Positions 1 to 64,000 are shown, numbered from the stretch's first letter. The stretch: 64,000 bases of DNA from Kiritimatiellia bacterium (GCA_017447805.1 JAFSMR010000022.1:1-64000); one strand, 5' to 3'. Notes: generated from the sequence alone by a model not told the origin. Numbers and translations: made by a program.

Positions 1-324
1 GACACGCTCGGCGAAGTACACGGAGCGGTGCTGGCCTCCGGTGCATCCGAAGGCGACTTGGAGATGATCGCGGCCATCGCGTTTGTATTGCTCGATAGAC
101 TGGCGGACAAGCGTCTCGGTCGCTTCAAGGAACGGCTCGACCGTCTCCGGGAAACGGGCGAAGAAGTCCGCCACGGGCTTGTCACGTCCAGTGTAGCCGC
201 GTAGAGTCTCGTCCCAGAACGGATTAGGCATCGCCCGGCAGTCAAACACAAAACCACCTCCATTCCCGGTCGGATCGGCCGGGATTCCGCGCTTGAAGGA
301 GAATGAGAGGATTGCAACCTTCAT
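1..324 (-). CDS. RapZ C-terminal-domain-like protein (partial)
   Basis: The frame opens with ATG at 324 and is still open at base 1, so only the first 108 residues are visible. The stretch VAFGCTGGQHRSVYFAERV at the visible end is the signature of the C-terminal domain of RapZ/YvcJ proteins. The P-loop kinase half of full-length RapZ is absent, because the protein begins directly in this domain. In E. coli this domain binds the small RNA GlmZ and glucosamine-6-phosphate; what a stand-alone copy does is not known to me. The start overlaps the stop of the upstream ASCH gene by four bases (ATGA), making it the last visible gene of the long minus-strand operon. It looks more GC-rich than the upstream genes and could be older host sequence. 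Confidence 0.8.
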   Translation of the reverse strand, partial: MKVAILSFSFKRGIPADPTGNGGGFVFDCRAMPNPFWDETLRGYTGRDKPVADFFARFPETVEPFLEATETLVRQSIEQYKRDGRDHLQVAFGCTGGQHRSVYFAERV

Positions 325-803
325 GGAACTCCGCCTGCGAATCGCTGTTCAATTTCATTAGAGAGCTTTGGTGGCAACCGCCACATCCCCACGTTGCCGC
401 GACAGGGGATGGGCGTGGGCAGGCGGTGGATATTGGAGAGAATCCACCAGTCGGGGTAGCCCTCGTTCCAGATGCGGCATTCACCGACGAGGGCGGTGTC
501 GCAGGGGATACGATCCATCGCATCGTAATCCATCGTGCCGACGATACAGCCCGACCACGATTGAACCTCGTCCCATTTGAGAAGATGTGCAAATGCAGAA
601 GGATCGCAATGTTCCGCCAGCCAAACGCGAAGATTCTCGTATTCCTTTCGGCAGAACTTCTTGGAAACGCTCATCGCGCAACGCCCACGCACCGGAACCG
701 GCAGACAACTGCGGTTCTCCACACACTTCAGTCCCGACATGATCAGGACGGCGTATGCTCCGGTGCAGGTAAAGGCGTTAACTATTGGCGCGGTGTTTCC
801 CAT
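321..803 (-). CDS. ASCH-domain protein
   Basis: The 160-aa protein has the ASCH (PUA-like) pattern. Near the N-terminus a hydrophobic stretch leads to CVENRS and VPVRGRCAMSVSKK, matching the 'G.k.vEnRs...rG...i..sk' opening. Near the C-terminus WWILSNIHRLPTPIPCRG followed by GMW matches the closing strand and loop. ASCH domains bind RNA or modified nucleotides, and some cleave RNA. The start overlaps the SIR2 stop (TGATG) and the stop overlaps the next gene (ATGA), so translation is coupled on both sides. The position directly after an Argonaute-SIR2 pair suggests a role in nucleic-acid sensing or in controlling toxicity; this is inference. Confidence 0.72.
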   Translation of the reverse strand: MGNTAPIVNAFTCTGAYAVLIMSGLKCVENRSCLPVPVRGRCAMSVSKKFCRKEYENLRVWLAEHCDPSAFAHLLKWDEVQSWSGCIVGTMDYDAMDRIPCDTALVGECRIWNEGYPDWWILSNIHRLPTPIPCRGNVGMWRLPPKLSNEIEQRFAGGVP

Positions 804-1864
804 CAGAAAGGACTCTCCTCTTTGGGCATAAGAGTTTTTATCTGGTCAATTGACAAATGCTCCATGAAATCTTTAGCCCCAAATGTCAGAACCTTGACAT
901 CGTCTTCTTTAACCTTTAACTGTGCCGCAACTCTTTTCGACTCCTTCAGACTACCGCCTTCAGAATCAATCTTAGTAACATGAACAACTTTTGTCGGCGT
1001 CTGATTGCTGAAGGCGTGCTGAATAATGCTGTTTATATGCTTGTCTTGGAAACTGTAGCCAATACAAACAATCAATTTCGCGCCAAAAGAAAATTTGCGG
1101 AACTCTGACAGTAGAAACAGGTACGGCTCTGTATAGCGAAGTTTGTTCTCCGTGCCAAATATCAACTGATAATCATCGGGATTGTCACAAGTATCTGGAG
1201 AATCATAAGACACAAGACGATCATGATCAAGCCGCCAATCTACCGAGCCATGAAGTTTATAGAGTCGGATTGGCCTACTTACATTGTCATCTTGCATCAT
1301 TAGACGGTCATTCCAGACTCTTCCATTTGTGTTCTCCTCATGAACAAATCCAGTAAAGACGTTTTCTCTACCACAAGCGGATTCAACACACAAATCGTAA
1401 TTCAGACTGAACACGCGCAAGTTTGAACCTAACGTTTCGGCAAGTTTTATCAATCCCTTGTAATAAGATGCCGATGTCGCATCTTTGAGATTGACCCATT
1501 TTTCGACCAACTCCTTGACAATGGCTTTTCTGAACATCCGAATCTTCTCAAAATCCCTGCCTGCATTCTCAAGCAGCTCCATGTTCCAGGAGGCGATAAA
1601 AGGATATATCGTATGCTCTTTACACCTCGCCAGTTCTGTCAACACATTGACGAACTCTTCAATGTTTACACGAGTTCGCACATCACCGTGCAGCGCGTGT
1701 CCATACAAGATGCTAGCTTTTACGGCATGGTAGAGCTGCCTGTACTCAGCCCATTTCCCATCAAGCATCTTTTCAACTTCAACCGTCATAGCATCAGACG
1801 ATTTGAGCATCGCATCGCAACTCGCACCGGCACCTAGCAGAAAGATGATTTCATCGCTGTTCAT
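803..1864 (-). CDS. SIR2-like NAD-hydrolysing effector
   Basis: 353 aa with the full SIR2 motif set: LLGAGAS at residues 9-15 (NAD loop), NYD at 155-157, LHGS with the catalytic-type histidine at 205, and GYSFQD at 269-274. In bacterial immunity this fold usually depletes NAD+ once a sensor detects an invader. No APAZ domain is fused to it, unlike the SIR2-APAZ subunit of short Argonaute systems, so the effector is a separate polypeptide. It starts 13 nt after the Argonaute stop with GGGGAGAG as ribosome-binding site, and its stop overlaps the ASCH start. Likely the killing arm of the neighbouring Argonaute. Family is confident; NADase activity is inferred from intact motifs. Confidence 0.9.
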   Translation of the reverse strand: MNSDEIIFLLGAGASCDAMLKSSDAMTVEVEKMLDGKWAEYRQLYHAVKASILYGHALHGDVRTRVNIEEFVNVLTELARCKEHTIYPFIASWNMELLENAGRDFEKIRMFRKAIVKELVEKWVNLKDATSASYYKGLIKLAETLGSNLRVFSLNYDLCVESACGRENVFTGFVHEENTNGRVWNDRLMMQDDNVSRPIRLYKLHGSVDWRLDHDRLVSYDSPDTCDNPDDYQLIFGTENKLRYTEPYLFLLSEFRKFSFGAKLIVCIGYSFQDKHINSIIQHAFSNQTPTKVVHVTKIDSEGGSLKESKRVAAQLKVKEDDVKVLTFGAKDFMEHLSIDQIKTLMPKEESPF

Positions 1865-1877
1865 TTGTCTCTCCCCA

Positions 1878-3794
1878 TCACAAGAACCAAGGTACGAATT
1901 TTTCTATCGCCGGCAATTTCAAACCCAACGCAGCCATGTCTGACATCATCCGTCCAACTAGATGACAATAAAACACCGAGACTGGTCTGGCCTTTGCGTT
2001 GAAGCCTCTCCAATTCACACCGGACAAATTGCACAAATCTTGAAGAAGGTCTTTTTCCTCACGCATTGATATAGGGGGATCCATTCTGTCGAATATTGCG
2101 TAGATAGGGTTTGACGGTCTTGACGACACAACCCCACCTGATGGAGTGCCATCAGGCCAAACAAGATATCCGCGCGGTTTAATGCGCATAATTGCATTCT
2201 CTGTGGGCACAAGTGTTTCTCTTCGAGAGTCAAACCCCATGTAGTGGTGCTCAGTATTGATGCGGACGATTACAATGCCTGGTGCCGATGCGTCATTTGC
2301 GGTCACTTCTCGCACTATCTTGCGTATTTCATCCATCGCACTTTTAAGCAACCGAAATGAACAATGGAGCACGATTCGGCGCGGTCGTTCTTCTCTAATG
2401 TGTGCAAGCAACTGTTGCTTTATCCGTTCTCCGAGTGTGCGGACATAATCGATCTCATTTGTATGGTCTGAAAGGGTCCGGATATCCTTGAACGCTCCGC
2501 TTGCATCCGTTGTAACGGAATACGCCACGAACCTGTTTCCTGATGCGTTGGAATTGTCCCATAATTGCGAGACGCCAATAATCAGATCGTTTTTCCTATC
2601 CGTCTTGACACACCAAGGGATACCGCCAGCCTTGCAAAAGAGCTGTAGGGCGATGCCGGCGACAGACCACTGGAACGAATTTCCCGCCATCACCTTGGAA
2701 ACTTTGACGTCTTGCGAGGGGATGTTGTTTTCAAGGTAGATAGACTTTTGCGCGAGATATTCCTTTACGTCGCCGGAAATCAGAATGATGGCCACAGGGT
2801 TTGGCTTACCCTTGGATAAGATTTCCTGCGCAGCGCGTTCATGGGCTACAGCATCGCATCCGCTCATAACCACGTGGTCGATATTCGAGGTGCCAAAGGG
2901 AACGCCAAAAAACGAGGTCATTCCAGAAAAACGACCATTGAACTGACGACCAGACAAACAATTGTATAGGAATCTTGCCGTCGACCTATCTTTCTCCTGG
3001 AAGACAAAAAAGAAATTCGGGGCTTCTACGCATTTCTGATACGGGCCAAAATTACGGACACCCCAATACGGGTTCTTGTGTTCTTCATCGCCCGAAAAAA
3101 CAAGAGTCTTGCCGGAGAGCTCATCCGACGGCAAATCCGCCATTTGCTGGAATCTGAGTTGTTTGTCGCCAAACGGGCAAGTCAATCCAGTAAGGAATCC
3201 ATCATGGAAAGCAGATATCCATTGGTACTGCATACGATAGAAATCTCTGTTTGGTCGATTGGCGTCATCAAGGCTGAAACTGTATCGCTGGACTTTGTCA
3301 TCGAACGGGTACTCATCATGCTTGAAAAAATGAAAATTGACATACACTCCATGCCGCTTGAGAACGGAATGCCAATCAAATTCAACTATGAATCCCTGCC
3401 AGCCGACCTCTTCGCATTTCTTCAGCTTGACTTCAAGTTTCCTGAACCGGCCACTTTTCACAGCAACAATGTATGACGGACTCTTGCTGCGGATTTTCTT
3501 GGCTATTTTTTCAAGTACAATGTACGAGCATATCCACTTGGCAGGCATCGGGTTGTCATGTGCGCTGAATATGAACTGCCTAAAACCATCGCAACAACAA
3601 GGTGAAATCCAATACTGCCGCTCTCTTGGCGAATCTTTGTCCACTACCATACGATAAGTGTCTTCGTTCGGTCGTGGTTCATTTGGAGCATTACATTCTT
3701 TGGCGAAACATTGAATGTCAAAATCTCCGCAATCAAGGGGGAAGAAGTTGGTCTTTAGCGATTCTGTCCTTTCGATAAACATTTCATCCCCCAT
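1878..3794 (-). CDS. Prokaryotic Argonaute, catalytically inactive, MID-PIWI type
   Basis: 638 aa. From about residue 230 the protein follows Argonaute architecture: a linker with NFGPY at 248-252, MID from about 258, and PIWI from about 375. The MID guide-5'-phosphate pocket looks intact (Y346, K350, Q361, K388), and ALQLFCKAGGIPW at 382-394 is a clear PIWI signature. The first catalytic aspartate of the DEDX tetrad is serine (S409 in IIGVSQ), so target slicing is unlikely. The roughly 250 N-terminal residues leave no room for N, L1, PAZ and L2 together; they may be APAZ-like. The start overlaps the RadC stop (TAATG); ATG at 3782 is an alternative. It probably uses a guide to sense foreign nucleic acid and activate the adjacent SIR2 protein. 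Confidence 0.87.
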   Translation of the reverse strand: MGDEMFIERTESLKTNFFPLDCGDFDIQCFAKECNAPNEPRPNEDTYRMVVDKDSPRERQYWISPCCCDGFRQFIFSAHDNPMPAKWICSYIVLEKIAKKIRSKSPSYIVAVKSGRFRKLEVKLKKCEEVGWQGFIVEFDWHSVLKRHGVYVNFHFFKHDEYPFDDKVQRYSFSLDDANRPNRDFYRMQYQWISAFHDGFLTGLTCPFGDKQLRFQQMADLPSDELSGKTLVFSGDEEHKNPYWGVRNFGPYQKCVEAPNFFFVFQEKDRSTARFLYNCLSGRQFNGRFSGMTSFFGVPFGTSNIDHVVMSGCDAVAHERAAQEILSKGKPNPVAIILISGDVKEYLAQKSIYLENNIPSQDVKVSKVMAGNSFQWSVAGIALQLFCKAGGIPWCVKTDRKNDLIIGVSQLWDNSNASGNRFVAYSVTTDASGAFKDIRTLSDHTNEIDYVRTLGERIKQQLLAHIREERPRRIVLHCSFRLLKSAMDEIRKIVREVTANDASAPGIVIVRINTEHHYMGFDSRRETLVPTENAIMRIKPRGYLVWPDGTPSGGVVSSRPSNPIYAIFDRMDPPISMREEKDLLQDLCNLSGVNWRGFNAKARPVSVFYCHLVGRMMSDMAALGLKLPAIEKFVPWFL

Positions 3795-4555
3795 TAGAAT
3801 TTGAGAACTGCAAGGTTCCGAATCGACACGAACCCTTGTCCTCGGGCCGACTCTGGCGAACCAAGAACTATGTGGTCAAGAAGACGGATGCCGAGAAGTC
3901 TGCCTGTCTCGATGAGGCGTTCGGTTATATCAATATCCTCCTTGCTCGGCTGCGGGTCACCGGACGGATGGTTATGAGCAACTATGATTGCGTAAGCACG
4001 ATATCTAACCGCCTCGCAAAACACATCTCTCGGATGGACTGGTGTGCGGCTTACCGATCCCTGTGAGATGTCTAAAGGTTCACATAATGCATGGAAATCT
4101 GGATCCATCGGCAAAACAAAAAAATGCTCCTTTTCTGGCGAGTCCTCGACTATGCGACAAAATACGCCGTAAGCGGCAGACGATGAACGCAGATTATACG
4201 ACCTAAAATCCCTGTTCTGCGCCGACTTGACACGTAGCACAAACTTGAACGCCGCCGCAATTTTCAAAAGCTTTGCATCGGCAAGACCCTTAATTAGTCG
4301 ATCGGGATTGTGTGCGTTATATTCCGCTATCCGCGCTTTCATCTCCAGCCAGTCTGCGCGGATAAACTCAGCAGGAGAATGGAATGCTTCAATCAAGCGA
4401 TGCGAAAGATCAAGGACAGGACACCCTGCCGCGCCAGAACCAATGACGATTGCAAGCAATTCTTCTTGCGAAAGCACGTCTCCTTTAGGATTTGAGGCAA
4501 GTTTTTCGCGTGGCATCAAATCGTTTGCTTCTCTATCTTGCCGCATCATATCCAT
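3794..4555 (-). CDS. RadC-family JAB/MPN-domain protein
   Basis: 253 aa from the ATG at 4555, which has AAAGGAG just upstream; the frame is open further back but overlaps the preceding gene. The N-terminal half is the helix-hairpin-helix part typical of RadC (PREKL...LLAIVIGSG). The C-terminal half is a JAB metalloprotease-like domain with AHNHPSGDPQPSKED, giving the H-x-H...D zinc ligands (H194, H196 and the following aspartate), then LLDHIVLG. RadC proteins are frequent on mobile elements but their biochemical role remains unsettled. The gene lies between the nuclease and Argonaute genes and overlaps both. It may be cargo or a regulatory protease of the system; the sequence does not decide. 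Confidence 0.85.
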   Translation of the reverse strand: MDMMRQDREANDLMPREKLASNPKGDVLSQEELLAIVIGSGAAGCPVLDLSHRLIEAFHSPAEFIRADWLEMKARIAEYNAHNPDRLIKGLADAKLLKIAAAFKFVLRVKSAQNRDFRSYNLRSSSAAYGVFCRIVEDSPEKEHFFVLPMDPDFHALCEPLDISQGSVSRTPVHPRDVFCEAVRYRAYAIIVAHNHPSGDPQPSKEDIDITERLIETGRLLGIRLLDHIVLGSPESARGQGFVSIRNLAVLKF

Positions 4556-5867
4556 CTCCGCTCCTTTCTGCGCTGTCACCCATCGTTGCTGCTTCCTTAT
4601 AATCCTCCATGCGAATACGTGGATATACAATGGCTTGATCTTTGTGGCTAGTAAGCTCAATGTTAGGTGTTATCCTGTCAGGCCAAGGATGCGATGAGTT
4701 GTAAAAATACAATGAAATGCCGATATTGCCGAGGATTCGAGAAAAGACGTCTGCCATTTCTTCCGTCAGATTCGATTCTACTATTAAACCTTTCCCAAAT
4801 ATAGGGACGCCACATTGCATCAACGCATCTGAATAATACAAAACCTGAAAGAATCCTTTTGCGATTTGAGAGAACGCATTATTGCAAGCTATTGATTTCA
4901 ACTCAAAAACGAAAAGCCCCGCTTCGCATTTTATCGCCATATCTATGGATTCTGACTGAAACACCTTTTTCCCATTTTTTAGCAAATAGGATGAAATATC
5001 CTTAAGCATTTCTTGATGACGTTTTTCGGCTGCTTCTGTTTTTTGCAGCATCTCATCAATGGGAATAGCCTTTCTGCGAGCCACAAATCGTCTGATTTTA
5101 ATTTCATTAGGATTAATCGGAACCAACGATAAGTCAACCTCTGGAATTGCATTATTTGAATGTGCATCTGTTGGTTCGTTTGCAGTCAAAAAGGATACAG
5201 GTGTTATCAATGGAACTGTTGCAAGTCTTTTAACAACATCATCAATGCCGCCATTGGATACAAAATTTGGATGCCGCTTTAGATATTCTATTGCAAGATG
5301 TGCTATTGGGTTTTGCACTCGTTGGCTACCCCAAAGCTCAGATACACAGAATCTAGAAGCGATTTCTCGAAGTAGCACTTTGTCAGCGAATAAGGCGCTG
5401 CATTGATTTATCGGTGGGGTTATACGTAAATATTCACGCTCAGAGAAGTGCTTGATAAGGCGTTGCGTCTTGGCCTTGATCTGCTTGTCAAGTTCCGCCG
5501 CAATTGAATTTGAAATTGAAGACAATCCAATACTAAATTCTACAAGTGCGTTGGTCTTGTAGTCCAAAGCTTGGATATCAGCATACGAACGGAATGTCCT
5601 AAATGATGTTGCGACATCTATGTTGAGTAGATGGCCCAATGAATTCCCCACCTCATCTTCGCATCTCTCTACAGAATTAACAACTACTCTAGCAAACAAG
5701 TAATCGCCCTTATTGCCTCGCACGATTATAAACACGTGCGCACCAGGAAGGTTTTGTGCCGAAGGCAAAGAAACTAGCGGCAAGGTGTAGCATGGTGCCA
5801 CACCATCATTAGCGTTCATTAAACCCATCCAAGACTCAGGAACTATCCAAGCGTAGAAATCGGTCAT
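4533..5867 (-). CDS. PD-(D/E)xK nuclease-like protein
   Basis: 444 aa, AT-rich. Residues 304-334 carry a PD-(D/E)xK core: D309 (SESIDMAI), then FVFELKS with E322 and K324, and Q334 in SQIAKGFFQVLYY, which matches the QxxxY motif of RecB-like nucleases. The first 290 residues are not recognised; a charged helical stretch lies at about 265-300. It overlaps the SNF2 helicase by four bases and the RadC gene by 23 bases, so these are translated together. The expected role is DNA cleavage, with the helicase as motor and the methyltransferase marking self. The family call is moderate and the restriction role is inferred from context. Confidence 0.62.
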   Translation of the reverse strand: MTDFYAWIVPESWMGLMNANDGVAPCYTLPLVSLPSAQNLPGAHVFIIVRGNKGDYLFARVVVNSVERCEDEVGNSLGHLLNIDVATSFRTFRSYADIQALDYKTNALVEFSIGLSSISNSIAAELDKQIKAKTQRLIKHFSEREYLRITPPINQCSALFADKVLLREIASRFCVSELWGSQRVQNPIAHLAIEYLKRHPNFVSNGGIDDVVKRLATVPLITPVSFLTANEPTDAHSNNAIPEVDLSLVPINPNEIKIRRFVARRKAIPIDEMLQKTEAAEKRHQEMLKDISSYLLKNGKKVFQSESIDMAIKCEAGLFVFELKSIACNNAFSQIAKGFFQVLYYSDALMQCGVPIFGKGLIVESNLTEEMADVFSRILGNIGISLYFYNSSHPWPDRITPNIELTSHKDQAIVYPRIRMEDYKEAATMGDSAERSGDGYDAAR

Positions 5868-7546
5868 AGCAACCCTCCATCATTAGACAGTTCTGCGAGA
5901 GCTTTATCTAGCGATTCTGGCCATTCAACTATATCACCAAGAAGATCATGCTGCGACATTTCCCTCTGACGCAAACGGCGAACTTCATGTTCTTCAATTG
6001 TCCCCTCGCATATCATCATGTAATAATTTACTGTTTTAGCTTTTTGACCACGTCTATGGATTCTATCAAGGGATTGAAGGTAGTGTGCTGCTTGATTTGT
6101 ATATGAATAGTATATTGCATCATAAGATGCGTGCAATGTAATCCCTGCGCCTGCCGCTGCAGGATTGGCTATCATGACGAGCGCATTAGGATCGGACTGA
6201 AAACGCTCAACTGATTCTGCACGTTGGTTGCCACTAGTAATCGAACCGTCAATTATGAGCGGTTGATACTGTGACAAAGCTTCTGCAATTTCCGAGACAC
6301 TGTCTCGATAACAAGTCCAGATTAACACTTTACGATGTTCGATAGCTAGCGAATTAACTAGCTCTACTAGTTTTTGCAACTTCGCTGACTCGTCTGCAAA
6401 CAATGGGTCAACCATCCTCGGCACGGCACAAATTTCCAAGAGAGTTGTGCGTTTCTGAAAATAAGTTGCGAGATGTTTCTTAAATGTCCTGTTATCAAGA
6501 GAGCGCAATTCTACAATAAACTCATCGCGAGCCTTTTCATACATATATCGCTGACGACCAACTAACGGAACTCGTATTATCTGAAAGTTTTTTTCTGGCA
6601 CATCTGCAATGACATCTTGTTTTAATCGCCGAATGGCGAGTGCGCGTGTTCTAAGAATTTCAGCTACACGTTCTCGGTCGTTGTCCTCAGAAGTGCTTTT
6701 AGTGAATGTGCCAAACGCGAAATGATTATCGGCTAAATCGACTTGGCTGATAATATCATACGGTGATCGAGGCGCGGGAGTGCCGCATAATACAAGGCAA
6801 GTCAGACAGTGTGGCCGCAACTCAGAAAGTAATTCGGCCCTTAGCGTTGCTGGGTTCTTTGCGTAATACGATTCATCAACAATTAGCATAGTTCGCAACT
6901 GACGCGCAGACGCCTTAAGAGGGACAAGCACACTCGCGATGCCCTCATAATTAACAATGGTGATGATGTTTTTATGTTCAACAACACGCCTTTTTTGTTC
7001 TGTATTACCCTCAACTATACCAATCGAGTATTTGTCCCCCGTAAACTTACGAATATCCTTATCCCATCCCCCCAGCATACTCTTAGGAGATACTATTATT
7101 GCCTGTTCTACAATTTTAGATGAATGGAGAATGTCGAATGCCGAAAGCGCCATGACGGTTTTTCCAGTTCCTTGCTCATCAAACAAGCAGGCGCCTCTAA
7201 GGTTGGGATGGATGATGGCATTAACTGCATATTGCTGTGCAATATCTAGTATGTCAGACCAATTGGCCGGAATTCTATCAGTCCTTAAATCCTTAAATTC
7301 TTCGTTAGCTTCGTTAACGGCGCGACGATGCACCTCCTCAGCATCCCGATAGCGCTTCAACTCCTCACAGTCAATATCGGGGAATTTATCAAGAACGACA
7401 TATGCGCAAGTAATCGGAACAATTACTTTGCCTCGTTCGACCTTGCAATTAGAACCTAAAGCTTCGCTTAATGTCGCACGAACGCGGATGAATTCGCCGC
7501 CCCCGCATGACAATACTATTGTATTGTCTTTAAGCGTTACTGTCAT
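5864..7546 (-). CDS. SNF2-family DNA helicase/translocase
   Basis: 560 aa. The N-terminal RecA lobe has Walker A DEQGTGKT at 123-130, motif Ia VSPKSMLGGW, Walker B as DESY at 224-227 instead of DEAH, and motif III CGTPAPRSPYD. The C-terminal lobe has a VLIWTCYRDSV strand, ANPAAAGAGITLH, and the SNF2 motif VI QSLDRIHRRGQ. SNF2 enzymes translocate on duplex DNA. The protein is compact, with no obvious extra domains. It overlaps both neighbours by four bases (ATGA). In this operon it probably couples recognition by the ParB-like or 271-aa protein to cleavage by the nuclease; that assignment is inference. Confidence 0.92.
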   Translation of the reverse strand: MTVTLKDNTIVLSCGGGEFIRVRATLSEALGSNCKVERGKVIVPITCAYVVLDKFPDIDCEELKRYRDAEEVHRRAVNEANEEFKDLRTDRIPANWSDILDIAQQYAVNAIIHPNLRGACLFDEQGTGKTVMALSAFDILHSSKIVEQAIIVSPKSMLGGWDKDIRKFTGDKYSIGIVEGNTEQKRRVVEHKNIITIVNYEGIASVLVPLKASARQLRTMLIVDESYYAKNPATLRAELLSELRPHCLTCLVLCGTPAPRSPYDIISQVDLADNHFAFGTFTKSTSEDNDRERVAEILRTRALAIRRLKQDVIADVPEKNFQIIRVPLVGRQRYMYEKARDEFIVELRSLDNRTFKKHLATYFQKRTTLLEICAVPRMVDPLFADESAKLQKLVELVNSLAIEHRKVLIWTCYRDSVSEIAEALSQYQPLIIDGSITSGNQRAESVERFQSDPNALVMIANPAAAGAGITLHASYDAIYYSYTNQAAHYLQSLDRIHRRGQKAKTVNYYMMICEGTIEEHEVRRLRQREMSQHDLLGDIVEWPESLDKALAELSNDGGLL

Positions 7547-8667
7547 TCTGCATCCCCTACAGAGTTCAACAGCTTATTAAAAGTCTCAACGATTTTATGA
7601 AAGCTAGCCCTAACTTCCTGAGATACTTTTTGTAGTTGGCCAACGTTGACATCTTCCAGAAAGTTTGCAAAGTTGACTATTCTGCCTTCAATCTCGTCAT
7701 TGGTTCTGACTACTCGAGCATTATAATCAATAATCGCTTTCGCAGATTTTGCCGCCGTTGGTTCGGGTTGCATGAGTGCGGCCTTGGCTTCGGGCGTCTT
7801 CCATGCCTTATATGCTATGCGAACCTCATTAAAACTTTGGAACTTACCCTCATATATCCATTTGAAAAACTGAATAGCAAAATCGGGTTCTGTTTTCAGT
7901 TGATTGAAAAATGATTTCTTGGCCTCGTTAAAGAATTGATATGATTTTGCACATATCGTTTCAGCCTCTGTTTCGGAAAGCCCCAGGCCCCCACCATTAT
8001 CATCTTCAGGGTCGACTGGGTCGGTAGCGTAAGTCATGAAGCTTTGTATAATTTCGTCTATCTTTAGTGAGTCTAAGACCTTAGTTCTGCTCCAACCAAA
8101 TTTCTGTGCGATTTGTCTTTCGTCAAGACCATCTCCATTCCGATAGGCGGCAACGACCATTTGAGCCTTTACATAATCCGGCCACTCAAGTTTTAACGAT
8201 GCAGAAAAGTTCTCCTCAACAAGGACGTTTCTTTCATCCTCCTCTGATGCATCTTCAAGCAATACATAGGCTGGCACTTTCTCCAAGTCAATCCTGTTGG
8301 GATCAGTTGGCGGCAAAGATTCAAGAGCATACTTTAACGCAAAGAATCTGCGGTTGCCATCAAGCAATCGTCCCTTCCACGAAAGCGTAAGAGGTTCACG
8401 TAGCCCATTCTTGAGTATATCATCACGCAAATCTTTCAACTTAAAATCGGGCGTGTTTTTCATGATGTCGAATACCTCCTCTTGCGTGAGGTCTCTCGCG
8501 CCATGAGAGGCCTGGAACTTCCGTTTTTCAACATCAATTCGAGGATTGTCGACCCATCCTGAAATAAGGTTGATATCCACTTTACATTGCCACACACTCA
8601 GCTTGCGTCCATTATAGAGACGTGTGGTTACTTTAGGCTCATCACACATGAATTCTGTCTTGTTCAT
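7543..8667 (-). CDS. ParB/Srx-fold domain protein
   Basis: 374 aa. Residues about 35-150 follow the ParB N-terminal pattern: GWVDNPRI, then LRDDILKNGLREPLTL, WKGRLLDGNRRFFAL and a valine-proline strand, the layout of the CTPase/nuclease-like ParB/Srx fold. A helix-turn-helix-like stretch follows (LDERQIAQKFGWSRTKVLDSL). This matches ParB-like proteins found next to methyltransferases and helicases on mobile islands rather than chromosome-partition ParB, since no parA is adjacent. The start has AAGGAG 9 nt upstream, 25 nt after the previous gene, and the stop overlaps the helicase start. Likely a DNA-binding specificity or loading factor. Confidence 0.8.
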   Translation of the reverse strand: MNKTEFMCDEPKVTTRLYNGRKLSVWQCKVDINLISGWVDNPRIDVEKRKFQASHGARDLTQEEVFDIMKNTPDFKLKDLRDDILKNGLREPLTLSWKGRLLDGNRRFFALKYALESLPPTDPNRIDLEKVPAYVLLEDASEEDERNVLVEENFSASLKLEWPDYVKAQMVVAAYRNGDGLDERQIAQKFGWSRTKVLDSLKIDEIIQSFMTYATDPVDPEDDNGGGLGLSETEAETICAKSYQFFNEAKKSFFNQLKTEPDFAIQFFKWIYEGKFQSFNEVRIAYKAWKTPEAKAALMQPEPTAAKSAKAIIDYNARVVRTNDEIEGRIVNFANFLEDVNVGQLQKVSQEVRASFHKIVETFNKLLNSVGDAE

Positions 8668-8692
8668 TTCACAATCTCCTTACATACGGGTT

Positions 8693-9508
8693 TTAGTTTG
8701 AAGCTTCAAGTTTGATAATCATTTCAACAAGCTGCTCTCTGTCCAGCCTTAAGAGTTCAGCTCGCCTATTTTGTGTGTTGTTGATTGTCGATAATGAATC
8801 GACGAGGTCGTTTTCCATGAAATCATCGCTCTTTAGGTGTTTAGCGAACATCTTTTCTGCTTTAACTTTAGCACACCAGAAATCAGAAATGTCTTTGGAG
8901 AAGTAGTCTTTTAGCAATGCGCAAAGCGTTTCCGTGAGTGTGGGCCGCTTAAGTGCATCATTAAACCTCATGCAGAACATCGCTAAATCAGTAAACGGTG
9001 TGTTGCTTGAGACATCAGACAAGTGCGCAGAAACACCGTCTTGCCATTCAGGATGTAATTGAATACCATAACGTAATCCAGTTGCTGCCTTTCCTAGATG
9101 TAGCAATGGTGCCGGACGGTGTGGGTATTCATATGGATTTTCTGACTTAGTTGCATCAACAACCTGCGTTGTCATAAAATTAGATGACATCCGCTGAGCA
9201 GGGTCTTTGCCGCCAATTGCAACACACCCTAATTCATACACGCTCTGCGGTCTGTTATCCTCCGATTTATTAACTGTCACGAATCGGGAATATTGCAGTG
9301 CGAGCTCTTGCCGCATCTGCTTACCTTTGGGCTTCTCAAAATCAATATCGAGCGTTTGCACTCCGTATTTTTTTGCGGTCACGTCAACGGCAAGCATAAT
9401 CATTAAACTTGATGTTCGCTCCATTGGAGTTTTACTACGCTTCCCATTCACAGATTTAGTGCGCAGTCTCTTGAATGATTCCAGTACTAGTGTGTGATCT
9501 AAATACAT
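8693..9508 (-). CDS. Unrecognised 271-aa protein of the methyltransferase/SNF2 operon
   Basis: I do not recognise this protein. It is soluble-looking, with no signal peptide or membrane segment, a basic N-terminus rich in K and R (residues 14-28), and a leucine-rich helical C-terminus. The start is supported by AAGGAGG at ideal spacing, 11 nt after the methyltransferase stop. The place right after a C5 methyltransferase is where type II systems often carry the cognate endonuclease, but I see no PD-(D/E)xK, HNH or PLD motif. It could be a specificity subunit or an effector. AT-rich like its neighbours. Confidence 0.8.
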   Translation of the reverse strand: MYLDHTLVLESFKRLRTKSVNGKRSKTPMERTSSLMIMLAVDVTAKKYGVQTLDIDFEKPKGKQMRQELALQYSRFVTVNKSEDNRPQSVYELGCVAIGGKDPAQRMSSNFMTTQVVDATKSENPYEYPHRPAPLLHLGKAATGLRYGIQLHPEWQDGVSAHLSDVSSNTPFTDLAMFCMRFNDALKRPTLTETLCALLKDYFSKDISDFWCAKVKAEKMFAKHLKSDDFMENDLVDSLSTINNTQNRRAELLRLDREQLVEMIIKLEASN

Positions 9509-9519
9509 AGAAAACCTCC

Positions 9520-10761
9520 TTACTCACAAATTACATCAAGATCGGAAATATGAAGCACTTTCGTCGTTGAGACGAAATCTTCAAACTTGATGAACTTCTT
9601 ACCCTTTTGCAGGTCTTCACCGTTTAGAACTCTAACTAGTTGTAGGCCAAGTTCGTAAGCAAGCCGCGGAGGAACTGCATTCCCTATCTGGAGATATTTT
9701 GAGGATATCATTCCTTTGAACTCAAACCAATCTGGGAACGACTGAATACGAGCCACTTCACGCACGGACAAGGCTCTGTGTTTCCTTGGATGAAATACTC
9801 CAGCTTTTTCTGGTTGGAACGATGCCGTAATTGTGCCAGCAATTTCATCTCTATCGCAACGCTGATAAAAGCGTGGATAATGGTAACGAACTATATTCTT
9901 CTTTATTTTCTTCATTCGCTCCGGCAAATACCGATCTGGAATATCTCGCCAACAACCTCCTTCAGGGATATGTTTTTCTAACGCCTCTGCTTGAGGAGAA
10001 TAGGAGATGACTTCATTTGTTCCGGTGACACCTTTTTTTGGAATGTCAAAAATGATATTCTTCAATGCCAATTCAGGACGAACCTTTGGGTCGGGGAAAG
10101 CAAACTTTCCTAGGCCTTTTTCGCGTCGTACACCAACTATTAAAACCCGCAACCTTTGAGATGGCACATTATGTTTCGAGGCATCAACAAGCGAGAAGTT
10201 TACAGAGTAGCCCAAATCTCTGAGATTCTCAACTATAATTTCAATGACCCTGCGACCCTCGTGCTTTGAGGAAAGCAGCCCCCGAACATTCTCAAATATA
10301 ACCGTTTTAGGTTTCAACTCGCGAACGGCCTTCAACGCTGAAAGGTAAAGATCGCCACGCTCATCTTGAGTCCCTTTTCTCAATCCGGCATTAGAAAAAG
10401 GCTGACATGGGAAACCTGCGGTAAGCAAGTCTGGCTGCCCCAACTTAGGGAATTCGACCTTTCTAATGTCCTTTACCAGGATGTCGCCAAGGTTGTGTTT
10501 GTGTGTTTCTGCCGCTGATTCATTAAAGTCATTCGCAAAGACAGTCTTGAAGCCTGCAGCTCTTAAGCCTAGATCAAAACCGCCACAACCCGAAAACAAA
10601 CTAACATGAGTATAAGGGCAATCGTTCTCGTCTTGGAGATTATCAAAGACAGCCCAAGGTTTTTCCGTTAAAGCTGGAATAACAGGTCGCTTGCCTTTGA
10701 TGCGCTTTCTGCGCACAGGACAAGATGTCTTTTTTTGAGCATTGTTACTTTTTCTGGGCAT
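9520..10761 (-). CDS. DNA (cytosine-5-)-methyltransferase
   Basis: 413 aa from ATG 10761, preceded by GGAG and placed 2 nt after the previous stop; the frame is open 20 codons further but overlaps that gene. All main C5-methyltransferase motifs are present in order: SLFSGCGGFDLG (I, SAM binding), GFPCQPFSNAG (IV, catalytic cysteine), FENVRG (VI), QRLRVLIVG (VIII) and IGNAVPPRLAYELG (X). It transfers a methyl group from SAM to C5 of cytosine in a sequence I cannot predict. As an early gene of a C-protein-headed operon that also encodes a helicase and a nuclease-like protein, it most likely marks self DNA. Confidence 0.95.
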   Translation of the reverse strand: MPRKSNNAQKKTSCPVRRKRIKGKRPVIPALTEKPWAVFDNLQDENDCPYTHVSLFSGCGGFDLGLRAAGFKTVFANDFNESAAETHKHNLGDILVKDIRKVEFPKLGQPDLLTAGFPCQPFSNAGLRKGTQDERGDLYLSALKAVRELKPKTVIFENVRGLLSSKHEGRRVIEIIVENLRDLGYSVNFSLVDASKHNVPSQRLRVLIVGVRREKGLGKFAFPDPKVRPELALKNIIFDIPKKGVTGTNEVISYSPQAEALEKHIPEGGCWRDIPDRYLPERMKKIKKNIVRYHYPRFYQRCDRDEIAGTITASFQPEKAGVFHPRKHRALSVREVARIQSFPDWFEFKGMISSKYLQIGNAVPPRLAYELGLQLVRVLNGEDLQKGKKFIKFEDFVSTTKVLHISDLDVICE

Positions 10762-10763
10762 TG

Positions 10764-11084
10764 TTAGCACTCCATTACGAAATGTTGAAACAGTATGAGT
10801 TGATCTTGTGTTGGCGAGCATTGTGGGTATTCAAACCCCTCATCGGTCGCTATACAAAAATCCACCCTTACAATTTCTTTTGATTGCGGATTCGCAATAA
10901 TAGTCCATCTACATTCGGGATCGCCAGGCTTTTCGTCCATAGCAATCTTGGGCGAAACAAGAATATTCAACAAACCATCTTCGACATAGGATGACTCCAC
11001 CTGCAAGTCGGTCGTCCCCATCGTCTCTAGGCATTGCTGAAAATTAGCCGCCTTTGACTTTTGTTCGCAGACTCCCTTGTTCAT
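10764..11084 (-). CDS. Unrecognised 106-aa protein
   Basis: Small soluble protein with five cysteines (C6, C18, C58, C77, C89) and no motif I know. Its start overlaps the regulator stop by four bases and its stop lies 2 nt before the methyltransferase ATG, so it belongs to the promoter-proximal part of the operon. A small protein between a C-type regulator and a methyltransferase could be a second regulator or an inhibitor, but nothing in the sequence proves this. Confidence 0.75.
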   Translation of the reverse strand: MNKGVCEQKSKAANFQQCLETMGTTDLQVESSYVEDGLLNILVSPKIAMDEKPGDPECRWTIIANPQSKEIVRVDFCIATDEGFEYPQCSPTQDQLILFQHFVMEC

Positions 11085-11311
11085 GACTTCTCCTGCATCA
11101 CGATAGGTTCATCCGGTACAAAATCCACTATGTCACCGATGTTGCATTGCAACACACGACAGATTTTTTCAAGGGTCGTAGTTTCAACGGGTTCGCATTT
11201 TGATAAACGAGCAAGTGTGCCAGAAGACATACCTGTCGCAATGCGAAGATCTGTCTTTGACATACCTTTGTCTATCAGCTTCTTCCATAGACTGTTGTAA
11301 TTTGTTGCCAT
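11081..11311 (-). CDS. XRE/Cro-type transcriptional regulator (C-protein-like)
   Basis: 76 aa with a classic Cro/C1 helix-turn-helix: LWKKLIDKGMSKTDLRIATG, then MSSGTLARLSK, then TLEKICRVLQCNIGDIV. This short regulator type is common, and similar small XRE proteins act as controller proteins of restriction-modification operons, delaying nuclease expression until DNA is methylated. It is the first gene of the long operon, 43 nt downstream of the -10 box, and overlaps the next gene by four bases. It probably controls its own promoter. Confidence 0.92.
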   Translation of the reverse strand: MATNYNSLWKKLIDKGMSKTDLRIATGMSSGTLARLSKCEPVETTTLEKICRVLQCNIGDIVDFVPDEPIVMQEKS

Positions 11312-11353
11312 ATCAAGTCCTGTTGCGAGTCCTTTTGCTCTTTACGGGTCTGT

Positions 11354-11383
11354 ATTATAGCATTTCTTGATGTGAAAAGTCAA
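11354..11383 (-). promoter_or_regulatory. Sigma70-type promoter of the defence operon
   Basis: Read on the minus strand: TTGACT, an 18-nt spacer, then a perfect TATAAT. The spacer region contains GCATT...AATGC, a possible regulator dyad. It lies 43-72 nt before the XRE start and is the only strong promoter seen ahead of the run of genes that extends to the left edge. Confidence 0.8.
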
Positions 11384-11445
11384 TGCCTGAATGCATCTTT
11401 TATTCTCTATAATAGACACGTAATGGCACATAGAAGTAATTTCAT

Positions 11446-11817
11446 TCATTCTATTACAGTGCTTTCACGCTCAATCCAAGCCATCAGAAAATCGACTATT
11501 GCCCTCTGCCTGTCGAGGTTGATTGAAACGCCGCGCGGCACTTTCCACCACCTCGCGAGGCAGTTGCGACAACAAGTCGCCGTTGCGTGTTGCGCGACGA
11601 AAACCGGGTGTCCGCGCATGGGCGTCTGCTTTCCATCATTGGGCGGATTGGCCGGCGCAAGACGTGTACGAATGAAATCCTCGCAATGCCGCCGTATCGT
11701 CTCCAAGCCTTTTTTCTCAATGTACTTGCGGTCAGATTCAGTAAGGTGGAATCGGCTACGGAACTTTGACTTCGCCAGCCGTGCGAATGCGGAGCCGTAG
11801 TTTTCAGATGCTGACAT
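11446..11817 (-). CDS. DUF4186 family protein
   Basis: 123 aa, matching the family across its length: FARLAKSKFRSRFHL at the N-terminus, then DGKQTPMRGHPVFVAQHATA, TCCRNCLARWW and FLMAWIERE. The conserved His and Cys (GHPVFVAQH, CCRNC) look like a metal or redox centre, but the family function is unknown to me. It begins 6 nt after the 354-aa gene in the same operon. It ends about 60 bp before the promoter of the downstream defence operon, so the two units are distinct. Confidence 0.9.
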   Translation of the reverse strand: MSASENYGSAFARLAKSKFRSRFHLTESDRKYIEKKGLETIRRHCEDFIRTRLAPANPPNDGKQTPMRGHPVFVAQHATATCCRNCLARWWKVPRGVSINLDRQRAIVDFLMAWIERESTVIE

Positions 11818-11823
11818 CCTATA

Positions 11824-12888
11824 TCACCTCTTGTCGGATGGAAGGAGTTTGAAAATCTCCACGAACAGTTTGTCAGCATCCATACTCGCCGCTTTTTCGA
11901 TATTGCGTTTGAAATGCCTGGTGCATACGGCGGTCGTTGCTTGGAGATAATCAATCTTCGTGCACACCTTGAACCAGAACCGTGCGGGCATTGCGTACGG
12001 CTTCTTGTCGTATTTCACGCCGAGCAGGTATTCATGCAATACACTCTTGGATATCTTGCACGGAGCTTCATCCGAGTTAAAGAACTTCACAAGCGACGGC
12101 ATCTCCATTTTCTTCATGTCAGCGACAACTTTGGCATATGAATCCTCGTTCCCATTTCTCAAGGCCCGCATGAAACCCATCGCCACATCCTTTAGGTGCT
12201 TCGCCAGCTTTTCCATCTTCGCCAGCATCGCCTTGTTGGGCTTGCGCTCCGTCTTGTTCTCGATAGTGCGCTTCTCGAAGCGGAGAGAGACGGCATCAAG
12301 GTCTATTGAAAGCCCGCTTGCAGCGTAGCGAAACACATCCTCAAACGAGAACAACGATATATCGGCATTGTCCTGTCTAAGTCCACCGGCGGCAATGACT
12401 ATGCAGCCCAGATACGTTGCAAATGCGGATTTCGGAACCTTCGCAAGATGCCGGACAAAGAACACGCGGCGCTTGTGCTTCGCAGGCGCAAACGTGGACA
12501 TCCCGAAGTCCCAGGCCCCTGCAACGCCTGCAATAGGTTGTGGGGCGCTGCACCCGAATGCAGCCGAGACAAGGTGAAACAATGCCGGGAGACTTATGCC
12601 ATAGACAGAGACATCCGACAAGGTAAGCTCGTCTGGCTCTTCCGGTTCATCCCTGCACAGACGATATACGTGTGTTTTGCCATCCTTGCCAATCTCGCTG
12701 TATACGCGAAAGCAGTCTTCGTATCCGGCACAGTCACGGCAAACGTATCCATCAAGGTCAAGCCGCTTGAAAACGGCAACGCCACTCTTCAAGAGCGGCT
12801 CGATGTCAAGCCGCTCCGCCTGGATGTGCGCGGGAAGTATCTCGTCACTTCCCCGCGCTATCACCTGCGCCAGCAACCGCACCATCAT
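11824..12888 (-). CDS. Unrecognised 354-aa protein with cysteine cluster
   Basis: Not recognised. Near the N-terminus VCRDCAGYEDCFRVY has three cysteines in a short space, with another in the following CRDEPEE, a possible zinc-binding knuckle. The middle is hydrophobic and may contain buried helices (LPALFHLVSAAFGC, ATYLGCIVIAAGG) but no clear membrane anchor. The C-terminus is lysine-rich and helical. ATG codons at 12888 and 12885 follow GAGGAAG. The gene overlaps the upstream 421-aa gene by 44 bases, so co-translation is likely. It is the second large unknown of a coupled four-gene operon. Confidence 0.75.
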   Translation of the reverse strand: MMVRLLAQVIARGSDEILPAHIQAERLDIEPLLKSGVAVFKRLDLDGYVCRDCAGYEDCFRVYSEIGKDGKTHVYRLCRDEPEEPDELTLSDVSVYGISLPALFHLVSAAFGCSAPQPIAGVAGAWDFGMSTFAPAKHKRRVFFVRHLAKVPKSAFATYLGCIVIAAGGLRQDNADISLFSFEDVFRYAASGLSIDLDAVSLRFEKRTIENKTERKPNKAMLAKMEKLAKHLKDVAMGFMRALRNGNEDSYAKVVADMKKMEMPSLVKFFNSDEAPCKISKSVLHEYLLGVKYDKKPYAMPARFWFKVCTKIDYLQATTAVCTRHFKRNIEKAASMDADKLFVEIFKLLPSDKR

Positions 12889-14110
12889 CGTTCTTCCTCT
12901 CCACGATTACACCCCTGGCCTTGAGGATTCCGCGAAGCGCTTCGACAAGCCGCCTTGGCGCTTCCTGAAATCCGATTTCGGAAGATGGAGTCAGCTCGAA
13001 CATCCTCTGAACATCCTTCTTCTTCGCCGTATCGTAGGTGACGCGAAGCTTCACGCGCCGGGCAGTCGTGCCAATCGGGAACACGCTGTGAGGGGCATCC
13101 TCCGGCGGCTCGCCGCGCACGGCGGACAATTCGTCGGCGATGGTCGTATAAAGGCTCTTCGACAGCTCAAAATACGTCCGGCGGCTGTCCTTGATTCCGG
13201 CGAGGTTCACATACAATTCAACGACCGAGACGTTCTTTATCGTCCCATCGGGCGAACCGCCAAGTTCAGCATCGGCGTTCTTGATGAAGTACGAAAGGTC
13301 GTGTGTGACTTCGCCGGTGATGTTGTAGCACTCTTCTCCCAGAACCTCATTGCAGAAGATTTCGGCAATAGCACGAGCCTTCTTGCCTTTGCGGTAGTGG
13401 ACGCTCAGACGCTCGTTCTCGTCGTCAAGCGTCACGGCGAGCTTGATCGAGTGGCTTTCCATCTCAGTGTTGAAGTCCTTTGCAGACTCAGCCCAGCGTT
13501 CAACCGGCACGGGACGGTCATCCATTTTAAGAACGAACACCTGCTTTGTGCCAGAGCGGAATGCAAGAGGAACGGCGTGTTCAGCACAGCCCTCCCTGCG
13601 CTGCACAAAATCCTTCAGCAGATCTTTAAGCTTGGCTTGATGCTGTTCAACGGCATCGTCCGGCGGCTTGACGAGAATCTCAAGCTCGTAGTTCTTCCAG
13701 TCTTTGCCGCGCTTGGCGTTCATGAACGTCCGCTCTTTGAGCATTTTCAGCTCGTCATCATCCAGGACGCTGACGCAGTATGCCGCAACCTTGATAGTGT
13801 GGTTGGTGTTCAGCAGCGTCTTGCGCTCCGTCTCGTCCTCCGGCAGCTTGTGAACCTTGTCGAGAAACTCGCGCATCAAGGTGCGGTTCTTTGGCTCCGA
13901 TTTCAACTCCTCTATCGCCGTGAACTTCGATTCAATGGTCTCGAAGTCATCTGGACTACTCTCCTTCATGCCGCCAAGCAGCGCGGCAAAGGTCTCCGGC
14001 TTGTGCGCCGCCCAGTCATACTCAATCTCGATGCCCGTTGAGAGGATAACCTTCTTCGTCAGTTCTGTGCCAGCCGACTTGGCAAGGTCGACAATCTCAT
14101 TAATCTGCAT
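12845..14110 (-). CDS. Unrecognised 421-aa protein
   Basis: Not recognised. Acidic and soluble-looking, no signal peptide. The N-terminal third is helical and charged, with repeated short acidic/lysine segments; the C-terminus ends in an Ala/Gly-rich tail. The start overlaps the stop of the upstream gene by one base (TAATG), and the stop lies inside the next gene. With its two neighbours it appears to form a fixed set. Position next to a defence operon and a phage edge makes defence or phage accessory function possible, without direct evidence. Confidence 0.75.
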   Translation of the reverse strand: MQINEIVDLAKSAGTELTKKVILSTGIEIEYDWAAHKPETFAALLGGMKESSPDDFETIESKFTAIEELKSEPKNRTLMREFLDKVHKLPEDETERKTLLNTNHTIKVAAYCVSVLDDDELKMLKERTFMNAKRGKDWKNYELEILVKPPDDAVEQHQAKLKDLLKDFVQRREGCAEHAVPLAFRSGTKQVFVLKMDDRPVPVERWAESAKDFNTEMESHSIKLAVTLDDENERLSVHYRKGKKARAIAEIFCNEVLGEECYNITGEVTHDLSYFIKNADAELGGSPDGTIKNVSVVELYVNLAGIKDSRRTYFELSKSLYTTIADELSAVRGEPPEDAPHSVFPIGTTARRVKLRVTYDTAKKKDVQRMFELTPSSEIGFQEAPRRLVEALRGILKARGVIVERKNDDGAVAGAGDSAGK

Positions 14111-14610
14111 TACTCACCCTCCGTTTCAACAGGTTCCTTGGCGGCATCCGCATCGTCCGATGGCACTTCCGCAGCATTATTCTCCACAACAGCGTCCGGC
14201 GTATCGTCCTCGGTGATGGGTAGCTCCTTCGTCTCTTTCGGCAGGACACGGCGCGAAAAGCGATAGAGGACGTGGTCATCTATCTTCTCATCCGTGGCGA
14301 TGATGTCATAAACAATGCGGCGGTTCTTGTAGTCGATCCCCATCTCCTGAAGATAGGTCTTGAAGGTGATGTAGAAGTAGGCCCCGGCCTTCTTCAGCTC
14401 GAAAGCACGACGGTCACCCTTGTGGGAGACTATAGCACCGAGGTCGCCGTTTTCGGCGGCGAAGATGACAATGCTCTTGTCATCCGCGAGGTGCATCAGA
14501 CGCCCGGCCTCAACAGTCAGAGAAAGCCGGCCATTGCTCTGAATGGTCGCTTTTGCGGTCTGCTGGAGGCGCTCGGCGTCAAGCATCTTCAAGTTTGCAG
14601 CAAAATTCAT
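14110..14610 (-). CDS. Unrecognised 166-aa protein, first gene of the operon
   Basis: The start at 14610 is chosen because AAAGGAAA lies 5 nt upstream; an in-frame ATG at 14664 lies upstream of the predicted -10 box. The first 120 residues read as a compact mixed alpha/beta domain (repeated hydrophobic beta-like strands such as KSIVIFAAENGDLGAIVS). The last 40 are very acidic and disordered (EDDTPD, EVPSDDADAA). Not recognised. It heads the coupled operon 14610 to 11446, with a TAATG overlap to the next gene. Confidence 0.75.
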   Translation of the reverse strand: MNFAANLKMLDAERLQQTAKATIQSNGRLSLTVEAGRLMHLADDKSIVIFAAENGDLGAIVSHKGDRRAFELKKAGAYFYITFKTYLQEMGIDYKNRRIVYDIIATDEKIDDHVLYRFSRRVLPKETKELPITEDDTPDAVVENNAAEVPSDDADAAKEPVETEGE

Positions 14611-14643
14611 CGAAGTTTCCTTTATTTTCAAAGTTCGGGAGAT

Positions 14644-14652
14644 ATTATACCA
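14644..14652 (-). promoter_or_regulatory. Extended -10 promoter of the three-gene/DUF4186 operon
   Basis: The minus strand reads TGGTATAAT, a perfect -10 with the TGN extension, 34 nt before the first start codon. The -35 region is poor (TATCAA 17 nt upstream), which is usual for extended -10 promoters. Confidence 0.6.
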
Positions 14653-14782
14653 AAAATCGGCCAAAATTGATAGAGGGCAATGTTAAAAATATCCGTGTGG
14701 TTCGGTTAGAAGTGTTTTATCCGTATCAATAACAGGAGGCAGCAATCATCCCCTCTTTCCGTCCTAAAATCCTGACTTAACC

Positions 14783-14811
14783 AAAAACACAGGACAGGAT
14801 TTGTGTTTTTT
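14783..14811. terminator. Bidirectional terminator-like hairpin
   Basis: AAAAACACA and TGTGTTTTT form a 9-bp stem around a 10-nt loop. Because the stem ends in A and T runs, either strand gives a hairpin followed by Ts. It lies in the 350-bp gene-free stretch (14611-14960) between the divergent minus operon and the phage genes, and may insulate them. Confidence 0.5.
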
Positions 14812-14852
14812 AGGCTCGCCAAACCCGCATAAACATTGGGTTCGGCGAGCCT
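14812..14852. repeat. 15-bp imperfect inverted repeat
   Basis: AGGCTCGCC and GGCGAGCCT pair perfectly, and after one mismatch five further pairs extend the stem, leaving an 11-nt loop. It directly abuts the neighbouring terminator-like hairpin and lies 109 nt before the first phage gene. It could be a leader structure, an operator or part of a junction; the sequence alone does not decide. Confidence 0.6.
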
Positions 14853-14960
14853 TTGCGTCCTATCGGAACCGAAAAGGCAGGAAATTTTCCTTGGGTGTCC
14901 TCTGCGGAACAGAGACCCACAACGGGTTTCACGCAGGGGGTTCAAACAAGGAACTCTGCC

Positions 14961-15578
14961 ATGCAGAACCCCAATCGTGCCCACAAGCACAGCAGACCAT
15001 CAGAACCCGTCACGCCGGAAATTCTGAAGGTGATACTCATCAAGACCAGCCAGCTCCAGGAGACCTTCCGGGACTTCAATGAAGACGACCGGAACGACCG
15101 ACGCTCGGACATTATAGCAAAGTTCATCGCCGAATGCGAACGTGTCCACGGGAAGTTCCGCGAGAACGACAAATGGTCTTATAAGGATTTTATCGAGTAC
15201 AACCTCGACTGGGTTGCCCGCCGCTACCGCCGCGATGCCGGACGTGCCATCGAGAACCGTCCGCCGGAAATGGTCTCGCTCGATGCCTCCGTCGAAAGCG
15301 AAGACGGCGAGGCCACGTTTCACGACTTCGTGGCCGACAGGCACGACTACCACGACTCGGCCATTTTGAAGTCCGATTATCGGGAAGTCCTCTCTATCCT
15401 TCGCCGCCGCAATCCCCGCTACGCCGCCATTCTTGAGATGACAGTTGACGGCTTCACCCAGCAGGAGATCGCCGATGCGCTTGGCGTCCCGAAATGGGAA
15501 ATCAAAACCATCCTCTGGCCGGAAGCCAAGGCCGAGGCAAGGCGAATCTACCGGTTCATCAACTACCGCTCTCGGTGA
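14961..15578 (+). CDS. Sigma-70-like phage factor / region-4 HTH protein
   Basis: 205 aa from ATG 14961 with AAGGAA 7 nt upstream. The C-terminal third is typical of sigma region 4: LSILRRRNPRYAAILEMTVDG, then FTQQEIADALGVPKWEIKT as the helix-turn-helix. The middle (KDFIEYNLDWVARRYRRD, then an acidic linker) resembles the region-2 to region-4 spacing of small sigma-like phage regulators. It probably redirects or modulates host RNA polymerase for the phage genes that follow. First gene of the rightward phage block. Confidence 0.68.
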   Translation: MQNPNRAHKHSRPSEPVTPEILKVILIKTSQLQETFRDFNEDDRNDRRSDIIAKFIAECERVHGKFRENDKWSYKDFIEYNLDWVARRYRRDAGRAIENRPPEMVSLDASVESEDGEATFHDFVADRHDYHDSAILKSDYREVLSILRRRNPRYAAILEMTVDGFTQQEIADALGVPKWEIKTILWPEAKAEARRIYRFINYRSR

Positions 15579-15597
15579 GAGGGTGATAAAGAACGCC

Positions 15598-16413
15598 ATG
15601 AAGAACAAATACCCATTCCTTTTGGAGATTCCGGCGCAGACGTACCACGCCGACTCCTCCGCAGAGAGATACGTCTCCTCGCACAACTTGGCGACGTTCC
15701 GCGCCTGCCCGTACACCTACCATCTTCTCATGACGGGGAAGATGAGACGCCCCGAAACACCCGCTCTCGCCCTTGGCCGGGCCATCCATTGCTACACGCT
15801 GGAAGGCTTCGACGCATGGAACCGGGAGTTTACAGTGACTGACGGCCCGATCAACAAATCCACGGGCCTTCCATATGGGCGGACGAGCCAGAAGTTCATC
15901 GACTTCATGGCTTCGCAAACCAAGTCGGTCGTGTCCACCAAGGAGTTCGAGGCCATCGAAAAGATGGCCGAGAGCGTGTGGACGCACCCGGAGGCGAAAC
16001 AGCTCCTCGCGAGCGGCGTCGCCGAGGGGACGATCCGCATCGAGGACTACTGCGGACTGCCCGTGCAGGCGAGGCTCGACTGGTTCTCGCCGGAATTTGG
16101 CATAGCGGATTTGAAGACAACGAGCGAAGGACTCGAGTGGTTCGAGGCAACGGCTCACAAGTACGGCATGGCCTATCAGATGGCATGGTATCGGAAGTTG
16201 CTGGAGCTTGCCTCCGGCGTGAAGTATCCGGTGTACATCATAGCCGTGGAAAAGTCCGAGCCCTACAGAGTCTGCACATTCCGCTATGCCGAGGACGTAC
16301 TCGACCGGGCGGAAGCCGAGAACGAGTCCGCATTGCGCGAACTCGCCGAGTGCCGCGAAAAGGATGAATGGCTGACGCGCTTCCAGGAGACAAGGCCGCT
16401 CACTCGAATCTGA
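15598..16413 (+). CDS. RecE-like PD-(D/E)xK exonuclease
   Basis: 271 aa. The protein fits the PDDEXK family annotated as exodeoxyribonuclease VIII-like: SSHNLATFRACPYTYHLL near the N-terminus, LALGRAIHCYTLE, then the active site VQARLDWFSPEFGIADLKT with D, D and K, and a QxxxY-like YQMAWYRKL. It degrades one DNA strand to produce 3' single-stranded ends for phage recombination. The start at 15598 follows GAGAGGGTGAT; the longer frame overlaps the sigma-like gene. It stands next to a Sak4-like ATPase, a usual recombination pairing in phages. Confidence 0.85.
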   Translation: MKNKYPFLLEIPAQTYHADSSAERYVSSHNLATFRACPYTYHLLMTGKMRRPETPALALGRAIHCYTLEGFDAWNREFTVTDGPINKSTGLPYGRTSQKFIDFMASQTKSVVSTKEFEAIEKMAESVWTHPEAKQLLASGVAEGTIRIEDYCGLPVQARLDWFSPEFGIADLKTTSEGLEWFEATAHKYGMAYQMAWYRKLLELASGVKYPVYIIAVEKSEPYRVCTFRYAEDVLDRAEAENESALRELAECREKDEWLTRFQETRPLTRI

Positions 16414-16481
16414 AGTTTCGGGCGGCCGGGTGGCCGTCCGTTCAACACAAACCAAGCAAGAAACGAAAGGAAAGACACACT

Positions 16482-17291
16482 ATGTCTCTACTTGAACGAA
16501 TCACCTCCGGGGCGAAACCACGCCCCCCTCGAATCCTAGTCTATGGCCCACCTGGAGTGGGCAAGTCGAGCTGGGCTGCACAGGCTCCCAATCCTGTGTT
16601 CATCCCCGTCGAGGATGGAATAGACCATCTGTCGGTCCCCCGCTTCGACCACGTGACGGACTACGCCAAGTTCGTCGAATGCCTGAAAGCCGTCCGCGAC
16701 GAGCAGCACGATTTCCAAACTTTGGTTATCGACTCGCTGACGGCGCTCCAGAACCTCGTCACCGACGGCGTGTGCAAGGCCGCAGGAGTCAAGTTCCTCG
16801 AAACCGCATACGGCGGCTACAACCGTGGGCAGTCCGCTGCGCTTACGCAGATGCGCAAAGAGGTTTACACGCTCCTCGACGAAATCAGGGCGAAGCGCAA
16901 CATGGCCATCGTTCAGATTGCACACGACCACATCGAGAACGTGAAGCGCGCAGACGGCACGACCGACCGCAGGCTCGCGCCGCGCCTTATCCCCGGCATC
17001 TGCGACTGGGTCTCCGAATGGAACGACATCGTCATCTCCGCCGACTTCCGCACCATCGAGGATGCGAACGGCAACAGGATGATCGTGGGCAAGAACGGCG
17101 GCGAACGCGAGATGTACGCCGTCGGCTCCATCCACCGCCTCGCCAAGAACCGCTACGGCATCCCCGCCGGCGCTCTGCCGCTCACGTGGGACGCAATCCG
17201 CGAGGCCATCGCCAAGGCGAAGGCTGCGGACGCGCCTTCGCAGGACGCATCCGCTACCCAGCCTGCCGCCACGGGTGATATTGAAAAGTAA
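16482..17291 (+). CDS. Sak4-like RecA-fold ATPase
   Basis: 269 aa with Walker A GPPGVGKS (residues 24-31) and Walker B-like LVIDSLTAL, plus QIAHDHIENV; this is the layout of the phage AAA_24/Sak4 nucleotide-binding family. These RecA-related ATPases promote single-strand annealing with a phage SSB. ATG 16482 has GAAAGGAAAG in front; the frame is open further upstream without a good site. The C-terminal 25 residues are Ala/Pro-rich and disordered. It sits between the exonuclease and the DUF669 SSB-like gene. Confidence 0.85.
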   Translation: MSLLERITSGAKPRPPRILVYGPPGVGKSSWAAQAPNPVFIPVEDGIDHLSVPRFDHVTDYAKFVECLKAVRDEQHDFQTLVIDSLTALQNLVTDGVCKAAGVKFLETAYGGYNRGQSAALTQMRKEVYTLLDEIRAKRNMAIVQIAHDHIENVKRADGTTDRRLAPRLIPGICDWVSEWNDIVISADFRTIEDANGNRMIVGKNGGEREMYAVGSIHRLAKNRYGIPAGALPLTWDAIREAIAKAKAADAPSQDASATQPAATGDIEK

Positions 17292-17314
17292 ACCGAACAG
17301 AAAGGACAGTCAAA

Positions 17315-17776
17315 ATGGACGAAGTATTCTTTGACGCGACGAGCGTCGAACCCGCCGGGTCGTTCGACCCGATTCCCGCTGGCGACTACGAGGTTGTCAT
17401 CCTCGAGTCGAAGTGGAAGCCCACCAAGGCCGGCACGGGGTCTTACCTCGAAATCAAGTGCCAGGTCACCAAGGGGGACTACGCGAAGCGCAACCTCTGG
17501 GCGCGGCTCAACCTCAAGAACCCGAACGTCACGGCGGTCGAGATCGCCAAGCGCGAGCTTTCCGCGATCTGCCATGCGGTCGGCGTCCTCAAGCCCAAGT
17601 CCAAGGACGAGCTGAACGGCATTCCGCTCGTGGCGAAGGTCGCGGTCAGGGACAACCAGGACGGCGAGCCGACGAATGAGATCAAGGGCTGGAAGGCAGT
17701 CGAGGGCGGAAGCGCCGCGCCTGTGGCAACGCCCGCTCCCAAGCAGCCCGTCAACGCTGGAGGAGCCCCCTGGTGA
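17315..17776 (+). CDS. DUF669 protein, probable phage SSB-like
   Basis: 153 aa matching DUF669: an N-terminal FDPIPAGDYEVVILESKWKP strand pair, YLEIKCQVTKGDYAKRNLW, and LVAKVAVRDNQDGEPTNEIKG. The family lies next to Sak4-type recombinases and behaves as a single-stranded DNA-binding partner. The C-terminus is a flexible Ala/Pro/Gly tail ending in PW, resembling an SSB interaction tip without the usual acidic residues. Its stop overlaps the GTG start of the resolvase gene. Confidence 0.85.
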   Translation: MDEVFFDATSVEPAGSFDPIPAGDYEVVILESKWKPTKAGTGSYLEIKCQVTKGDYAKRNLWARLNLKNPNVTAVEIAKRELSAICHAVGVLKPKSKDELNGIPLVAKVAVRDNQDGEPTNEIKGWKAVEGGSAAPVATPAPKQPVNAGGAPW

Positions 17777-18120
17777 GGTCACTCGACGCCATCCTTCCAT
17801 TCCCCCCGTCGGTGAATTCGTACTATCGCCATGTGGGCTTCAAAGTCCTGATCAGCCGAGATGGACGCAAGTACCGCAAGATGGTCGTTTCACGGCTCGC
17901 GGGGACGAGGCCGCTTGAGGGACGTCTGTCCCTCACGGCCTTGCTCTATCCGAAGGACAGGCGTCGGCGCGATGCGGACAACACCCTCAAATGCCTCCTC
18001 GACTCGCTCGCACACGCCGGGACGATGCATGACGATTCGCAGATAAAAGTGCTGCACGTCGAAATGCGGGAGCCCGACGGAGACGCGCGGGTCGAGGTGC
18101 ATCTTGAGGAGATCGAATAG
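17773..18120 (+). CDS. rusA: RusA-family Holliday junction resolvase
   Basis: 115 aa. PFPPSVNSYYR at the N-terminus and RRRDADNTLKCLLDSLAHAG followed by DDSQIK carry the RusA acidic residues that bind metal at the junction. It cuts four-way DNA junctions formed by phage recombination or replication. It starts with GTG at 17773 inside the end of the DUF669 gene (GTGA overlap), AGGAG lying 10 bases before it. Length is normal for the family. Confidence 0.92.
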   Translation: MRSLDAILPFPPSVNSYYRHVGFKVLISRDGRKYRKMVVSRLAGTRPLEGRLSLTALLYPKDRRRRDADNTLKCLLDSLAHAGTMHDDSQIKVLHVEMREPDGDARVEVHLEEIE

Positions 18121-18138
18121 ACAAGAGCGAAGAAACTC

Positions 18139-19860
18139 ATGGGACTTCGATACTACCAGGAGGACGCCGTGCGGGCGGTCTACGACCACCTCCGGCGGAA
18201 GAAGACGAATCCGTGCGTGGAGATGCCCGTTGGCTCCGGCAAGAGCTGGGTCTTGGGGCAGATCGCATCGGACACGGTGAAGACGTGGGGAGGCCGCGCG
18301 CTCGTTGTGGCGGGCGCGAAGGAGCTTCTGGAACAGAACGCCGAGAAGATATCCCTCGTCGCGCCCGACTTGAACGTGGGCGTGTGTTCAGCCGGGCTGG
18401 ACAGATGGGAGGCCGACCGCGACGTGGTCGTTGGCGGTGTGCAGTCCATCTTCCGCAGAGCCGGCGAGATAGGCAGGCGGGACGTGTGCATCATCGACGA
18501 ATGCCATTTGATACCGCCGGACGGAGAGGGAATGTACCGCTCGCTCATCGCGGGGCTGCTCTCGATCAACCCGAAGATGCGGATCGTCGGCTGCACGGCG
18601 ACGCCGTACCGGCTCAAGGGCGGGATGATATGCAAGCCGGAGAACATTTTGAACGAAATCTGCTACAAGATCGACCTCAAGGAACTGATAGACAAGGGCT
18701 TCCTCTCGAAACTCTCGGCGAAGTCCGGGAAGACCCTCGCCAAGTTCGACTCGCTGCACATCCGCGCCGGCGAGTTCGTCAGCGAAGAGGTGGAGAAGGC
18801 AATGGGCGAGGACGCCATCGTCTCGTCCGCCTGCCGCGAAATCGTGGAGCTGACGCAGAGCCGCAGAAGCGTCCTCATCTTCTGCTCGTCCGTGGCGCAT
18901 TGCCATGCAGTCGCTGAGAAGATATCCCGCTACTCCGGCCAGGAGTGCGCCGTGGTGACGGGTGACACGCCGTCGTTGGAACGGGCGGAGATTCTCGCCC
19001 GGTTCAAGGGCGCGGAAATCGAGACCGACCTCTTCGGCGGGAAGAAGCCGCCTTTGAAGTTCGTATGCAACGTCGAGTGCCTGACTACGGGCTTCGACGC
19101 GCCCAACATCGACTGCGTTTCCCTGCTGCGCCCCACGATGTCCCCCGGACTTCTCATGCAGATGTGCGGACGCGGAACGAGGCTCTCTCCCGAAACGGGC
19201 AAGGAAGACTGCTTGATATTGGACTTCGGCGGGAACATCGCCCGTCACGGATGCCTCGACCAGCTGCGCCCGCCGGGCGAGAGAACCGGCGAGAAGCAAG
19301 GCCCGCTCGCGAAGGCGTGTCCCGAATGCCAGACGATGATGCCGCTACCCTTGATGACCTGCCCCAACTGCGGACACGAGTTCGAGCGCAAAGAGCGCGA
19401 GGTCAAGATCGAGGCCACCGCCTCGACGCTCGGCGTCCTCTCCGGCGAAACAACCGTGGAAACTCTGGAGGTGACGCATACGGACTACGAGGCGTGGGCG
19501 AAGCGCGGCGCGCCGCCGGACTACCCGAAGACCGTGAGGGTGACCTACTGGTGCGGGATTAACGACCGCTACAGCGAATGGGTCTGCCCGGAGCATTCCG
19601 GCTACGCCCGGCGCAAGTTCATCGAGTGGTTCAAGGCTCGGAGGGTCGCGGACGACGTGTTCATCCCAGCAAACGCCGACGAGTTCCTTGAGGCGGTGTT
19701 CTCCGGGATGGTCAAGGACACGAAGTCCATCACGATCCGCAGGACTGCCGGCGAACGCTGGCCGAAAGTCGTGTCGAGCGTTCCCGGCAATCCGCCGGAG
19801 AACAGTCCGTTCGCGGACGGGACCGGGGAGCCGGAGGACTATGACGATTTGCCGTTTTAG
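18139..19860 (+). CDS. DEAD/DEAH-type (DECH) phage helicase
   Basis: 573 aa. The first RecA lobe has a Q-motif-like RYYQEDAVRAV, Walker A PVGSGKSW, DECH in VCIIDECHLIPP and CTATPYRLKGG; the second lobe has LIFCSSVAHCH, TTGFDAPNIDCVSLLRPT and QMCGRGTRLS. A zinc ribbon CPECQTMMPL...CPNCGHEF lies between about residues 395 and 415. This is the ResIII/UvsW-type helicase often found in phage replication blocks, used to unwind or remodel replication and recombination intermediates. The C-terminal 150 residues are less typical. Confidence 0.92.
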   Translation: MGLRYYQEDAVRAVYDHLRRKKTNPCVEMPVGSGKSWVLGQIASDTVKTWGGRALVVAGAKELLEQNAEKISLVAPDLNVGVCSAGLDRWEADRDVVVGGVQSIFRRAGEIGRRDVCIIDECHLIPPDGEGMYRSLIAGLLSINPKMRIVGCTATPYRLKGGMICKPENILNEICYKIDLKELIDKGFLSKLSAKSGKTLAKFDSLHIRAGEFVSEEVEKAMGEDAIVSSACREIVELTQSRRSVLIFCSSVAHCHAVAEKISRYSGQECAVVTGDTPSLERAEILARFKGAEIETDLFGGKKPPLKFVCNVECLTTGFDAPNIDCVSLLRPTMSPGLLMQMCGRGTRLSPETGKEDCLILDFGGNIARHGCLDQLRPPGERTGEKQGPLAKACPECQTMMPLPLMTCPNCGHEFERKEREVKIEATASTLGVLSGETTVETLEVTHTDYEAWAKRGAPPDYPKTVRVTYWCGINDRYSEWVCPEHSGYARRKFIEWFKARRVADDVFIPANADEFLEAVFSGMVKDTKSITIRRTAGERWPKVVSSVPGNPPENSPFADGTGEPEDYDDLPF

Positions 19861-19872
19861 GAGGATTTCAGA

Positions 19873-20088
19873 ATGGAAGACGAATTCGAGTTCGAGGAGC
19901 GGATGGCGAAGCGGGCGATGCTCATTGAGAAAGCGATCCGCTACGCCATCGGCCTTGTCGTATTGACCGCCGTGGTGGCGTTCTTCTGCCGCATCGCGGC
20001 AAACAAGGCCGACTCGTCCGCGAGCGACCAGTGGATGCAGGCGATAGAGAACGTCCGGCGGGAGGCCGCGAAGAAGGAGGCGCGATGA
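19873..20088 (+). CDS. Small membrane protein
   Basis: 71 aa with one clear membrane helix (YAIGLVVLTAVVAFFC, about residues 24-40) between a charged acidic/basic N-terminus and a charged helical C-terminus. AGGAGG lies just before the ATG. The stop overlaps the primase start (ATGA). Function unknown; it may anchor the replication proteins encoded next to it or alter the membrane. Confidence 0.7.
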   Translation: MEDEFEFEERMAKRAMLIEKAIRYAIGLVVLTAVVAFFCRIAANKADSSASDQWMQAIENVRREAAKKEAR

Positions 20089-22337
20089 ACGGGGAGAGCA
20101 TTTCTTCGGAACTCGCGCTCTCCTACCGCAGGGCCGGACTGTCCGTGCTTCCCGCCGTCAAGGCGAAGAAGCGCCCGGCTGTCGGCGCGTGGAGGACGTG
20201 GGCGGGACGGCTTCCGACCGAGGTCGAAGTCGAGGCGTGGTTTTCCAACGCCCACGATGCCGTGTGCATCGTCGCTGGCAAGGTGTCAGGCCACCTCGAA
20301 TGCATCGACTTCGACCAGAAAGCCGAAGCCTATGGGGCATGGTGTGCAAAGATCGCTCCCGTAGTGCTCGATAGCGTCGTCGTGGAGTCAACGCCATCCG
20401 GTGGAAAGCACGTGGTGTACCGGTGCGAGACGCCGGTCGAGGGCAACCTCAAGCTGGCGCAGGGAATGCGCGACGGCAAGCGCAAGACTCTCATCGAGAC
20501 CCGTGGCGAGGGCGGGCTCTTCCTCTGCTCTCCGACTCCCGGCTACGCCCTGGAGCGAGGCGACTTTGAACACATCCCCGTCATTTCGCAGGAGGCGCGA
20601 CAAGCCCTGCTGTCCGCCGCGAGGGAGATGGACGAACCGTGCGCCCAACCCGCCCCGAAGAACGCGACACAGGGGCTACAGTCGGCCTTTCTGACGCGAC
20701 CGGGGGACGATTTCAACCAACGGGGCGACATCCGTCCGCTTCTGACCGCGCACGGGTGGACTTTCGGAGGGTCGAAGCCGGACGGGAACGAACTCTGGAC
20801 GAGGCCCGGCAAGGACGCGAGGGCCGGGCATTCAGCAACCTTCAAGGACGGCGTGTTCTATGTGTTTTCGTCGAACGCCGCGCCCTTCGAGCCGGGCAAG
20901 GGGTACAACGCCTTCCAGGTGTACGCGACACTCGCACACGGAGGCGACTTCACCGCAGCGGCGAAAGAACTCCTCTCGCAGGGCTACGGACAGCCGGAGC
21001 CGGACGATCTCGGCGTCGATCTATCTGCGATCATGTCGGACGGAAGCACACAATCCGAGCCGCAGGACGACGAAGACAAGGCCGCAGTAGCGGACGATTT
21101 CGCAGACCCTGGCCCGATGCCGCCTGAACTGTACGATGTTCCCGGATTCGTTTCGGAACTGATGGGCTACACGCTCCGCACGGCACCGTATCCGAACAAG
21201 GCGCTCGCGTTCGCCGGGGCGTTCGCCATGCTGGCGCACCTCGCGGGACGGAAGTACAAGGACCCGTTCGGAACCAGGCCGAACGTGTACATTCTCTCGC
21301 TCGCAGCGTCCGGGTCCGGCAAGCAGCATCCGCGTAGCGTGAACGTGTCGCTTGCCGCGCTCAAGGGCTTTGCGTCGGAACTCGGAGACTATTTCGCGTC
21401 CGGCGAGGGCTTGGAGGACTCGATGCTCGTCTCGCCCTCGATGCTCTTCCAGATAGACGAGGCGGACGCGCTCTTCAACACGGTCAAGATGGAAGACCCG
21501 AGGGCGGAGATGCTGAACTCGATGCTGCTCCGGTTCTTCTCCGAATCGTCCTCGGCGCACATCATGCGCAAGAAGGCGTTGCAGAAAGGACAGAAGGCAT
21601 CGTCCTCCTGCATCGTCCAGCCGCATTTGACCTTCCTTGGCACGGCGGTTCCGAAATTCCTCTACCAGTCGCTCTCGGAGCGCGTCCTCTCGAACGGTCT
21701 TCTCGCCCGATGCCTCGTCCTCGAAGCGGGCGAGCGCGGCGAGGCCAACGAGACGCCGGAGGAGTCGGAGTTTCCGCAGCGCGTACTCGACGACATCGGC
21801 GAACTGAAGCGAATCGGCTCCGAGTGCGACCTCTTCAGCGAGTTCCCGCAGCCGCGCACCGTCCCTATGGAGGCCGCGGCGCGGCTTCGCGTGAACGAGA
21901 TACGCCGCGAGGCCGATGCCTGCTACCGCAAGTACGAGAAGACGAACTCAGAGGCCGCGCTCGCGCTCTGGGCTCGCGCCGGCGAAAAGGTCATGAAGGC
22001 CGCGCTCGTCTACGCAATCTCGCAATCCGCGTCCGCGCCTGTCATCACCGTAGAGGCCGTGGACTGGGCCTACCGGCTCGTCTTCCATGCGACGAGGCGG
22101 ATGCTCTTTCAGGCGGGGCTGTACGTCTACGACACCGAGTTCGACAGGCAGGTCAAGAACGTCCGCCAGAAGATTCTCTCCAAGGGGAACGGACGGCTTT
22201 CGTACCGCGCTCTCCTGCGCTCGATCCATATGCACAAGGACGAGGTCATGCGGATAATCGACACGATGACCGCGCGCGGCGAGATCGAGACGGAACAGGG
22301 CAGCAAAGGCGGTCTCGTGTTCGTGCTGAAGAGGTGA
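20085..22337 (+). CDS. Bifunctional primase-polymerase / DUF3987 helicase-like protein
   Basis: 750 aa from ATG 20085 (AAGGAGG in front). The N-terminal half is a prim-pol domain: LSVLPAVKAKKRPAVGAW, the metal-binding CIDFDQ, then STPSGGKHVVYR, the usual D-x-D and GG-x-H pattern. A linker follows to about residue 340. The C-terminal half is the DUF3987 helicase-like ATPase with Walker A ASGSGKQHPRS and Walker B FQIDEADALF. Such proteins start phage DNA replication by priming and unwinding. A non-coding region rich in dyads follows immediately, which fits an origin. Confidence 0.88.
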   Translation: MNGESISSELALSYRRAGLSVLPAVKAKKRPAVGAWRTWAGRLPTEVEVEAWFSNAHDAVCIVAGKVSGHLECIDFDQKAEAYGAWCAKIAPVVLDSVVVESTPSGGKHVVYRCETPVEGNLKLAQGMRDGKRKTLIETRGEGGLFLCSPTPGYALERGDFEHIPVISQEARQALLSAAREMDEPCAQPAPKNATQGLQSAFLTRPGDDFNQRGDIRPLLTAHGWTFGGSKPDGNELWTRPGKDARAGHSATFKDGVFYVFSSNAAPFEPGKGYNAFQVYATLAHGGDFTAAAKELLSQGYGQPEPDDLGVDLSAIMSDGSTQSEPQDDEDKAAVADDFADPGPMPPELYDVPGFVSELMGYTLRTAPYPNKALAFAGAFAMLAHLAGRKYKDPFGTRPNVYILSLAASGSGKQHPRSVNVSLAALKGFASELGDYFASGEGLEDSMLVSPSMLFQIDEADALFNTVKMEDPRAEMLNSMLLRFFSESSSAHIMRKKALQKGQKASSSCIVQPHLTFLGTAVPKFLYQSLSERVLSNGLLARCLVLEAGERGEANETPEESEFPQRVLDDIGELKRIGSECDLFSEFPQPRTVPMEAAARLRVNEIRREADACYRKYEKTNSEAALALWARAGEKVMKAALVYAISQSASAPVITVEAVDWAYRLVFHATRRMLFQAGLYVYDTEFDRQVKNVRQKILSKGNGRLSYRALLRSIHMHKDEVMRIIDTMTARGEIETEQGSKGGLVFVLKR

Positions 22338-22354
22338 AGATATGTCAATGAATG

Positions 22355-22615
22355 TGTCAGCGTCTGTGTCAGCAACGTCGTCCGCACGGCGACACATGGC
22401 CGTTCATCCGTCAGCCGCGCTGACAGATGCGCTGACATATCCGCTGACGTTCGGGGAAGAGAAGAAGATGTGTAAAAACCCAATAAATACACATATTTTC
22501 TTCTTCTCTCTTCCATCTGTCAGCAATGTCGGCACCGGGTCGGCTCGGGGACCGTTTTCAGCCCGGAACAGCCGTTTATCCGTGTCCGCACCTCGCGCGC
22601 GCGAGGACGCTGACA
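22355..22615. repeat. TGTCAG/CTGACA iteron-like cluster, candidate replication origin
   Basis: Eight copies of TGTCAG or close variants in 260 bp: starts at 22355, 22367, 22409 (CGTCAG), 22420, 22432, 22444 (CTGACG), 22518 and 22610. The first two face the same way at 12-bp spacing; the next group is inverted, also at 12-bp spacing, around a GTCAGC-CGC-GCTGAC palindrome. CCTCGCGC/GCGCGAGG at 22591-22606 is a perfect 16-bp palindrome. The region has no credible gene and follows the primase-helicase. Regular spacing and dyads suggest binding sites for an initiator or a repressor. Confidence 0.5.
22455..22514. repeat. Long purine/pyrimidine hairpin
   Basis: The left arm GGAAGAGAAGAAGATGTGTA pairs with the right arm 22488-22514 (a pyrimidine-rich stretch beginning TACACA and ending TCTTCC), with a small bulge and an AT-rich loop. 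One arm is almost all purine. It lies inside the iteron-like region after the primase stop and could be a terminator, an unwinding element or a single-strand origin structure. Confidence 0.6.
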
Positions 22616-22896
22616 CAAAAAAGGACAACCCCGGACGGGGCAAAGGGCGCCAAAGCAATAGCGCTGTTGATCCCATACGGAGTTGTCGGCGAACAATATA
22701 CCCTATCGGCCCCGGAAAGTCAACGGGGCAAATGCGGAATCCGGCATTTTCGCGCTACTTCGCCCCGATGTCGGGTGATAAGGGATTATCGGCGGGCGGT
22801 TCCTCCCCAGCCCCTCCAGACGGCAGGGCGCGGGAAGGAGCGCGGCTAACAAGGAGACTTTATTTCTGTCGGGAAAATCCCGGAAAGGCAAAAGAC
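22616..22896. other. Gene-free stretch before the ParB-methyltransferase
   Basis: No credible reading frame. It holds GC-rich sequence, short inverted repeats such as ATCCGGCATT/GATGTCGGG-like segments, and near its end the ribosome-binding site GGAAAGG of the next gene. The methyltransferase frame is open through this stretch, but that extension lacks coding character and a start site. Confidence 0.5.
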
Positions 22897-24189
22897 ATGG
22901 CTAAAATCGAGAACTTGCGGATCGATTCGCTCACGCCATACGAGCGGAATCCGCGCAACAACGACCAGGCGGTCGCAGGCGTGGTCGCATCCATCCGCCA
23001 ATACGGATTCATCGGCGCGATCATCGTCAACAAGGATCGCGTCATCATCAACGGCCATACGCGCGTAAAGGCGATGAAGGAGCTGGGCGCGGAGACGATC
23101 CCCGCCATCGTGGTCGACCACCTCACGCCGGAGCAGGAGCGGGCGCTCCGCATCGCCGACAACAAGACCGGCGAGGTCGCGGAGTGGAACGAAGAGCTGC
23201 TCAAGGCCGAGTTGCAGGCTCTCCAGGAGGCCGGGTTCGACATGGACGCCCTTGGATTCGACACATCGGAGATCGACGAGCTGATCGGCGGCACGACCGA
23301 CGAAATCGGCGAAACCGATCCGAACGACGTGCCGGAGACGCCGGAAGTGCCGGTGTCGAAACCGGGCGAGGTGTACAGGCTCGGAAAGCACCTCCTCGTC
23401 TGCGGAGACTCCACCAAGGCGGAGGACGTGGCCAAGGTGTGCAAGCCGGGCGAAGCCGGACTGTGGCTCACCGACCCTCCGTACAACGTGGACTACCACG
23501 GCTCCGACGGACAGTCCATCCAGAATGATTCGATGGAGGACTCGAAGTTCCGCGAGTTCCTGCGAGCTGCATTCGCCGTGGCCGAAAAGTCGATGAAGCC
23601 GGGAGCGGCGTTCTACATCTTCCATGCCGATTCCGAGGGATACAACTTTCGCGGCGCTTGCTTCGACATCGGGCTTCGGGTCCGCCAGTGTCTTGTCTGG
23701 AAGAAGAACTCGCTCGTCCTTGGGCGGCAGGACTATCACTGGATTCACGAGCCCTGCCTCTACGGCTGGAAGGACGGTGCCGCGCACGAATGGTACGCCG
23801 ACCGCTCGCAGACAACCGTCATGGAGTTCAACAAGCCGAAGAAGAACGACCTCCACCCGACGATGAAGCCGGTGGAAATGCTCGTCTATCTCATCAAGAA
23901 CTCGACAAAACGCGGCGACGCCGTCCTCGACACCTTCGGCGGCAGCGGCTCGACGCTCATCGCCTGCCAGCAGACCGGGCGCGTGTGCAGGATGGTCGAA
24001 CTCGACCCGAAGTACTGCGACGCCATCCGCAGACGCTGGGCGGAATTCGTCAACGGCGAGGGCTGCGACTGGATCGCGCTCACGGCGCCAGACGCCGCAG
24101 GAGACACACCTTCCGGTACCACTACGGTACCACAGGACGCTGTACAGGGCGATACAGACGCCACGGAAGCACACGAATCCGCCCTATAG
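22897..24189 (+). CDS. ParB-domain DNA methyltransferase (N4/N6 type)
   Basis: 430 aa from ATG 22897 (GGAAAGG 9 nt upstream). Residues 1-100 are a ParB-like domain (DSLTPYERNPRNND, VIINGHTRVKAMKELG, IADNKTGE). The rest is a class-beta amino-methyltransferase with motif IV DPPYNVDYHG and motif I DTFGGSGSTLIAC, catalytic motif before SAM motif. It methylates adenine N6 or cytosine N4. This fusion is common in phages and probably protects phage DNA from restriction. A SAM synthetase gene follows directly. Confidence 0.93.
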   Translation: MAKIENLRIDSLTPYERNPRNNDQAVAGVVASIRQYGFIGAIIVNKDRVIINGHTRVKAMKELGAETIPAIVVDHLTPEQERALRIADNKTGEVAEWNEELLKAELQALQEAGFDMDALGFDTSEIDELIGGTTDEIGETDPNDVPETPEVPVSKPGEVYRLGKHLLVCGDSTKAEDVAKVCKPGEAGLWLTDPPYNVDYHGSDGQSIQNDSMEDSKFREFLRAAFAVAEKSMKPGAAFYIFHADSEGYNFRGACFDIGLRVRQCLVWKKNSLVLGRQDYHWIHEPCLYGWKDGAAHEWYADRSQTTVMEFNKPKKNDLHPTMKPVEMLVYLIKNSTKRGDAVLDTFGGSGSTLIACQQTGRVCRMVELDPKYCDAIRRRWAEFVNGEGCDWIALTAPDAAGDTPSGTTTVPQDAVQGDTDATEAHESAL

Positions 24190-24212
24190 CAAGAGAACAG
24201 GAAGGCACAGAC

Positions 24213-25241
24213 ATGATACAGACATCGGAATACTGCGGCATCGGGCATCCCGACCGCACCTGCGACTACATCGCATCCTACATCCTCGACCGTGCGCTTG
24301 AGCGCGACAGGAACGCCAGAGTGGCCCTTGAAGTGCAGCTCAAGGACGCATTCTGCACGGTTTCCGGCGAGGTGACGTGCGCGACCCCGTTCACGGACGA
24401 GGAAATCGCCCGGTTCTGCCGCGAGTCCGTCGAGAAGATCGGCTACACGGCTGACTACCAGACTCTCTTCGGCAGGGAGAACTGCATCTGCGGGGAAGAC
24501 CTCAAGGTGACTTGCCACATCTCACGGCAGTCGGACGACATCGCGCAAGGCGTGAACGCCGACGGCTGGGGAGACCAGGGGATTGCATGGGGTCTTGCGG
24601 TCGACGAGCCGCAGATGGGCTTCATGCCGAAGGACTACTGGCTCGCCCGGAAGATCGCGCAGCATCTGCACAGCCGCCGCTTCGGCGGGCTGGACATCAA
24701 GACGCAGGTGACGGTGGAGGACGGGGTTCCGAAAGAATGCATCGTCGCGATTCCGATCCGCCCGGAGTGCGACGAGTCGGCGAGCGGCGCCGTGAGGAAC
24801 TATGTGCAGTCGGTTCTTGGGAGCGGTTGCCGCGTCATCGTGAACGGGACGGGACGCTATGTGAAGCACGGCTCGATAGGAGACTGCGGCACGACGGGCC
24901 GGAAGCTCGTCTGCGACTTCTACGGCGGGAACTCGCGCATCGGCGGCGGATCGCCGTGGGGCAAGGACCCGACCAAGGCGGACGTGACGCTGAACGTCCT
25001 CGCCCGCCGCAAGGCCCTTGAGGGGATGAAGCGGTACGGCCTCGAACTGATGCAGTGCGCGATTTCGTGCTGCATCGGCAGGAGGGACATCCGCGTGTCG
25101 CTGTTCGATAAGGAGAACCGCCTCGTCGAGACGTACACGGAGGACAATCCCGCGAGCCACGTCATCGCCTCGCTCGGACTCGACAAGCCCGTCTATGCGG
25201 ATATGTGCGCATCGGGGCTTTTCGGGTACGAGGCCGTGTAG
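24213..25241 (+). CDS. metK: Phage-encoded S-adenosylmethionine synthetase
   Basis: 342 aa, slightly shorter than the usual 380-400. It keeps the ATP-site GHPDR (residues 11-15, normally GHPDK), GWGDQGIAWGLA (the GDQG loop), QVTVEDG, SIGDCGTTGRKLVCDFYGG and GGGSPWGKDPTKAD, where the lysines and aspartates bind phosphates and metal. It joins ATP and methionine into SAM. The ATG at 24213 follows GGAAGG and lies 23 nt after the methyltransferase, so supply of methyl donor to the phage methyltransferases is the obvious role. It converges with the HARE-HTH gene, leaving 4 bp between stops. Confidence 0.9.
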   Translation: MIQTSEYCGIGHPDRTCDYIASYILDRALERDRNARVALEVQLKDAFCTVSGEVTCATPFTDEEIARFCRESVEKIGYTADYQTLFGRENCICGEDLKVTCHISRQSDDIAQGVNADGWGDQGIAWGLAVDEPQMGFMPKDYWLARKIAQHLHSRRFGGLDIKTQVTVEDGVPKECIVAIPIRPECDESASGAVRNYVQSVLGSGCRVIVNGTGRYVKHGSIGDCGTTGRKLVCDFYGGNSRIGGGSPWGKDPTKADVTLNVLARRKALEGMKRYGLELMQCAISCCIGRRDIRVSLFDKENRLVETYTEDNPASHVIASLGLDKPVYADMCASGLFGYEAV

Positions 25242-25245
25242 CCGA

Positions 25246-25560
25246 TTACGGGCGGAGAGCGAAATGTCCCTTGACCTGCGACATGACGAAGCGCGAGGCG
25301 TCGCCCTTGGACGCGATCTCCCTCTTGATCGAGGAATAGAGCGTCTGCTCCGGCGTCTTGCCCGCTCCGGGCGTCCACAGACCCTTGGCCTTGACCGCCT
25401 CGACCATCTGGCGGCAGTTGAGCGGCTCGTCGCTCTCCTTCAGCACCTCGATGGCGGCGGAGAGGAGCGACAGCCCCTTGGCGGGCGCGGGGACGGCCTT
25501 CGCCTTCGTTTCGTTCTTTGCGGTAGCGGCCTTGGCCGCAGTCTTCCTTGTTCTGCTCAT
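25246..25560 (-). CDS. HARE-HTH domain protein
   Basis: 104 aa, minus strand among plus-strand phage genes. A lysine/alanine-rich tail of 28 residues is followed by a HARE-HTH winged helix: LLSAAIEVLKESDEPLNCRQ, MVEAVKAKGLWTPG, TPEQTLYSSIKREI and KGHFALRP. HARE-HTH modules bind DNA and occur in restriction enzymes and chromatin proteins. It has its own promoter of the phage-wide repeat family at 25593-25621 and AAGGAG before the ATG. Being controlled alone and divergently, it may be a regulator or a DNA-modification reader. Confidence 0.87.
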   Translation of the reverse strand: MSRTRKTAAKAATAKNETKAKAVPAPAKGLSLLSAAIEVLKESDEPLNCRQMVEAVKAKGLWTPGAGKTPEQTLYSSIKREIASKGDASRFVMSQVKGHFALRP

Positions 25561-25592
25561 GGCATTCTCCTTGTTTTGTTCAACCGCCGCAT

Positions 25593-25621
25593 ATACTGGC
25601 GTATATCGGCCGGACTATCAA
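25593..25621 (-). promoter_or_regulatory. Repeat-family promoter A (drives HARE-HTH)
   Basis: On the minus strand: CCCGCTTGATA, a 17-nt spacer ending TACGC, then CAGTAT. It shares -35, spacer end and flanks with the promoters of the 55-64 kb region, and is closest to the one at 63947-63975 (same CAGTATATGCGG). Confidence 0.8.
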
Positions 25622-25657
25622 GCGGGAGAATCGGATTATTTTCAGGAGGCCCGGAAG

Positions 25658-25855
25658 ATGTCTGAATACAACGTGAAGGCTCTTCCGAAGGATGCGCTTG
25701 TGCGCGCCCTCAAGAACGCGGGGTCGAGGACGCTCACCGAGGAGACGCTTGAGGCCGACATCGCCGCCGGCGCGCCGGTGAACGAGAACGGCACGATCAA
25801 CCTCTACGACTACGCCGCGTGGATTCTCAAGACGGAGGCTTCCCGTGGCGGTTAG
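25658..25855 (+). CDS. Small protein upstream of terminase
   Basis: 65 aa from ATG 25658, with AGGAGG in front; it overlaps the terminase GTG start by 11 bases. Helical, slightly acidic, no motif recognised (ALPKDALVRALKNAGSRTL, then YDYAAWILKTEASRGG). The position suggests a small packaging partner or small-terminase substitute, because no conventional terS is seen; this is inference. Confidence 0.65.
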   Translation: MSEYNVKALPKDALVRALKNAGSRTLTEETLEADIAAGAPVNENGTINLYDYAAWILKTEASRGG

Positions 25856-28124
25856 ACCGGTACTCAAGAAGCTGAAGCCGACCGAGGTCGTGCGGATCAT
25901 GAACTCGACCGACTACGGGACGGTCTTGAGTTCGTCGCAGGTGTACCGCCACTTCGAGATGGGCGGCTACCGCATCGCCAGCCGCGAGGACTCGCGGTGC
26001 ATCAACTTCTTCTCATACGTCGCGTGGCTCGTCGACCGCCACAACGAGCCGGACGAGCCGGTCGCGGACTACGCAAGGCACCGCGACGAGATGTCGCGCA
26101 GACAGGCCGAGCAGTCGCTCGCTGGGCGCGACATCGGCGAGCTTCCGGCGGTCGAGGATGCGGAGCGCAAAGAGAGGTGCCGGCTCGACTTCCGGCTCTT
26201 CTGCGAGACGTACTTCCCGGAGGTGTATGTCCTCGAATGGTCGGAAGACCACCTCCGCGCCATCGCAAAGATACAGCAGGCCGTCCTCAGGGGCGGACTC
26301 TTCGCGCTTGCGATGTCGCGCGGGTCGGGAAAGTCCTCGCTCACGGAGACCGCCGCCATCTGGGCGATGCTCTACGGCCACCGCGAGTTCGTGGTCGTGA
26401 TCGGCGCGAGCGAATCCGCCGCGCTCGAAATACTCGATTCGATCAAGACGGAGCTTGAGGTGAACGAGCACCTCGCAGCCGACTTCCCGGAGGTCATATT
26501 CCCAATCCAGTGTCTCGACGGCATCGCCAACCGCTGCGCCGGACAGCTCTACAAGGGAGAACGCACACGAATCACGTGGACGGCGAACGAGATAGTGCTT
26601 CCTACCATCGCCGACGCGAAGTCCTCCGGCGTCCTCGTGCGCGTCGCGGGCATCACCGGGCGCATACGCGGCATGAAGTACAAGAAGCCCGACGGTCGCA
26701 CCATCCGCCCGGAATTCGTCATCATCGACGATCCGCAGACGAGCGAGTCGGCGGGATCGATGGAGCAGACCCGCAAACGTGTGCGTGTGCTGGCGGGCGA
26801 CATCCTCGGTCTCGCCGGGCCGGGAAAGAAGATATCAGGCATCATGCCCTGCACCGTCATCCGCCCCGGCGACATGGCCGAGCAGATTCTCGACAAGTCC
26901 CGCCATCCGGAATGGAACGGCGAACGGTGCAAGATGCTCTACCAGTTGCCGACGAACGAGGAGCTTTGGGCGAAGTACGCAGACATCCGCGCGGACGAGC
27001 TGCGCGACCACGGGACATTCGCCAAGGCGACGGAGTTCTACCGCGGCCACCAGGCGGAGATGGACGCCGGGGCGGTTGTCTCATGGAACGCCCGCTTCAA
27101 CTACGACGAGATTTCCGCCGTCCAGCACGCGATGAACTTGAAGCTGCAGGACGAGGCGGCGTTCTGGGCGGAATATCAGAACGAGCCTCTACCCGATGAC
27201 CTCGGCAGCGACGAGCAGCTCACCGTGGACGGGATCGTGAACAGGCTCAACGGCTGTTCGCGCGGAGCCGTCCCCGCATGGGCGAGCCACCTCACGATGT
27301 TCATCGACGTGCAGAAGACGCTGCTCTTCTACGTCGTGTGCGCCTGGAGCGACGAGTTCACCGGGGCGGTCGTGGACTACGGTGCGTGGCCGGACCAGAG
27401 GCGGCGGTATTTCACGCTCGCCGAGGCTAATCCGACCTTGCAGTCGAAGCATCCCCGGACGGGTCTCGAAGGATGTCTCTATGCGGGCATGAAGGAACTC
27501 ACGGAAAAGTATCTCGGCAAGGAATACACACGCGACGACGGCGCGGCGATGCGCATCGAGAAATGCCTCATCGACGCGAACTGGGGACAGTCCACCGAGG
27601 TCGTGTACCAGTTCTGCCGCGAGTCCGCCCATGCGAACATCATCGTCCCTTCGCACGGCAAGTACATCGGAGCGTCATCCAAGCCGATGGGAGAATACAA
27701 GCGGCTCGCAGGCGACCGGGTCGGACACAACTGGCGGATGCCGAACATTCGCGGCAAGCGGGTCGTGCGGCACGTCGTGTACGACACGAACTACTGGAAG
27801 AGCTTTGCAGCGAGCCGTCTTTTGACTTCACAGGGGGACAAGGGGTCGCTCACGCTGTGGGGGCGCAGCTCCGAGACGCATATGCTCTTCGCCGAACACC
27901 TCATCGCCGAGTACAGAGTCAGGACGGAGGGTCGCGGCAGGCGCGTGGAGGAGTGGAAGATGCGCCCGGAGGCACACGACAACCACTGGTGGGACGGACT
28001 CGTCGGCTGCGCGGTCGCGGCATCGATGTGCGGATGCGTCCTTGCCGGGACTGACATCGAGAAGCGCAAGGCGGCGAAACCAAGGCTGAAGCTCTCTGAT
28101 TTGAGGAAAAAAAGGAAATCGTAG
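25845..28124 (+). CDS. terL: Terminase large subunit
   Basis: 759 aa, GTG start at 25845. The ATPase domain has Walker A MSRGSGKSSLTETAAIWAML and Walker B VIIDDPQTSES with a downstream coupling motif. The C-terminal nuclease part shows acidic sites in LTMFIDVQKT, CLIDANWG and DNHWWDGLVG, the RNase H-like arrangement of GpA-type terminases. It packages phage DNA into proheads by ATP-driven translocation and cutting. About 90 extra N-terminal residues precede the ATPase core. The gene marks the start of the structural block. Confidence 0.93.
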   Translation: MAVRPVLKKLKPTEVVRIMNSTDYGTVLSSSQVYRHFEMGGYRIASREDSRCINFFSYVAWLVDRHNEPDEPVADYARHRDEMSRRQAEQSLAGRDIGELPAVEDAERKERCRLDFRLFCETYFPEVYVLEWSEDHLRAIAKIQQAVLRGGLFALAMSRGSGKSSLTETAAIWAMLYGHREFVVVIGASESAALEILDSIKTELEVNEHLAADFPEVIFPIQCLDGIANRCAGQLYKGERTRITWTANEIVLPTIADAKSSGVLVRVAGITGRIRGMKYKKPDGRTIRPEFVIIDDPQTSESAGSMEQTRKRVRVLAGDILGLAGPGKKISGIMPCTVIRPGDMAEQILDKSRHPEWNGERCKMLYQLPTNEELWAKYADIRADELRDHGTFAKATEFYRGHQAEMDAGAVVSWNARFNYDEISAVQHAMNLKLQDEAAFWAEYQNEPLPDDLGSDEQLTVDGIVNRLNGCSRGAVPAWASHLTMFIDVQKTLLFYVVCAWSDEFTGAVVDYGAWPDQRRRYFTLAEANPTLQSKHPRTGLEGCLYAGMKELTEKYLGKEYTRDDGAAMRIEKCLIDANWGQSTEVVYQFCRESAHANIIVPSHGKYIGASSKPMGEYKRLAGDRVGHNWRMPNIRGKRVVRHVVYDTNYWKSFAASRLLTSQGDKGSLTLWGRSSETHMLFAEHLIAEYRVRTEGRGRRVEEWKMRPEAHDNHWWDGLVGCAVAASMCGCVLAGTDIEKRKAAKPRLKLSDLRKKRKS

Positions 28125-28162
28125 AAATCCTGCTACCGACCTCGTGCGAGGGGTGATACAGA

Positions 28163-28405
28163 ATGGCAGCGGGACAGGTGTCTCCGCGACGGATTTACGA
28201 AATGGAAGAACAGACGATAGACAAGGCGATGGAAAGACTGCTCGCGCAGCCCAAGGAAGTCGAAGTCGACGGCCAGCGGGTGACGAACCAGTCCGTGGGC
28301 GACCTCATCGAGGCCGCAAAGTTCCTTGCGTCCAAGAACGCCCTCGCCGGGCGGCGTCTTCCAATCCGCATTACGAAAATGGCGTCGGGAGGAGGTGCGA
28401 TGTGA
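28163..28405 (+). CDS. Small head-region protein
   Basis: 80 aa, start ATG 28163 preceded by GGGGTGAT, a full-strength anti-16S match. Mostly helical (MEEQTIDKAMERLLAQPK, then VGDLIEAAKFLASKN), ending in a glycine tail. It resembles small head-completion or connector proteins between terminase and portal, but no motif proves it. Its stop overlaps the methyltransferase GTG (GTGA). Confidence 0.65.
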   Translation: MAAGQVSPRRIYEMEEQTIDKAMERLLAQPKEVEVDGQRVTNQSVGDLIEAAKFLASKNALAGRRLPIRITKMASGGGAM

Positions 28406-30045
28406 GATACGGAAGCGTCTGCTCCGGCATCGAGGCGGCGAGTCTCGCATGGCACGGCCTCGGATGGGAGCCCATGTTCTTCGGGGAGGTCGAGCCGTTC
28501 CCGTCCGCCGTCCTCATGCGCCGCTGGGGCGCGACGAAGCCACTCCGCCCGCTCGACCCGGACGAGGCGTCCTCGCCGAAAGACCGGAAGATGCGAGAGT
28601 CTTGGCTGCGGGCGATAGACACCCTGCCCGAAGGCGGCTCCGTCCCGAACCTCGGCGACTTCACCAAGATACGGGAGAATGACTACGATGGAGCAATTGA
28701 CCTTCTTGTCGGCGGAACCCCCTGTCAGGCGTTCAGCATCGCGGGGCTCCGCAAGGGCCTCGCTGACCCTCGCGGCAACCTCTGCCTTGAATTTGCGAAA
28801 CTGGCTTTCCGCTCTCGCGCACGGGTGGTCGTTTGGGAAAACGTCCCCGGCGTCCTCACAAGCGGGAAAGGAAGCGATTTTGCCGGATTCCTATCGCTGC
28901 TCGCGGGATGGGAAGTCCCCGTCCCCGACGGAGGCTGGCAGCGGGCGGGAATCGTCACCAACGCCCCCGGATGCTACGGAGTGGCGTGGCGAGTGCTTGA
29001 CGCTCAATATACCAGAGTTCCCGAATTTCCGGGGGCGGTCCCGCAGCGAAGGCGTCGTGTCATCCTTGTCGGACATCTTGGTTCGTGGGAATATCCCGCA
29101 AAGGTTCTATTTGACGGTGAAATGTGCGGCGGGACTTCTGCGCCGCGCCGCGAAGCGCGGGAAGGATCTGCCGAGGATTCTCAAGGACGCGCTCCTTGCG
29201 CTCATACGGTCAGAATGCGCGCAGGCAAGCCCGGCGGCGGCAAGGGAGCCCTCGTCTCCGACGAACTGAGCCTCACGCTACAGACCGGCAATGACCAGAC
29301 GCTCTTCCAGTTCCCCTGCTGGTGGGACGGAAGCCAGCAGTCGGCAACGATCACGGCTTCAAGCGACCACCAGTTCATGCCCGACAAGCAGCAGCTCCAG
29401 TGCGTTGTGGACATGAGGCAAATCGACTCCGGCGACGGCGTGTCGCCGACATTGCTCTCGACCGACTACAAGGGCGGCAAGGCCATCTGCGATGACGTCT
29501 GCCCCACGCTCGACGCGAACTATCCCGCGAAGATGAACCGGCAGGACACGGGCAAGCTGATACAGGAGGTCTATGCCTTCGACTCGATGGCGTCCCACGC
29601 CATGAACTCGCCCAATCCCAAGTCGGGCATCCACAAAATCGATGTCTCGCGCACCATCGACACTCTCGACCCCTCGCCCTCGAAGAACCAGGGCGGCATG
29701 GCGATCGTAGAGGAGGAGACGCTCGGCTTCATCAAGAACGATGCGGGCGGAACGGACACCAAGGGCGAGAACGTGTTTCCCACAATCCGAGCCGACGTGA
29801 TGCCTGCCGTCGCGACGAGCGGAGTCCGAAGCGTAGTCAGGAAGCTCATGCCGGTCGAGTGCGAGCGGCTTATGGGTATGCCGGACGGATACACGCAGAT
29901 TCCGTGGAAAGGCAAGTCGGAGACGGAATGCCCGGACGGCCCCCGCTACAAGGCGCTCGGCAACTCCATGTGCGTGAACGTGATGATGTGGGTCGGACAG
30001 AGGATTCAGGCCGTCGAGGACGCCTGCGGAAAGGAGGCGCTCTGA
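28402..30045 (+). CDS. Phage DNA (cytosine-5-)-methyltransferase
   Basis: 547 aa, GTG start at 28402 (GGAGGAGG in front). Motif I is VCSGIEAASLAWHGLGW, motif IV GGTPCQAFSIAG with the catalytic cysteine, motif VI WENVPGV, motif VIII QRRRRVILVG and motif X ALGNSMCVNVM. About 200 residues between motifs VIII and X are a large target-recognition region. It is unrelated in detail to the methyltransferase of the left island. It sits between terminase and portal, so it is expressed late with structural genes and probably modifies DNA before packaging. Confidence 0.93.
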   Translation: MRYGSVCSGIEAASLAWHGLGWEPMFFGEVEPFPSAVLMRRWGATKPLRPLDPDEASSPKDRKMRESWLRAIDTLPEGGSVPNLGDFTKIRENDYDGAIDLLVGGTPCQAFSIAGLRKGLADPRGNLCLEFAKLAFRSRARVVVWENVPGVLTSGKGSDFAGFLSLLAGWEVPVPDGGWQRAGIVTNAPGCYGVAWRVLDAQYTRVPEFPGAVPQRRRRVILVGHLGSWEYPAKVLFDGEMCGGTSAPRREAREGSAEDSQGRAPCAHTVRMRAGKPGGGKGALVSDELSLTLQTGNDQTLFQFPCWWDGSQQSATITASSDHQFMPDKQQLQCVVDMRQIDSGDGVSPTLLSTDYKGGKAICDDVCPTLDANYPAKMNRQDTGKLIQEVYAFDSMASHAMNSPNPKSGIHKIDVSRTIDTLDPSPSKNQGGMAIVEEETLGFIKNDAGGTDTKGENVFPTIRADVMPAVATSGVRSVVRKLMPVECERLMGMPDGYTQIPWKGKSETECPDGPRYKALGNSMCVNVMMWVGQRIQAVEDACGKEAL

Positions 30046-31457
30046 TGCTGGACTTCCTCAAGCGCAAGGAACCCCGCAAGGCCATCCGGCTCTCGCTCCC
30101 GATGTGGATGAAGGCGCGGTTCGATGCCGCACAGACCACGAAGGACAACGCCCGCCACTGGGGTGCGGCGGAGTTTCTCTCCGCCGACGCGGAGGCCGAC
30201 CCCTCCGTGCGCAAGACGCTCCGCACCCGCGCCCGCTACGAGGTGCAGAACAACTCCTATGCGCGAGGCATCGTGAAGACGCTCGCCGACGATACGGTCG
30301 GCACCGGGCCGCGGCTCCAGATGCTGCTTGAGAGCGACGAGACGAACAACAGGATCGAACACGACTTCGCCGTGTGGGCGCAGAGAATCCGGCTCGCCTC
30401 GAAACTGCGCACCATCCGCATGGCGCGGTGCCAAGACGGCGAGGCGTTCGCCGTACTCGCGCAGAATCCAAGACTTTCAACGGACGTGAAGCTCGACCTC
30501 CAGCTCGTCGAAGCCGACCGGGTGACGGATGACGAAATGAAAACCGACGGCAGCTCGGTGGACGGCATCACGTTCGACCAATTCGGAAACCCGAAGTCCT
30601 ACCGTGTGCTGAAGAAGCATCCCGGCGGCACGGACTCCTTCAACATGGAGGCGTACACGGTCAAGGCCGAGAACATGATCCACGTGTTTCGGCAGGACCG
30701 CCCCGAACAGCACCGCGGAATCCCGGAGATCACGGCTGCGTTGCCGCTCTTTGCACACCTCCGGCGGTTCACGCTCGCGGTAGTCTCCGCAGCCGAGGCC
30801 GCTGCCGATTTCGCCGGCATTCTCTACACGGACGCGCCGGCGAGCGGAGAGGCGGACGCCGTTGAGGCGATGGACACCATCCAGCTTGAGCGCAATATGC
30901 TCCTTACGATGCCGGGCGGCTGGAAGATGTCGCAGGTGGACCCCAAGCAGCCCGTCACGACATACGGCGAGTTCAAGCGCGAAATCCTCAACGAGATTGC
31001 GCGATGCCTTTCGATGCCCTACAACATCGCGGCGGGGAACTCGTCCGGCTACAACTACGCATCCGGGCGTCTCGACCACCAGACCTACTACAAGGCGCTC
31101 AAGGTCGACCGCTCCTTCATGGAGACGGAGATTCTCGACCGCGTGTTCGACCTCTGGCTCAAGGAATGGTCGCTTGCGACGCGCACGACCATCGACCCGT
31201 GCGACTGCCGCCACGTGTGGTTCTGGGACGGGCAGGAGCACGTCGACCCCGGAAAGGAGGCAACCGCCCAGCAGATACGCCTCGACGCGAGGACGACGAC
31301 CCTCGCAGCCGAATACGCGAAGCAGGGAAAGGACTGGGAGACGGAGCTTCGGCAGATTGCAAGGGAGCGCAAGCTCATGAAGGAACTCGGCATCGAGTCC
31401 GAGGAAACGCGCAAGGATTCCGACAACGAAAACGAGGAGAAAGATGGAAACGAGTGA
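30045..31457 (+). CDS. Phage portal protein (lambda-type)
   Basis: 470 aa, start ATG 30045 overlapping the previous stop (TGATG). Typical lambda-B portal features: RARYEVQNNSYARGIVKTLAD near the N-terminus, TVGTGPRLQ, DRPEQHRGIPEITAALPLFAH and SMPYNIAAGNSSGYNYASGR. The protein forms the dodecameric ring through which DNA enters. The C-terminus is charged and helical. Followed with overlap by the protease-capsid gene. Confidence 0.93.
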   Translation: MLDFLKRKEPRKAIRLSLPMWMKARFDAAQTTKDNARHWGAAEFLSADAEADPSVRKTLRTRARYEVQNNSYARGIVKTLADDTVGTGPRLQMLLESDETNNRIEHDFAVWAQRIRLASKLRTIRMARCQDGEAFAVLAQNPRLSTDVKLDLQLVEADRVTDDEMKTDGSSVDGITFDQFGNPKSYRVLKKHPGGTDSFNMEAYTVKAENMIHVFRQDRPEQHRGIPEITAALPLFAHLRRFTLAVVSAAEAAADFAGILYTDAPASGEADAVEAMDTIQLERNMLLTMPGGWKMSQVDPKQPVTTYGEFKREILNEIARCLSMPYNIAAGNSSGYNYASGRLDHQTYYKALKVDRSFMETEILDRVFDLWLKEWSLATRTTIDPCDCRHVWFWDGQEHVDPGKEATAQQIRLDARTTTLAAEYAKQGKDWETELRQIARERKLMKELGIESEETRKDSDNENEEKDGNE

Positions 31458-33417
31458 ATATCTCGAAATCACGGCTTCCGCAGACGGCGGAAAGCCCAAG
31501 GTGAGCGGTCTCGCCTACTCCGGCGGGAAGATGCGCCTTTTCGGATGGTCGCACCCCGTGGTGGTCGACCTCTCCGGGATGGCGATACCGGAGACGGTGC
31601 CGCTTCTCGCAAACCACGAGAACCACACGCTGGGCAGGGTCGGCCTCGTTGCCGCCAAGGTGGCCGGGAACGCACTCGCCATCGAAGGAGGCATCGTGGC
31701 CGAAGGCGAACTCGCCGGCGCGATTGTCTCGCAGGGCAAGGCCGGAGCGGACTGGCAGCTCTCCATCGGAGCCGAAGTCGAAGCCGCCGAGCTTGTCCAG
31801 CAGGGACGGCGCAAGGTCAACGGCGTCGAACACGACGCCCCGTTCTACCATGTCACAAAATCCACCCTACGCGAAGTGTCCGTGGTCGCGGTCGGGGCGG
31901 ACAAATCAACACACATGAAGGTCACGGCAAAACTCGAACTGAAAGGAAACTCCATCATGGAACCTGACAACAAGGAAACGACTCCGCCCAAGGCGGAAGC
32001 GGCGAACGCGCCCGCAGCGGCTGCGCCCAAGGAGGTCTCGGCAGCAGCCGCGACCGTACACCCCGAACCCGCGCCGGACGCCGGCGTTATCGCCGCCGAG
32101 GCGATGAAGGCCGAACGCGCCCGCGTTGTGGCCGTCAAGGCCGTCTGCGGCGGGGAATTCCCCGAAATCGAGGCCAAGGCCGTGGCCGAGGGCTGGACGA
32201 AGGAGCAGACCTCCGATGCCGTGCTTGCCGCATACCGCGCCAAGCAGCCTACGACCACCGCGCCCAGCGTGACTGTGCGCAAGGGAACGGACATGACCGC
32301 GAAGCACCTTGAGGCCGCGCTCTCCCTCCGCGCCGGAATCGACGGCGACTCCCTCGCAAAGGAGATGGGTGAAGAGACGGTCGAAGCCGCCATGCGCGAC
32401 ATGGACATCCCGCTTCGCGGAGTCCTCGCCGAGTGCATGAGAATCGAGGGCATGGCCGCGCCGCGTTCGCTCGACAACGACGCGATCAAGGCCGCGTTCT
32501 CCACGGTCTCGCTCCCCGGCATCCTCTCTAACGTGGCGCACAAGAAGCTCCTCCAGAGCTACAACGCCCAGCCCATCATCGCCCTCAAGCTCTGCACGAC
32601 CGGCGATCTGACGGACTTCAAGGAGAACGAGCGTTTCCGCCTCACCGACATCGGCGACCTGCTGCCAATCGGCGCGGACGGCGAGATCAAGGACGGCGCG
32701 CTCGCAGAGGAGAACGCGAAGAACCAGCTCGACACCTACGCCAAGAAGTTCTGCCTTACGCGCAAGATGATCATCAACGACGACCTCGGCGCGTTCCTCA
32801 AGGTGCCTACGGCGATGGGCAACCGCGCCGCGCGCCTCGTCGACCAGCTCTTCTTCAAGCGCCTCATGGCCAACCCGGCCATGACGGACGGCAAGCCGAT
32901 CTTCTCGACTTCGCACAAGAACCTCCTCACCGGCGCGACCTCCGCGCTTTCCGCCGACTCGCTCAAGAAGGCTATCCAGCTCTTCACCGACCAGACGGAC
33001 GCCGACGGCCAGCCGATCTCGGTGGAGCCCTCGATCCTGCTCGTGCCGACCGCGCTCAAGCACCTCGCCATCGAGCTGACTCGCGGCGCGACGCTGATGA
33101 TGAGCGGCGGTGCGGACAACACCGTGCGCCCGGCAATCAACGTCCTCGCCGATGAGAACCTCTCCATCGTGTCCTCGCCGTACCTCGCAAACCGCAACTA
33201 TCCCAACGCCTCCGAGACGGCGTGGTATCTCTTCGGCAAGCCCGGCACGGTGGACACCTTCGAGATCGGCTATCTCAAGGGCAAGCGCACCCCGACCGTG
33301 GAGCGCGGCGATCTGGACTTCAACGTCCTCGGCATCTGGTTCCGCGTGTACTTCGACATCGGCATCCGCGAGCAGGATCACCGCGGCATGGTGAAGTCCA
33401 ACGGGGCCGCAAGCTGA
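31444..33417 (+). CDS. Prohead protease fused to Mu gpT-like major capsid protein
   Basis: 657 aa. Residues 1-160 are a prohead protease-like domain (LANHENHTLGRV, WQLSIGAEVEAAELV, STLREVSVVAVGADKS). An Ala/Pro-rich, scaffold-like linker follows to about 275. The C-terminal 380 residues are a gpT-type major capsid protein (GDLTDFKENERFRLTDIGDL, KKFCLTRKMIINDDLGAF, SPYLANRNYPNASETAWYLF). One chain would thus give protease, delta/scaffold and coat, freed by self-cleavage. There is no stop or good internal start between the parts. Protease assignment is less sure than capsid. Confidence 0.88.
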   Translation: METSEYLEITASADGGKPKVSGLAYSGGKMRLFGWSHPVVVDLSGMAIPETVPLLANHENHTLGRVGLVAAKVAGNALAIEGGIVAEGELAGAIVSQGKAGADWQLSIGAEVEAAELVQQGRRKVNGVEHDAPFYHVTKSTLREVSVVAVGADKSTHMKVTAKLELKGNSIMEPDNKETTPPKAEAANAPAAAAPKEVSAAAATVHPEPAPDAGVIAAEAMKAERARVVAVKAVCGGEFPEIEAKAVAEGWTKEQTSDAVLAAYRAKQPTTTAPSVTVRKGTDMTAKHLEAALSLRAGIDGDSLAKEMGEETVEAAMRDMDIPLRGVLAECMRIEGMAAPRSLDNDAIKAAFSTVSLPGILSNVAHKKLLQSYNAQPIIALKLCTTGDLTDFKENERFRLTDIGDLLPIGADGEIKDGALAEENAKNQLDTYAKKFCLTRKMIINDDLGAFLKVPTAMGNRAARLVDQLFFKRLMANPAMTDGKPIFSTSHKNLLTGATSALSADSLKKAIQLFTDQTDADGQPISVEPSILLVPTALKHLAIELTRGATLMMSGGADNTVRPAINVLADENLSIVSSPYLANRNYPNASETAWYLFGKPGTVDTFEIGYLKGKRTPTVERGDLDFNVLGIWFRVYFDIGIREQDHRGMVKSNGAAS

Positions 33418-33431
33418 ACTGTTTAGGCCGA

Positions 33432-33482
33432 GGCGCGGCGCGAGGGGTTCTTTCTTTGTTTCTTCCCCCTCGCGTCCGCGCC
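33432..33482 (+). repeat. 16-bp GC hairpin after the capsid gene
   Basis: GGCGCGGCGCGAGGGG pairs with CCCCTCGCGTCCGCGCC (one bulged T) around a pyrimidine-rich loop of about 18 nt. It fills most of the 105-bp gap between capsid and cement genes. There is no T run after it, so it is more likely a partial terminator or an mRNA-stabilising end for the abundant capsid transcript. Confidence 0.75.
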
Positions 33483-33522
33483 GGAGCCGCCAACATCGAA
33501 AACGAGAAAGGATAAAACCATC

Positions 33523-33861
33523 ATGGACGCAAGATTCATTCAGCGCGGAGACGCAATCGACTACACGCCGCTCGCCGACGTTGCGGCGGGAGACATCGTC
33601 ATTCTGTCCGGCAAGCTCGCAGGCGTCGCGAAGCTCGACATCAAGGCGGGCGAACTCGGAGCCCTCGCCCTCACCGGCGTGTACGAGGTCGCCAAGTCTT
33701 CGGGCATCGCATTCGCGGCGGGCATGGAGGTCGGCTGGAGCGCGGCGGACAGAAAAGCCGTTGCGGCAGGCGCTTCCGGTTCCGTCAAGATCGGCCACGC
33801 CGTAGCCCTCACCGGCGCGAGCGACGCGACCGTCCTCGTCCGCCTCTGCCCCGGATTGTGA
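33523..33861 (+). CDS. DUF2190 capsid cement/decoration protein
   Basis: 112 aa, an all-beta small protein matching DUF2190: FIQRGDAIDYTPLADVAAGD, ALTGVYEVAKSSG and an alanine/glycine-rich barrel. These proteins bind the capsid surface and stabilise it. The ATG at 33523 follows GAAAGGAT. It is in the expected place just after the major capsid gene. Confidence 0.88.
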   Translation: MDARFIQRGDAIDYTPLADVAAGDIVILSGKLAGVAKLDIKAGELGALALTGVYEVAKSSGIAFAAGMEVGWSAADRKAVAAGASGSVKIGHAVALTGASDATVLVRLCPGL

Positions 33862-34214
33862 TGACCATGATCGAAGCCGCCATAGACACGATGCGTGCGG
33901 TGCAGGACGAGCTTCTCGCCTCTGAAGCGGTGTACATCCGCCTCGGAGGCGGGGAGAAGACCGTCCGCGCAATGCCGGGACGCACCGTGTTCCGCTCGGT
34001 CAACGATGTCGGAGCATGGATACGCATAGAGACGCGGGACTTCATCGTCGCCGCCGGAGCCCTCGACGCGCCGCCCGAGACGGGCGATGTCATCAGGTTC
34101 CGCGGAGCGGACTACGAAGTCCTCGCGCCCAACGGCGAACCGGCGTGGCGGTGGAGCGATCCCTACAGGACGGCGTACCGAATCCACACCAAGCACACGG
34201 GAGGAGAGGAATGA
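33858..34214 (+). CDS. Head-tail joining / head-closure-like protein
   Basis: 118 aa. A helical N-terminus leads to a beta-rich half (VIRFRGADYEVLAPNG, RWSDPYRTAYRIHTKH) like head-completion proteins of the gpFII/stopper class. The start may be GTG 33858, ATG 33861 or ATG 33867, all overlapping or touching the previous stop. The role is inferred mainly from gene order. Confidence 0.65.
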   Translation: MMTMIEAAIDTMRAVQDELLASEAVYIRLGGGEKTVRAMPGRTVFRSVNDVGAWIRIETRDFIVAAGALDAPPETGDVIRFRGADYEVLAPNGEPAWRWSDPYRTAYRIHTKHTGGEE

Positions 34215-34483
34215 GCCAGGAGCGCGAACAGCACAACCCCGGAATGCCGCCCGGCTTCCCGGAGCTGTGGGAGAGCGTCACTCGGGCGCGCATGGACATC
34301 GCCGAGCTGAAAGGCATGGTCAAGATGCACTTTGCGGACACGGCGCACCACACCCCGCCCTGCGCGACGGCGGCTGGACTGCAAAAGACCCTGCACGCCG
34401 CGATGGGCGCAGCCATCATCGCGCTCCTCTCCGCAGTCGGGACGCTCGTCTTCGAGATTGTGAAAGGAATGTCTCATGGTTGA
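34211..34483 (+). CDS. Small membrane protein in the head-tail module
   Basis: 90 aa. The N-terminal 60 residues are hydrophilic, with a helical stretch around residues 20-40. A C-terminal membrane helix AAIIALLSAVGTLVFEIVKG spans about residues 66-86. ATG 34211 follows GGAGAGGA and overlaps the previous stop. The topology would fit a holin-like or XhlA-like protein, but the location among neck genes is unusual for lysis; function unproven. Confidence 0.65.
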   Translation: MSQEREQHNPGMPPGFPELWESVTRARMDIAELKGMVKMHFADTAHHTPPCATAAGLQKTLHAAMGAAIIALLSAVGTLVFEIVKGMSHG

Positions 34484-34883
34484 CATCATCCATCTTGCCG
34501 AATGCATCGCCCGCGAAATCGGCGAAGCCGAGGTCGAACTCGCGCCGGAATACGCGCTCAAGGACGTGAAGGAACGCACTCGCATCGTCGTGGTCCCTGT
34601 AGGCATCAAGCACAGGATGCTCGCTAGGGGCTTCCGCGAGGACATTCTCGCCGTCCAGGTGGGAGTCCTGCGCAAGGCCACGGAGGACGAACTCGTCGAC
34701 CTCGTCAGCTACGCGCAGACGCTCGCGCTCGGGTTCCTGCACAAGACGATAGACGGCGCGAAATGCGTGGAGGCGAACCACAGCCCGCTCTACTCGCCGG
34801 AACACCTGCGCGAAAGGCGGCAGTTCACCGGCGTCATAGAACTCTGCTTCAAGGAGGTCAACGCGCATGAAGTCCGGCATTGA
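34476..34883 (+). CDS. Neck / tail-terminator-like protein
   Basis: 135 aa, mixed alpha/beta, overlapping both neighbours. VVVPVGIKHRM, LAVQVGVLRKATEDELV and TGVIELCFKEV fit the strand-helix-strand pattern of tail terminators, and the position before an HK97 gp10-like protein agrees. No catalytic motif. Family call is from order and fold impression. Confidence 0.6.
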   Translation: MVDIIHLAECIAREIGEAEVELAPEYALKDVKERTRIVVVPVGIKHRMLARGFREDILAVQVGVLRKATEDELVDLVSYAQTLALGFLHKTIDGAKCVEANHSPLYSPEHLRERRQFTGVIELCFKEVNAHEVRH

Positions 34884-35250
34884 GTTCGACGAGGCGGGGC
34901 TTCTCGCGCGGATCGCAAGGGCGACGAAGGACGTCCTCAAGCGGGCGGGCGCATACGTGCGCACGGTCGCAAGGAGGAAAGTCCTCACCAGCCCGAAGCC
35001 GTCCATGCCGGGACAGCCGCCGCATTCGCGGCGCGGACTCCTCAAGCGGGCGATCCTCTTCGGACTCGACCGCGACGGGCGGTCCGTCCTCGTCGGACCC
35101 GGATTCAACCTCGTGGGAGAGTCCGCAGCCGCACACGAATTCGGCGGGAGATACCGCCGGGAGCGGTATCCGAAGCGTCCTCTAATGGGGCCTTCGCTCA
35201 AGGACTCCGCCCCGCATCTGGCGAAGATGTGGAACGGGGCGGTCAAGTGA
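34867..35250 (+). CDS. HK97 gp10-like head-tail/minor tail protein
   Basis: 127 aa, strongly basic. The N-terminal helix (EAGLLARIARATKDVLKRAG), SMPGQPPHSRRGLLKRAI and AAAHEFGGRYRRERYPKRPL match the gp10/HK97 minor tail family ('PG.PP..rtG.L...i', 'yA...EFG'). It forms part of the connector between head and tail. It overlaps the previous gene by 17 bases. Confidence 0.82.
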   Translation: MKSGIEFDEAGLLARIARATKDVLKRAGAYVRTVARRKVLTSPKPSMPGQPPHSRRGLLKRAILFGLDRDGRSVLVGPGFNLVGESAAAHEFGGRYRRERYPKRPLMGPSLKDSAPHLAKMWNGAVK

Positions 35251-35287
35251 CCGTTTCAAACATCAAACACAAACAAGGAGAAATCAC

Positions 35288-35713
35288 ATGGCATACAAAC
35301 TAGGTCTTGATGCAAAGCTCTTCCACGGGGCGGCGGGATCAACCGCAAGCTCCGAGATGAAGAACTGCAAGGACGTGACGCTGAACCTCGAAACGGGCGA
35401 GGCGGACATCACGACGCGCGCCGCCGAGGGCTGGCGCATCACGGCGGCGACGCTCAAGGACGCCAGCCTCGAGTTCGAGATGGTCTGGGATACGGCGGAC
35501 GCCGGGTTCAAGGCGATCAAGAACGCCTACTTCAACAACACGGCCATCGCGCTGTTCGCATCGGACGGCGATGGGAACGGGCTGGACGCGGACTTCGTGG
35601 TCACGTCGTTCTCTCGCTCCGAGCCTCTTGAGGAGGCGCTCACCGTGTCCGTCACCTGCAAGCCTACGCTCGTCAGCCGCGCGCCGACGTGGAAGGACGG
35701 AGGCGGTTCGTGA
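35288..35713 (+). CDS. Major tail tube protein
   Basis: 141 aa, beta-rich, in the place of the tube gene. Typical features: an N-terminal YKLGLDAKLFHG, CKDVTLNLETGEADITTRA (the common 'd...l....e.d.T.r.s.g' signature), WRITAATLKDASLEFEMVWD, and a final VTCKPT strand. AAGGAG precedes the ATG. Many copies stack to form the tail tube. Confidence 0.82.
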   Translation: MAYKLGLDAKLFHGAAGSTASSEMKNCKDVTLNLETGEADITTRAAEGWRITAATLKDASLEFEMVWDTADAGFKAIKNAYFNNTAIALFASDGDGNGLDADFVVTSFSRSEPLEEALTVSVTCKPTLVSRAPTWKDGGGS

Positions 35714-35738
35714 CGCAGAGGGAAAGGAGCGGTGAAGA

Positions 35739-36239
35739 ATGAGAACCTTCAAGGACAACAAAGGCAGGACATGGGAAATCGCGCTCAACGTCTGGCAGAT
35801 GAAACGCCTCCGCGACACCCTCGGAATCGACCTCGTGAACGTCATCGGCACAAGCGCGGACGGAAGCGTCAGGGTCGACACGATTGACCGCATCGCCTCC
35901 GACCCCTGCCTCCTCGTGGACATCCTCTGGGTCATCTGCGAAAGGCAGGCGAAGGATGCGGGGGTCGCGGACGAGGACTTCGGCGCATCGCTCGCAGGCG
36001 ACTCCATCGAGGAGGCGACGCGGGCGTTCCTCGACGAGCTTGTCGATTTTTTCCCCGGAGCGAGGAGGCTGTTCCTCAAGAAGGCGGTCGGCCTCGCAAG
36101 GAAGTACACGGGGGAGATGGAAACGGCGCTCAAGGAGGCGCTCGAAAGCCCGGAGCTGGAGGAGAGGCTGAAGACGGAATTGCGGTCTGCTTCCGTCTCG
36201 CCGGAATCTGCGGCGTCGACCCCGGTCCCCGCACCTTGA
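35739..36239 (+). CDS. Tail assembly chaperone (gpG-like)
   Basis: 166 aa. The N-terminus FKDNKGRTWEIALNVWQMKRL and SDPCLLVDILWVICERQAKD fit tail assembly chaperones preceding a tape-measure gene. The C-terminus is a low-complexity Ser/Pro tail. The stop overlaps the next small gene in the -1 frame, the usual arrangement for a frameshifted G/GT pair. Confidence 0.78.
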   Translation: MRTFKDNKGRTWEIALNVWQMKRLRDTLGIDLVNVIGTSADGSVRVDTIDRIASDPCLLVDILWVICERQAKDAGVADEDFGASLAGDSIEEATRAFLDELVDFFPGARRLFLKKAVGLARKYTGEMETALKEALESPELEERLKTELRSASVSPESAASTPVPAP

Positions 36240-36472
36240 GGGAACTCGCGTGGATGGCCGAGGGGCGCGGGAGGTTCGAGTGGGGAATAGCGTCGTCGAT
36301 GATGGCGCTCTCCGCGAATCTCCAGCGCGACCCGAAGAAAGGACAGCCTTTCCGTCCGTCCGACTTCAATCCATTCACCCCTCCGCCGCCGAAGATAATC
36401 CTTCGCGGCGAGGAGATGAAGGAGGCTCTCAAGGCGGCGTTCTGCCGGGGAGGAAACAAATGTGCGAAATAG
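36236..36472 (+). CDS. Tail assembly chaperone T-like protein (possible frameshift product)
   Basis: 78 aa in the -1 frame relative to the G-like gene. The sequence LAWMAEGRGRFEWGIASSMM, then RPSDFNPFTPPPPK, is typical of the T part of tail chaperone pairs. An independent start would be TTG at 36236, overlapping the G stop (TTGA); alternatively it is made by -1 frameshifting in the last codons of G. I found no classical slippery heptamer there. Confidence 0.65.
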   Translation: MRELAWMAEGRGRFEWGIASSMMALSANLQRDPKKGQPFRPSDFNPFTPPPPKIILRGEEMKEALKAAFCRGGNKCAK

Positions 36473-36648
36473 TCAGCGCGGGGTTCGCCGTGGAGCGGCT
36501 CAAGGTGCTTGCCGGGGAGATTCTCGAAGTGGCGAAGGCGCTCCGTGAACGTCATCCCGGCGAGTATGCGAGCCGCGAGCGGCTCGGAATGCTCGAATCC
36601 GTGGCCGACGATTTCCTCGCAAGCGAAAACGGACAGGAGACCGCATAA
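36460..36648 (+). CDS. Small helical protein before tape measure
   Basis: 62 aa from ATG 36460 (GGGGAGG in front), overlapping the previous gene by 13 bases and touching the tape-measure start. Entirely helical and charged (FAVERLKVLAGEILEVAKAL), no known motif. It may be a further chaperone component. Confidence 0.65.
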   Translation: MCEIVSAGFAVERLKVLAGEILEVAKALRERHPGEYASRERLGMLESVADDFLASENGQETA

Positions 36649-39600
36649 TGGCGGCGACAGGCAACATAAAGGCGGGACGCGCCTACGTCGAGGTGACGGC
36701 GGAGACATCGAAGCTCCGGCGCAATCTCTCGGAGGCGCAGGCCCAACTGAGGGACTTCGGAAAGTCCTGCACGGCTCTGGGGCGGCAGATGGTCGCGCTC
36801 GGAGGCGCGCTGTCGCTGCCTTTCGCGCTCGCCGAGCGGTCTTTCGCCGGGTTCGACGACAAGATGCGGCTCGTCCAGGCCGTGACCGGCGCGACCGGGG
36901 AGGCCTTCGAGGAGCTGACGCGGACGGCGCAGAGGCTGGGGCGGGAGACGTCCTTCACGGCGCAGCAAGTGTCTGACGCCATGATCGCGCTCGGACGGAT
37001 GGGGTTCGATCCGTCCGAAATCGAAGCCTCGATCTCGTCCGTGCTGAACCTTTCCCGCGCCACCGGGACAGACTTGGCGGAATCCGCCGACATCGCCGCG
37101 AACTCGCTGCGCATCTTCGGGCTTGAGGCATCGAAGATGTCGAGCGTTTCCGACGTGCTGACGGTGACAGCCAACGGATCTGCGCAGACCCTGACCGACC
37201 TCTTCGAGGGACTCAAGATGGCCGGGCCGCAGGCGAAGGCGGCGGGCGAGAACATCAGCGACCTCTGCGCCGCGCTCGGCGTCATGGCCAACGTCGGCAT
37301 CAAGGGTTCGCTTGCCGGGACGGCGCTTCGCAAGTCGTTCTCGCGCTTTGCGAACATCGATGTGCAGAAGACGCTCAAGGGAGTGGGCGTCGAGGCCGTG
37401 GACGCAAGCGGAAACCTACGCAAGATGGCCGACATCATGCGCGACATCGCGGAGGTCTCCACCAAGATGCCGACCGCAGAACGTCTCGCGTTCATGGAGG
37501 ACGTGTTCGACATCCGCGGATCGCTTGCCGGCATTTCCCTCGGCGGGAACATCGAGGAGCTGGACGCCTTTCTCGTTAAGCTCAAGGACGTGCGTGGGCA
37601 GGCGGATGCGACAGCCAAGGCAATGGACGCAGGGATAGGCGGCTCGTTCCGTCTCTTCCAGAGCGCAGTCGAGGGCGCGATGAACGCGACGGGCGAAGCC
37701 CTGAACGACACCATCAAGCCGATGGTCGAGCGGATAACCGCAGTCATCAACTCGTTTACGAAATGGATCGAGGCGAACAAGGGGCTTGTCGCGTCGGTTG
37801 CCGTGACAGTCGGCTCGATTGCAGCCCTTGGGGCCGCATTGCTCACTATCGGCACCGTGTCTCGTGTGCTTTCTGGCGGCATTGGCGTCTTGTCCGGCGT
37901 GTTCTCTGCGTTCGCCGGAGTCCAGGCGGCTCTCGTATCCAAGGGCGTCATGGTCCAGGGGGCTTTTTCGCTCATGGCGCGGGCGTTTGCGGACTACCGC
38001 AACGCCGCAATCCCCGCGATGGTGGGAACGTCGAAGCTGCTCGCGGCTCTGAACCTTCCCATCGACAGCCGGGCGAAGCAGATAGCGGCGAGTCTCGTCC
38101 TTATGTCGAACGCAGAGGCCGCAGCCGCCGCGAAATCGGCGATAGCGAGCCGCTTCACGGCCATCACGGCGGCTCTCCGCAGCCTCAATGGTGCCACTAT
38201 CGCCGCCACAATCTCGACAAAGGCCCATGCCGCAGCCCAGACTGTCGCAGGAATCGCCGCAAAGGCCGCTACGGCGGCCCACGTCGCGTTCGCGGCTGTC
38301 GGACGGGCGCTGACCCTGTCCCACGCTAAAGCCGCGCTGACGGCGGGTGTCGCGGCAACGGCGAACGTTGCCCTCGCCGCAACAACCAAGGTCGTGGCCG
38401 CAGGGTATCTTGCCGCGTCCGCCGCCGCGACGGCTTTCTGCGCGATACCGATAACGTGGGTGTTGATCGGCATCGTGGCGGCTCTGGGCGGACTGTGCGC
38501 GTATATGGCCTCCGCGACGAAGCACACGGCGAGCCTCTCGGACGAGATGTCGAAGCTCCGCGACAAGGGAGACCAGCTGCGTTCGACCGACCAGCTTCGG
38601 ATGGAGCGACTTCAGCAGCTAGCCGAAAAGGAAAAACTCTCGAATGCAGAGATGCAGGAAGCGGAGAAGCTCTCGAACCAGCTCCAGGGGCGATACGGAT
38701 CTCTCGGCATCGCCATCGACCGCACGACGAACTCGATCTCCCTCGCGGCTGATGCACAGTCACGCTTCAACGAGGCGATGAAAGCGCAGGCGATCCACCA
38801 GATAGAGGCCGAGATCGCCGAGATGCAGAAGAACATCTCCGAACTCGACGAGGAGAACCGCTCGCTCTGCGGCGTCTGGATAAACACCTGGAACACGATA
38901 ACGTTCCGGGGCGACAAGGCGTCGAAGGAAATCGAGGAGAACGGCAAGAAGATGGTTGCAACGATGAAGAAGATCGCGGAAGCGCGCGAACGTCTCCGGG
39001 CCATCAAGGACGGTGACAAGGATGCACTCACGGGCGGAAAGACCGAACACGAGCAGCTTGAGGAGAAAGTGAACCAGGGGCGCGAGGAGAAGCACTCCAC
39101 AATGGACGAGGCCGACTCCGCCGCAAAGAAGGCGTCTGAAATCGAGAAGCGGCTCATCCGCGAGACACGGAGCGAACTCGAGAACGAAATCGCCGACATC
39201 GAGGAGCTGCGTGACGAGTACAAGAAGCTCATCCAGACGATGCTTTCCTACGAAAAGTCGAAGAAGGACAAGGACTTGGAGAAAATCGCCGATCTCGAAG
39301 GACGGCTCGCGGAGGCGGACGCCACGGCGGAACGCCGCATCAAGACAGCGGAAGCCAAGGCGAAGCGCAAGTTCGACAAGGAAATCGCCGACCTGCAGGA
39401 GGGATTCGACCAGACGGCGGAGGACATCGAGCGCCGGCGGAGCGAGGGAGAGACCGACCGCAGGGTCGAGGATGCTCTCAAGGAGGACGCCGCCAAGGGG
39501 ATGCAGATGCTGAACGAGCTGATCCTCCAGTCGAAAGTCGCAGCAGCCGCCGCGAAGGAGGAGTTCCGCAAGGCTCTCGCCGAAGCGCAGGAGGACGGAG

Positions 39601-39896
39601 ACATATCGGAGGACGAGGAGAAGCGCGTCCGCAAGGCGCAGGACGCCTACTCTCTCGCCGAGAGCCTTGTGGACAAGTATGCGGCGAAACTTCGCAGCGC
39701 ACAGGCGGCTACGGCGAAAAAGACCGACATAGCGAAGCCGCAAGGCGCGTTCTACGCCCGAGCGGCGCAGAATCTTCGCGGGTCACAGATGGAGCAGAGA
39801 ATGCTTACCGCGACGCAGGAGATCGTTAAGCACACCAAGAAGACCGCCGAACTGTTGAAGGACGGCGGGAACGGCGCAACACTCACTTTTCAATAG
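36648..39896 (+). CDS. Tail tape measure protein
   Basis: 1082 aa. Residues about 65-300 match the PhageMin_Tail domain (FDDKMRLVQAVTGATGEAFE, TAQRLGRETSFTAQQVSDAM, ALGVMANVGIKGSLAGTALR). Hydrophobic Ala/Gly-rich segments lie at about 380-430 and 570-625. The rest is long coiled coil, very rich in E, K and R (about 630-1030). It sets tail length and is probably ejected into the host membrane. It starts on the last base of the preceding stop and ends 12 nt before the next gene. Confidence 0.93.
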   Translation: MAATGNIKAGRAYVEVTAETSKLRRNLSEAQAQLRDFGKSCTALGRQMVALGGALSLPFALAERSFAGFDDKMRLVQAVTGATGEAFEELTRTAQRLGRETSFTAQQVSDAMIALGRMGFDPSEIEASISSVLNLSRATGTDLAESADIAANSLRIFGLEASKMSSVSDVLTVTANGSAQTLTDLFEGLKMAGPQAKAAGENISDLCAALGVMANVGIKGSLAGTALRKSFSRFANIDVQKTLKGVGVEAVDASGNLRKMADIMRDIAEVSTKMPTAERLAFMEDVFDIRGSLAGISLGGNIEELDAFLVKLKDVRGQADATAKAMDAGIGGSFRLFQSAVEGAMNATGEALNDTIKPMVERITAVINSFTKWIEANKGLVASVAVTVGSIAALGAALLTIGTVSRVLSGGIGVLSGVFSAFAGVQAALVSKGVMVQGAFSLMARAFADYRNAAIPAMVGTSKLLAALNLPIDSRAKQIAASLVLMSNAEAAAAAKSAIASRFTAITAALRSLNGATIAATISTKAHAAAQTVAGIAAKAATAAHVAFAAVGRALTLSHAKAALTAGVAATANVALAATTKVVAAGYLAASAAATAFCAIPITWVLIGIVAALGGLCAYMASATKHTASLSDEMSKLRDKGDQLRSTDQLRMERLQQLAEKEKLSNAEMQEAEKLSNQLQGRYGSLGIAIDRTTNSISLAADAQSRFNEAMKAQAIHQIEAEIAEMQKNISELDEENRSLCGVWINTWNTITFRGDKASKEIEENGKKMVATMKKIAEARERLRAIKDGDKDALTGGKTEHEQLEEKVNQGREEKHSTMDEADSAAKKASEIEKRLIRETRSELENEIADIEELRDEYKKLIQTMLSYEKSKKDKDLEKIADLEGRLAEADATAERRIKTAEAKAKRKFDKEIADLQEGFDQTAEDIERRRSEGETDRRVEDALKEDAAKGMQMLNELILQSKVAAAAAKEEFRKALAEAQEDGDISEDEEKRVRKAQDAYSLAESLVDKYAAKLRSAQAATAKKTDIAKPQGAFYARAAQNLRGSQMEQRMLTATQEIVKHTKKTAELLKDGGNGATLTFQ

Positions 39897-39908
39897 GAGG
39901 ACACTATC

Positions 39909-40745
39909 ATGGCATCATTGAGGGTCGAAGAGGCATACGGGGAGCGCGATGAGACCATCGACGCCAAGGGCAATGTTACCGAGGTCGAGATTCCCTATCT
40001 CGTCTTCGGCGTTGCGGACGAGTCCGCCGCCCTCGCCGCCGCGAGGCCAAGGGTAAAGACCGTTTCCGGGATGGCTCTCTCGTCAATCGAGGTGGTGGAG
40101 CGCATCAACGGCGACACATGGAAAGTCAAGGCCGTGTACGAGGCGGACGAGGATGGAGAGTCTCCTGACTCGGACACCGGGGACGAGGATGCGTCCGTTT
40201 TTGCTTTCGACACCGGCGGCGGCACGATGCATCTCAACCAGTCCATCAAGACCGATGGCAAGTATCCGAACGACGCGCCCGACTTCGCCGGGGCCATCGA
40301 GGTCGACAACGAGGGCAACGTGAACGGCGTGGATGTGACAATGCCCGTCCTCAACTTCACTGAGACGCACACGCTTTCCGGCTCGCGGGTCTCGACATCC
40401 TACAAGAAGACGCTCGCCGCGCTCACGGGGACGGTGAACAGGTCTGGGTTCCGGGGGTTCTCGTCCGGCGAGGTTCTCTTCCTCGGCGCGTCCGGCACCA
40501 AGCGGTCGAAGAAGGCATCCGCTCCGTGGGAGATAACGTTCCGCTTTGCCGTCTCGCCGAACAAGGCGGGGTTCAAGGTCGGCGACATACAGGTGAGCCG
40601 GAAGTACGGCTGGGACTACCTCTGGGTTCGATATGCGGACAAGGTGGCGGAAAACCGGAAGAACATGGTCAAGAAGCCGGTGGCCGTGTACGTCGAGCAG
40701 GTCTATCCGGAGGGTGACTTCGGAAACCTCGGAATCGGAAACTGA
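39909..40745 (+). CDS. Tail structural protein
   Basis: 278 aa following the tape measure. Beta-rich, with an acidic patch (DEDGESPDSDTGDEDA) at about 80-98 and sequence such as TMHLNQSIKTDGKYPNDAPD and VNGVDVTMPVLNFTETHTL. Order suggests a distal-tail or baseplate role. I do not recognise the family. AGGAGG lies before the ATG. Confidence 0.6.
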   Translation: MASLRVEEAYGERDETIDAKGNVTEVEIPYLVFGVADESAALAAARPRVKTVSGMALSSIEVVERINGDTWKVKAVYEADEDGESPDSDTGDEDASVFAFDTGGGTMHLNQSIKTDGKYPNDAPDFAGAIEVDNEGNVNGVDVTMPVLNFTETHTLSGSRVSTSYKKTLAALTGTVNRSGFRGFSSGEVLFLGASGTKRSKKASAPWEITFRFAVSPNKAGFKVGDIQVSRKYGWDYLWVRYADKVAENRKNMVKKPVAVYVEQVYPEGDFGNLGIGN

Positions 40746-40790
40746 CGGTCTGCCGTCAAAGTTTGACGCTACGCGCAAGGGAAGCACACA

Positions 40791-41546
40791 ATGGAGAAAG
40801 TAAGAGCCGGAGAGGACGTGGTCATCAGGGCATCGACATGGAACGCCTTTGTCGATGCCGCGAACTACGTCAAGGAAGTACGCCAGAACCGCTCCGCCAA
40901 GGGCGTCTCGTCAGGGCTGGACGTGGGGATTGTCCGCATCAAGAACGCAGAGTCTGCCGCATACGACCGATTCTCCGCGCTCGTCATAACGGGGGTGTGC
41001 GTGACGGCGGCTACGAACGAGGAGGAATTCACTTCCTGCCCGCCCGTGTTCGAGGGACTGAAGATGACATCCGACCGCGAGGGGAAGCCATACGCCGTCC
41101 TCCTAGAGCCGATTGCGGCGGGCGAAATCGGGCGCGCGATGGTTCTCGGCGTCACTCCGGCGAAAGTAATCATCAATTCGACCGACGAGGACTATGTCGT
41201 TCCGAAGGCGGACTCATCGACCGGCGCATTGGAGTCATCCGCAACCGGAACCGCCCGCATTCTCTGGCGGGCGGGAGGAGCGGGAGAGCAATGGTGCGTC
41301 CTGCAGCTTGGCGGCGCTGGGGCCGGACAGGCCGAAGACAAGGCGCTCATGTGCAAGGTGACGGGAGGCTCCGCGACCGCAGGGTACCGAGTCACGGTCT
41401 ATCCGAACGGGCGCAGCGACGAGGGGACTACGGAGTCCGCGCTTCTCTTTTTGCCAGACGTGGCGCTCAACGCAGACATCCCGACTGGGACGTGGATTAT
41501 CGGGCATCGCTCGGCGATGTCCTCGACTGGAGGGAGCGAGACATGA
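40791..41546 (+). CDS. Tail/baseplate structural protein
   Basis: 251 aa, beta-rich, beginning VRAGEDVVIRASTWNAFVDA, a start also seen in hypothetical phage virion proteins. Central beta strands (GRAMVLGVTPAKVIINS) and a Gly/Ala-rich linker. No enzymatic motif. It overlaps the next gene (ATGA). The role is inferred from position in the distal tail cluster. Confidence 0.6.
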   Translation: MEKVRAGEDVVIRASTWNAFVDAANYVKEVRQNRSAKGVSSGLDVGIVRIKNAESAAYDRFSALVITGVCVTAATNEEEFTSCPPVFEGLKMTSDREGKPYAVLLEPIAAGEIGRAMVLGVTPAKVIINSTDEDYVVPKADSSTGALESSATGTARILWRAGGAGEQWCVLQLGGAGAGQAEDKALMCKVTGGSATAGYRVTVYPNGRSDEGTTESALLFLPDVALNADIPTGTWIIGHRSAMSSTGGSET

Positions 41547-42385
41547 GTTTTCACTATGTTCCCGGACAGTTCCGCATTCCGAAGGTTCCGAACTTCACCT
41601 TGCCGGACGGCGTCTGGTGCGGCGCGGACTCCGATGCCGGCTACTATGCATTCGATGCGGGGTATTCATGGGGCGGCAGGATCATGTCGAAGGAACTGTG
41701 CTATTCGCTATCCATCGACGGATCGAAGCTCACGCCCGTGTTCTCCTCGATCAACGGCTACATCTACTGGACGGGAAGCGGAAACGTGTACTACACGCAG
41801 ACATGGGGATGGGTGTACATGAGCGGTATGTTTCCCGGATACGAGCCGGTCGAGGACTACGACTACGATGACGGCGAGATCAAATGGACGGGTGACAGAT
41901 TCTATTCGCTCTACTCGTTCCCGCAGCCGGGCGGTGGAGCCGCATCGCTCACGCCGAGGGGGACTATACACGACAGCGGCGAGGCCAAGGAGATGACTGC
42001 CGTATGGCAGCGCTGGACGGCGAAGCGCGGCGAATTCGGCGAATACGAGCCAAAGGACGGCGCGGAGGGAACGCGCTGGCTGGGGCTTCCGAGGTTTCGC
42101 GGGAACGGGGAATACTTTGTCCGCTCGTTCTCAAAGACAAGAGGTCACTTCACATACGGACGCATTCGCCATGCGGACGGCAAATGGGTCATCGGCGAAC
42201 CCGGCTCGGATGCGGGCTGGCACGAGGGTTCCGAACCTTCGAGAGACGGCTCAGTGACTTTCAAGTTCACGAAGCCAGAGGGATCGGAGGCGCAGGGAAC
42301 GGACATCGACGTCTCGCTCTACGACCACGTCAAGGGAGACGAACACGGCAAGGCGTATCTTGGGGAGGTTGCGATATGGCGCTGA
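41543..42385 (+). CDS. Aromatic-rich distal tail protein
   Basis: 280 aa from ATG 41543. Unusually rich in Tyr, Trp and Gly (YIYWTGSGNVYYTQTWGWVY, DYDYDDGEIKWTG), typical of surface-exposed or carbohydrate-contacting virion proteins. No family recognised. The frame is open 260 codons upstream, but that part overlaps the previous gene and lacks coding character. Confidence 0.62.
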   Translation: MSFHYVPGQFRIPKVPNFTLPDGVWCGADSDAGYYAFDAGYSWGGRIMSKELCYSLSIDGSKLTPVFSSINGYIYWTGSGNVYYTQTWGWVYMSGMFPGYEPVEDYDYDDGEIKWTGDRFYSLYSFPQPGGGAASLTPRGTIHDSGEAKEMTAVWQRWTAKRGEFGEYEPKDGAEGTRWLGLPRFRGNGEYFVRSFSKTRGHFTYGRIRHADGKWVIGEPGSDAGWHEGSEPSRDGSVTFKFTKPEGSEAQGTDIDVSLYDHVKGDEHGKAYLGEVAIWR

Positions 42386-43437
42386 TCGAATACGAGATGC
42401 CGGACTCCTGGAACGCCAAGGGCATGGACTGGAATACGCCCGACCCGCGATGCGCCGACTATGTCATGGCCATACGGCAGGCGCTCATGGAACGGGCGGC
42501 TGCGGCCCACGTCTCGCTTTCGCGGGATGTCGTGTGCATCTCCCCTTGGAAGACGGTCTCGCTCAAGGCAGTCGAGGCGGTAATCCGGGAAATCTCGTAT
42601 CTCGCGCCAAACTTCTTCAACGACAAGTTCTCGGAATACAAGGAGGACTGGTCTGATTTCCCGAAGATGTGGACGTACCGCGACCTCATACTTGAAGACG
42701 GCTGCGAACTGTACCGCTTCGCACACTACGGCCAGCTTCTCGAAAACGGCGGAGACTGGCTGCGGACGATCCGCAACGCCCTCGATAAGCTACACATCGT
42801 CCGATGCTCGGAAGCACGTGGCACCACGTATTCGCGTTCCGGCTCGAAGCACGACCCTCCGTTCGACGAATCGATTGGCACGGCCATGAGTCTTGCCTTC
42901 GGCGAGGGGATGCCGAGCGAATCAAAGTTCACCCGGATGCCGTCGGAATTCTACGCGTGGAGCGGCAATACCCACTGGAAATGCCCCCAGCCGCTCGAAG
43001 AGGGACAGGAGGACTGGGAGGGAAACGTCGACGGCTACTGCGGCTACGCGCAGTCGCGGGCGCACAGGGTGCGGAAAGTCCGCAGCTGGCTCGCTGGGCG
43101 TGAACTCGACTTTCGCACCTACTCGCTCGTGACCAATCCCACCGGCCCCGTGCCATACTCGCAGGAACTCGCCACGAGCGTGTTCGACACGGGCGACACC
43201 GGGCTGGACGAGGGCATGAACGAGGAGTCGACGCACATCGAGGACCCGCTCGACATGGACGTGACGATTGGCGACATAGACACGATTCCGAAGAACGAGG
43301 TCGTGCCGACGAGCGACTTCGATGACAAGGGAAGCGCCATCCACCGTCGCAGCGCGAAGCGCGGCTACACGGCGAAGCTCTGGGCCTTTCTCGACTACAA
43401 CTGCGAAAACGGATTCAAATTCAAGGAGGATGACTGA
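42376..43437 (+). CDS. Distal tail structural protein
   Basis: 353 aa from ATG 42376 (GGGGAGG in front), overlapping the previous gene by 10 bases. The N-terminal 200 residues are mixed alpha/beta, with many W, Y and F. The C-terminus is acidic (EESTHIEDPLDMDVTIGDID). Not recognised. The neighbourhood suggests a baseplate or receptor-binding component. Confidence 0.6.
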   Translation: MALIEYEMPDSWNAKGMDWNTPDPRCADYVMAIRQALMERAAAAHVSLSRDVVCISPWKTVSLKAVEAVIREISYLAPNFFNDKFSEYKEDWSDFPKMWTYRDLILEDGCELYRFAHYGQLLENGGDWLRTIRNALDKLHIVRCSEARGTTYSRSGSKHDPPFDESIGTAMSLAFGEGMPSESKFTRMPSEFYAWSGNTHWKCPQPLEEGQEDWEGNVDGYCGYAQSRAHRVRKVRSWLAGRELDFRTYSLVTNPTGPVPYSQELATSVFDTGDTGLDEGMNEESTHIEDPLDMDVTIGDIDTIPKNEVVPTSDFDDKGSAIHRRSAKRGYTAKLWAFLDYNCENGFKFKEDD

Positions 43438-44843
43438 TGCAGACGATAACAATGTATCTTCGGGCGGCGAGCGTCAAGGGGACTCTCGTCGACGAATGGA
43501 ACCAGGCGGTGAACTCTCTTCCCGCCCTTACTCGCGGACTCCGCGCCGAGCTTGTGCTGAAGCTTGTCGACGCGAACGGTGAGCCGCTGCCGGACGAGGC
43601 GCTTTCCTACGCATCGTGGGACTTCGCCGTGGCGGATGACTGGGACACCTCGACGAAGCCGCAGCTCCGAGTCACCGAGGGGATAACGGTCTCCGGGAAC
43701 GAAGTCCACATTCCGCTCACCGAGACGAACACGGAGGAGCTGATCGCCGCATTGGGAACGAGCGAGTCCGCGACATTCGGATGCGAGCTTGCCGGATTCG
43801 AGACGGGCGAAACCTCGCCCGGATTCCTTTTGCAGTTCGACATCTCGATCCGAAACCGCCGCGCGGACGCTGGGACCGGAACGCCCGAGCCGGTGGATGA
43901 CGGCACGTACTCCGCCGCACAGATACGCGCATTATTTGCGGCGCACCTCGCTGTGCAGCTGTCGGATGACGGAAGCACATGGTACGATGCCGACCCCGAG
44001 GACGAGACGCCCGACACGGCACGATGGTACCGGTTCAGAAATGCCGCTGTCGGTCTCGAGTGGAGCGACCCTCTGCCGCTTCTCGTGGGGCCGAGGGGGC
44101 TTCGCTCGACCATAGAAGTCGGCGAAGTCAGGAGCGGCAATCCCGGAACCCAGCCGGTCATTGAGAATGTCGGTGACGAACACGATGCCGTCTTTGATTT
44201 CACAATTCCGCAGGGCCAGCGCGGTGCCGCCGCAACGATCCGCGTGGGCACGACCGAGATGGTCGGGACTGACGAGGAGCCGGAAGTGACGAATTCCGGC
44301 ACATCGAGCGACGCCGTGTTCAACTTCAAGATTCCGAGGGGGCCGACCGGTGCAACAGGACACGAATCCTACCTCTATGTCGCATATGCGGAGAACTCTG
44401 CGGGGCGCGGATTCTCGCTTCTCCCCGCCGCAAGCCGCAAGTACAGGGCGGAGATACAGTCCGCTTCGCCCATCGAAAGCCCGACGTTCTCCGACTTTTC
44501 TGGCGCGACATGGGTCAAATACCTCGGCGATGACGAGACCGTCTATGGCGACATTCTCGTCGCGGATGCGGACACGTCCGTCGCGCAGGTGACGCGCATC
44601 GTGTTCGAGAACGCCACCGTGCGCAGGGGCATCGAGGGGGAGGTCATCGTAAATTTTAAGGAGGCCGGGGTCACCGTCGACGAGATGAACCGCTACGCGA
44701 CCATCAACGGGAGGACGCTTCTCTCGTCCTGGACGAACGGCGGCGGCTCGCCGGCGGCGATTCCCGGCCTCGTCGTGTGCATCCCGGCCGACATCCCTGA
44801 ACTCGTACCGTTCCCGGAATACTCGGCATTCACGGGAATCTGA
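43437..44843 (+). CDS. Baseplate upper/tail fibre protein with collagen-like segments
   Basis: 468 aa. The N-terminal 145 residues resemble BppU-type baseplate domains: membrane-free beta sandwich strands around EVHIPLTETNTEELIAAL. Repeated units of about 40 residues follow (residues about 215-310), each ending in a G-x-x-G motif such as GPRGLRS, GQRGAAA and GPTGATG, resembling collagen-like trimer spacers. The start shares a base with the preceding stop. It probably links baseplate and fibre. Confidence 0.72.
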   Translation: MQTITMYLRAASVKGTLVDEWNQAVNSLPALTRGLRAELVLKLVDANGEPLPDEALSYASWDFAVADDWDTSTKPQLRVTEGITVSGNEVHIPLTETNTEELIAALGTSESATFGCELAGFETGETSPGFLLQFDISIRNRRADAGTGTPEPVDDGTYSAAQIRALFAAHLAVQLSDDGSTWYDADPEDETPDTARWYRFRNAAVGLEWSDPLPLLVGPRGLRSTIEVGEVRSGNPGTQPVIENVGDEHDAVFDFTIPQGQRGAAATIRVGTTEMVGTDEEPEVTNSGTSSDAVFNFKIPRGPTGATGHESYLYVAYAENSAGRGFSLLPAASRKYRAEIQSASPIESPTFSDFSGATWVKYLGDDETVYGDILVADADTSVAQVTRIVFENATVRRGIEGEVIVNFKEAGVTVDEMNRYATINGRTLLSSWTNGGGSPAAIPGLVVCIPADIPELVPFPEYSAFTGI

Positions 44844-44873
44844 CTACTGCCGGGTGTTTTAGGGTGATACAGA

Positions 44874-46958
44874 ATGGAGGACAGCATGAGATACTCTGAC
44901 ATAGATTTCAACGTGGTGTACGTCGATCCGTCGAGATCGACAAACGGCGACGGAAGCACACCGGCTGCGGCGGCAAACAAGCTGCCGGACTCGGTGGCCG
45001 GATTCGCCGACAATACCTGCTACCTAATCCGCCGCACAGCGGAGAATTCCGCCGTGGTGATTCCCAACGGCAGCAGCTCGACCATCAAAAACCTCCTCAT
45101 CATGGGGATGCCGAACGCCTCTGACGAGATGTACGAGCTTGTCCCCGCCGCCGCGAAAACGGCGTGGGGCGGAGACTCCGCTGAATACGCAAATGTCCAG
45201 TCGACAGCCGCGAGCGGTTCCTTTGCGCTGCCGCAGGCGCAGAGGTTCCTCCTGCACCGCGTGTACCTCTTTCGCGACGGCATCAACGCCGACAACTACA
45301 TCCTCAAGTTCCAGAACTCGTCCAATCCCATCGGCTGCTTCGCCTTCGAGCATTGCAAATTCGGATCAAGGGGGATAAACGTCGACAAGTCGACGTACAC
45401 GGGGGCGCTCACGGCAAGCCGCCTCAAGAGCTACGTGTACATCTACTACGCAAGGATGCTGAACATATCCGACTGCATCATCAACCATGCGCTGACCGGC
45501 AACTCCAGCAACCCCTGCGGCTTCTATTGCTATTTCGCCGATGTGCTGAACGTCCAGAACGTGAAGATATATTCGCCAGTCTGGTCGGACTACACGTCGA
45601 ACGCCTATCCGCTCTACCTCGCGGGGACATACCAGAAAGGCATCGAGTGCATCGTCAGGAACGTCGAGCAGACGATCCGCATGAACGGCACGGCCACACA
45701 CGTCCCCACGCTCCTCTATCTGCAAGGCTACATTTCCTGCACGGTCGAGAACATAACGGTCAAGATGGGCACCGCCCTCGCCACGGGCAATCCGTCGTCG
45801 CTCTCCATCGACTACGCGATGATGTATTTCTACTACGTCTACGAGATTTCGATGAAGACCGTCTCGGTGAACCTTCCGGGCGTGTGGTACGCGAAGGAGC
45901 CGGTCATCGAGATGAACCGCTGCTACTCCGGCAACTACGTCCCCGGAGTCGTGAAGAAAATCGAGGATGTGAACATCGTCCTCGCCTCGACGGCGGGGAT
46001 CGGCGCGGCCTGCACATACGCGAACGCCGCGACCTACAACGACAACTATGCGGCTGTGGTGTTCAATTTCTCGCAGTCGGACTGCACGATGTACGCGAAA
46101 GTCCCGGAGGTCACGGACATAACTGTGAAATGCCCTCGCGGAAAGGCCGCATACTTCGAGAACGTCCGTCTCACGGACGCCGAATTCGAGGGAACGGTTG
46201 TCCTCTCGTACACCGAGGCCGACATCACCTCCATCAAGACATGGTTCCCCGGAAAGGCGCTCTACGTCCAGAACGGAAGCCACGCCCGCGTCCGGCTCAT
46301 GGAGGCCAATCTCTCCAACACCGAATATCCGTACAACGAAGACCCGCTCGTCTTCTCCACGCTCGACAACAACGGGAGCGTGTTCGTGGATTCTGCGAAC
46401 GCCAGCCTCGCGCCGATGACGGCGTCGAGCAGCAAGGCGCAACACATCTATCAGGGAATCGGCTGCAACAACGAGGGTGCGTCCGGGCATTTCGCCTTCC
46501 GCTGCCAGAACGGCCTCTGCGACACGTGGAGCGTCCGTCGAACCGGCGGCGGCACGGCGGCTCTCAAGCTCACGAACAACACCTGCTCCGGAGCGGATAC
46601 GATGGTGCTTGGGCGCAGGCCGTTCAACGGAATGCAGCTCACGCCCACGACAACCGGGCGGCATCTGCTCAAGGCGCACATCGCCTTCAAGGGCTATGCG
46701 GTCGAGACGGAGCTGTACCGCCAGTTCTTCCTTTCCGCCACCGTCGGGGGAAAGACCTACTACTCGTCAATCCACGGACGCTGGGCGGACGATTCCGCCA
46801 GCACGTGGGTCAACGACTCCAACCTCACGCAGCGCGTTCTTGAGATGCCGGTTGACATTCCGACCACCTCGCCAGTGGACGTGCGCGTGTACTTCGCTTG
46901 GTACTCGTCCGGCGGATTCGTCTATCTCGACCCCGCGATAGAGCTTGTCACCGTATGA
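44874..46958 (+). CDS. Tail fibre/tailspike with probable beta-helix
   Basis: 694 aa. NVVYVDPSRSTNGDGSTPAA near the N-terminus is the opening of many phage right-handed beta-helix proteins. It is followed by a long run of Asn/Ile/Val-rich strands in short turns (about residues 60-500) and a C-terminal beta sandwich (about 560-694). Such spikes bind and may digest surface polysaccharide. The start is ATG 44874 after GGGTGAT, or ATG 44886 after GGAGG. The 16-nt leader GGGTGATACAGAATGG is identical to the one at 28152. Confidence 0.72.
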   Translation: MEDSMRYSDIDFNVVYVDPSRSTNGDGSTPAAAANKLPDSVAGFADNTCYLIRRTAENSAVVIPNGSSSTIKNLLIMGMPNASDEMYELVPAAAKTAWGGDSAEYANVQSTAASGSFALPQAQRFLLHRVYLFRDGINADNYILKFQNSSNPIGCFAFEHCKFGSRGINVDKSTYTGALTASRLKSYVYIYYARMLNISDCIINHALTGNSSNPCGFYCYFADVLNVQNVKIYSPVWSDYTSNAYPLYLAGTYQKGIECIVRNVEQTIRMNGTATHVPTLLYLQGYISCTVENITVKMGTALATGNPSSLSIDYAMMYFYYVYEISMKTVSVNLPGVWYAKEPVIEMNRCYSGNYVPGVVKKIEDVNIVLASTAGIGAACTYANAATYNDNYAAVVFNFSQSDCTMYAKVPEVTDITVKCPRGKAAYFENVRLTDAEFEGTVVLSYTEADITSIKTWFPGKALYVQNGSHARVRLMEANLSNTEYPYNEDPLVFSTLDNNGSVFVDSANASLAPMTASSSKAQHIYQGIGCNNEGASGHFAFRCQNGLCDTWSVRRTGGGTAALKLTNNTCSGADTMVLGRRPFNGMQLTPTTTGRHLLKAHIAFKGYAVETELYRQFFLSATVGGKTYYSSIHGRWADDSASTWVNDSNLTQRVLEMPVDIPTTSPVDVRVYFAWYSSGGFVYLDPAIELVTV

Positions 46959-47833
46959 GAGGAGCGGCGGTCATGATTGCGGCGATGATGCAGATGTTCG
47001 ACTGTGCGATGAAGGAGGAGACGATATTCGACATCTCCTTCGAGGACTGGGAAATACGCGAAGGCGGATACTGCCAGGTGCAGTTCTACCAGACGCCGAG
47101 GGCGGGGTTCGACGCGATTGGCGTCGACTGGGGCGACGGCACCGTGCAGGACTGGCCGAGGGACAGGTACAACATGGCGCACAACTGGTCGAAGCCCGGA
47201 CGCTACCGGGTGAAGTTCGACAAGCGGCTCAAGTGGTTCCGCTTCACGGAGTGCTGGACGGTCACGTCCGACAACAAGATTCTCGTCTCGCGCCCAGCGG
47301 TCTTCCCGATCCAGTGGGGAGACTTCGTGGAATCCGCGCAGGGAACCTTCTGCGCATGGAACAACTCGGAGCATGGCGGCGGCGTCCAAGGGCCGGTCAT
47401 CCCGTGGGGCAAGTCCATTAAGTCCGTCTTCTGCTGCTATCAGTTCTGCGTCAACATCACGGGCGGATTCCCGAAGTGGGGGCCGTCCGTCACGGACTGC
47501 ACAGGGGCTTTCGACGGATGCACGGGGCTTGGCGGCGCGATGCCGCCGTGGCCGAAAGACGCAACGAAATGCGACCAGTGCTACCAGAACACGGGTGCCA
47601 CGGGCATCATCCCGGCTTGGCCGGAGACGATGGAGTCTGTGCGGATGTGCTACAAGGGGTGCAAGAGCATCGAAGGCGCGTGGACGGACGATCCTTCGCT
47701 TCTGATGCCGGCCACCATCAACCACACCGAGGGCATGGTCACGGCGCACGACGATGTTGTGACGGACGCGAGCGATGCTCTGCGCGCGCTCTTCTACGAG
47801 GACTGGGGCGGCACAAGAGTTCGCCCCGAATGA
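46955..47833 (+). CDS. PKD-like, BspA-like tail surface protein
   Basis: 292 aa, start ATG 46955 overlapping the previous stop (ATGA). It contains VDWGDGTVQDW and HNWSKPGRYRVKF, the strand pattern of a PKD-like domain. Cysteine-rich degenerate repeats follow (CTGAFDGCTGLGGAMPPWP, CDQCYQNTGATGIIPAWP), like the BspA leucine-rich repeat class seen in gut bacterial surface proteins. Nine or more cysteines are unusual for a virion protein. Likely receptor-contacting. Confidence 0.65.
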   Translation: MRGAAVMIAAMMQMFDCAMKEETIFDISFEDWEIREGGYCQVQFYQTPRAGFDAIGVDWGDGTVQDWPRDRYNMAHNWSKPGRYRVKFDKRLKWFRFTECWTVTSDNKILVSRPAVFPIQWGDFVESAQGTFCAWNNSEHGGGVQGPVIPWGKSIKSVFCCYQFCVNITGGFPKWGPSVTDCTGAFDGCTGLGGAMPPWPKDATKCDQCYQNTGATGIIPAWPETMESVRMCYKGCKSIEGAWTDDPSLLMPATINHTEGMVTAHDDVVTDASDALRALFYEDWGGTRVRPE

Positions 47834-47846
47834 AAGGAAACACATT

Positions 47847-48482
47847 ATGGCAGTAAACGCAGATGACATAAGGCCGGAGGAGCCAGAGGACGGCGTCCAC
47901 GAGCCGAACTCGTACTTCAAGGCATTTGACACAATCGTAGCCGAACTTGACGAGCTTGCGAAGGTTCTCACGCCCGACGAATCCGATGACGGCGCACCTG
48001 CCGACGAGGGCACGAGGCCGTGCTGCAACTCCTACTTCTCTTCGTTCAGGAACATCGCTGATGCGCTGGAGCGCGTGAAATACGCCGCAGCCGAACGAAT
48101 CGCAGAATCTACCGATGGAATGATTCCCGCCGAGAGGATACCGAAGGCGGCATCGTCCTTCGACTTCGCCGCTCCGTCCGCCGTGCACGGCAGCGTTGCG
48201 CTTGCCAACCATGCCGTCAACGCCGTGGTGTTGAACGGCACAGCCGTCACGTTCACGTTTCCGGCGAAGACGAGCGGCAAGGCGCGCGACTTCATCGTGC
48301 GCCTTACGATGGAGAGCGCGACCGGATGGTCGCTCCCGGAAGGCGTGTCCTTCGAGAGCGATGACGGGGATGTGTTCGCGGAGGTTGACGCCGGAGCGAC
48401 AGCCGTGTTCTTCTTCTTCGAGGTTGCAGATGATGTTTTCATGGTTTCAAGAAAGACTGCCAATGCGGTCGCAAAGGAGTAA
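47847..48482 (+). CDS. Virion-associated protein, paralogue domain A
   Basis: 211 aa from ATG 47847 (GAAAGGAAA upstream). The N-terminal half is acidic and helical; the C-terminal 100 residues are a beta sandwich with NGTAVTFTFPAKTSGKARDF and VSRKTANAVAKE. The same domain recurs in the gene at 48751 (INFPPKTDGVARDFILRLVI), so the two are paralogous in that part. Probably a fibre component. Confidence 0.65.
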   Translation: MAVNADDIRPEEPEDGVHEPNSYFKAFDTIVAELDELAKVLTPDESDDGAPADEGTRPCCNSYFSSFRNIADALERVKYAAAERIAESTDGMIPAERIPKAASSFDFAAPSAVHGSVALANHAVNAVVLNGTAVTFTFPAKTSGKARDFIVRLTMESATGWSLPEGVSFESDDGDVFAEVDAGATAVFFFFEVADDVFMVSRKTANAVAKE

Positions 48483-48485
48483 TCG

Positions 48486-48749
48486 ATGAAAGTCCAGATA
48501 GACTGCTACGGATTCGAGGCGTCGAGCACGAGTTTCCAGAGACGGAAGCTCGAAGCATACCTCGTGAAGAACGACGGAGGCATCATCTACGAATGCTTCG
48601 GCAACGGCGATCCGCGTCCGATACACAGAATCGACCATGACCCGGATGAATGCGTCCGCGTCATGTGGGCATACGGCAGGTGGGCGGATGCCGAAGACCT
48701 CACCTACATCCCGATCAACGAAACGATGAACATCGAAAAGGAGGACTGA
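48486..48749 (+). CDS. Unrecognised 87-aa protein in the fibre module
   Basis: Small acidic protein, no motif recognised (QRRKLEAYLVKNDGGIIYEC, then DECVRVMWAYGRWADAEDL). It begins 3 nt after the previous stop, with AAAGGAG in front, and ends 1 nt before the next ATG. Translationally embedded, so a real gene, but of unknown role. Confidence 0.65.
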   Translation: MKVQIDCYGFEASSTSFQRRKLEAYLVKNDGGIIYECFGNGDPRPIHRIDHDPDECVRVMWAYGRWADAEDLTYIPINETMNIEKED

Positions 48750-48750
48750 T

Positions 48751-49767
48751 ATGGAAATGGTGTATCTTGTGAACGGCGCGGAGTCCGGCGGAGGTTCCGG
48801 CGGGGGTGGCGGCGGATCGCCCGGCTACCCGATGGTCAAGGCCGTGGTAACCGATGGTGCTGTCGGGCTGCAGGACAGGAGCGTCACGCGGGTCGAATTG
48901 AAGACCGGCGATGCCGTCCGCATAAACTTTCCGCCGAAGACGGATGGCGTTGCACGGGACTTCATCCTCCGCCTCGTCATAACTGCGGACTCAATACCGG
49001 AAGTGACGTTTGCCGTTCCAACGGGCGAGACATTCTCCTTCGAGGAGGGAGATGAAGAGACGTTCGCCTGCCTTGTCGGGGTCAACATCTTTGCATTCAC
49101 GGAGACCGACGATGGCCTATTCGTCGTGAACCGCAAGCTCGTCTCAATCGTGCAGGAGGTATCCTTCGACGCCAATGGAGGTGACGTTGATGCTCCCGTA
49201 AAGGACTATCTCCTCGGTGCCAAGTACGGAGCGCTTCCAGTTCCGACTCGGAGGGGATACACGTTCATACGCTGGGCAACCGAGGACGGCGTAGAGGTCT
49301 CGGCGACAGACACGGTCAAGACCTCTGTCATGCGGCTCGTTGCCGAGTGGGAGGTGTACGTCGACAAGTTTGCACCGGCCATACTCGCCGAGGGACCACT
49401 CATGTTCACCACCGACGGCAACGCCAAGTGGACGCTTGCCGACGATGTTGACGGACACGATACCGTGGCGAGAAGCGGCTCGATAGGCGACAACCAGTCC
49501 TCGTCGCTCTTCACTTCGACCACTGGATCGGGGACGCTCGCATTCTCGTGGAAAGTGTCGAGCGAGGAGTACTATGACAAGTGCTTCCTCTATGTCGACG
49601 GCATCCAGAAGGCGGTGATCCACGGCGATGTGGCATGGGCTACCGCGTCGGTTGCAGTCACAGGCGATGGTGAGCATTCGATTGAATGGCGCTACAAGAA
49701 GGACGGCAGCGTCTCTCGCGGGAGCGACTGCGTCTGGCTCGACGACGTTTCATGGAGGGCTTCGTGA
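48751..49767 (+). CDS. InlB-repeat fibre protein with host-type C-terminal domain
   Basis: 338 aa. After a Gly/Ser linker (residues 14-25) comes the beta sandwich shared with the gene at 47847. Then one InlB B-type repeat (VSFDANGGDVDAPVKDYLL, RRGYTFIRWATEDG, about residues 134-200). Last is a C-terminal sandwich domain (GTLAFSWKVSSEEYYDK, WRYKKDGSVSRGSD, WLDDVSW) of a type abundant in surface proteins of Kiritimatiellota, Lentisphaerota and Verrucomicrobiota. Phage capture of host modules is likely. It is the best lineage clue in the window. Confidence 0.75.
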   Translation: MEMVYLVNGAESGGGSGGGGGGSPGYPMVKAVVTDGAVGLQDRSVTRVELKTGDAVRINFPPKTDGVARDFILRLVITADSIPEVTFAVPTGETFSFEEGDEETFACLVGVNIFAFTETDDGLFVVNRKLVSIVQEVSFDANGGDVDAPVKDYLLGAKYGALPVPTRRGYTFIRWATEDGVEVSATDTVKTSVMRLVAEWEVYVDKFAPAILAEGPLMFTTDGNAKWTLADDVDGHDTVARSGSIGDNQSSSLFTSTTGSGTLAFSWKVSSEEYYDKCFLYVDGIQKAVIHGDVAWATASVAVTGDGEHSIEWRYKKDGSVSRGSDCVWLDDVSWRAS

Positions 49768-50486
49768 TGCAGGTCGCGTCGAGACAATGCCTCTGGAAAG
49801 ACACCATAGCCGGATCGGGGACGATTCTTGAAGTCGAGATTCCCTCTTCCGGCGGAAACGTGCGAATTGGGTCTGGAACGCTCGCCCCCGGCTCTACGGA
49901 GATTACGGTGTCTTGGGGCGACGGGCAGAAAGGCATCTACTCGCAGATCAACGGAGCCCTGCACACATACACCAGGGGCGGAACGTACATCATCCGCATA
50001 TCTGATGACATGGCCAGCTTCGGCTATGCCAACGGAGCGTCCGAGGCGCAGAAGGACGTGCTGCGGGAACTCGTCAGTCTCGGCAGCAAGGTTACGAGCA
50101 TCGCTGGCTACGGCTTCAACAACTGCCACCACATGAGGGGCGTCATGAACCTCCCGAACGTGACGAGCATCGGCGGCTACGCATTCGGCACAACGCTCGG
50201 AATCACGGACTACATCCTGCCATCGATGACGAGGCTCGTTCAGACATCGTTCTACGCTGGGTCAAGCCCGACGCAGATCCATGCGGACAATGTGCGGCAG
50301 ATCGACTCGCGGTTCTGGGACTACTACGGATGGAAGCTCTACGACCTCTACCTTCGCAATTCGACCTGCGCGCAGATCAAGGCGATGAGCGGGTTCCCGT
50401 TCAACGCCGACAGGATCGAGGAGGAAGTTCGATTCCACGGGTCGGACGGCATCGTGCTTGCCGATGGCACAATCATTCCAAACTGA
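49767..50486 (+). CDS. PKD-like / BspA leucine-rich-repeat surface protein
   Basis: 239 aa from ATG 49767 (TGATG overlap). Residues about 20-85 form a PKD-like sandwich (ITVSWGDGQKG, LHTYTRGGTYIIRIS). A BspA-type leucine-rich-repeat section follows (SIAGYGFNNCHHMRGVMNLP, VTSIGGYAFGTTLG). Architecture resembles the gene at 46955, suggesting duplication and divergence of fibre tips. Confidence 0.68.
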   Translation: MQVASRQCLWKDTIAGSGTILEVEIPSSGGNVRIGSGTLAPGSTEITVSWGDGQKGIYSQINGALHTYTRGGTYIIRISDDMASFGYANGASEAQKDVLRELVSLGSKVTSIAGYGFNNCHHMRGVMNLPNVTSIGGYAFGTTLGITDYILPSMTRLVQTSFYAGSSPTQIHADNVRQIDSRFWDYYGWKLYDLYLRNSTCAQIKAMSGFPFNADRIEEEVRFHGSDGIVLADGTIIPN

Positions 50487-50497
50487 AAGGAGTACAC

Positions 50498-50986
50498 ATG
50501 AACAAGAACTACGGAAAGCTGGTCGCGGGGGAAGTCGAATACGCCCCTGCGAAAATCACAAAGGATGACGGGACAGTCATCAGCAACCCGTCCGCCGAGA
50601 CCTATCTCGCAGCCGGATGGAAGCACATCGTCGACGAGCCGCCTGCCGCCGAGCCAGGACACAGCGTCCAGGTGAGCGGTTGGGACGAGACGGACGATGC
50701 CATAACACGCATCTATAAGCAGGTGCCGGACGAGGTGACGCCGGATAAGGCCCGTGTCTTCTCCAAGCTGAAACTCGTCGCGGCCTTGAAGGAGGCAGAC
50801 AAGTGGGTGCTGGTGAAGACGTGGATCGAGGAGCGCGGCTACTGGGACTTCTACCTCGCCGCGCAGAACTTCCGCGAGGACAACCCACTCTTCGCCGAGG
50901 CACTCGCGGCCATCAAGAACTACGCAAGGATGTCCAACGAGGACGCCGAGGCGATTCTTTCAAAGTGCATCTACGAGGAGGACTGA
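50498..50986 (+). CDS. Tail fibre accessory protein
   Basis: 162 aa from ATG 50498 (GAAAGGAG). The N-terminus (KLVAGEVEYAPAKI, NPSAETYLAAGWKHIVDEPP) is typical of small proteins following tail-fibre genes in many prophages; the C-terminal half is helical and acidic. Possibly a chaperone or a capping protein. No catalytic motif. Confidence 0.62.
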   Translation: MNKNYGKLVAGEVEYAPAKITKDDGTVISNPSAETYLAAGWKHIVDEPPAAEPGHSVQVSGWDETDDAITRIYKQVPDEVTPDKARVFSKLKLVAALKEADKWVLVKTWIEERGYWDFYLAAQNFREDNPLFAEALAAIKNYARMSNEDAEAILSKCIYEED

Positions 50987-50988
50987 AC

Positions 50989-51417
50989 ATGGCGGACATC
51001 GATGAAGTGAAACGGCTCAAGGCTCTCTGCGAGAAGTACGAACTTGAGGGCAGGGAAATCCTCTCGAAGTACACGGACGATGAGCTTGCCGCGATATTCA
51101 ACGGCATCGGGCCGGACGCATTTCCGCAATGGCTGCGTTCCGCGCTCGACGCATTGCATCCCTCGCTCGCGCCCGTTGCGTTCATACACGATGTCGAGTG
51201 GCATGAGTCGGACGGGACGGAGACTGCATTCGCCGAAAGCAACGCCCGCTTCCGCAGGAACGGCTGCAAGGTTGCCTCCGCCGCATTTGGGTGGTGGCGT
51301 CCGCGCCGCTATCTCGTCATGTGGGACGCCGTCAAGTTCGCCCGAATCTGCCAGCGATTCGGCTGGTCAGCATGGCTCGCGCCGAGCAAGGCGCAGGAGA
51401 AAGGAGGTGCCGCATGA
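50989..51417 (+). CDS. Unrecognised 142-aa late protein
   Basis: 142 aa from ATG 50989. The first half is helical and charged (VKRLKALCEKYELEGREILS); the second has FIHDVEWHESDGTETAFAES and several tryptophans (FGWWRPRRYLVMW). No family recognised. Placement after the fibres and before a lipoprotein suggests the lysis neighbourhood, but there is no holin or lysozyme motif. The stop overlaps the lipoprotein start (ATGA). Confidence 0.6.
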   Translation: MADIDEVKRLKALCEKYELEGREILSKYTDDELAAIFNGIGPDAFPQWLRSALDALHPSLAPVAFIHDVEWHESDGTETAFAESNARFRRNGCKVASAAFGWWRPRRYLVMWDAVKFARICQRFGWSAWLAPSKAQEKGGAA

Positions 51418-51500
51418 AGCGGGCTGTCTTCGCCGTGTGCGGCGTTGCTTTCGCCGCCGTCATCTGCGGCTGCGCCAGCCAGCAGGTCGTGCAGCGGGAG

Positions 51501-51520
51501 TTATCAGGAATTCCTGATAA
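51501..51520. repeat. Perfect 20-bp palindrome at the left RIT junction
   Basis: TTATCAGGAATTCCTGATAA is fully self-complementary and contains GAATTC at its centre. GAATTC is also the first sequence after the right repeat. No equivalent palindrome is on the right, so it may be part of the element end or a target-site relic. Confidence 0.75.
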
Positions 51521-51523
51521 GTG

Positions 51524-51578
51524 GCGTTATCGTGATAAGCCAGTTATCATGATTTTCCCGATTTTCCTCCCGTTCTCT
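51524..51578 (+). repeat. Left terminal inverted repeat of the RIT element
   Basis: 55 bp starting GCGTTATCGTGATAAGCC. It matches the reverse complement of 54940-54994 over its whole length. It contains internal shorter repeats of the type TTATC, likely recombinase sub-sites. Confidence 0.9.
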
Positions 51579-51610
51579 CTGGGTTTCAAGTAGATTCCGT
51601 CCTGATAAAT

Positions 51611-51664
51611 GTTGAGGGGAAAGTTATAATATCGCCATGTCCCCGCGTGGGGACGACCCTCAAC
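51611..51664 (+). promoter_or_regulatory. RIT leader: -10 box and nested hairpins
   Basis: TATAAT at 51625-51630 lies inside a larger stem, GTTGAGGG (51611-51618) with CCCTCAAC (51657-51664). A second perfect stem GTCCCC/GGGGAC (51639-51654) has a 4-nt loop. The first recombinase ATG is 19 nt downstream. The nested structure could limit expression. Confidence 0.55.
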
Positions 51665-51683
51665 ATCAACGACAGGAATCACA

Positions 51684-52898
51684 ATGAACACAACAAAGGA
51701 ACTGCTTGCGGAATTGGACCGCCAGCTTGTAGCAAGGCAATATACGGTCAAGGGAAGGCAACTTGTCCGTGGTGTCTGCACAACCCTGCTTTCCGTGCAG
51801 GGGAGGACGCTCAAGGCAACGATTCGACGCGGCATTGACCATGTGCGCGGAATTCATGCGCATGGCGGCATGAGCATGGGGAACCTGAAATCACACATGC
51901 GATGGGCAAGACGCCTCGAAGGCCTTATGGAAGGCGACGAATCCATATGGTATCGCATCAAGCCAGGCCCAACCTATCACCTCTCCCGACACTACGCGAA
52001 CGTCCTCGACAATTTCCGTAGCATCTTGGGAGACCGTCCTTTTGATCGGTCGAGCTTAACAGCCGCCGGATTGTTCTTCGACTGGCTCATCGGCAGGGGC
52101 ATCAAGCGCATTGGCTCTCTAACGCCAGAGCTCATGCTTGAGTATGTGGCGAAGATACGGTCCACATCCAAAGGCAACGGTGTTAACCGCGTCAGGTCAA
52201 ATCTCAAGAGACTTGCCGCCTTTCTCGTCGGGAAAGCCCTTGTCCCCGCGACGTGCCTGCACGCCATCTCGCTCCCGGTAAGATGCCGGCATCGTCTCCT
52301 GCCGGCATTCACGCCAACGGAGCTGCATTCGCTGACGCAAGAGTTCGAGTCGAGACAGGACGGATACGGAAGGAGGAACCTCGCTGTCTTTCGGATTGCC
52401 GCTTCCACCGGAATGCGGGTAGGTGACATTGTGGGCCTTACCTTCAGGGACATCGACTGGAGTGCAGGGGAGATAAGGTGCGTCCAGTCGAAGACGGGTG
52501 TTCCGGTCAGGTGCCCTCTCATGCATGACGTCGGCGAGGCGCTTCGAGACTACATTCTGAACTTCCGCCCGAAGTGCGGCTCCGACAGGATATTCGTCAC
52601 CTCCATGACTCCGATACGACCGCTGGCATCGACGGCCATGACTGCGGCGTTCGCCAGGGCGATGAAGTCATGTGGCATTGAGAAATCCGCATACGACGGC
52701 AAGAGTCTGCACGCCATGCGCAGAACGGTCGGGCGAGACCTTGTGACGGCGGGTGTCCCACTTCCAACCGTGCAGCAGATACTGGGGCACTCCAGCGTTA
52801 GGGCGACAAGCAGGTACGTTGCACTCGACGCCCACGGTCTGCGCTCTTGCGCGCTTGGCCTTGACGGAATTGAGCCGGCGGAAGGAGGCGCGAGATGA
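51684..52898 (+). CDS. RIT tyrosine recombinase, first of trio
   Basis: 404 aa. The catalytic set is in order: R in STGMRVGDIVGL, K in QSKTG, H-x-x-R in LHAMRRTVG, H in ILGHSSV and tyrosine in SRYVALD. The N-terminal 180 residues are a core-binding domain with a basic patch. AGGA lies before the ATG. Its stop overlaps the second gene by four bases. It acts with the other two to move the element. Confidence 0.92.
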   Translation: MNTTKELLAELDRQLVARQYTVKGRQLVRGVCTTLLSVQGRTLKATIRRGIDHVRGIHAHGGMSMGNLKSHMRWARRLEGLMEGDESIWYRIKPGPTYHLSRHYANVLDNFRSILGDRPFDRSSLTAAGLFFDWLIGRGIKRIGSLTPELMLEYVAKIRSTSKGNGVNRVRSNLKRLAAFLVGKALVPATCLHAISLPVRCRHRLLPAFTPTELHSLTQEFESRQDGYGRRNLAVFRIAASTGMRVGDIVGLTFRDIDWSAGEIRCVQSKTGVPVRCPLMHDVGEALRDYILNFRPKCGSDRIFVTSMTPIRPLASTAMTAAFARAMKSCGIEKSAYDGKSLHAMRRTVGRDLVTAGVPLPTVQQILGHSSVRATSRYVALDAHGLRSCALGLDGIEPAEGGAR

Positions 52899-53872
52899 AG
52901 CACTTCAGGAGTTCCTTGGCTGCGCTCTTCGAGAAAGCCCTGTCGTTACGGCTTTCTCGCGGATTCGATGTCTCATACCACCGACAGCACTTCCTCGAGT
53001 TCGACGACTACTGTCACGCATGCTACCCTGACGCGACGACACTTACCGAAGATATGGTCAGGAACTGGCCGCAGTATGAAGTGTCGATAGGACGAGGCGG
53101 ATGCCTCCCGGAGAAGATGCTGTCCATCCGCCAGTTCGGACTATCCCTTCTGGCAGTCGGTATTCCGGCATATGTCCTGCCCGTCAAGTTTCTTCCGAAG
53201 CGGAAGCCAACCCGCCCCTATGTGATGACCGATGGCGAACTGGCAGAGCTGTTCCGGGCGGTTGACACCACTGGCGGCAACAGGTACGACCAGATGTTCC
53301 TGCGTTCCGCCCGTGTTCTGTTTCGCCTGCTGTACACCTGCGGTTTGCGTCCGGGCGAGGGAAGACTCCTCCGCGCAAGGGAAGTGGATCTCGATGATGG
53401 CACGTTGCTGATTTCAAAGAACAAGAAACACAAGCAGAGAATGGTTGCGATGTCGGACGACATGGCGCGGCTGCTCGGCTGCCACATCAAGACGGTGACG
53501 AGCAGATTCCCCCAGACGGAGTATGTTTTCGTGAACGAATCCGGTGTCCCGCCCTGCGAGAAGTGCTATGCGGAGTTTCTTCGCAAGTGTTGGGCGCGGG
53601 CGCATTCCCTCGACACGGACAAAGGTCTGCCACACATCCGTCTCTACGATTTTCGGCACAGATATGCTTCCGCAATCCTGCAGAAATGGACGGATGCCGG
53701 TGAAGACGTGTACAAGATGATCCCATACCTTCGGGCGTATCTCGGGCACGACGACTTCTCCTCGTCGCTGTATTACATACACATCCTCCCGGAGAACATA
53801 GTCTCGTCCCGCTCAATCGACTGGGACAAGGCAAACCGCTCGATACCGGAGGTGACGAATGAAGCTCGCTGA
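52895..53872 (+). CDS. RIT tyrosine recombinase, second of trio
   Basis: 325 aa. Catalytic R in TCGLRPGEGRL, K in SKNKKHKQR, box II RLYDFRHRYAS (where the usual first His is Tyr), H in YLGHDDF and tyrosine in SLYYIHI. The altered box II is plausible for a specialised trio subunit. It starts within the stop of the first gene (ATGA) and overlaps the third by 14 bases. Confidence 0.9.
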   Translation: MKHFRSSLAALFEKALSLRLSRGFDVSYHRQHFLEFDDYCHACYPDATTLTEDMVRNWPQYEVSIGRGGCLPEKMLSIRQFGLSLLAVGIPAYVLPVKFLPKRKPTRPYVMTDGELAELFRAVDTTGGNRYDQMFLRSARVLFRLLYTCGLRPGEGRLLRAREVDLDDGTLLISKNKKHKQRMVAMSDDMARLLGCHIKTVTSRFPQTEYVFVNESGVPPCEKCYAEFLRKCWARAHSLDTDKGLPHIRLYDFRHRYASAILQKWTDAGEDVYKMIPYLRAYLGHDDFSSSLYYIHILPENIVSSRSIDWDKANRSIPEVTNEAR

Positions 53873-54905
53873 CCCGCCCCTCTTCCGCCTGATACACGAC
53901 TTCTTCATGGTGCATCTTCCGTTCCAGAAGAAATGCAGCCCGCATACGATACGCGCATACCGGAAGTCGCTGACGATGTTCCTGGAGAGCGTGAAGGCGG
54001 CGCGTCGCATCTCCCTTGGTCAGGTGACGCTCGACATGCTCGACCGCAACGCGCTCGTCGCGTTTCTCGACAGCCTCGTCAAAGGTAACGGGAACAGCGT
54101 CACTACGCGCAACCACAGGCTTCACTGCATACGGGCGTTCTTCAGCTATGCGGCGAACGTCGACATGTCGTTTGCCTCGCATCACGGGTCGCTCCAGACC
54201 ATTGCCGATGCGCATGGCCCCAAGCGGCAGATCGTCGACTTCCTTGGCGAGTCGCAGATGAACGCGATACTCGATCAGCCTGTCGCTCGGACTCCCAAGG
54301 GGCTCAGAGACAAGACGATCCTGATCCTCATGTACGACATAGCGGCCCGCGTCGACGAGTTGACGGGGATTCGCATGAAAGACCTGAACCTCGACGGCAC
54401 TCCCATCGTTGCCTTGCACGGCAAGGGTGACAAGACCAGGGTTGTCCCGATAAGCGAAAAGGCGTTGCCTCACCTGAAGCGATATCTTTCCGCATTCCAT
54501 CCAGGGCAGGAATCCTCTTCCGTCGAGTATCTGTTCTTCACGAACGGACTTGGCGGGCAAAGACGGATGACCACGGACAACGTCAGACGCATCGTGGCCA
54601 AGTACTCTGCGCTGGCACGGCGAAAGGACAAGAGCATACCGGCTCGTGTACATCCGCACATGTTCAGGCACTCCCGTGCAATGCATCTGTACAGGAATGG
54701 CATGGATATAGTCCTTGTGTCGCAGTTCCTTGGCCATGCCCATCTTGAGACGACAATGATCTACGCATATGCGGATGCCGAGATGAAGCGCAAGGCGATA
54801 GCGTTGGCGGACAGCAAGCGCGATCCAGGAATCCCGGCGGACAAGTCTGCTGTCTTTCGGGTAAGCAATGAAGAAGAACTTATGAGGCTGCATGGTCTCG
54901 TCTGA
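53859..54905 (+). CDS. RIT tyrosine recombinase, third of trio
   Basis: 348 aa, XerC/D-like. N-terminal SAM-like domain (SPHTIRAYRKSLTMFLE), catalytic R in AARVDELTG, K in GKGDKTRVV, HPHMFRHSRAMH for box II, FLGHAHLETT and tyrosine in IYAYAD. Complete catalytic set, so probably the most active member. It ends 34 bp before the right inverted repeat. Confidence 0.92.
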   Translation: MKLADPPLFRLIHDFFMVHLPFQKKCSPHTIRAYRKSLTMFLESVKAARRISLGQVTLDMLDRNALVAFLDSLVKGNGNSVTTRNHRLHCIRAFFSYAANVDMSFASHHGSLQTIADAHGPKRQIVDFLGESQMNAILDQPVARTPKGLRDKTILILMYDIAARVDELTGIRMKDLNLDGTPIVALHGKGDKTRVVPISEKALPHLKRYLSAFHPGQESSSVEYLFFTNGLGGQRRMTTDNVRRIVAKYSALARRKDKSIPARVHPHMFRHSRAMHLYRNGMDIVLVSQFLGHAHLETTMIYAYADAEMKRKAIALADSKRDPGIPADKSAVFRVSNEEELMRLHGLV

Positions 54906-54939
54906 ACGCTTATCGTGACAAACCGCACGGCAAACCAGT

Positions 54940-54994
54940 AGAGAACGGGAGGAAAATCGGGAAAATCATGATAACTGGCTTATCACGATAACGC
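54940..54994 (-). repeat. Right terminal inverted repeat of the RIT element
   Basis: Reverse complement identical to 51524-51578 over 55 bp. It lies 34 bp after the third recombinase stop and directly before the resumed lipoprotein codons. Confidence 0.9.
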
Positions 54995-55179
54995 GAATTC
55001 TACGAACCCAACGAGGCCACCATGCGCGAGCGTGAGGACGGCCTCAAGGTCGGCGCCCTCAAGTCGGAGACCGTCAAGACCGGCCAGCCGGACTGGAGCA
55101 CCAAGTCAATCAGCCTCATCAGCGTCGGCAAGTGACCGGCGCGATGTCTAACAACAACCCATCCGAAAGGAGCGTCCAA

Positions 55180-55581
55180 ATGGACAAGATAGAAAGAATC
55201 CTGTGGCTCATCTGCCACGCCGCCCTGACCGTCATTGCGGTCGTGATCACCGTAAGGCTCTGCACCGGCTGTGCGTCCGTGAAGAGCGAAACCGCCAAGA
55301 CGAACATCTCGGCGATTTTGCAACTCGCCTACGAGAACGGCGGCAAAGTCGCAGTCTCGAACAGAATCGAGCAGCTTGTCGTAGACGGCAAGATTACGCC
55401 GGAGCAGGCCGCGAAGCTTCATGCCGCAGCGCAGCTCGCATACGACAATCTCGTCGATGACCTCGCGCCGAAGGCCGAGGACGGCTGCAAGAACTGCGAG
55501 CTGCCGGAGTGCGATGACGGAGCTTGCGGCGAGGATGACGCCAACTGCGGAAACTGCGAGGACTGCAAGTCTGACAAGTGA
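55180..55581 (+). CDS. Membrane/lipoprotein-like protein with cysteine-rich tail
   Basis: 133 aa from ATG 55180, chosen for GAAAGGAGC upstream; GTG 55132 and ATG 55144 are longer options. The N-terminus has a membrane helix (LWLICHAALTVIAVVITV) followed by LCTGCAS, a weak lipobox. A helical middle follows. The last 40 residues hold nine cysteines in C-x2-C and similar spacing (CKNCELPECDDGACG, NCGNCEDCK), which looks like a metal-binding or disulfide knot. It follows the broken lipoprotein and might be its partner in lysis or in envelope modification. Confidence 0.68.
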   Translation: MDKIERILWLICHAALTVIAVVITVRLCTGCASVKSETAKTNISAILQLAYENGGKVAVSNRIEQLVVDGKITPEQAAKLHAAAQLAYDNLVDDLAPKAEDGCKNCELPECDDGACGEDDANCGNCEDCKSDK

Positions 55582-55585
55582 CCGT

Positions 55586-55621
55586 GGGGCCGCGAATCGA
55601 GTCCCTATCCCATCGTCCGAC
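55586..55621 (-). repeat. Conserved 36-nt initial-transcript element, copy 1
   Basis: On the minus strand it begins directly after the -10 box of promoter B: GTCGGACGATGGGATAGGGA then a 16-nt rest ending GGCCCC. Identical to the copy at 60209-60244 and two mismatches from that at 56854-56889. It runs antisense toward the end of the upstream gene. Confidence 0.75.
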
Positions 55622-55650
55622 ATTATGGCGTATTACAGGTTCGCTATCAA
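55622..55650 (-). promoter_or_regulatory. Repeat-family promoter B (divergent, minus)
   Basis: Minus strand: TTGATA, 17-nt spacer ending TACGC, CATAAT. It pairs back-to-back with promoter C across a 57-bp AT-rich centre, which would act as shared upstream element. No gene is obvious behind it. Confidence 0.75.
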
Positions 55651-55707
55651 GGGGGATAATGCATAATTTTTCACAAAAAGAATATGAAAATATATGCAGA
55701 TACCCGC

Positions 55708-55736
55708 TGGATAACGTCTGTGATATACGCCATAAT
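55708..55736 (+). promoter_or_regulatory. Repeat-family promoter C
   Basis: CCCGC followed by TGGATA, 17-nt spacer ending TACGC, CATAAT. It transcribes the conserved leader and the genes from 55791 to 56795. Confidence 0.82.
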
Positions 55737-55790
55737 GTGCGGCGTTGAAAGGCCACGGTGGCCGATCAGAAAGCAAAGGAAAACAAAGCA
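55737..55790 (+). repeat. Conserved leader with GGCCACGGTGGCC hairpin, copy 1
   Basis: GTGCGGCGTTGAAAGGCCAC, then GGTGGCC, a 6-nt variable piece and AAAGCAAAGGAAAA with the ribosome-binding site, ending in CAAAGCA before ATG. GGCCAC/GTGGCC is a perfect stem. Confidence 0.85.
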
Positions 55791-56162
55791 ATGAACACGA
55801 TAAAGGTAAACGACCGCGCGACGCTCGACGCGCTCTACAAAAACTCCGCGCTCACCTTCGAGGGGGTCACGGCAGACGAAGAGAACATCACGGCGGTTCT
55901 CACCTGGGTGAAGAACTACACGCCCCTCAAGCGCGAGGACGTGTACGTCATCGAGGGAAGCCTCATGAACCGCGAGTATAACCTCACAGGGGACAACGCC
56001 TACCCGGAGACGAACTGCACGATTCTCTGCATCAAGCTCGACGACATGGAACGCCCGATGGCGGTGACGCTTCCGCGCTTCGCAGTCGGCGGACGGTGGT
56101 TCGACGATGTGGTGGACAACAACGCCCGCCGCGAGGCCGAGAAGAACGGCAACGAGGACTGA
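55791..56162 (+). CDS. Accessory cassette 1, 123-aa protein
   Basis: Start ATG 55791 after AAAGGAAAA in the conserved leader. Acidic soluble protein with mixed alpha/beta pattern (STRAND-rich ENITAVLTWVKNY, CTILCIKLDDMERPMAVTLP). No family recognised. First gene of a three-gene block; a hairpin separates it from the next. Confidence 0.7.
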   Translation: MNTIKVNDRATLDALYKNSALTFEGVTADEENITAVLTWVKNYTPLKREDVYVIEGSLMNREYNLTGDNAYPETNCTILCIKLDDMERPMAVTLPRFAVGGRWFDDVVDNNARREAEKNGNED

Positions 56163-56168
56163 ACCAAA

Positions 56169-56196
56169 GGCGGCTCCGCCACACGGCGGGGCCGCC
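56169..56196 (+). repeat. Intercistronic hairpin 1
   Basis: GGCGGCTCCGCC pairs with GGCGGGGCCGCC (12 bp, one wobble) around ACAC. It lies between two cassette genes and is followed by CGAAAGGA of the next gene. Confidence 0.75.
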
Positions 56197-56217
56197 GATT
56201 CACGAAAGGACACGGCA

Positions 56218-56418
56218 ATGGCAGACAAGACGATTTTGACGGAAGCAGAACGGCGGAACCTCGCCGACCTCTTTGACGCCCTCATCGGTGTCGCTTCGGA
56301 GAACGGGTCTGACTTCTTCGACTCCTACCACAAGCGCGGCGGAGCGAAAATGCTCACCGAGCTTGAGACCTTCCTGCAAAAACACGCCCCGGCCGAACTT
56401 GCGGCTCTTGCGGTATGA
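56218..56418 (+). CDS. Accessory cassette 1, 66-aa helical protein
   Basis: Start ATG 56218 after CGAAAGGA. Helical and acidic-to-neutral (LTEAERRNLADLFDALIGVA, LTELETFLQKHAPAELAAL). No motif recognised. Small size and high promoter-linked expression are typical of phage accessory inhibitors, but no evidence of target. Confidence 0.68.
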   Translation: MADKTILTEAERRNLADLFDALIGVASENGSDFFDSYHKRGGAKMLTELETFLQKHAPAELAALAV

Positions 56419-56435
56419 CGAAGGAGGTGGATGTC

Positions 56436-56795
56436 ATGAAAGCAAGGGTTCTGAAGATTCCGGCTTCCGGCGGTTGGGAGTTCATCGAAGTCGAGATGGC
56501 CGGCGGCGGAGTGCCACTTGGGTTCCTGCAGAGTGCGGTCGGCGGCTGGATCGAGTGCGTCGGCCTTTTCGGGACGGGGATGCCGGAACTCGACATCTAC
56601 CTGAACGAGGAGGGAAAGCTCATGGGATTGCCGCCGAACATCGTGGCCACACGCCTTTCCGGAATCGACCGCCACGGAGACCTCATCGTCGGCGATGCTG
56701 TCGTGTGCGCGAGGAGCGGCCAAGGGAAGACGAAGGGTCTTTCCGCATCGCACGAGACGGCTCTGCGCAAACTGCTCGACGGTTCAGTCGCATAG
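56436..56795 (+). CDS. DUF3846 family phage protein
   Basis: 119 aa from ATG 56436, which follows AAGGAGG; ATG 56415 is in frame but lacks a site. It fits DUF3846: FIEVEMAGGGVPLGFLQSAV, GGWIECVG, LNEEGKLMGLPPN and a final HGDLIVGDAVVCA. The family is frequent in phages and plasmids and of unknown biochemical function. Last gene of block 1, followed by a promoter region. Confidence 0.78.
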   Translation: MKARVLKIPASGGWEFIEVEMAGGGVPLGFLQSAVGGWIECVGLFGTGMPELDIYLNEEGKLMGLPPNIVATRLSGIDRHGDLIVGDAVVCARSGQGKTKGLSASHETALRKLLDGSVA

Positions 56796-56853
56796 GACGG
56801 CGGGGGCGGGCCGATGGCTCGCCCCTATGTCGTTGTCCGTTTCCGAAGATGCG

Positions 56854-56889
56854 GGGGCCGTGAATCAAGTCCCTATCCCATCGTCCGAC
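56854..56889 (-). repeat. Conserved 36-nt initial-transcript element, copy 2
   Basis: Directly downstream of promoter D on the minus strand. Two differences from copies 1 and 3 (CTTGATTCAC for CTCGATTCGC). Transcription would be antisense to the DUF3846 gene. Confidence 0.75.
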
Positions 56890-56918
56890 ATTATGGCGTA
56901 TTATGGGTTGCGAATCAA
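56890..56918 (-). promoter_or_regulatory. Repeat-family promoter D (divergent, minus)
   Basis: Minus strand: TTGATT, 17-nt spacer ending TACGC, CATAAT. Back-to-back with promoter E; no gene recognised behind it. Confidence 0.72.
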
Positions 56919-56975
56919 GCGGGATAAGTAATAATTTTCGATAAAAAATATATGAAAATAGTTGCAGATACCCGC

Positions 56976-57004
56976 TGGATAAGATTCAGGTAATACGCCA
57001 TAAT
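56976..57004 (+). promoter_or_regulatory. Repeat-family promoter E
   Basis: CCCGC followed by TGGATA, 17-nt spacer ending TACGC, CATAAT. It drives the block from 57058 to 58479. Confidence 0.82.
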
Positions 57005-57057
57005 GTGCGGCGTTGAAAGGCCACGGTGGCCCTTCAGAAAGCAAAGGAAACAAAGCA
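57005..57057 (+). repeat. Conserved leader with GGCCACGGTGGCC hairpin, copy 2
   Basis: Same layout as copy 1; the variable piece after the hairpin is CTTCAG. Ends AAAGGAAACAAAGCA before ATG. Confidence 0.85.
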
Positions 57058-57288
57058 ATGAACAAGCACGAAACGGTGCAACAGATGAACGCGCGGCTCA
57101 ACGACGAGCTGGTCAAGAAGGAAGTGCGGGTCTACCACCTCGCCCACGAGGTCCAGAAGATTCGCTGGACGGAAGAAGCCCCGCAACTCCTTGAGGCAAT
57201 CGCAATCGAGATGCGGAGCCTCGCCTACCAGATTCGGAACCTCAAGGCCGCGAAGCTCGCGCTCACGGTCGCGGATGACGAAGACTGA
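57058..57288 (+). CDS. Accessory cassette 2, 76-aa helical protein
   Basis: Start ATG 57058 in the conserved leader. Predicted mostly helix with coiled-coil character (MNARLNDELVKKEVRVYHLA, AIAIEMRSLAYQIRNLK). No family recognised. First gene of a four-gene block. Confidence 0.68.
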   Translation: MNKHETVQQMNARLNDELVKKEVRVYHLAHEVQKIRWTEEAPQLLEAIAIEMRSLAYQIRNLKAAKLALTVADDED

Positions 57289-57296
57289 ACCAACCG

Positions 57297-57322
57297 CCCC
57301 GCCTCCCCAAGAGGAGGCGGGG
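57297..57322 (+). repeat. Intercistronic hairpin 2
   Basis: CCCCGCCTCC and GGAGGCGGGG form a perfect 10-bp stem with a 6-nt loop; the next ribosome-binding site CGAAAGGA follows 13 nt later. Confidence 0.78.
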
Positions 57323-57350
57323 CAACACCCCTAACGAAAGGAAAGCGACA

Positions 57351-57548
57351 ATGAACGAGCCAATCACGAACATCCACCTCAAGCTGACGGGCGAAGACGG
57401 AAACGCCTTCTTCATCCTCGGCAGGGCAAGGCAGGCGTTGCGCCGCGCACGGCGGAGCGACCTCTGGGAGCAGTTTCACAAGGATGCGACGAGCGGGGAC
57501 TACCAGAATCTCCTCGCCACCTGCATGAAGTACTTTGTGGTCGACTGA
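57351..57548 (+). CDS. Accessory cassette 2, conserved small phage protein
   Basis: 65 aa. It resembles a widespread small family of phage and plasmid proteins with the pattern 'L.GEDGNAF.I.GR...ALRRA...F...ATSGDY..LL.T...F' (seen here as LTGEDGNAFFILGRARQALR and ATSGDYQNLLATCMKYF). Function unknown. Start ATG 57351 after CGAAAGGAAA. Confidence 0.75.
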   Translation: MNEPITNIHLKLTGEDGNAFFILGRARQALRRARRSDLWEQFHKDATSGDYQNLLATCMKYFVVD

Positions 57549-57556
57549 CCGCGAAC

Positions 57557-57585
57557 GCCGCCGCCTTCGGATTGAGGGCGGCGGC
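57557..57585 (+). repeat. Intercistronic hairpin 3
   Basis: GCCGCCGCC pairs with GGCGGCGGC (9 bp) around a loop of about 11 nt; followed by CCCCATCGAAAGGA. Confidence 0.75.
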
Positions 57586-57610
57586 AAACCCCATCGAAAG
57601 GAACAAGGCA

Positions 57611-57952
57611 ATGAAGGACAGGATACTGAAAATCATCACGGACGCGCTGGCCGAGGCCGGAGAGAAGTTCGACTCGGACGGCGAGAGCGTCTGGGTTGAT
57701 GACAAGACGGACGGCAAGACCTCGTTCGTCATCGGCGTGAGCGAATGCGGCCAGCCGGACGAGAGTGTCAAGATGCGGAATTTCAAGGTCGAGCTGCACG
57801 TCGACCTCTGCGAGACCTACGAGGTGTCGGTCGAGAACGCCGATGAGGCGGAGAACGTCATCCGTGAGCGTTTCGAGAACGAGGAGATTCCGCTCAAGGA
57901 ACTTCAAATCGCATCGGTCAAAGTGAACGCCGAGCCGATGGACGCAGAATGA
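57611..57952 (+). CDS. Accessory cassette 2, 113-aa acidic protein
   Basis: Start ATG 57611 after CGAAAGGA. Acidic soluble protein, beta strands in the middle (GKTSFVIGVSECG, FKVELHVDLCETYEVSVENA), ending EPMDAE. Acidic small phage proteins can mimic DNA or bind basic surfaces, but this is only a possibility. No family recognised. Confidence 0.68.
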   Translation: MKDRILKIITDALAEAGEKFDSDGESVWVDDKTDGKTSFVIGVSECGQPDESVKMRNFKVELHVDLCETYEVSVENADEAENVIRERFENEEIPLKELQIASVKVNAEPMDAE

Positions 57953-57962
57953 CAAACCAACC

Positions 57963-57991
57963 GCCGCCGTCCTCATTGCGGGGACGGCGGC
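57963..57991 (+). repeat. Intercistronic hairpin 4
   Basis: GCCGCCGTCC and GGACGGCGGC form a perfect 10-bp stem, loop of 9 nt, followed by ACAACCGAAAGAAAGGA. Confidence 0.78.
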
Positions 57992-58017
57992 ACAACCGAA
58001 AGAAAGGAAACAAGACA

Positions 58018-58479
58018 ATGAACCCAATTGAAATCCAGCACCTTCCGCCATCCGTGCGGAGGCGAATCGAAAAGGCTGTCGGCCTTGCGAAGCCGGAGCG
58101 CGAACACAAGGTATTCGTGTACGGAACGCTCCTCTCAAACGAATGCAACTGCCATCGCGCGCCGAGGGCGAGGCGGCAGAACGCATGGACGCTCGGAACC
58201 ATCTACGACACGGGCTACGGCTTTCCGGCCTTCGTCAAGAACGGAAGGACGCGCATCGCCGGCGAGGTGCTGACCGTTGATGACGATGCTTTCCGTTCGA
58301 TGGATTTCCTTGAGGGCTACCCGCGCCTCTACCGCCGAGAGCAGATTCAAGTCAACCTCGTCGGAGGTGGTCGTGTCCTTGCGTGGGTCTACATCATGAA
58401 CCGCCTTCCGGAAGGAGCGAAGGTCATCGAGGGCGGAGATTGGAAGGCCTATCGGCGCGGCGCGTACCCGAATCGCTGA
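58018..58479 (+). CDS. Gamma-glutamylcyclotransferase-fold protein 1
   Basis: 153 aa from ATG 58018. GGCT/AIG2 features: VFVYGTLLSNECNCH (substrate loop, here YGTL), then VLTVDDDAFRSMDFLEGYP with the catalytic-type glutamate, RLYRREQIQV and a final WKAYRRG. These enzymes release 5-oxoproline from gamma-glutamyl compounds. About 40 residues precede the fold. A second GGCT and an amidoligase are encoded just downstream, suggesting gamma-glutamyl chemistry in this region. Confidence 0.83.
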   Translation: MNPIEIQHLPPSVRRRIEKAVGLAKPEREHKVFVYGTLLSNECNCHRAPRARRQNAWTLGTIYDTGYGFPAFVKNGRTRIAGEVLTVDDDAFRSMDFLEGYPRLYRREQIQVNLVGGGRVLAWVYIMNRLPEGAKVIEGGDWKAYRRGAYPNR

Positions 58480-58499
58480 AAGACCCTTGCGGAGGTTTC

Positions 58500-58528
58500 G
58501 TTAAACGCCTGTTTCTCGCGGTTTATAA
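58500..58528 (-). promoter_or_regulatory. Decayed repeat-family promoter (minus)
   Basis: Minus strand TTATAA, 17-nt spacer, TTTAAC. It occupies the place of the divergent minus promoter seen in other blocks but has lost the conserved boxes. Confidence 0.4.
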
Positions 58529-58576
58529 GTGATTATTTTCGCCTAAAAATATATGAAAAAATATCACTTTACCCGC

Positions 58577-58605
58577 TGGATATGCTCTGCTTATTACGCC
58601 ATAAT
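58577..58605 (+). promoter_or_regulatory. Repeat-family promoter F
   Basis: CCCGC followed by TGGATA, 17-nt spacer ending TACGC, CATAAT. It drives the amidoligase and second GGCT genes. Confidence 0.82.
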
Positions 58606-58659
58606 GTGCGGCGTTGAAAGGCCACGGTGGCCCTACAGCAAAGCAAAGGAAACAAAGCA
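58606..58659 (+). repeat. Conserved leader with GGCCACGGTGGCC hairpin, copy 3
   Basis: Same layout as copies 1 and 2; variable piece CTACAGC. Ends AAAGGAAACAAAGCA before ATG. Confidence 0.85.
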
Positions 58660-59580
58660 ATGACGATAACAGAAGCAGAGATGGCGAGCCGCACCTTCGG
58701 GTGCGAACTCGAGTACGAGGGAATCAGCCAGGAACGCGCCGCGAAGACGGTGGCCGAGGTCACGGGCGGCACGGCGCGGTTCGAGGGCTACCACCTCCAC
58801 AACTGGACGGTGACGATGCCGGACGGACGCAAGTGGCAGGTGGTGAGCGACGGGAGCCTTTGCGGCACCTCCGCCGAGGTGGTCACGCCAATCATGACGG
58901 TGGCCGACCTTGAAACCCTCCAGCAGGTTGTCCGCGCCCTGCGGCGCAAGGGCGCGAAGGCCAACAGCCGCACGGGGCTCCACGTCCACGTCGGCGCGGC
59001 GGACTTCACCGCCGAGAACGTCAAGAACCTCGTCAAGACCTTCTACAAGCAGGAGGAGCTGATTCTCAAGGCGGCGGGAACCTTGCAGAGCCGCATCGAT
59101 TCCTACACGCGCAAGACCGACCACGGTTTCGTCGACAAGATTTGCGCGATGCGCAACCCGACGATGGCGAAGATTGGCGACGCCTACTACGGCGGATGCT
59201 ACGACCGCCACAGCCACTACTGCCGCGCCCGCTACCGCGCCCTCAACCTCCACAACCTCTGGAACGGCGGCAAGCACACGGTCGAGTACCGCTTCTTCAA
59301 CGGCACGACCCACGCGGGCGAGGTCAAGACGGCGGTTCAGCTCGCCCTGCTGATTGCCCTCCGCGCCAAGAACGCGAAGGCATCGAGCGCAAAGAACCCG
59401 CGCCCCTACAGCGAGGCGAGCGCCAAGTACGACCTGCGGGTTTTCCTGCTCCGCCTCGGCGCGAACGGAAACCTCTTCAAGACGATGCGCCACCACCTTT
59501 GCAAGAACCTGCCCGGCTCGGCGGCTTGGAAGGACGGACGCCACGATGGACGCAACGCCCGCACGGAGGCGAACGGCTGA
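58660..59580 (+). CDS. Amidoligase-family protein
   Basis: 306 aa, COOH-NH2 ligase fold related to glutamine synthetase and GCS. FGCELEYEG near the N-terminus carries metal-binding glutamates. NWTVTMPDGRKW and VSDGSLCG, then RTGLHVHVG (metal histidines) and TVEYRFFNGT complete the active site. Such ligases join an amino acid to a peptide or amine using ATP, and are known to pair with GGCT enzymes in phage and bacterial neighbourhoods. The C-terminus is basic. It starts ATG 58660 in the conserved leader; the GGCT gene follows. Confidence 0.88.
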   Translation: MTITEAEMASRTFGCELEYEGISQERAAKTVAEVTGGTARFEGYHLHNWTVTMPDGRKWQVVSDGSLCGTSAEVVTPIMTVADLETLQQVVRALRRKGAKANSRTGLHVHVGAADFTAENVKNLVKTFYKQEELILKAAGTLQSRIDSYTRKTDHGFVDKICAMRNPTMAKIGDAYYGGCYDRHSHYCRARYRALNLHNLWNGGKHTVEYRFFNGTTHAGEVKTAVQLALLIALRAKNAKASSAKNPRPYSEASAKYDLRVFLLRLGANGNLFKTMRHHLCKNLPGSAAWKDGRHDGRNARTEANG

Positions 59581-59589
59581 AGCGGAACG

Positions 59590-59614
59590 CCCCGCCCCCC
59601 GCGAGGGGACGGGG
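59590..59614 (+). repeat. Intercistronic hairpin 5
   Basis: CCCCGCCCCC pairs with GGGGACGGGG (one mismatch) around a short loop between amidoligase and GGCT. Confidence 0.7.
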
Positions 59615-59650
59615 CAACCCCAAGGGAAACGAAATCGAAAGGAAACGAAA

Positions 59651-60139
59651 ATGGAATCGCAGACCTACCTCTACTTCGCGTACGGCTCAAACCTCAACCC
59701 AGAACGGATGCGCCGCCGCATCCCCGACGCAAGGCCCGTGGGACGGGCCACGTTGCGCGGCTGGCGTTTGGTCGAGCGTCTCTACGCCGACATCGAGAAA
59801 GCCCGTGGCGGGCGCGTTGAGGGCGTCCTCTACCTCGTCACGCCCACGGAGCTTCGGCGGCTCGACGCCTACGAGGGCTACCCGAACATCTACAACTGCG
59901 TCAAGGTCATCGTCCACGCCGAGCTGATGAGCAACCGCATGACGCGCTACCGCATTCCGGCCTTCACCTACGCGATGACGCCTTCGACGCGGAAGGAGCG
60001 CGACGGCAAGCCCTATCCGGATGACTACCGCATCGTGTGCACGACGGGAGCGAGGTATTGGGGACTGCCTAACGCCTTCGGCGCGTTGAAGCCCGAAAAG
60101 GAGAAGAGGTCGTGGTTCAGGCTCGGCGGCGGCTCGTGA
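59651..60139 (+). CDS. Gamma-glutamylcyclotransferase-fold protein 2
   Basis: 162 aa from ATG 59651. Classic GGCT: YFAYGSNLNPERM with the full YGSN motif, LRGWRLVERLYADIE, GVLYLVTPTELRRLDAYEGY with the catalytic glutamate, and NIYNCVKVIV. It probably cleaves a gamma-glutamyl product, possibly that made by the amidoligase directly upstream. It is more canonical than the copy at 58018 and only distantly similar to it, so not a recent duplicate. Confidence 0.9.
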   Translation: MESQTYLYFAYGSNLNPERMRRRIPDARPVGRATLRGWRLVERLYADIEKARGGRVEGVLYLVTPTELRRLDAYEGYPNIYNCVKVIVHAELMSNRMTRYRIPAFTYAMTPSTRKERDGKPYPDDYRIVCTTGARYWGLPNAFGALKPEKEKRSWFRLGGGS

Positions 60140-60179
60140 AGCCGCCGGAGCGGATCGAAAGATTTATGAAAATACCCGC

Positions 60180-60208
60180 TGGATATGATTGACGCAATAC
60201 GCCATACT
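60180..60208 (+). promoter_or_regulatory. Repeat-family promoter G (convergent with H)
   Basis: CCCGC followed by TGGATA, 17-nt spacer ending TACGC, CATACT. It faces promoter H, 63 bp away, and would transcribe the 36-nt element copy 3 without a gene behind it. Confidence 0.75.
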
Positions 60209-60244
60209 GTCGGACGATGGGATAGGGACTCGATTCGCGGCCCC
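60209..60244 (+). repeat. Conserved 36-nt initial-transcript element, copy 3
   Basis: Identical to the element at 55586-55621 but on the plus strand, again starting right after a -10 box. No reading frame of note follows. Confidence 0.75.
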
Positions 60245-60270
60245 CGGCTCGGCAAGTGAGCACCACGTCT

Positions 60271-60299
60271 ATTATGGCGTATCCGCCGAATCATATCAA
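60271..60299 (-). promoter_or_regulatory. Repeat-family promoter H (minus)
   Basis: Minus strand: CCCGC followed by TTGATA, 17-nt spacer ending TACGC, CATAAT. Divergent from promoter I and convergent with promoter G. Confidence 0.75.
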
Positions 60300-60346
60300 G
60301 CGGGTAAAAGCATAATTTTCAAGGAAAAATATATTCAGATACCCGC

Positions 60347-60375
60347 TGGATATAGTCACGGAACTACGCCATAAT
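60347..60375 (+). promoter_or_regulatory. Repeat-family promoter I
   Basis: CCCGC followed by TGGATA, 17-nt spacer ending TACGC, CATAAT. It drives the last cassette block from 60430. Confidence 0.82.
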
Positions 60376-60429
60376 GTGCTGCGTTGAAAGGCCACGGTGG
60401 CCAATCGCAAAGCAAAGGAAAGCAAAGCA
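60376..60429 (+). repeat. Conserved leader with GGCCACGGTGGCC hairpin, copy 4
   Basis: Same layout; GTGCTGCG replaces GTGCGGCG and the variable piece is AATCGC. Ends AAAGGAAAGCAAAGCA before ATG. Confidence 0.85.
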
Positions 60430-60786
60430 ATGAAAAAGCAGAAAGCAAAGGCCGCGAGAGCGGACGGCAAAAAGGAAAAGGTCAGGGATTGGCTCCTGCG
60501 GGAGCATCCCGAAGAGGAGACCATGATCGGGGACTTCTCGAAGACGGTCACCTTCCAGGAGGTGGCGGACCGCATGAGGGCGGGCGAGGAGTTCTACGAA
60601 ATATGCGACTGCGGCGAATCGGTGCAGCGGGAATACTGCTTCGGCAGGATGGCCGAGCTTTTCGGGACCAACTACGAGTATTGGTACCGGACTTGGCTCG
60701 ACCGCAAGCCGCCGACGAGCCTCAAGCCCCGCGTTCCGAGGCGGACGATTGGCAAGTACGTCCTCCTGACGAGAATAACGAAATAG
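60430..60786 (+). CDS. Accessory cassette 4, 118-aa protein
   Basis: Start ATG 60430 in the conserved leader. A lysine/alanine-rich N-terminus (residues 1-20) precedes an acidic middle with CDCGESVQREYC, then aromatic FGTNYEYWYRTWLDR and a basic end. No family recognised. First gene of a three- or four-gene block. Confidence 0.68.
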   Translation: MKKQKAKAARADGKKEKVRDWLLREHPEEETMIGDFSKTVTFQEVADRMRAGEEFYEICDCGESVQREYCFGRMAELFGTNYEYWYRTWLDRKPPTSLKPRVPRRTIGKYVLLTRITK

Positions 60787-60796
60787 CAACCCCGGC

Positions 60797-60822
60797 GGCG
60801 GAGGGCTACCCCGCCCTCCGCC
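60797..60822 (+). repeat. Intercistronic hairpin 6
   Basis: GGCGGAGGGC and GCCCTCCGCC form a perfect 10-bp stem with a 6-nt loop, followed by GTCAACCGAAAGG. Confidence 0.78.
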
Positions 60823-60843
60823 GTCAACCGAAAGGCCAAGGAC

Positions 60844-61122
60844 ATGAAAAGCGAATACGAAATCAAGGTGACGGGGACGACCGGCAACTGGACGTTCGGA
60901 ACCATCAAGGAGGCCGGCGAAGGCGAGACCTTCGTCTTTCAGGCCAAGCACTACGAGGAACCCTCGCGATTCGGCATCGACGGCGGTCGCGTCAGCAAGC
61001 TCTGCGTCCGCAGGGACGCCGTTGCAAAGGATGTCATCGCCTACGAGCGTGGCTGGCTCGTCAAGCCGCGCACAGAGGCTCACAGAGGCCTCCTGGCGGC
61101 GTTGAAGGAGAGATTCAACTAA
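60844..61122 (+). CDS. Accessory cassette 4, 92-aa protein
   Basis: Start ATG 60844 after CGAAAGGCCAAGGAC. Beta-rich small domain (YEIKVTGTTGNWTFG, FVFQAKHYEEPSRFGIDGG, VSKLCVRRD) with a basic helical end. A similar domain of unknown function occurs in hypothetical proteins of gut phages, as far as I recall. No catalytic motif. Confidence 0.66.
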   Translation: MKSEYEIKVTGTTGNWTFGTIKEAGEGETFVFQAKHYEEPSRFGIDGGRVSKLCVRRDAVAKDVIAYERGWLVKPRTEAHRGLLAALKERFN

Positions 61123-61132
61123 ACACCCAAGC

Positions 61133-61169
61133 GGGCGCGGCAAGCCTCACAGCGCGGCCTGTCGCGCCC
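61133..61169 (+). repeat. Intercistronic hairpin 7
   Basis: GGGCGCG pairs with CGCGCCC (7 bp) around a long loop that itself contains GC-rich sequence; followed by AAGCGAAAGG of the next gene. Confidence 0.6.
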
Positions 61170-61190
61170 TACAAGCGAAAGGCAGAGACA

Positions 61191-61568
61191 ATGAGAACCG
61201 AATGGATTGTAACGGAGACCTCGCCCTACAGCGGCGAGAAGCCAGTCCGGACGACCTACCCCAGCGTCGAGGAGGCGCGGGCGGCGGTCGAGAAGACGAT
61301 CTGCGAGCTGCTGGCCGGAGACAGCCCGCATTTCGATCCGACTGACGTATACTGGCCGGACGAGAACCGAGCCTGCATCGGCGACGAGATCACTTGGAAA
61401 ATCGAACCACACGAAACACCAACCCGAAAGGAGACAAACATGAACAAGCTCAAGAATGAAGTCCGCGCGATCATCGAGAACTACAATCCGAAGGCCGACT
61501 TCGAGGAGACGCTCCTCAAGCTCGCGTCCGTCGGATACAAGATGGAGGAGACCATGATGCACACATAA
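61191..61568 (+). CDS. Accessory cassette 4, 125-aa protein with strong internal start
   Basis: The frame from ATG 61191 (CGAAAGG upstream) runs without stop to 61568. At 61423-61440 it passes through ACCCGAAAGGAGACAAAC, which looks exactly like the intercistronic ribosome-binding site of this region, and an in-frame ATG follows at 61441. The product could be one 125-aa protein, or a 125-aa protein plus a separate 42-aa C-terminal protein (MNKLKNEVRAIIENYNPKAD onward). The N-terminal part has two tryptophans and an acidic centre. No family recognised. Confidence 0.62.
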   Translation: MRTEWIVTETSPYSGEKPVRTTYPSVEEARAAVEKTICELLAGDSPHFDPTDVYWPDENRACIGDEITWKIEPHETPTRKETNMNKLKNEVRAIIENYNPKADFEETLLKLASVGYKMEETMMHT

Positions 61569-61600
61569 GAAACACCGCCACTTTGTTTCCGCTTGCTTTT

Positions 61601-61630
61601 GGCGCTGGGTGTCAGTCGATGCCCAGCGCC
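61601..61630. terminator. Hairpin between convergent genes
   Basis: GGCGCTGGG and CCCAGCGCC form a perfect 9-bp stem, 12-nt loop, located where the plus-strand cassette and minus-strand recombinase operon meet. The minus-strand copy is followed by AAAAG rather than Ts, so terminator strength is uncertain; it overlaps the last codons of the minus gene. Confidence 0.5.
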
Positions 61631-62013
61631 TTGTGCTGTTCCGCCCAGAGGGGCGTCTGGAGCTTCATGAGCGTTTCGAGCGAAACGTGTGGCAGGTCTC
61701 CTGCGGCGATCTTCTCGACGATGTAGGGCGAGAGATAGCCGAGACGGATGACCCGCGTGAGGTAGGACGAGTCGATGCGCAGATGCTCCGCCATCTTGAA
61801 CCTCGTCGGGAAACGGTCGCTGGCGGCGATCCTTCGCCACAGAACGCCCAGAGCGACCGTCTGCACGGTCGCAAGTTCCTTGTTGCGCTCTCGGTTGCGT
61901 CCATCCTCCCGCGCGAACAGACGGCCTCCTGCGGGCGTTCTTGCGAACGTCAGCGGGACGTGCGCCACGAGCGTTCCGTTCGACATGGCCTTGTAGGTTG
62001 TGTTGTCAGGCAT
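61612..62013 (-). CDS. Recombinase-associated HTH protein
   Basis: 133 aa, start ATG 62013 overlapping the recombinase stop by 8 bases. The C-terminal half (HLRIDSSYLTRVIRLGYLSP, IVEKIAAGDLPHVSLETLMK, LWAEQHKALG) matches the small HTH-like tail domain often found fused to or next to serine recombinases in Alphaproteobacteria, Planctomycetes and Verrucomicrobia. It probably binds att DNA or regulates the recombinase. Confidence 0.75.
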   Translation of the reverse strand: MPDNTTYKAMSNGTLVAHVPLTFARTPAGGRLFAREDGRNRERNKELATVQTVALGVLWRRIAASDRFPTRFKMAEHLRIDSSYLTRVIRLGYLSPYIVEKIAAGDLPHVSLETLMKLQTPLWAEQHKALGID

Positions 62014-63310
62014 GGTTTCTCATCTCCTCCGCTATCTGCTTCGCGCCGTTGGTGTTGAAGAATATGTCGAGGCCGTCCTCGCTCAAGCGCAGCTCCCGGA
62101 TGAGGGCGTGTACTATCCGGGAGCGTTCGACCGGGTAGAGCTGCTCGATGAAGTCCGCAAGGTTGCCGAGAGTGTCTTCGGTCGCGTCCTTCAGCTCCGG
62201 CTTCAGTTCGGCGAGCATCTTGTGAAACGTGGGCGTGGTGAGAATCTTGCCGAGTTCGTTCCACACGGGGCGTTCCAGCTCCTTCGACGAAATGACGCGA
62301 ACAGGGCAGGTCGGCACGGCGCGGGCGTGGTCTTTGACGCACCGGTAGTAGATGAACCGGCGTCCCGCCTTCATCGTGTAGCCGGGCGTCATGAGGCAGT
62401 TGCAATGGCCGCATTTGAGGATTCCCCTGAACTCGGCTATCGACTGCATCCTCTGCGAGGCTTCGCGGTCGGCTGTGTTCTCCGCCGCCACCTTGCGCGC
62501 CAGCGCCCACTGTTCGCTCGTGACGAGCGGCGTGTGGATTCCCTTGTACTCGACGCCCTCGTAGGCCACAAGCCCCTTGTAGGCGATGTTCTGGAGGATT
62601 TTGTAGACGTGCCGCGTCAGCCACGGTGTTCCCGGCTCCTTGGGTCCGAACCGGTCGTTCAGCTCCTTTGCGACCTGTTTGGCGCTCTTGATGATCGGGT
62701 AGCGCTCGAAGATGAATCGTATCGACTCGGCCTTCGTCTCGTCCACGACGAGTTCCGAGTCCTCGTTCTTCTTGTATCCGTATGGAGTCGCGGCGGCGGA
62801 CCAGCGTCCGGCGGCTCTCGCGGCGCGGAGCTGGCCGAGGATGCGCTCGGAGTCCATCTCGCGCTCCAGCTCGGCGAAGTCCATCATGATGCCGGTGGTG
62901 GCGCGTCCGGTGGAGGTCTTGAGTTCTATCGACTGCGTGGCGCAGGCGATTTCGACGCCGTGCTGGCGCAACTCGTGTTCGATATTCCAGAAGTCGCGCT
63001 TGTTGCGGTTGATGCGGTCGAGCTTGTAGATGACGATGATGTCGATCTCGCCGTTGCGGACATCGCGCATCATCCTCTGGAAAGCCGGGCGGTCGGTCGT
63101 GCCGCCGGAAAAGCCGCCGTCCTCGAACACCTGCCCCGTGTACTGCCAGCCGTCCCCGGCGTGGCTCTCGATGAACCGGAGGCAGGTGTCGCGCTGTGCG
63201 TCGATTGACGTGTAGTTGCGGTCGAGACCTTCGGAACTCGACTTGCGGCAATAGATGACGCACCGTCTTGTGGCTGCGCTCACGGGCGTTTCTGTCCTCT
63301 GCTGCGGCAT
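62006..63310 (-). CDS. Large serine recombinase (integrase)
   Basis: 434 aa from ATG 63310 (AAGGAGAGGAG in front). Resolvase domain: CVIYCRKSSSEG with the catalytic serine, DIIVIYKLDRINRNKRD and ELEREMDSERI. Recombinase domain: TPYGYKKNED, QVAKELNDRFG. Zinc ribbon: LKCGHCNCLMTPGY...YRC. The C-terminal coiled part is short (about 90 residues), so this is at the small end of large serine integrases. It would join attP and attB. It lies with DUF2924 and small HTH genes, a recurrent trio. Confidence 0.92.
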   Translation of the reverse strand: MPQQRTETPVSAATRRCVIYCRKSSSEGLDRNYTSIDAQRDTCLRFIESHAGDGWQYTGQVFEDGGFSGGTTDRPAFQRMMRDVRNGEIDIIVIYKLDRINRNKRDFWNIEHELRQHGVEIACATQSIELKTSTGRATTGIMMDFAELEREMDSERILGQLRAARAAGRWSAAATPYGYKKNEDSELVVDETKAESIRFIFERYPIIKSAKQVAKELNDRFGPKEPGTPWLTRHVYKILQNIAYKGLVAYEGVEYKGIHTPLVTSEQWALARKVAAENTADREASQRMQSIAEFRGILKCGHCNCLMTPGYTMKAGRRFIYYRCVKDHARAVPTCPVRVISSKELERPVWNELGKILTTPTFHKMLAELKPELKDATEDTLGNLADFIEQLYPVERSRIVHALIRELRLSEDGLDIFFNTNGAKQIAEEMRNHA

Positions 63311-63312
63311 GG

Positions 63313-63753
63313 CTATCTCCTCTCCTTGAGGGGCGGCATATGGAAGAACTCGCGCCCGTTCCAATTCGACCCGGTGATGAGCTTTGCGACCTCGGAGGGC
63401 GAGTGGTACATCTGACCCTCGTATTCGTACTGCCTGCCGCCCCGGTAGACGAGGACGTACTTCTTGCCGTGCCATTCACGCACGTACTGCGCTCCCTCCG
63501 CATGGGGTTCCCGCTCCTTCTTTTTGCCCTCGCGCTTTTCGAGGGCGTCGTTCAGAATCTCCGCCGTCTCGGTTCCGACCGTCTTTCGGTAGTGCCGCTC
63601 CTGCAGCTTGTAGATGATTTCCGAGCGCAGGCTGGCGGTCGAGCGCGTCGAGTTCTCGCCGAAGAAGTGTCCGTAGCGGGCTCGGAGAGCCTGCGAGTCC
63701 ATTCGCGAGACCGCATTGATCTCGGTCAATAGGGAATTGGGCAGGCTTTCCAT
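63313..63753 (-). CDS. DUF2924 family protein
   Basis: 146 aa. Matches DUF2924 in the C-terminal half: YVREWHGKKYVLVYRGGRQY, EYEGQMYHSPSEVAKLITG, NWNGREFFHMP. The N-terminal helical part has LRSEIIYKLQERHYRK. The family accompanies serine recombinases on mobile elements and may assist DNA binding. It starts one base after the 36-aa gene stop and ends 2 bases before the recombinase ATG. Confidence 0.88.
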   Translation of the reverse strand: MESLPNSLLTEINAVSRMDSQALRARYGHFFGENSTRSTASLRSEIIYKLQERHYRKTVGTETAEILNDALEKREGKKKEREPHAEGAQYVREWHGKKYVLVYRGGRQYEYEGQMYHSPSEVAKLITGSNWNGREFFHMPPLKERR

Positions 63754-63864
63754 TTACGATGCCTCCTTTTGAACACGACGCCTCTCGGCAAGGCGCGCGA
63801 TGGCGTCTGCCATCACCCGCGCGGCATCGAGAAGGCTCTCTTGGACTTTCTGGTTGCTTTCCAT
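63754..63864 (-). CDS. 36-aa helical leader protein of the recombinase operon
   Basis: A short frame too small for most gene finders: ATG 63864 with CCAAAGGAG 8 nt upstream, ending TAA immediately before the DUF2924 ATG. The product is one amphipathic helix (ESLLDAARVMADAIARLAER). The excellent ribosome-binding site and exact abutment make translation likely. First gene after promoter J. Confidence 0.62.
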   Translation of the reverse strand: MESNQKVQESLLDAARVMADAIARLAERRRVQKEAS

Positions 63865-63946
63865 GACTTCATCTCCTTTGGCATTCTCTATCACCGCCTC
63901 CGGGCAGGAGGTAGCGAGATTCCGCCAACAAAATTCACTACCGCAT

Positions 63947-63975
63947 ATACTGGCGTATATTCGCCGACATATCCA
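63947..63975 (-). promoter_or_regulatory. Repeat-family promoter J (drives recombinase operon)
   Basis: Minus strand: CCCGC followed by TGGATA, 17-nt spacer ending TACGC, CAGTAT. Same downstream bases (ATGCGG) as promoter A. It puts the integrase under the same control as the accessory cassettes. Confidence 0.8.
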
Positions 63976-64000
63976 GCGGGAATAGTGACTATTTTCGGAG

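Follow-up and report, generated by a model that had tools for sequence, protein, structure and literature searches.

RIT elements, of which ritABC of Cupriavidus metallidurans CH34 is an example (PMC2864759, PMC3414803), consist of a trio of overlapping tyrosine recombinase genes in the order A-B-C, measure about 3.5 kb and end in terminal inverted repeats; they are frequently located in transposase genes. In a survey from 2012 the inverted repeat was described as 28–29 bp with an overlapping palindromic sequence, and the need for three recombinases was not apparent (PMC3414803). RitA has been described as possessing two CB domains and RitC an extra C-terminal helix (PMC8138268). The target specificity, the empty site and the movement of RITs are listed as untested in a survey from 2023 (PMC10214605).

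Several features of RITs are also met in other systems. The SE/GInt elements share with RITs the possession of several recombinase genes, target specificity and 6-bp spacers, and in SEs, as is proposed here for RITs, one 6-mer is carried from the donor to the new site. They differ in that four proteins are needed, the cargo is different and no palindrome common to two core sites is described in the literature compared. The RIT core layout GATAA-N6-TTATC resembles the dif site of the Xer/dif system; elements using Xer/dif differ from RITs, which encode three recombinases of their own, and none of the RIT targets in this study is a dif site. As cited in PMC10214605, the Tn554 family likewise has three transposition genes (two of them for tyrosine recombinases), a specific target and a 6-bp footprint that travels with the element. 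Its TnpC is not a Rit-type recombinase, and no 20-bp palindrome is described for it in the literature compared.

The present paper concerns a new RIT element, of this already known kind and with the same trio, size and terminal repeats, which interrupts a phage lipoprotein gene.

Materials and methods

The window, i.e. the whole stretch of DNA analysed, comprises the initial 64 kb of a contig of 159,570 bp (G000:C10), which belongs to a genome of 74 contigs. The element was compared with about 30 relatives, RITs of many phyla. Uninterrupted phage loci were reached via relatives of the gene immediately upstream of the lipoprotein gene, and the lipoprotein homologues compared were L007/L008/L087-L093. 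Empty sites of other RITs were sought with BLAST queries in which six Ns linked the flanks on either side of the element.

Results

As judged by the phage genes of the window (Table 1), the region that holds the RIT element is a phage or prophage. The three rit genes lie on one strand with overlaps of 4 and 14 bp, and PF00589 was found in all three products alike. RitA and RitC have the motif R...HxxR...H...Y and RitB has R...YxxR...H...Y, as do the two other RitB proteins aligned. The trio could be aligned gene by gene to the trios of L014 and L015, and homologues obtained with RitB as the query are the middle gene in annotated trios. The two RitA proteins from Kiritimatiellae used for comparison are shorter than that of the window by about 80 aa. 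The best match of RitC among solved structures is XerD, and no relatives of the RitC protein were found among viral contigs.

Table 1 Features of the window and of the RIT element
Feature	Position	Strand	Remarks
Primase	19929-22337		phage gene
Terminase large subunit	25782-28124		phage gene
Lambda-type portal	29496-31457		phage gene
Minor tail protein	36549-39896		phage gene
half1, lipoprotein gene 5' part	51414-51494	+	ATG at 51414 overlaps upstream stop (ATGA)
Inserted DNA	51495-54991		palindrome included
X6, CGGGAG	51495-51500	+	spacer between target and palindrome; probably element-borne, from an earlier target
P, TTATCAGGAATTCCTGATAA	51501-51520	.	perfect 20-bp palindrome; two recombinase half-sites back to back
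y6, GTGGCG	51521-51526	+	spacer between P and element; on the other strand CGCCAC, as at the target site of the uninterrupted L096
55-bp inverted repeat	51524-51578 / 54940-54994		exact; imperfect extension to ~98 nt, 81%
E	51527-54991		3465 bp
Left terminal inverted repeat	51527-51616	+	outer site TTATCGTGAT; inner site TTATCATGAT 17 bp further in
ritA	51684-52898	+	tyrosine recombinase, 404 aa; R245, H343, R346, H369, Y378
ritB	52895-53872	+	tyrosine recombinase, 325 aa; R152, R254, H285, Y293/Y294; Tyr251 replaces the first His of the motif
ritC	53859-54905	+	tyrosine recombinase, 348 aa; R164, H267, R270, H293, Y302
Right terminal inverted repeat	54902-54991	-	outer and inner sites as on the left; palindrome absent beyond
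z6, CGCGAA	54992-54997	+	codons Arg-Glu; probably the phage gene's own, from the empty sites of five other RITs
half2, lipoprotein gene 3' part	54998-55135	+	TTC TAC GAA CCC ...; stop 55133-55135

The element is apparently intact. Its boundary is not that of the 55-bp repeat, the outer GCG of which falls within the 6-bp spacers. The palindrome P is present only at the left border; palindromes of this quality (10/10) occurred about 3 times per 100,000 windows in the DNA compared here. No further copies were found in the source genome, where the element is single, and a pattern based on the inverted repeat matched, across the genomes of the family, the window and one chance sequence in G019.

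An initial annotation, which had described three overlapping tyrosine recombinases, perfect 55-bp inverted repeats and a 20-bp palindrome at the left border alone, is borne out in these respects. The recent insertion that it deduced is plausible, but perfect repeats do not prove it, since function may keep them so. The palindrome is informative, as was supposed there, but it belongs to the recombination site of the element and not to the target. The search for other copies that it suggested gave none in the genome, and its proposal that GAATTC may reveal the target rule had to be abandoned: empty sites differ, and RITs at other targets have other palindrome centres. Its presence at both borders is a coincidence, the left GAATTC being the centre of the palindrome and the right one the gene codons GAA-TTC.

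When 51414-51494 was joined to 54992-55135 a collinear lipoprotein of 74 aa (...VVQREFYEPNEATMRERED...) was obtained, the gene being split in frame, in accordance with the initial reading. Uninterrupted, collinear relatives confirmed this: L007/L008 encode an unbroken MRRLVLCC...ERHYYEPTES...SISLISVGK, and L087 (G093), the closest uninterrupted relative, has CAG CGC GAG TTC TAC GAG CCT, i.e. the QREFYEP that the rejoined halves predict. The reconstruction has thus withstood the test named in the initial annotation, which a mismatch between an uninterrupted homologue and the joined fragments would have failed. Empty sites of the gene family read CGGCAC-TATTAC, CGCGAG-TTCTAC and CGCCAC-TACTAC. 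In the window, half1 ends in ...GTGCAG and is followed by X6, P, y6, E, z6 and half2 (TTCTACGAACCC). Read in the polarity of the target, the three 6-mers encode Arg-Glu (X6, CGGGAG), Arg-His (rc(y6), CGCCAC) and Arg-Glu (z6, CGCGAA). The corresponding 6-mers of empty relatives are CGCGAG, CGGCAC and AGGGAG, and L096 has exactly CGCCAC, the sequence of rc(y6), at these codons.

Both X6 and z6 are one base away from the 6-mer of L087, the nearest empty relative, and the assignment of the 6-mers of the window therefore rests on other RITs. From these we infer that CGCGAA is the phage's own 6-mer and that CGGGAG and CGCCAC came from other members of the phage gene family. If so, the lineage of the element appears to move among phages at one codon pair, the Arg-Glu/Arg-His pair of the lipoprotein. 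An element of the same kind is present at the same codon in L009, as AGGCAC-TTATCAGGAATTCCTGATAA-GTGGCG-TTATCGTGATAAGCC, with P and y6 as in the window. Because its flanking codons differ and the internal repeat sequence diverges, it looks like a separate insertion; an old shared insertion is the less likely alternative.

The exact 20-mer P was found in 5 of the 115 genomes of the family, all of one genus. It adjoins the RIT end, on the right-hand side and with 6 bp between, in G059 and G100, and an identical P stands beside the RITs of L009, L014 and L050. The palindromes of RITs from an archaeon, a spirochaete, Firmicutes, Actinobacteria and Proteobacteria differ from it and share one build: a 20-bp palindrome, 6 bp to the outer repeat site and an inner site 17 bp further in. 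The elements end in TTATC-like inverted repeats whose outer and inner sites are 17 bp apart; for the halves of P, the best match to the repeat is at offset 0 or 17. Of 49 RIT or RitB-like loci, 33 contain the motif P-6-outer-7-inner, which had no match in 407,718 bp of control DNA. At the thresholds used it was absent from the other 16; L025 has a P that scores just below. A clear P motif was not found in L026-L027, L035-L036, L038, L040, L042-L043, L061, L063, L069, L071 and L072. Truncation, degradation or rearrangement affects many of the loci that lack the motif, and some of them may be something other than ordinary RITs.

Solo copies of P, without a RIT, occur in the genus of the window at L046 1501-1520 (G053:C61) and L047 36-55 (G055:C45). 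The copy in G053 stands as CTCGGG-P-CTCGGG in a dispersed sequence, of which the unoccupied copies in the same genome have a single CTCGGG. As the solo-P copy has two and the unoccupied copies one, P itself was inserted there, and both solo copies are probable footprints. P is present at both ends in two exceptional loci, L032 and L064. The latter, a Rhodococcus RIT, has P at 2050 and 5597 and half1 of the YhcG target on both sides; because both flanks are half1, the locus was read as a chimera, which suggests recombination between two inverted copies.

In two RITs the stretch from the recombinase genes to a P-marked end seems to hold cargo, namely a histidine kinase and a response regulator in L066 (395-2262) and a HEPN-domain protein in L068 (5424-6541).

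The integrated form follows one rule, half1–X6–P–y6–E–z6–half2, in which P keeps to one fixed side of the target and E may lie either way. The spacers have a dif-like layout, GATAA-N6-TTATC, where N6 is the 6-bp spacer. In rhizobia, seven copies are inserted at the same two codons of IS66 transposase genes, with E in one direction in three and in the other in four, and P is always upstream in the reading direction of the transposase, mostly after ...TTCAG or ...TGCAG. Opposite orientations of E with P on the same side of the target were also seen for two Priestia copies in an ArdC/M78-type gene and for the Arachnia and Rhodococcus copies in the YhcG nuclease gene. The side of P was thus determined by the target in 11 of 11 copies, for which the probability is 1/256 if side and target are independent. 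Once rejoined, the targets are family members across the junction, namely IS66 TnpC, IS66 TnpB, ArdC-N with peptidase M78, YhcG, two tyrosine recombinases and the reverse transcriptase (RT) of a group II intron. By eye, no convincing likeness was found between target half-sites and element half-sites.

RITs in genes of other mobile elements were observed at conserved motifs in L062, L065, L067 and L070; the motifs hit are RHTTAMH and TYWYLS of recombinases, DPFSG of IS66 TnpB and QGGVLSPLL of the intron RT.

Uninterrupted copies matched the joined flanks as single ungapped pieces. The empty site is exactly half1–6 bp–half2, and its 6-mer equalled z6 in all five other RITs, informatively in four: GTGAGT in L053 (X6 GTCAAC), ACAGCA in L055 (X6 ACGGCG), GGTGGC in L070 (X6 GGGGGT; flanks 193/200) and ACGGCA in L059 (X6 ACCGCC). 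For L059 the intact copy was found in the strain itself, on a different plasmid, and its flanks agree at all of 200 bases. The fifth, ACCTGC in L058, is uninformative, X6 being identical. The host 6-mer is accordingly on one fixed side and the element-borne 6-mer on the other in these five RITs, which resembles the strand-biased 6-bp exchange of SEs as an analogy of mechanism only.

Within an element, X6, rc(y6) and z6 agree with a mean identity of 0.73, compared to 0.30 when they are shuffled among targets (11 target groups), and none of 20,000 shuffles reached the observed agreement. It is seen in the predicted polarity only, the opposite polarity giving 0.21-0.23. The differences are largely synonymous or conservative, e.g. 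Thr-Ala/Thr-Cys in IS66, Gly-Gly in the intron RT and Ile/Val-Asp in YhcG. L024 and L025, in which the spacers are not alike, are exceptions. X6 and rc(y6) have apparently been retained from the homologous targets of earlier hosts, to judge from this pattern.

Across 17 elements, the 6-mers of any one element never differ at position 1 and agree at position 2 in 92% of comparisons, the variation lying in positions 3-6. This pattern reflects either a homology check at one edge of the crossover or codon phase.

Discussion

The best explanation, and in our judgement a probable one, is that the RIT was inserted site-specifically at the Arg-Glu codons of the phage gene, in the form half1-X6-P-y6-E-z6-half2, by way of a P-bearing circle and a strand-biased exchange. 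The moving form would be a circle in which one P joins both ends, [E end]-N6-[P]-N6-[E end]. A circle of this build would contain two core sites of opposite polarity, since P is a palindrome, and an asymmetric attB (half1-6 bp-half2) could recombine with either of them. The core site used would set the orientation of E, and P would always end up beside half1. If strand exchange is biased, the target's own 6 bp would stay on the E side and the element would leave a donor-derived 6-mer on the P side. On departure the element would take up the local 6-mer, and the spacers would therefore record former targets, while synonymous or similar codons would remain in the donor gene. If E alone were excised, a solo P would stay behind, as in the two genomes of the genus (G053, G055). 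More generally, we lean towards the view that one palindrome with two opposite core sites is the attachment module of RITs, which would allow an element with three recombinases to insert either way at an asymmetric, conserved motif of a protein-coding gene, fix the side of P and store 6-bp records of formerly occupied genes in the two spacers.

Other explanations were considered for the same features. P could be a pre-existing landing pad in host DNA beside which RITs insert, as the identical solo copies in G053 and G055, of the same genus, might indicate. However, the empty IS66, ArdC/M78, group II intron RT and phage lipoprotein sites contain no P, which would moreover cause a frameshift in the lipoprotein gene, and the two CTCGGG around P in G053 compared to one in unoccupied copies mark P as inserted, so that a landing pad seems very improbable. 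A plain 6-bp duplication is scarcely credible: the element codes for tyrosine recombinases only, X6 and z6 differ in many elements, and it is z6 that the empty site contains (L053, L055, L059, L070), although the two 6-mers are equal in L052, L058, L065 and L067. It could also be argued that X6-P-y6 is one fold-back of about 32 bp, kept for its hairpin, and that the likeness of X6 and y6 is structural instead of a record of targets. X6 and y6 are indeed complementary in most elements, the L014 sequence is a perfect 32-bp palindrome, and the window strand folds better than 200 of 200 shuffles (z -4.6). Yet z6, which is 3.4 kb off, resembles X6 equally well, the differences between the IS66 spacers are mostly at wobble positions or Ala/Cys, and in the window codon changes separate X6 from rc(y6) (RE compared to RH), the latter being the target 6-mer of another phage. 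We regard a purely structural origin as distinctly unlikely.

The copy in the window might itself be an immobile relic, whose architecture reflects past activity only. There is a single copy in the genome and no excised form is known; against this, the three genes are open with their catalytic residues, the 55-bp ends are perfect, P and the spacers are intact, and another phage (L009) has an independent-looking insertion at the same codon. A relic is thus unlikely.

The attachment-site rule and the 6-mer records appear to be new, as they are absent from the literature compared, the scope of which ended short of Ricker 2013 and Van Houdt 2009. The layout of an outer plus an inner site, 10 + 7 + ~11 bp, would account for the 28-bp repeat. 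Only three genes lie between the ends of the window element, compared to the four core genes that define SE/GInt.

RITs are widespread, and the rule gives their exact ends, the empty site and the position of the crossover. The junction of the circle is predicted to the base, and the reaction can therefore be set up directly in the laboratory. The rule also accounts for the one-sided palindrome, which had seemed an oddity. A number of RIT lineages home in on motifs that are conserved in other mobile elements' genes, the targets being those for the IS66 transposase, recombinases and the reverse transcriptase of group II introns, ArdC-like genes of plasmids and, in the window, a phage gene. The stored 6-mers would provide a means of reading the earlier hosts of an element from its sequence.

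Some further genes and sites of the window were observed. A 665-aa protein encoded at 1878-3875 (-), on the contig that also bears the phage genes, contains a Piwi domain (PF02171, E 1.5e-9) and is likely a prokaryotic Argonaute. Amid the phage replication genes, at 22330-24189 (+), there is a DNA N6/N4 methylase with an N-terminal ParB-like domain. The 23-bp sequence AATCGAGTCCCTATCCCATCGTC occurs three times adjoining phage genes, at 55595-55617 (+), 56863-56885 (+) and 60213-60235 (-), with a mismatch in one of the copies. With one base left free, it is also found close to the lipoprotein region of the related phages L008, L088-L090 and L092, and it is perhaps a phage regulatory site.
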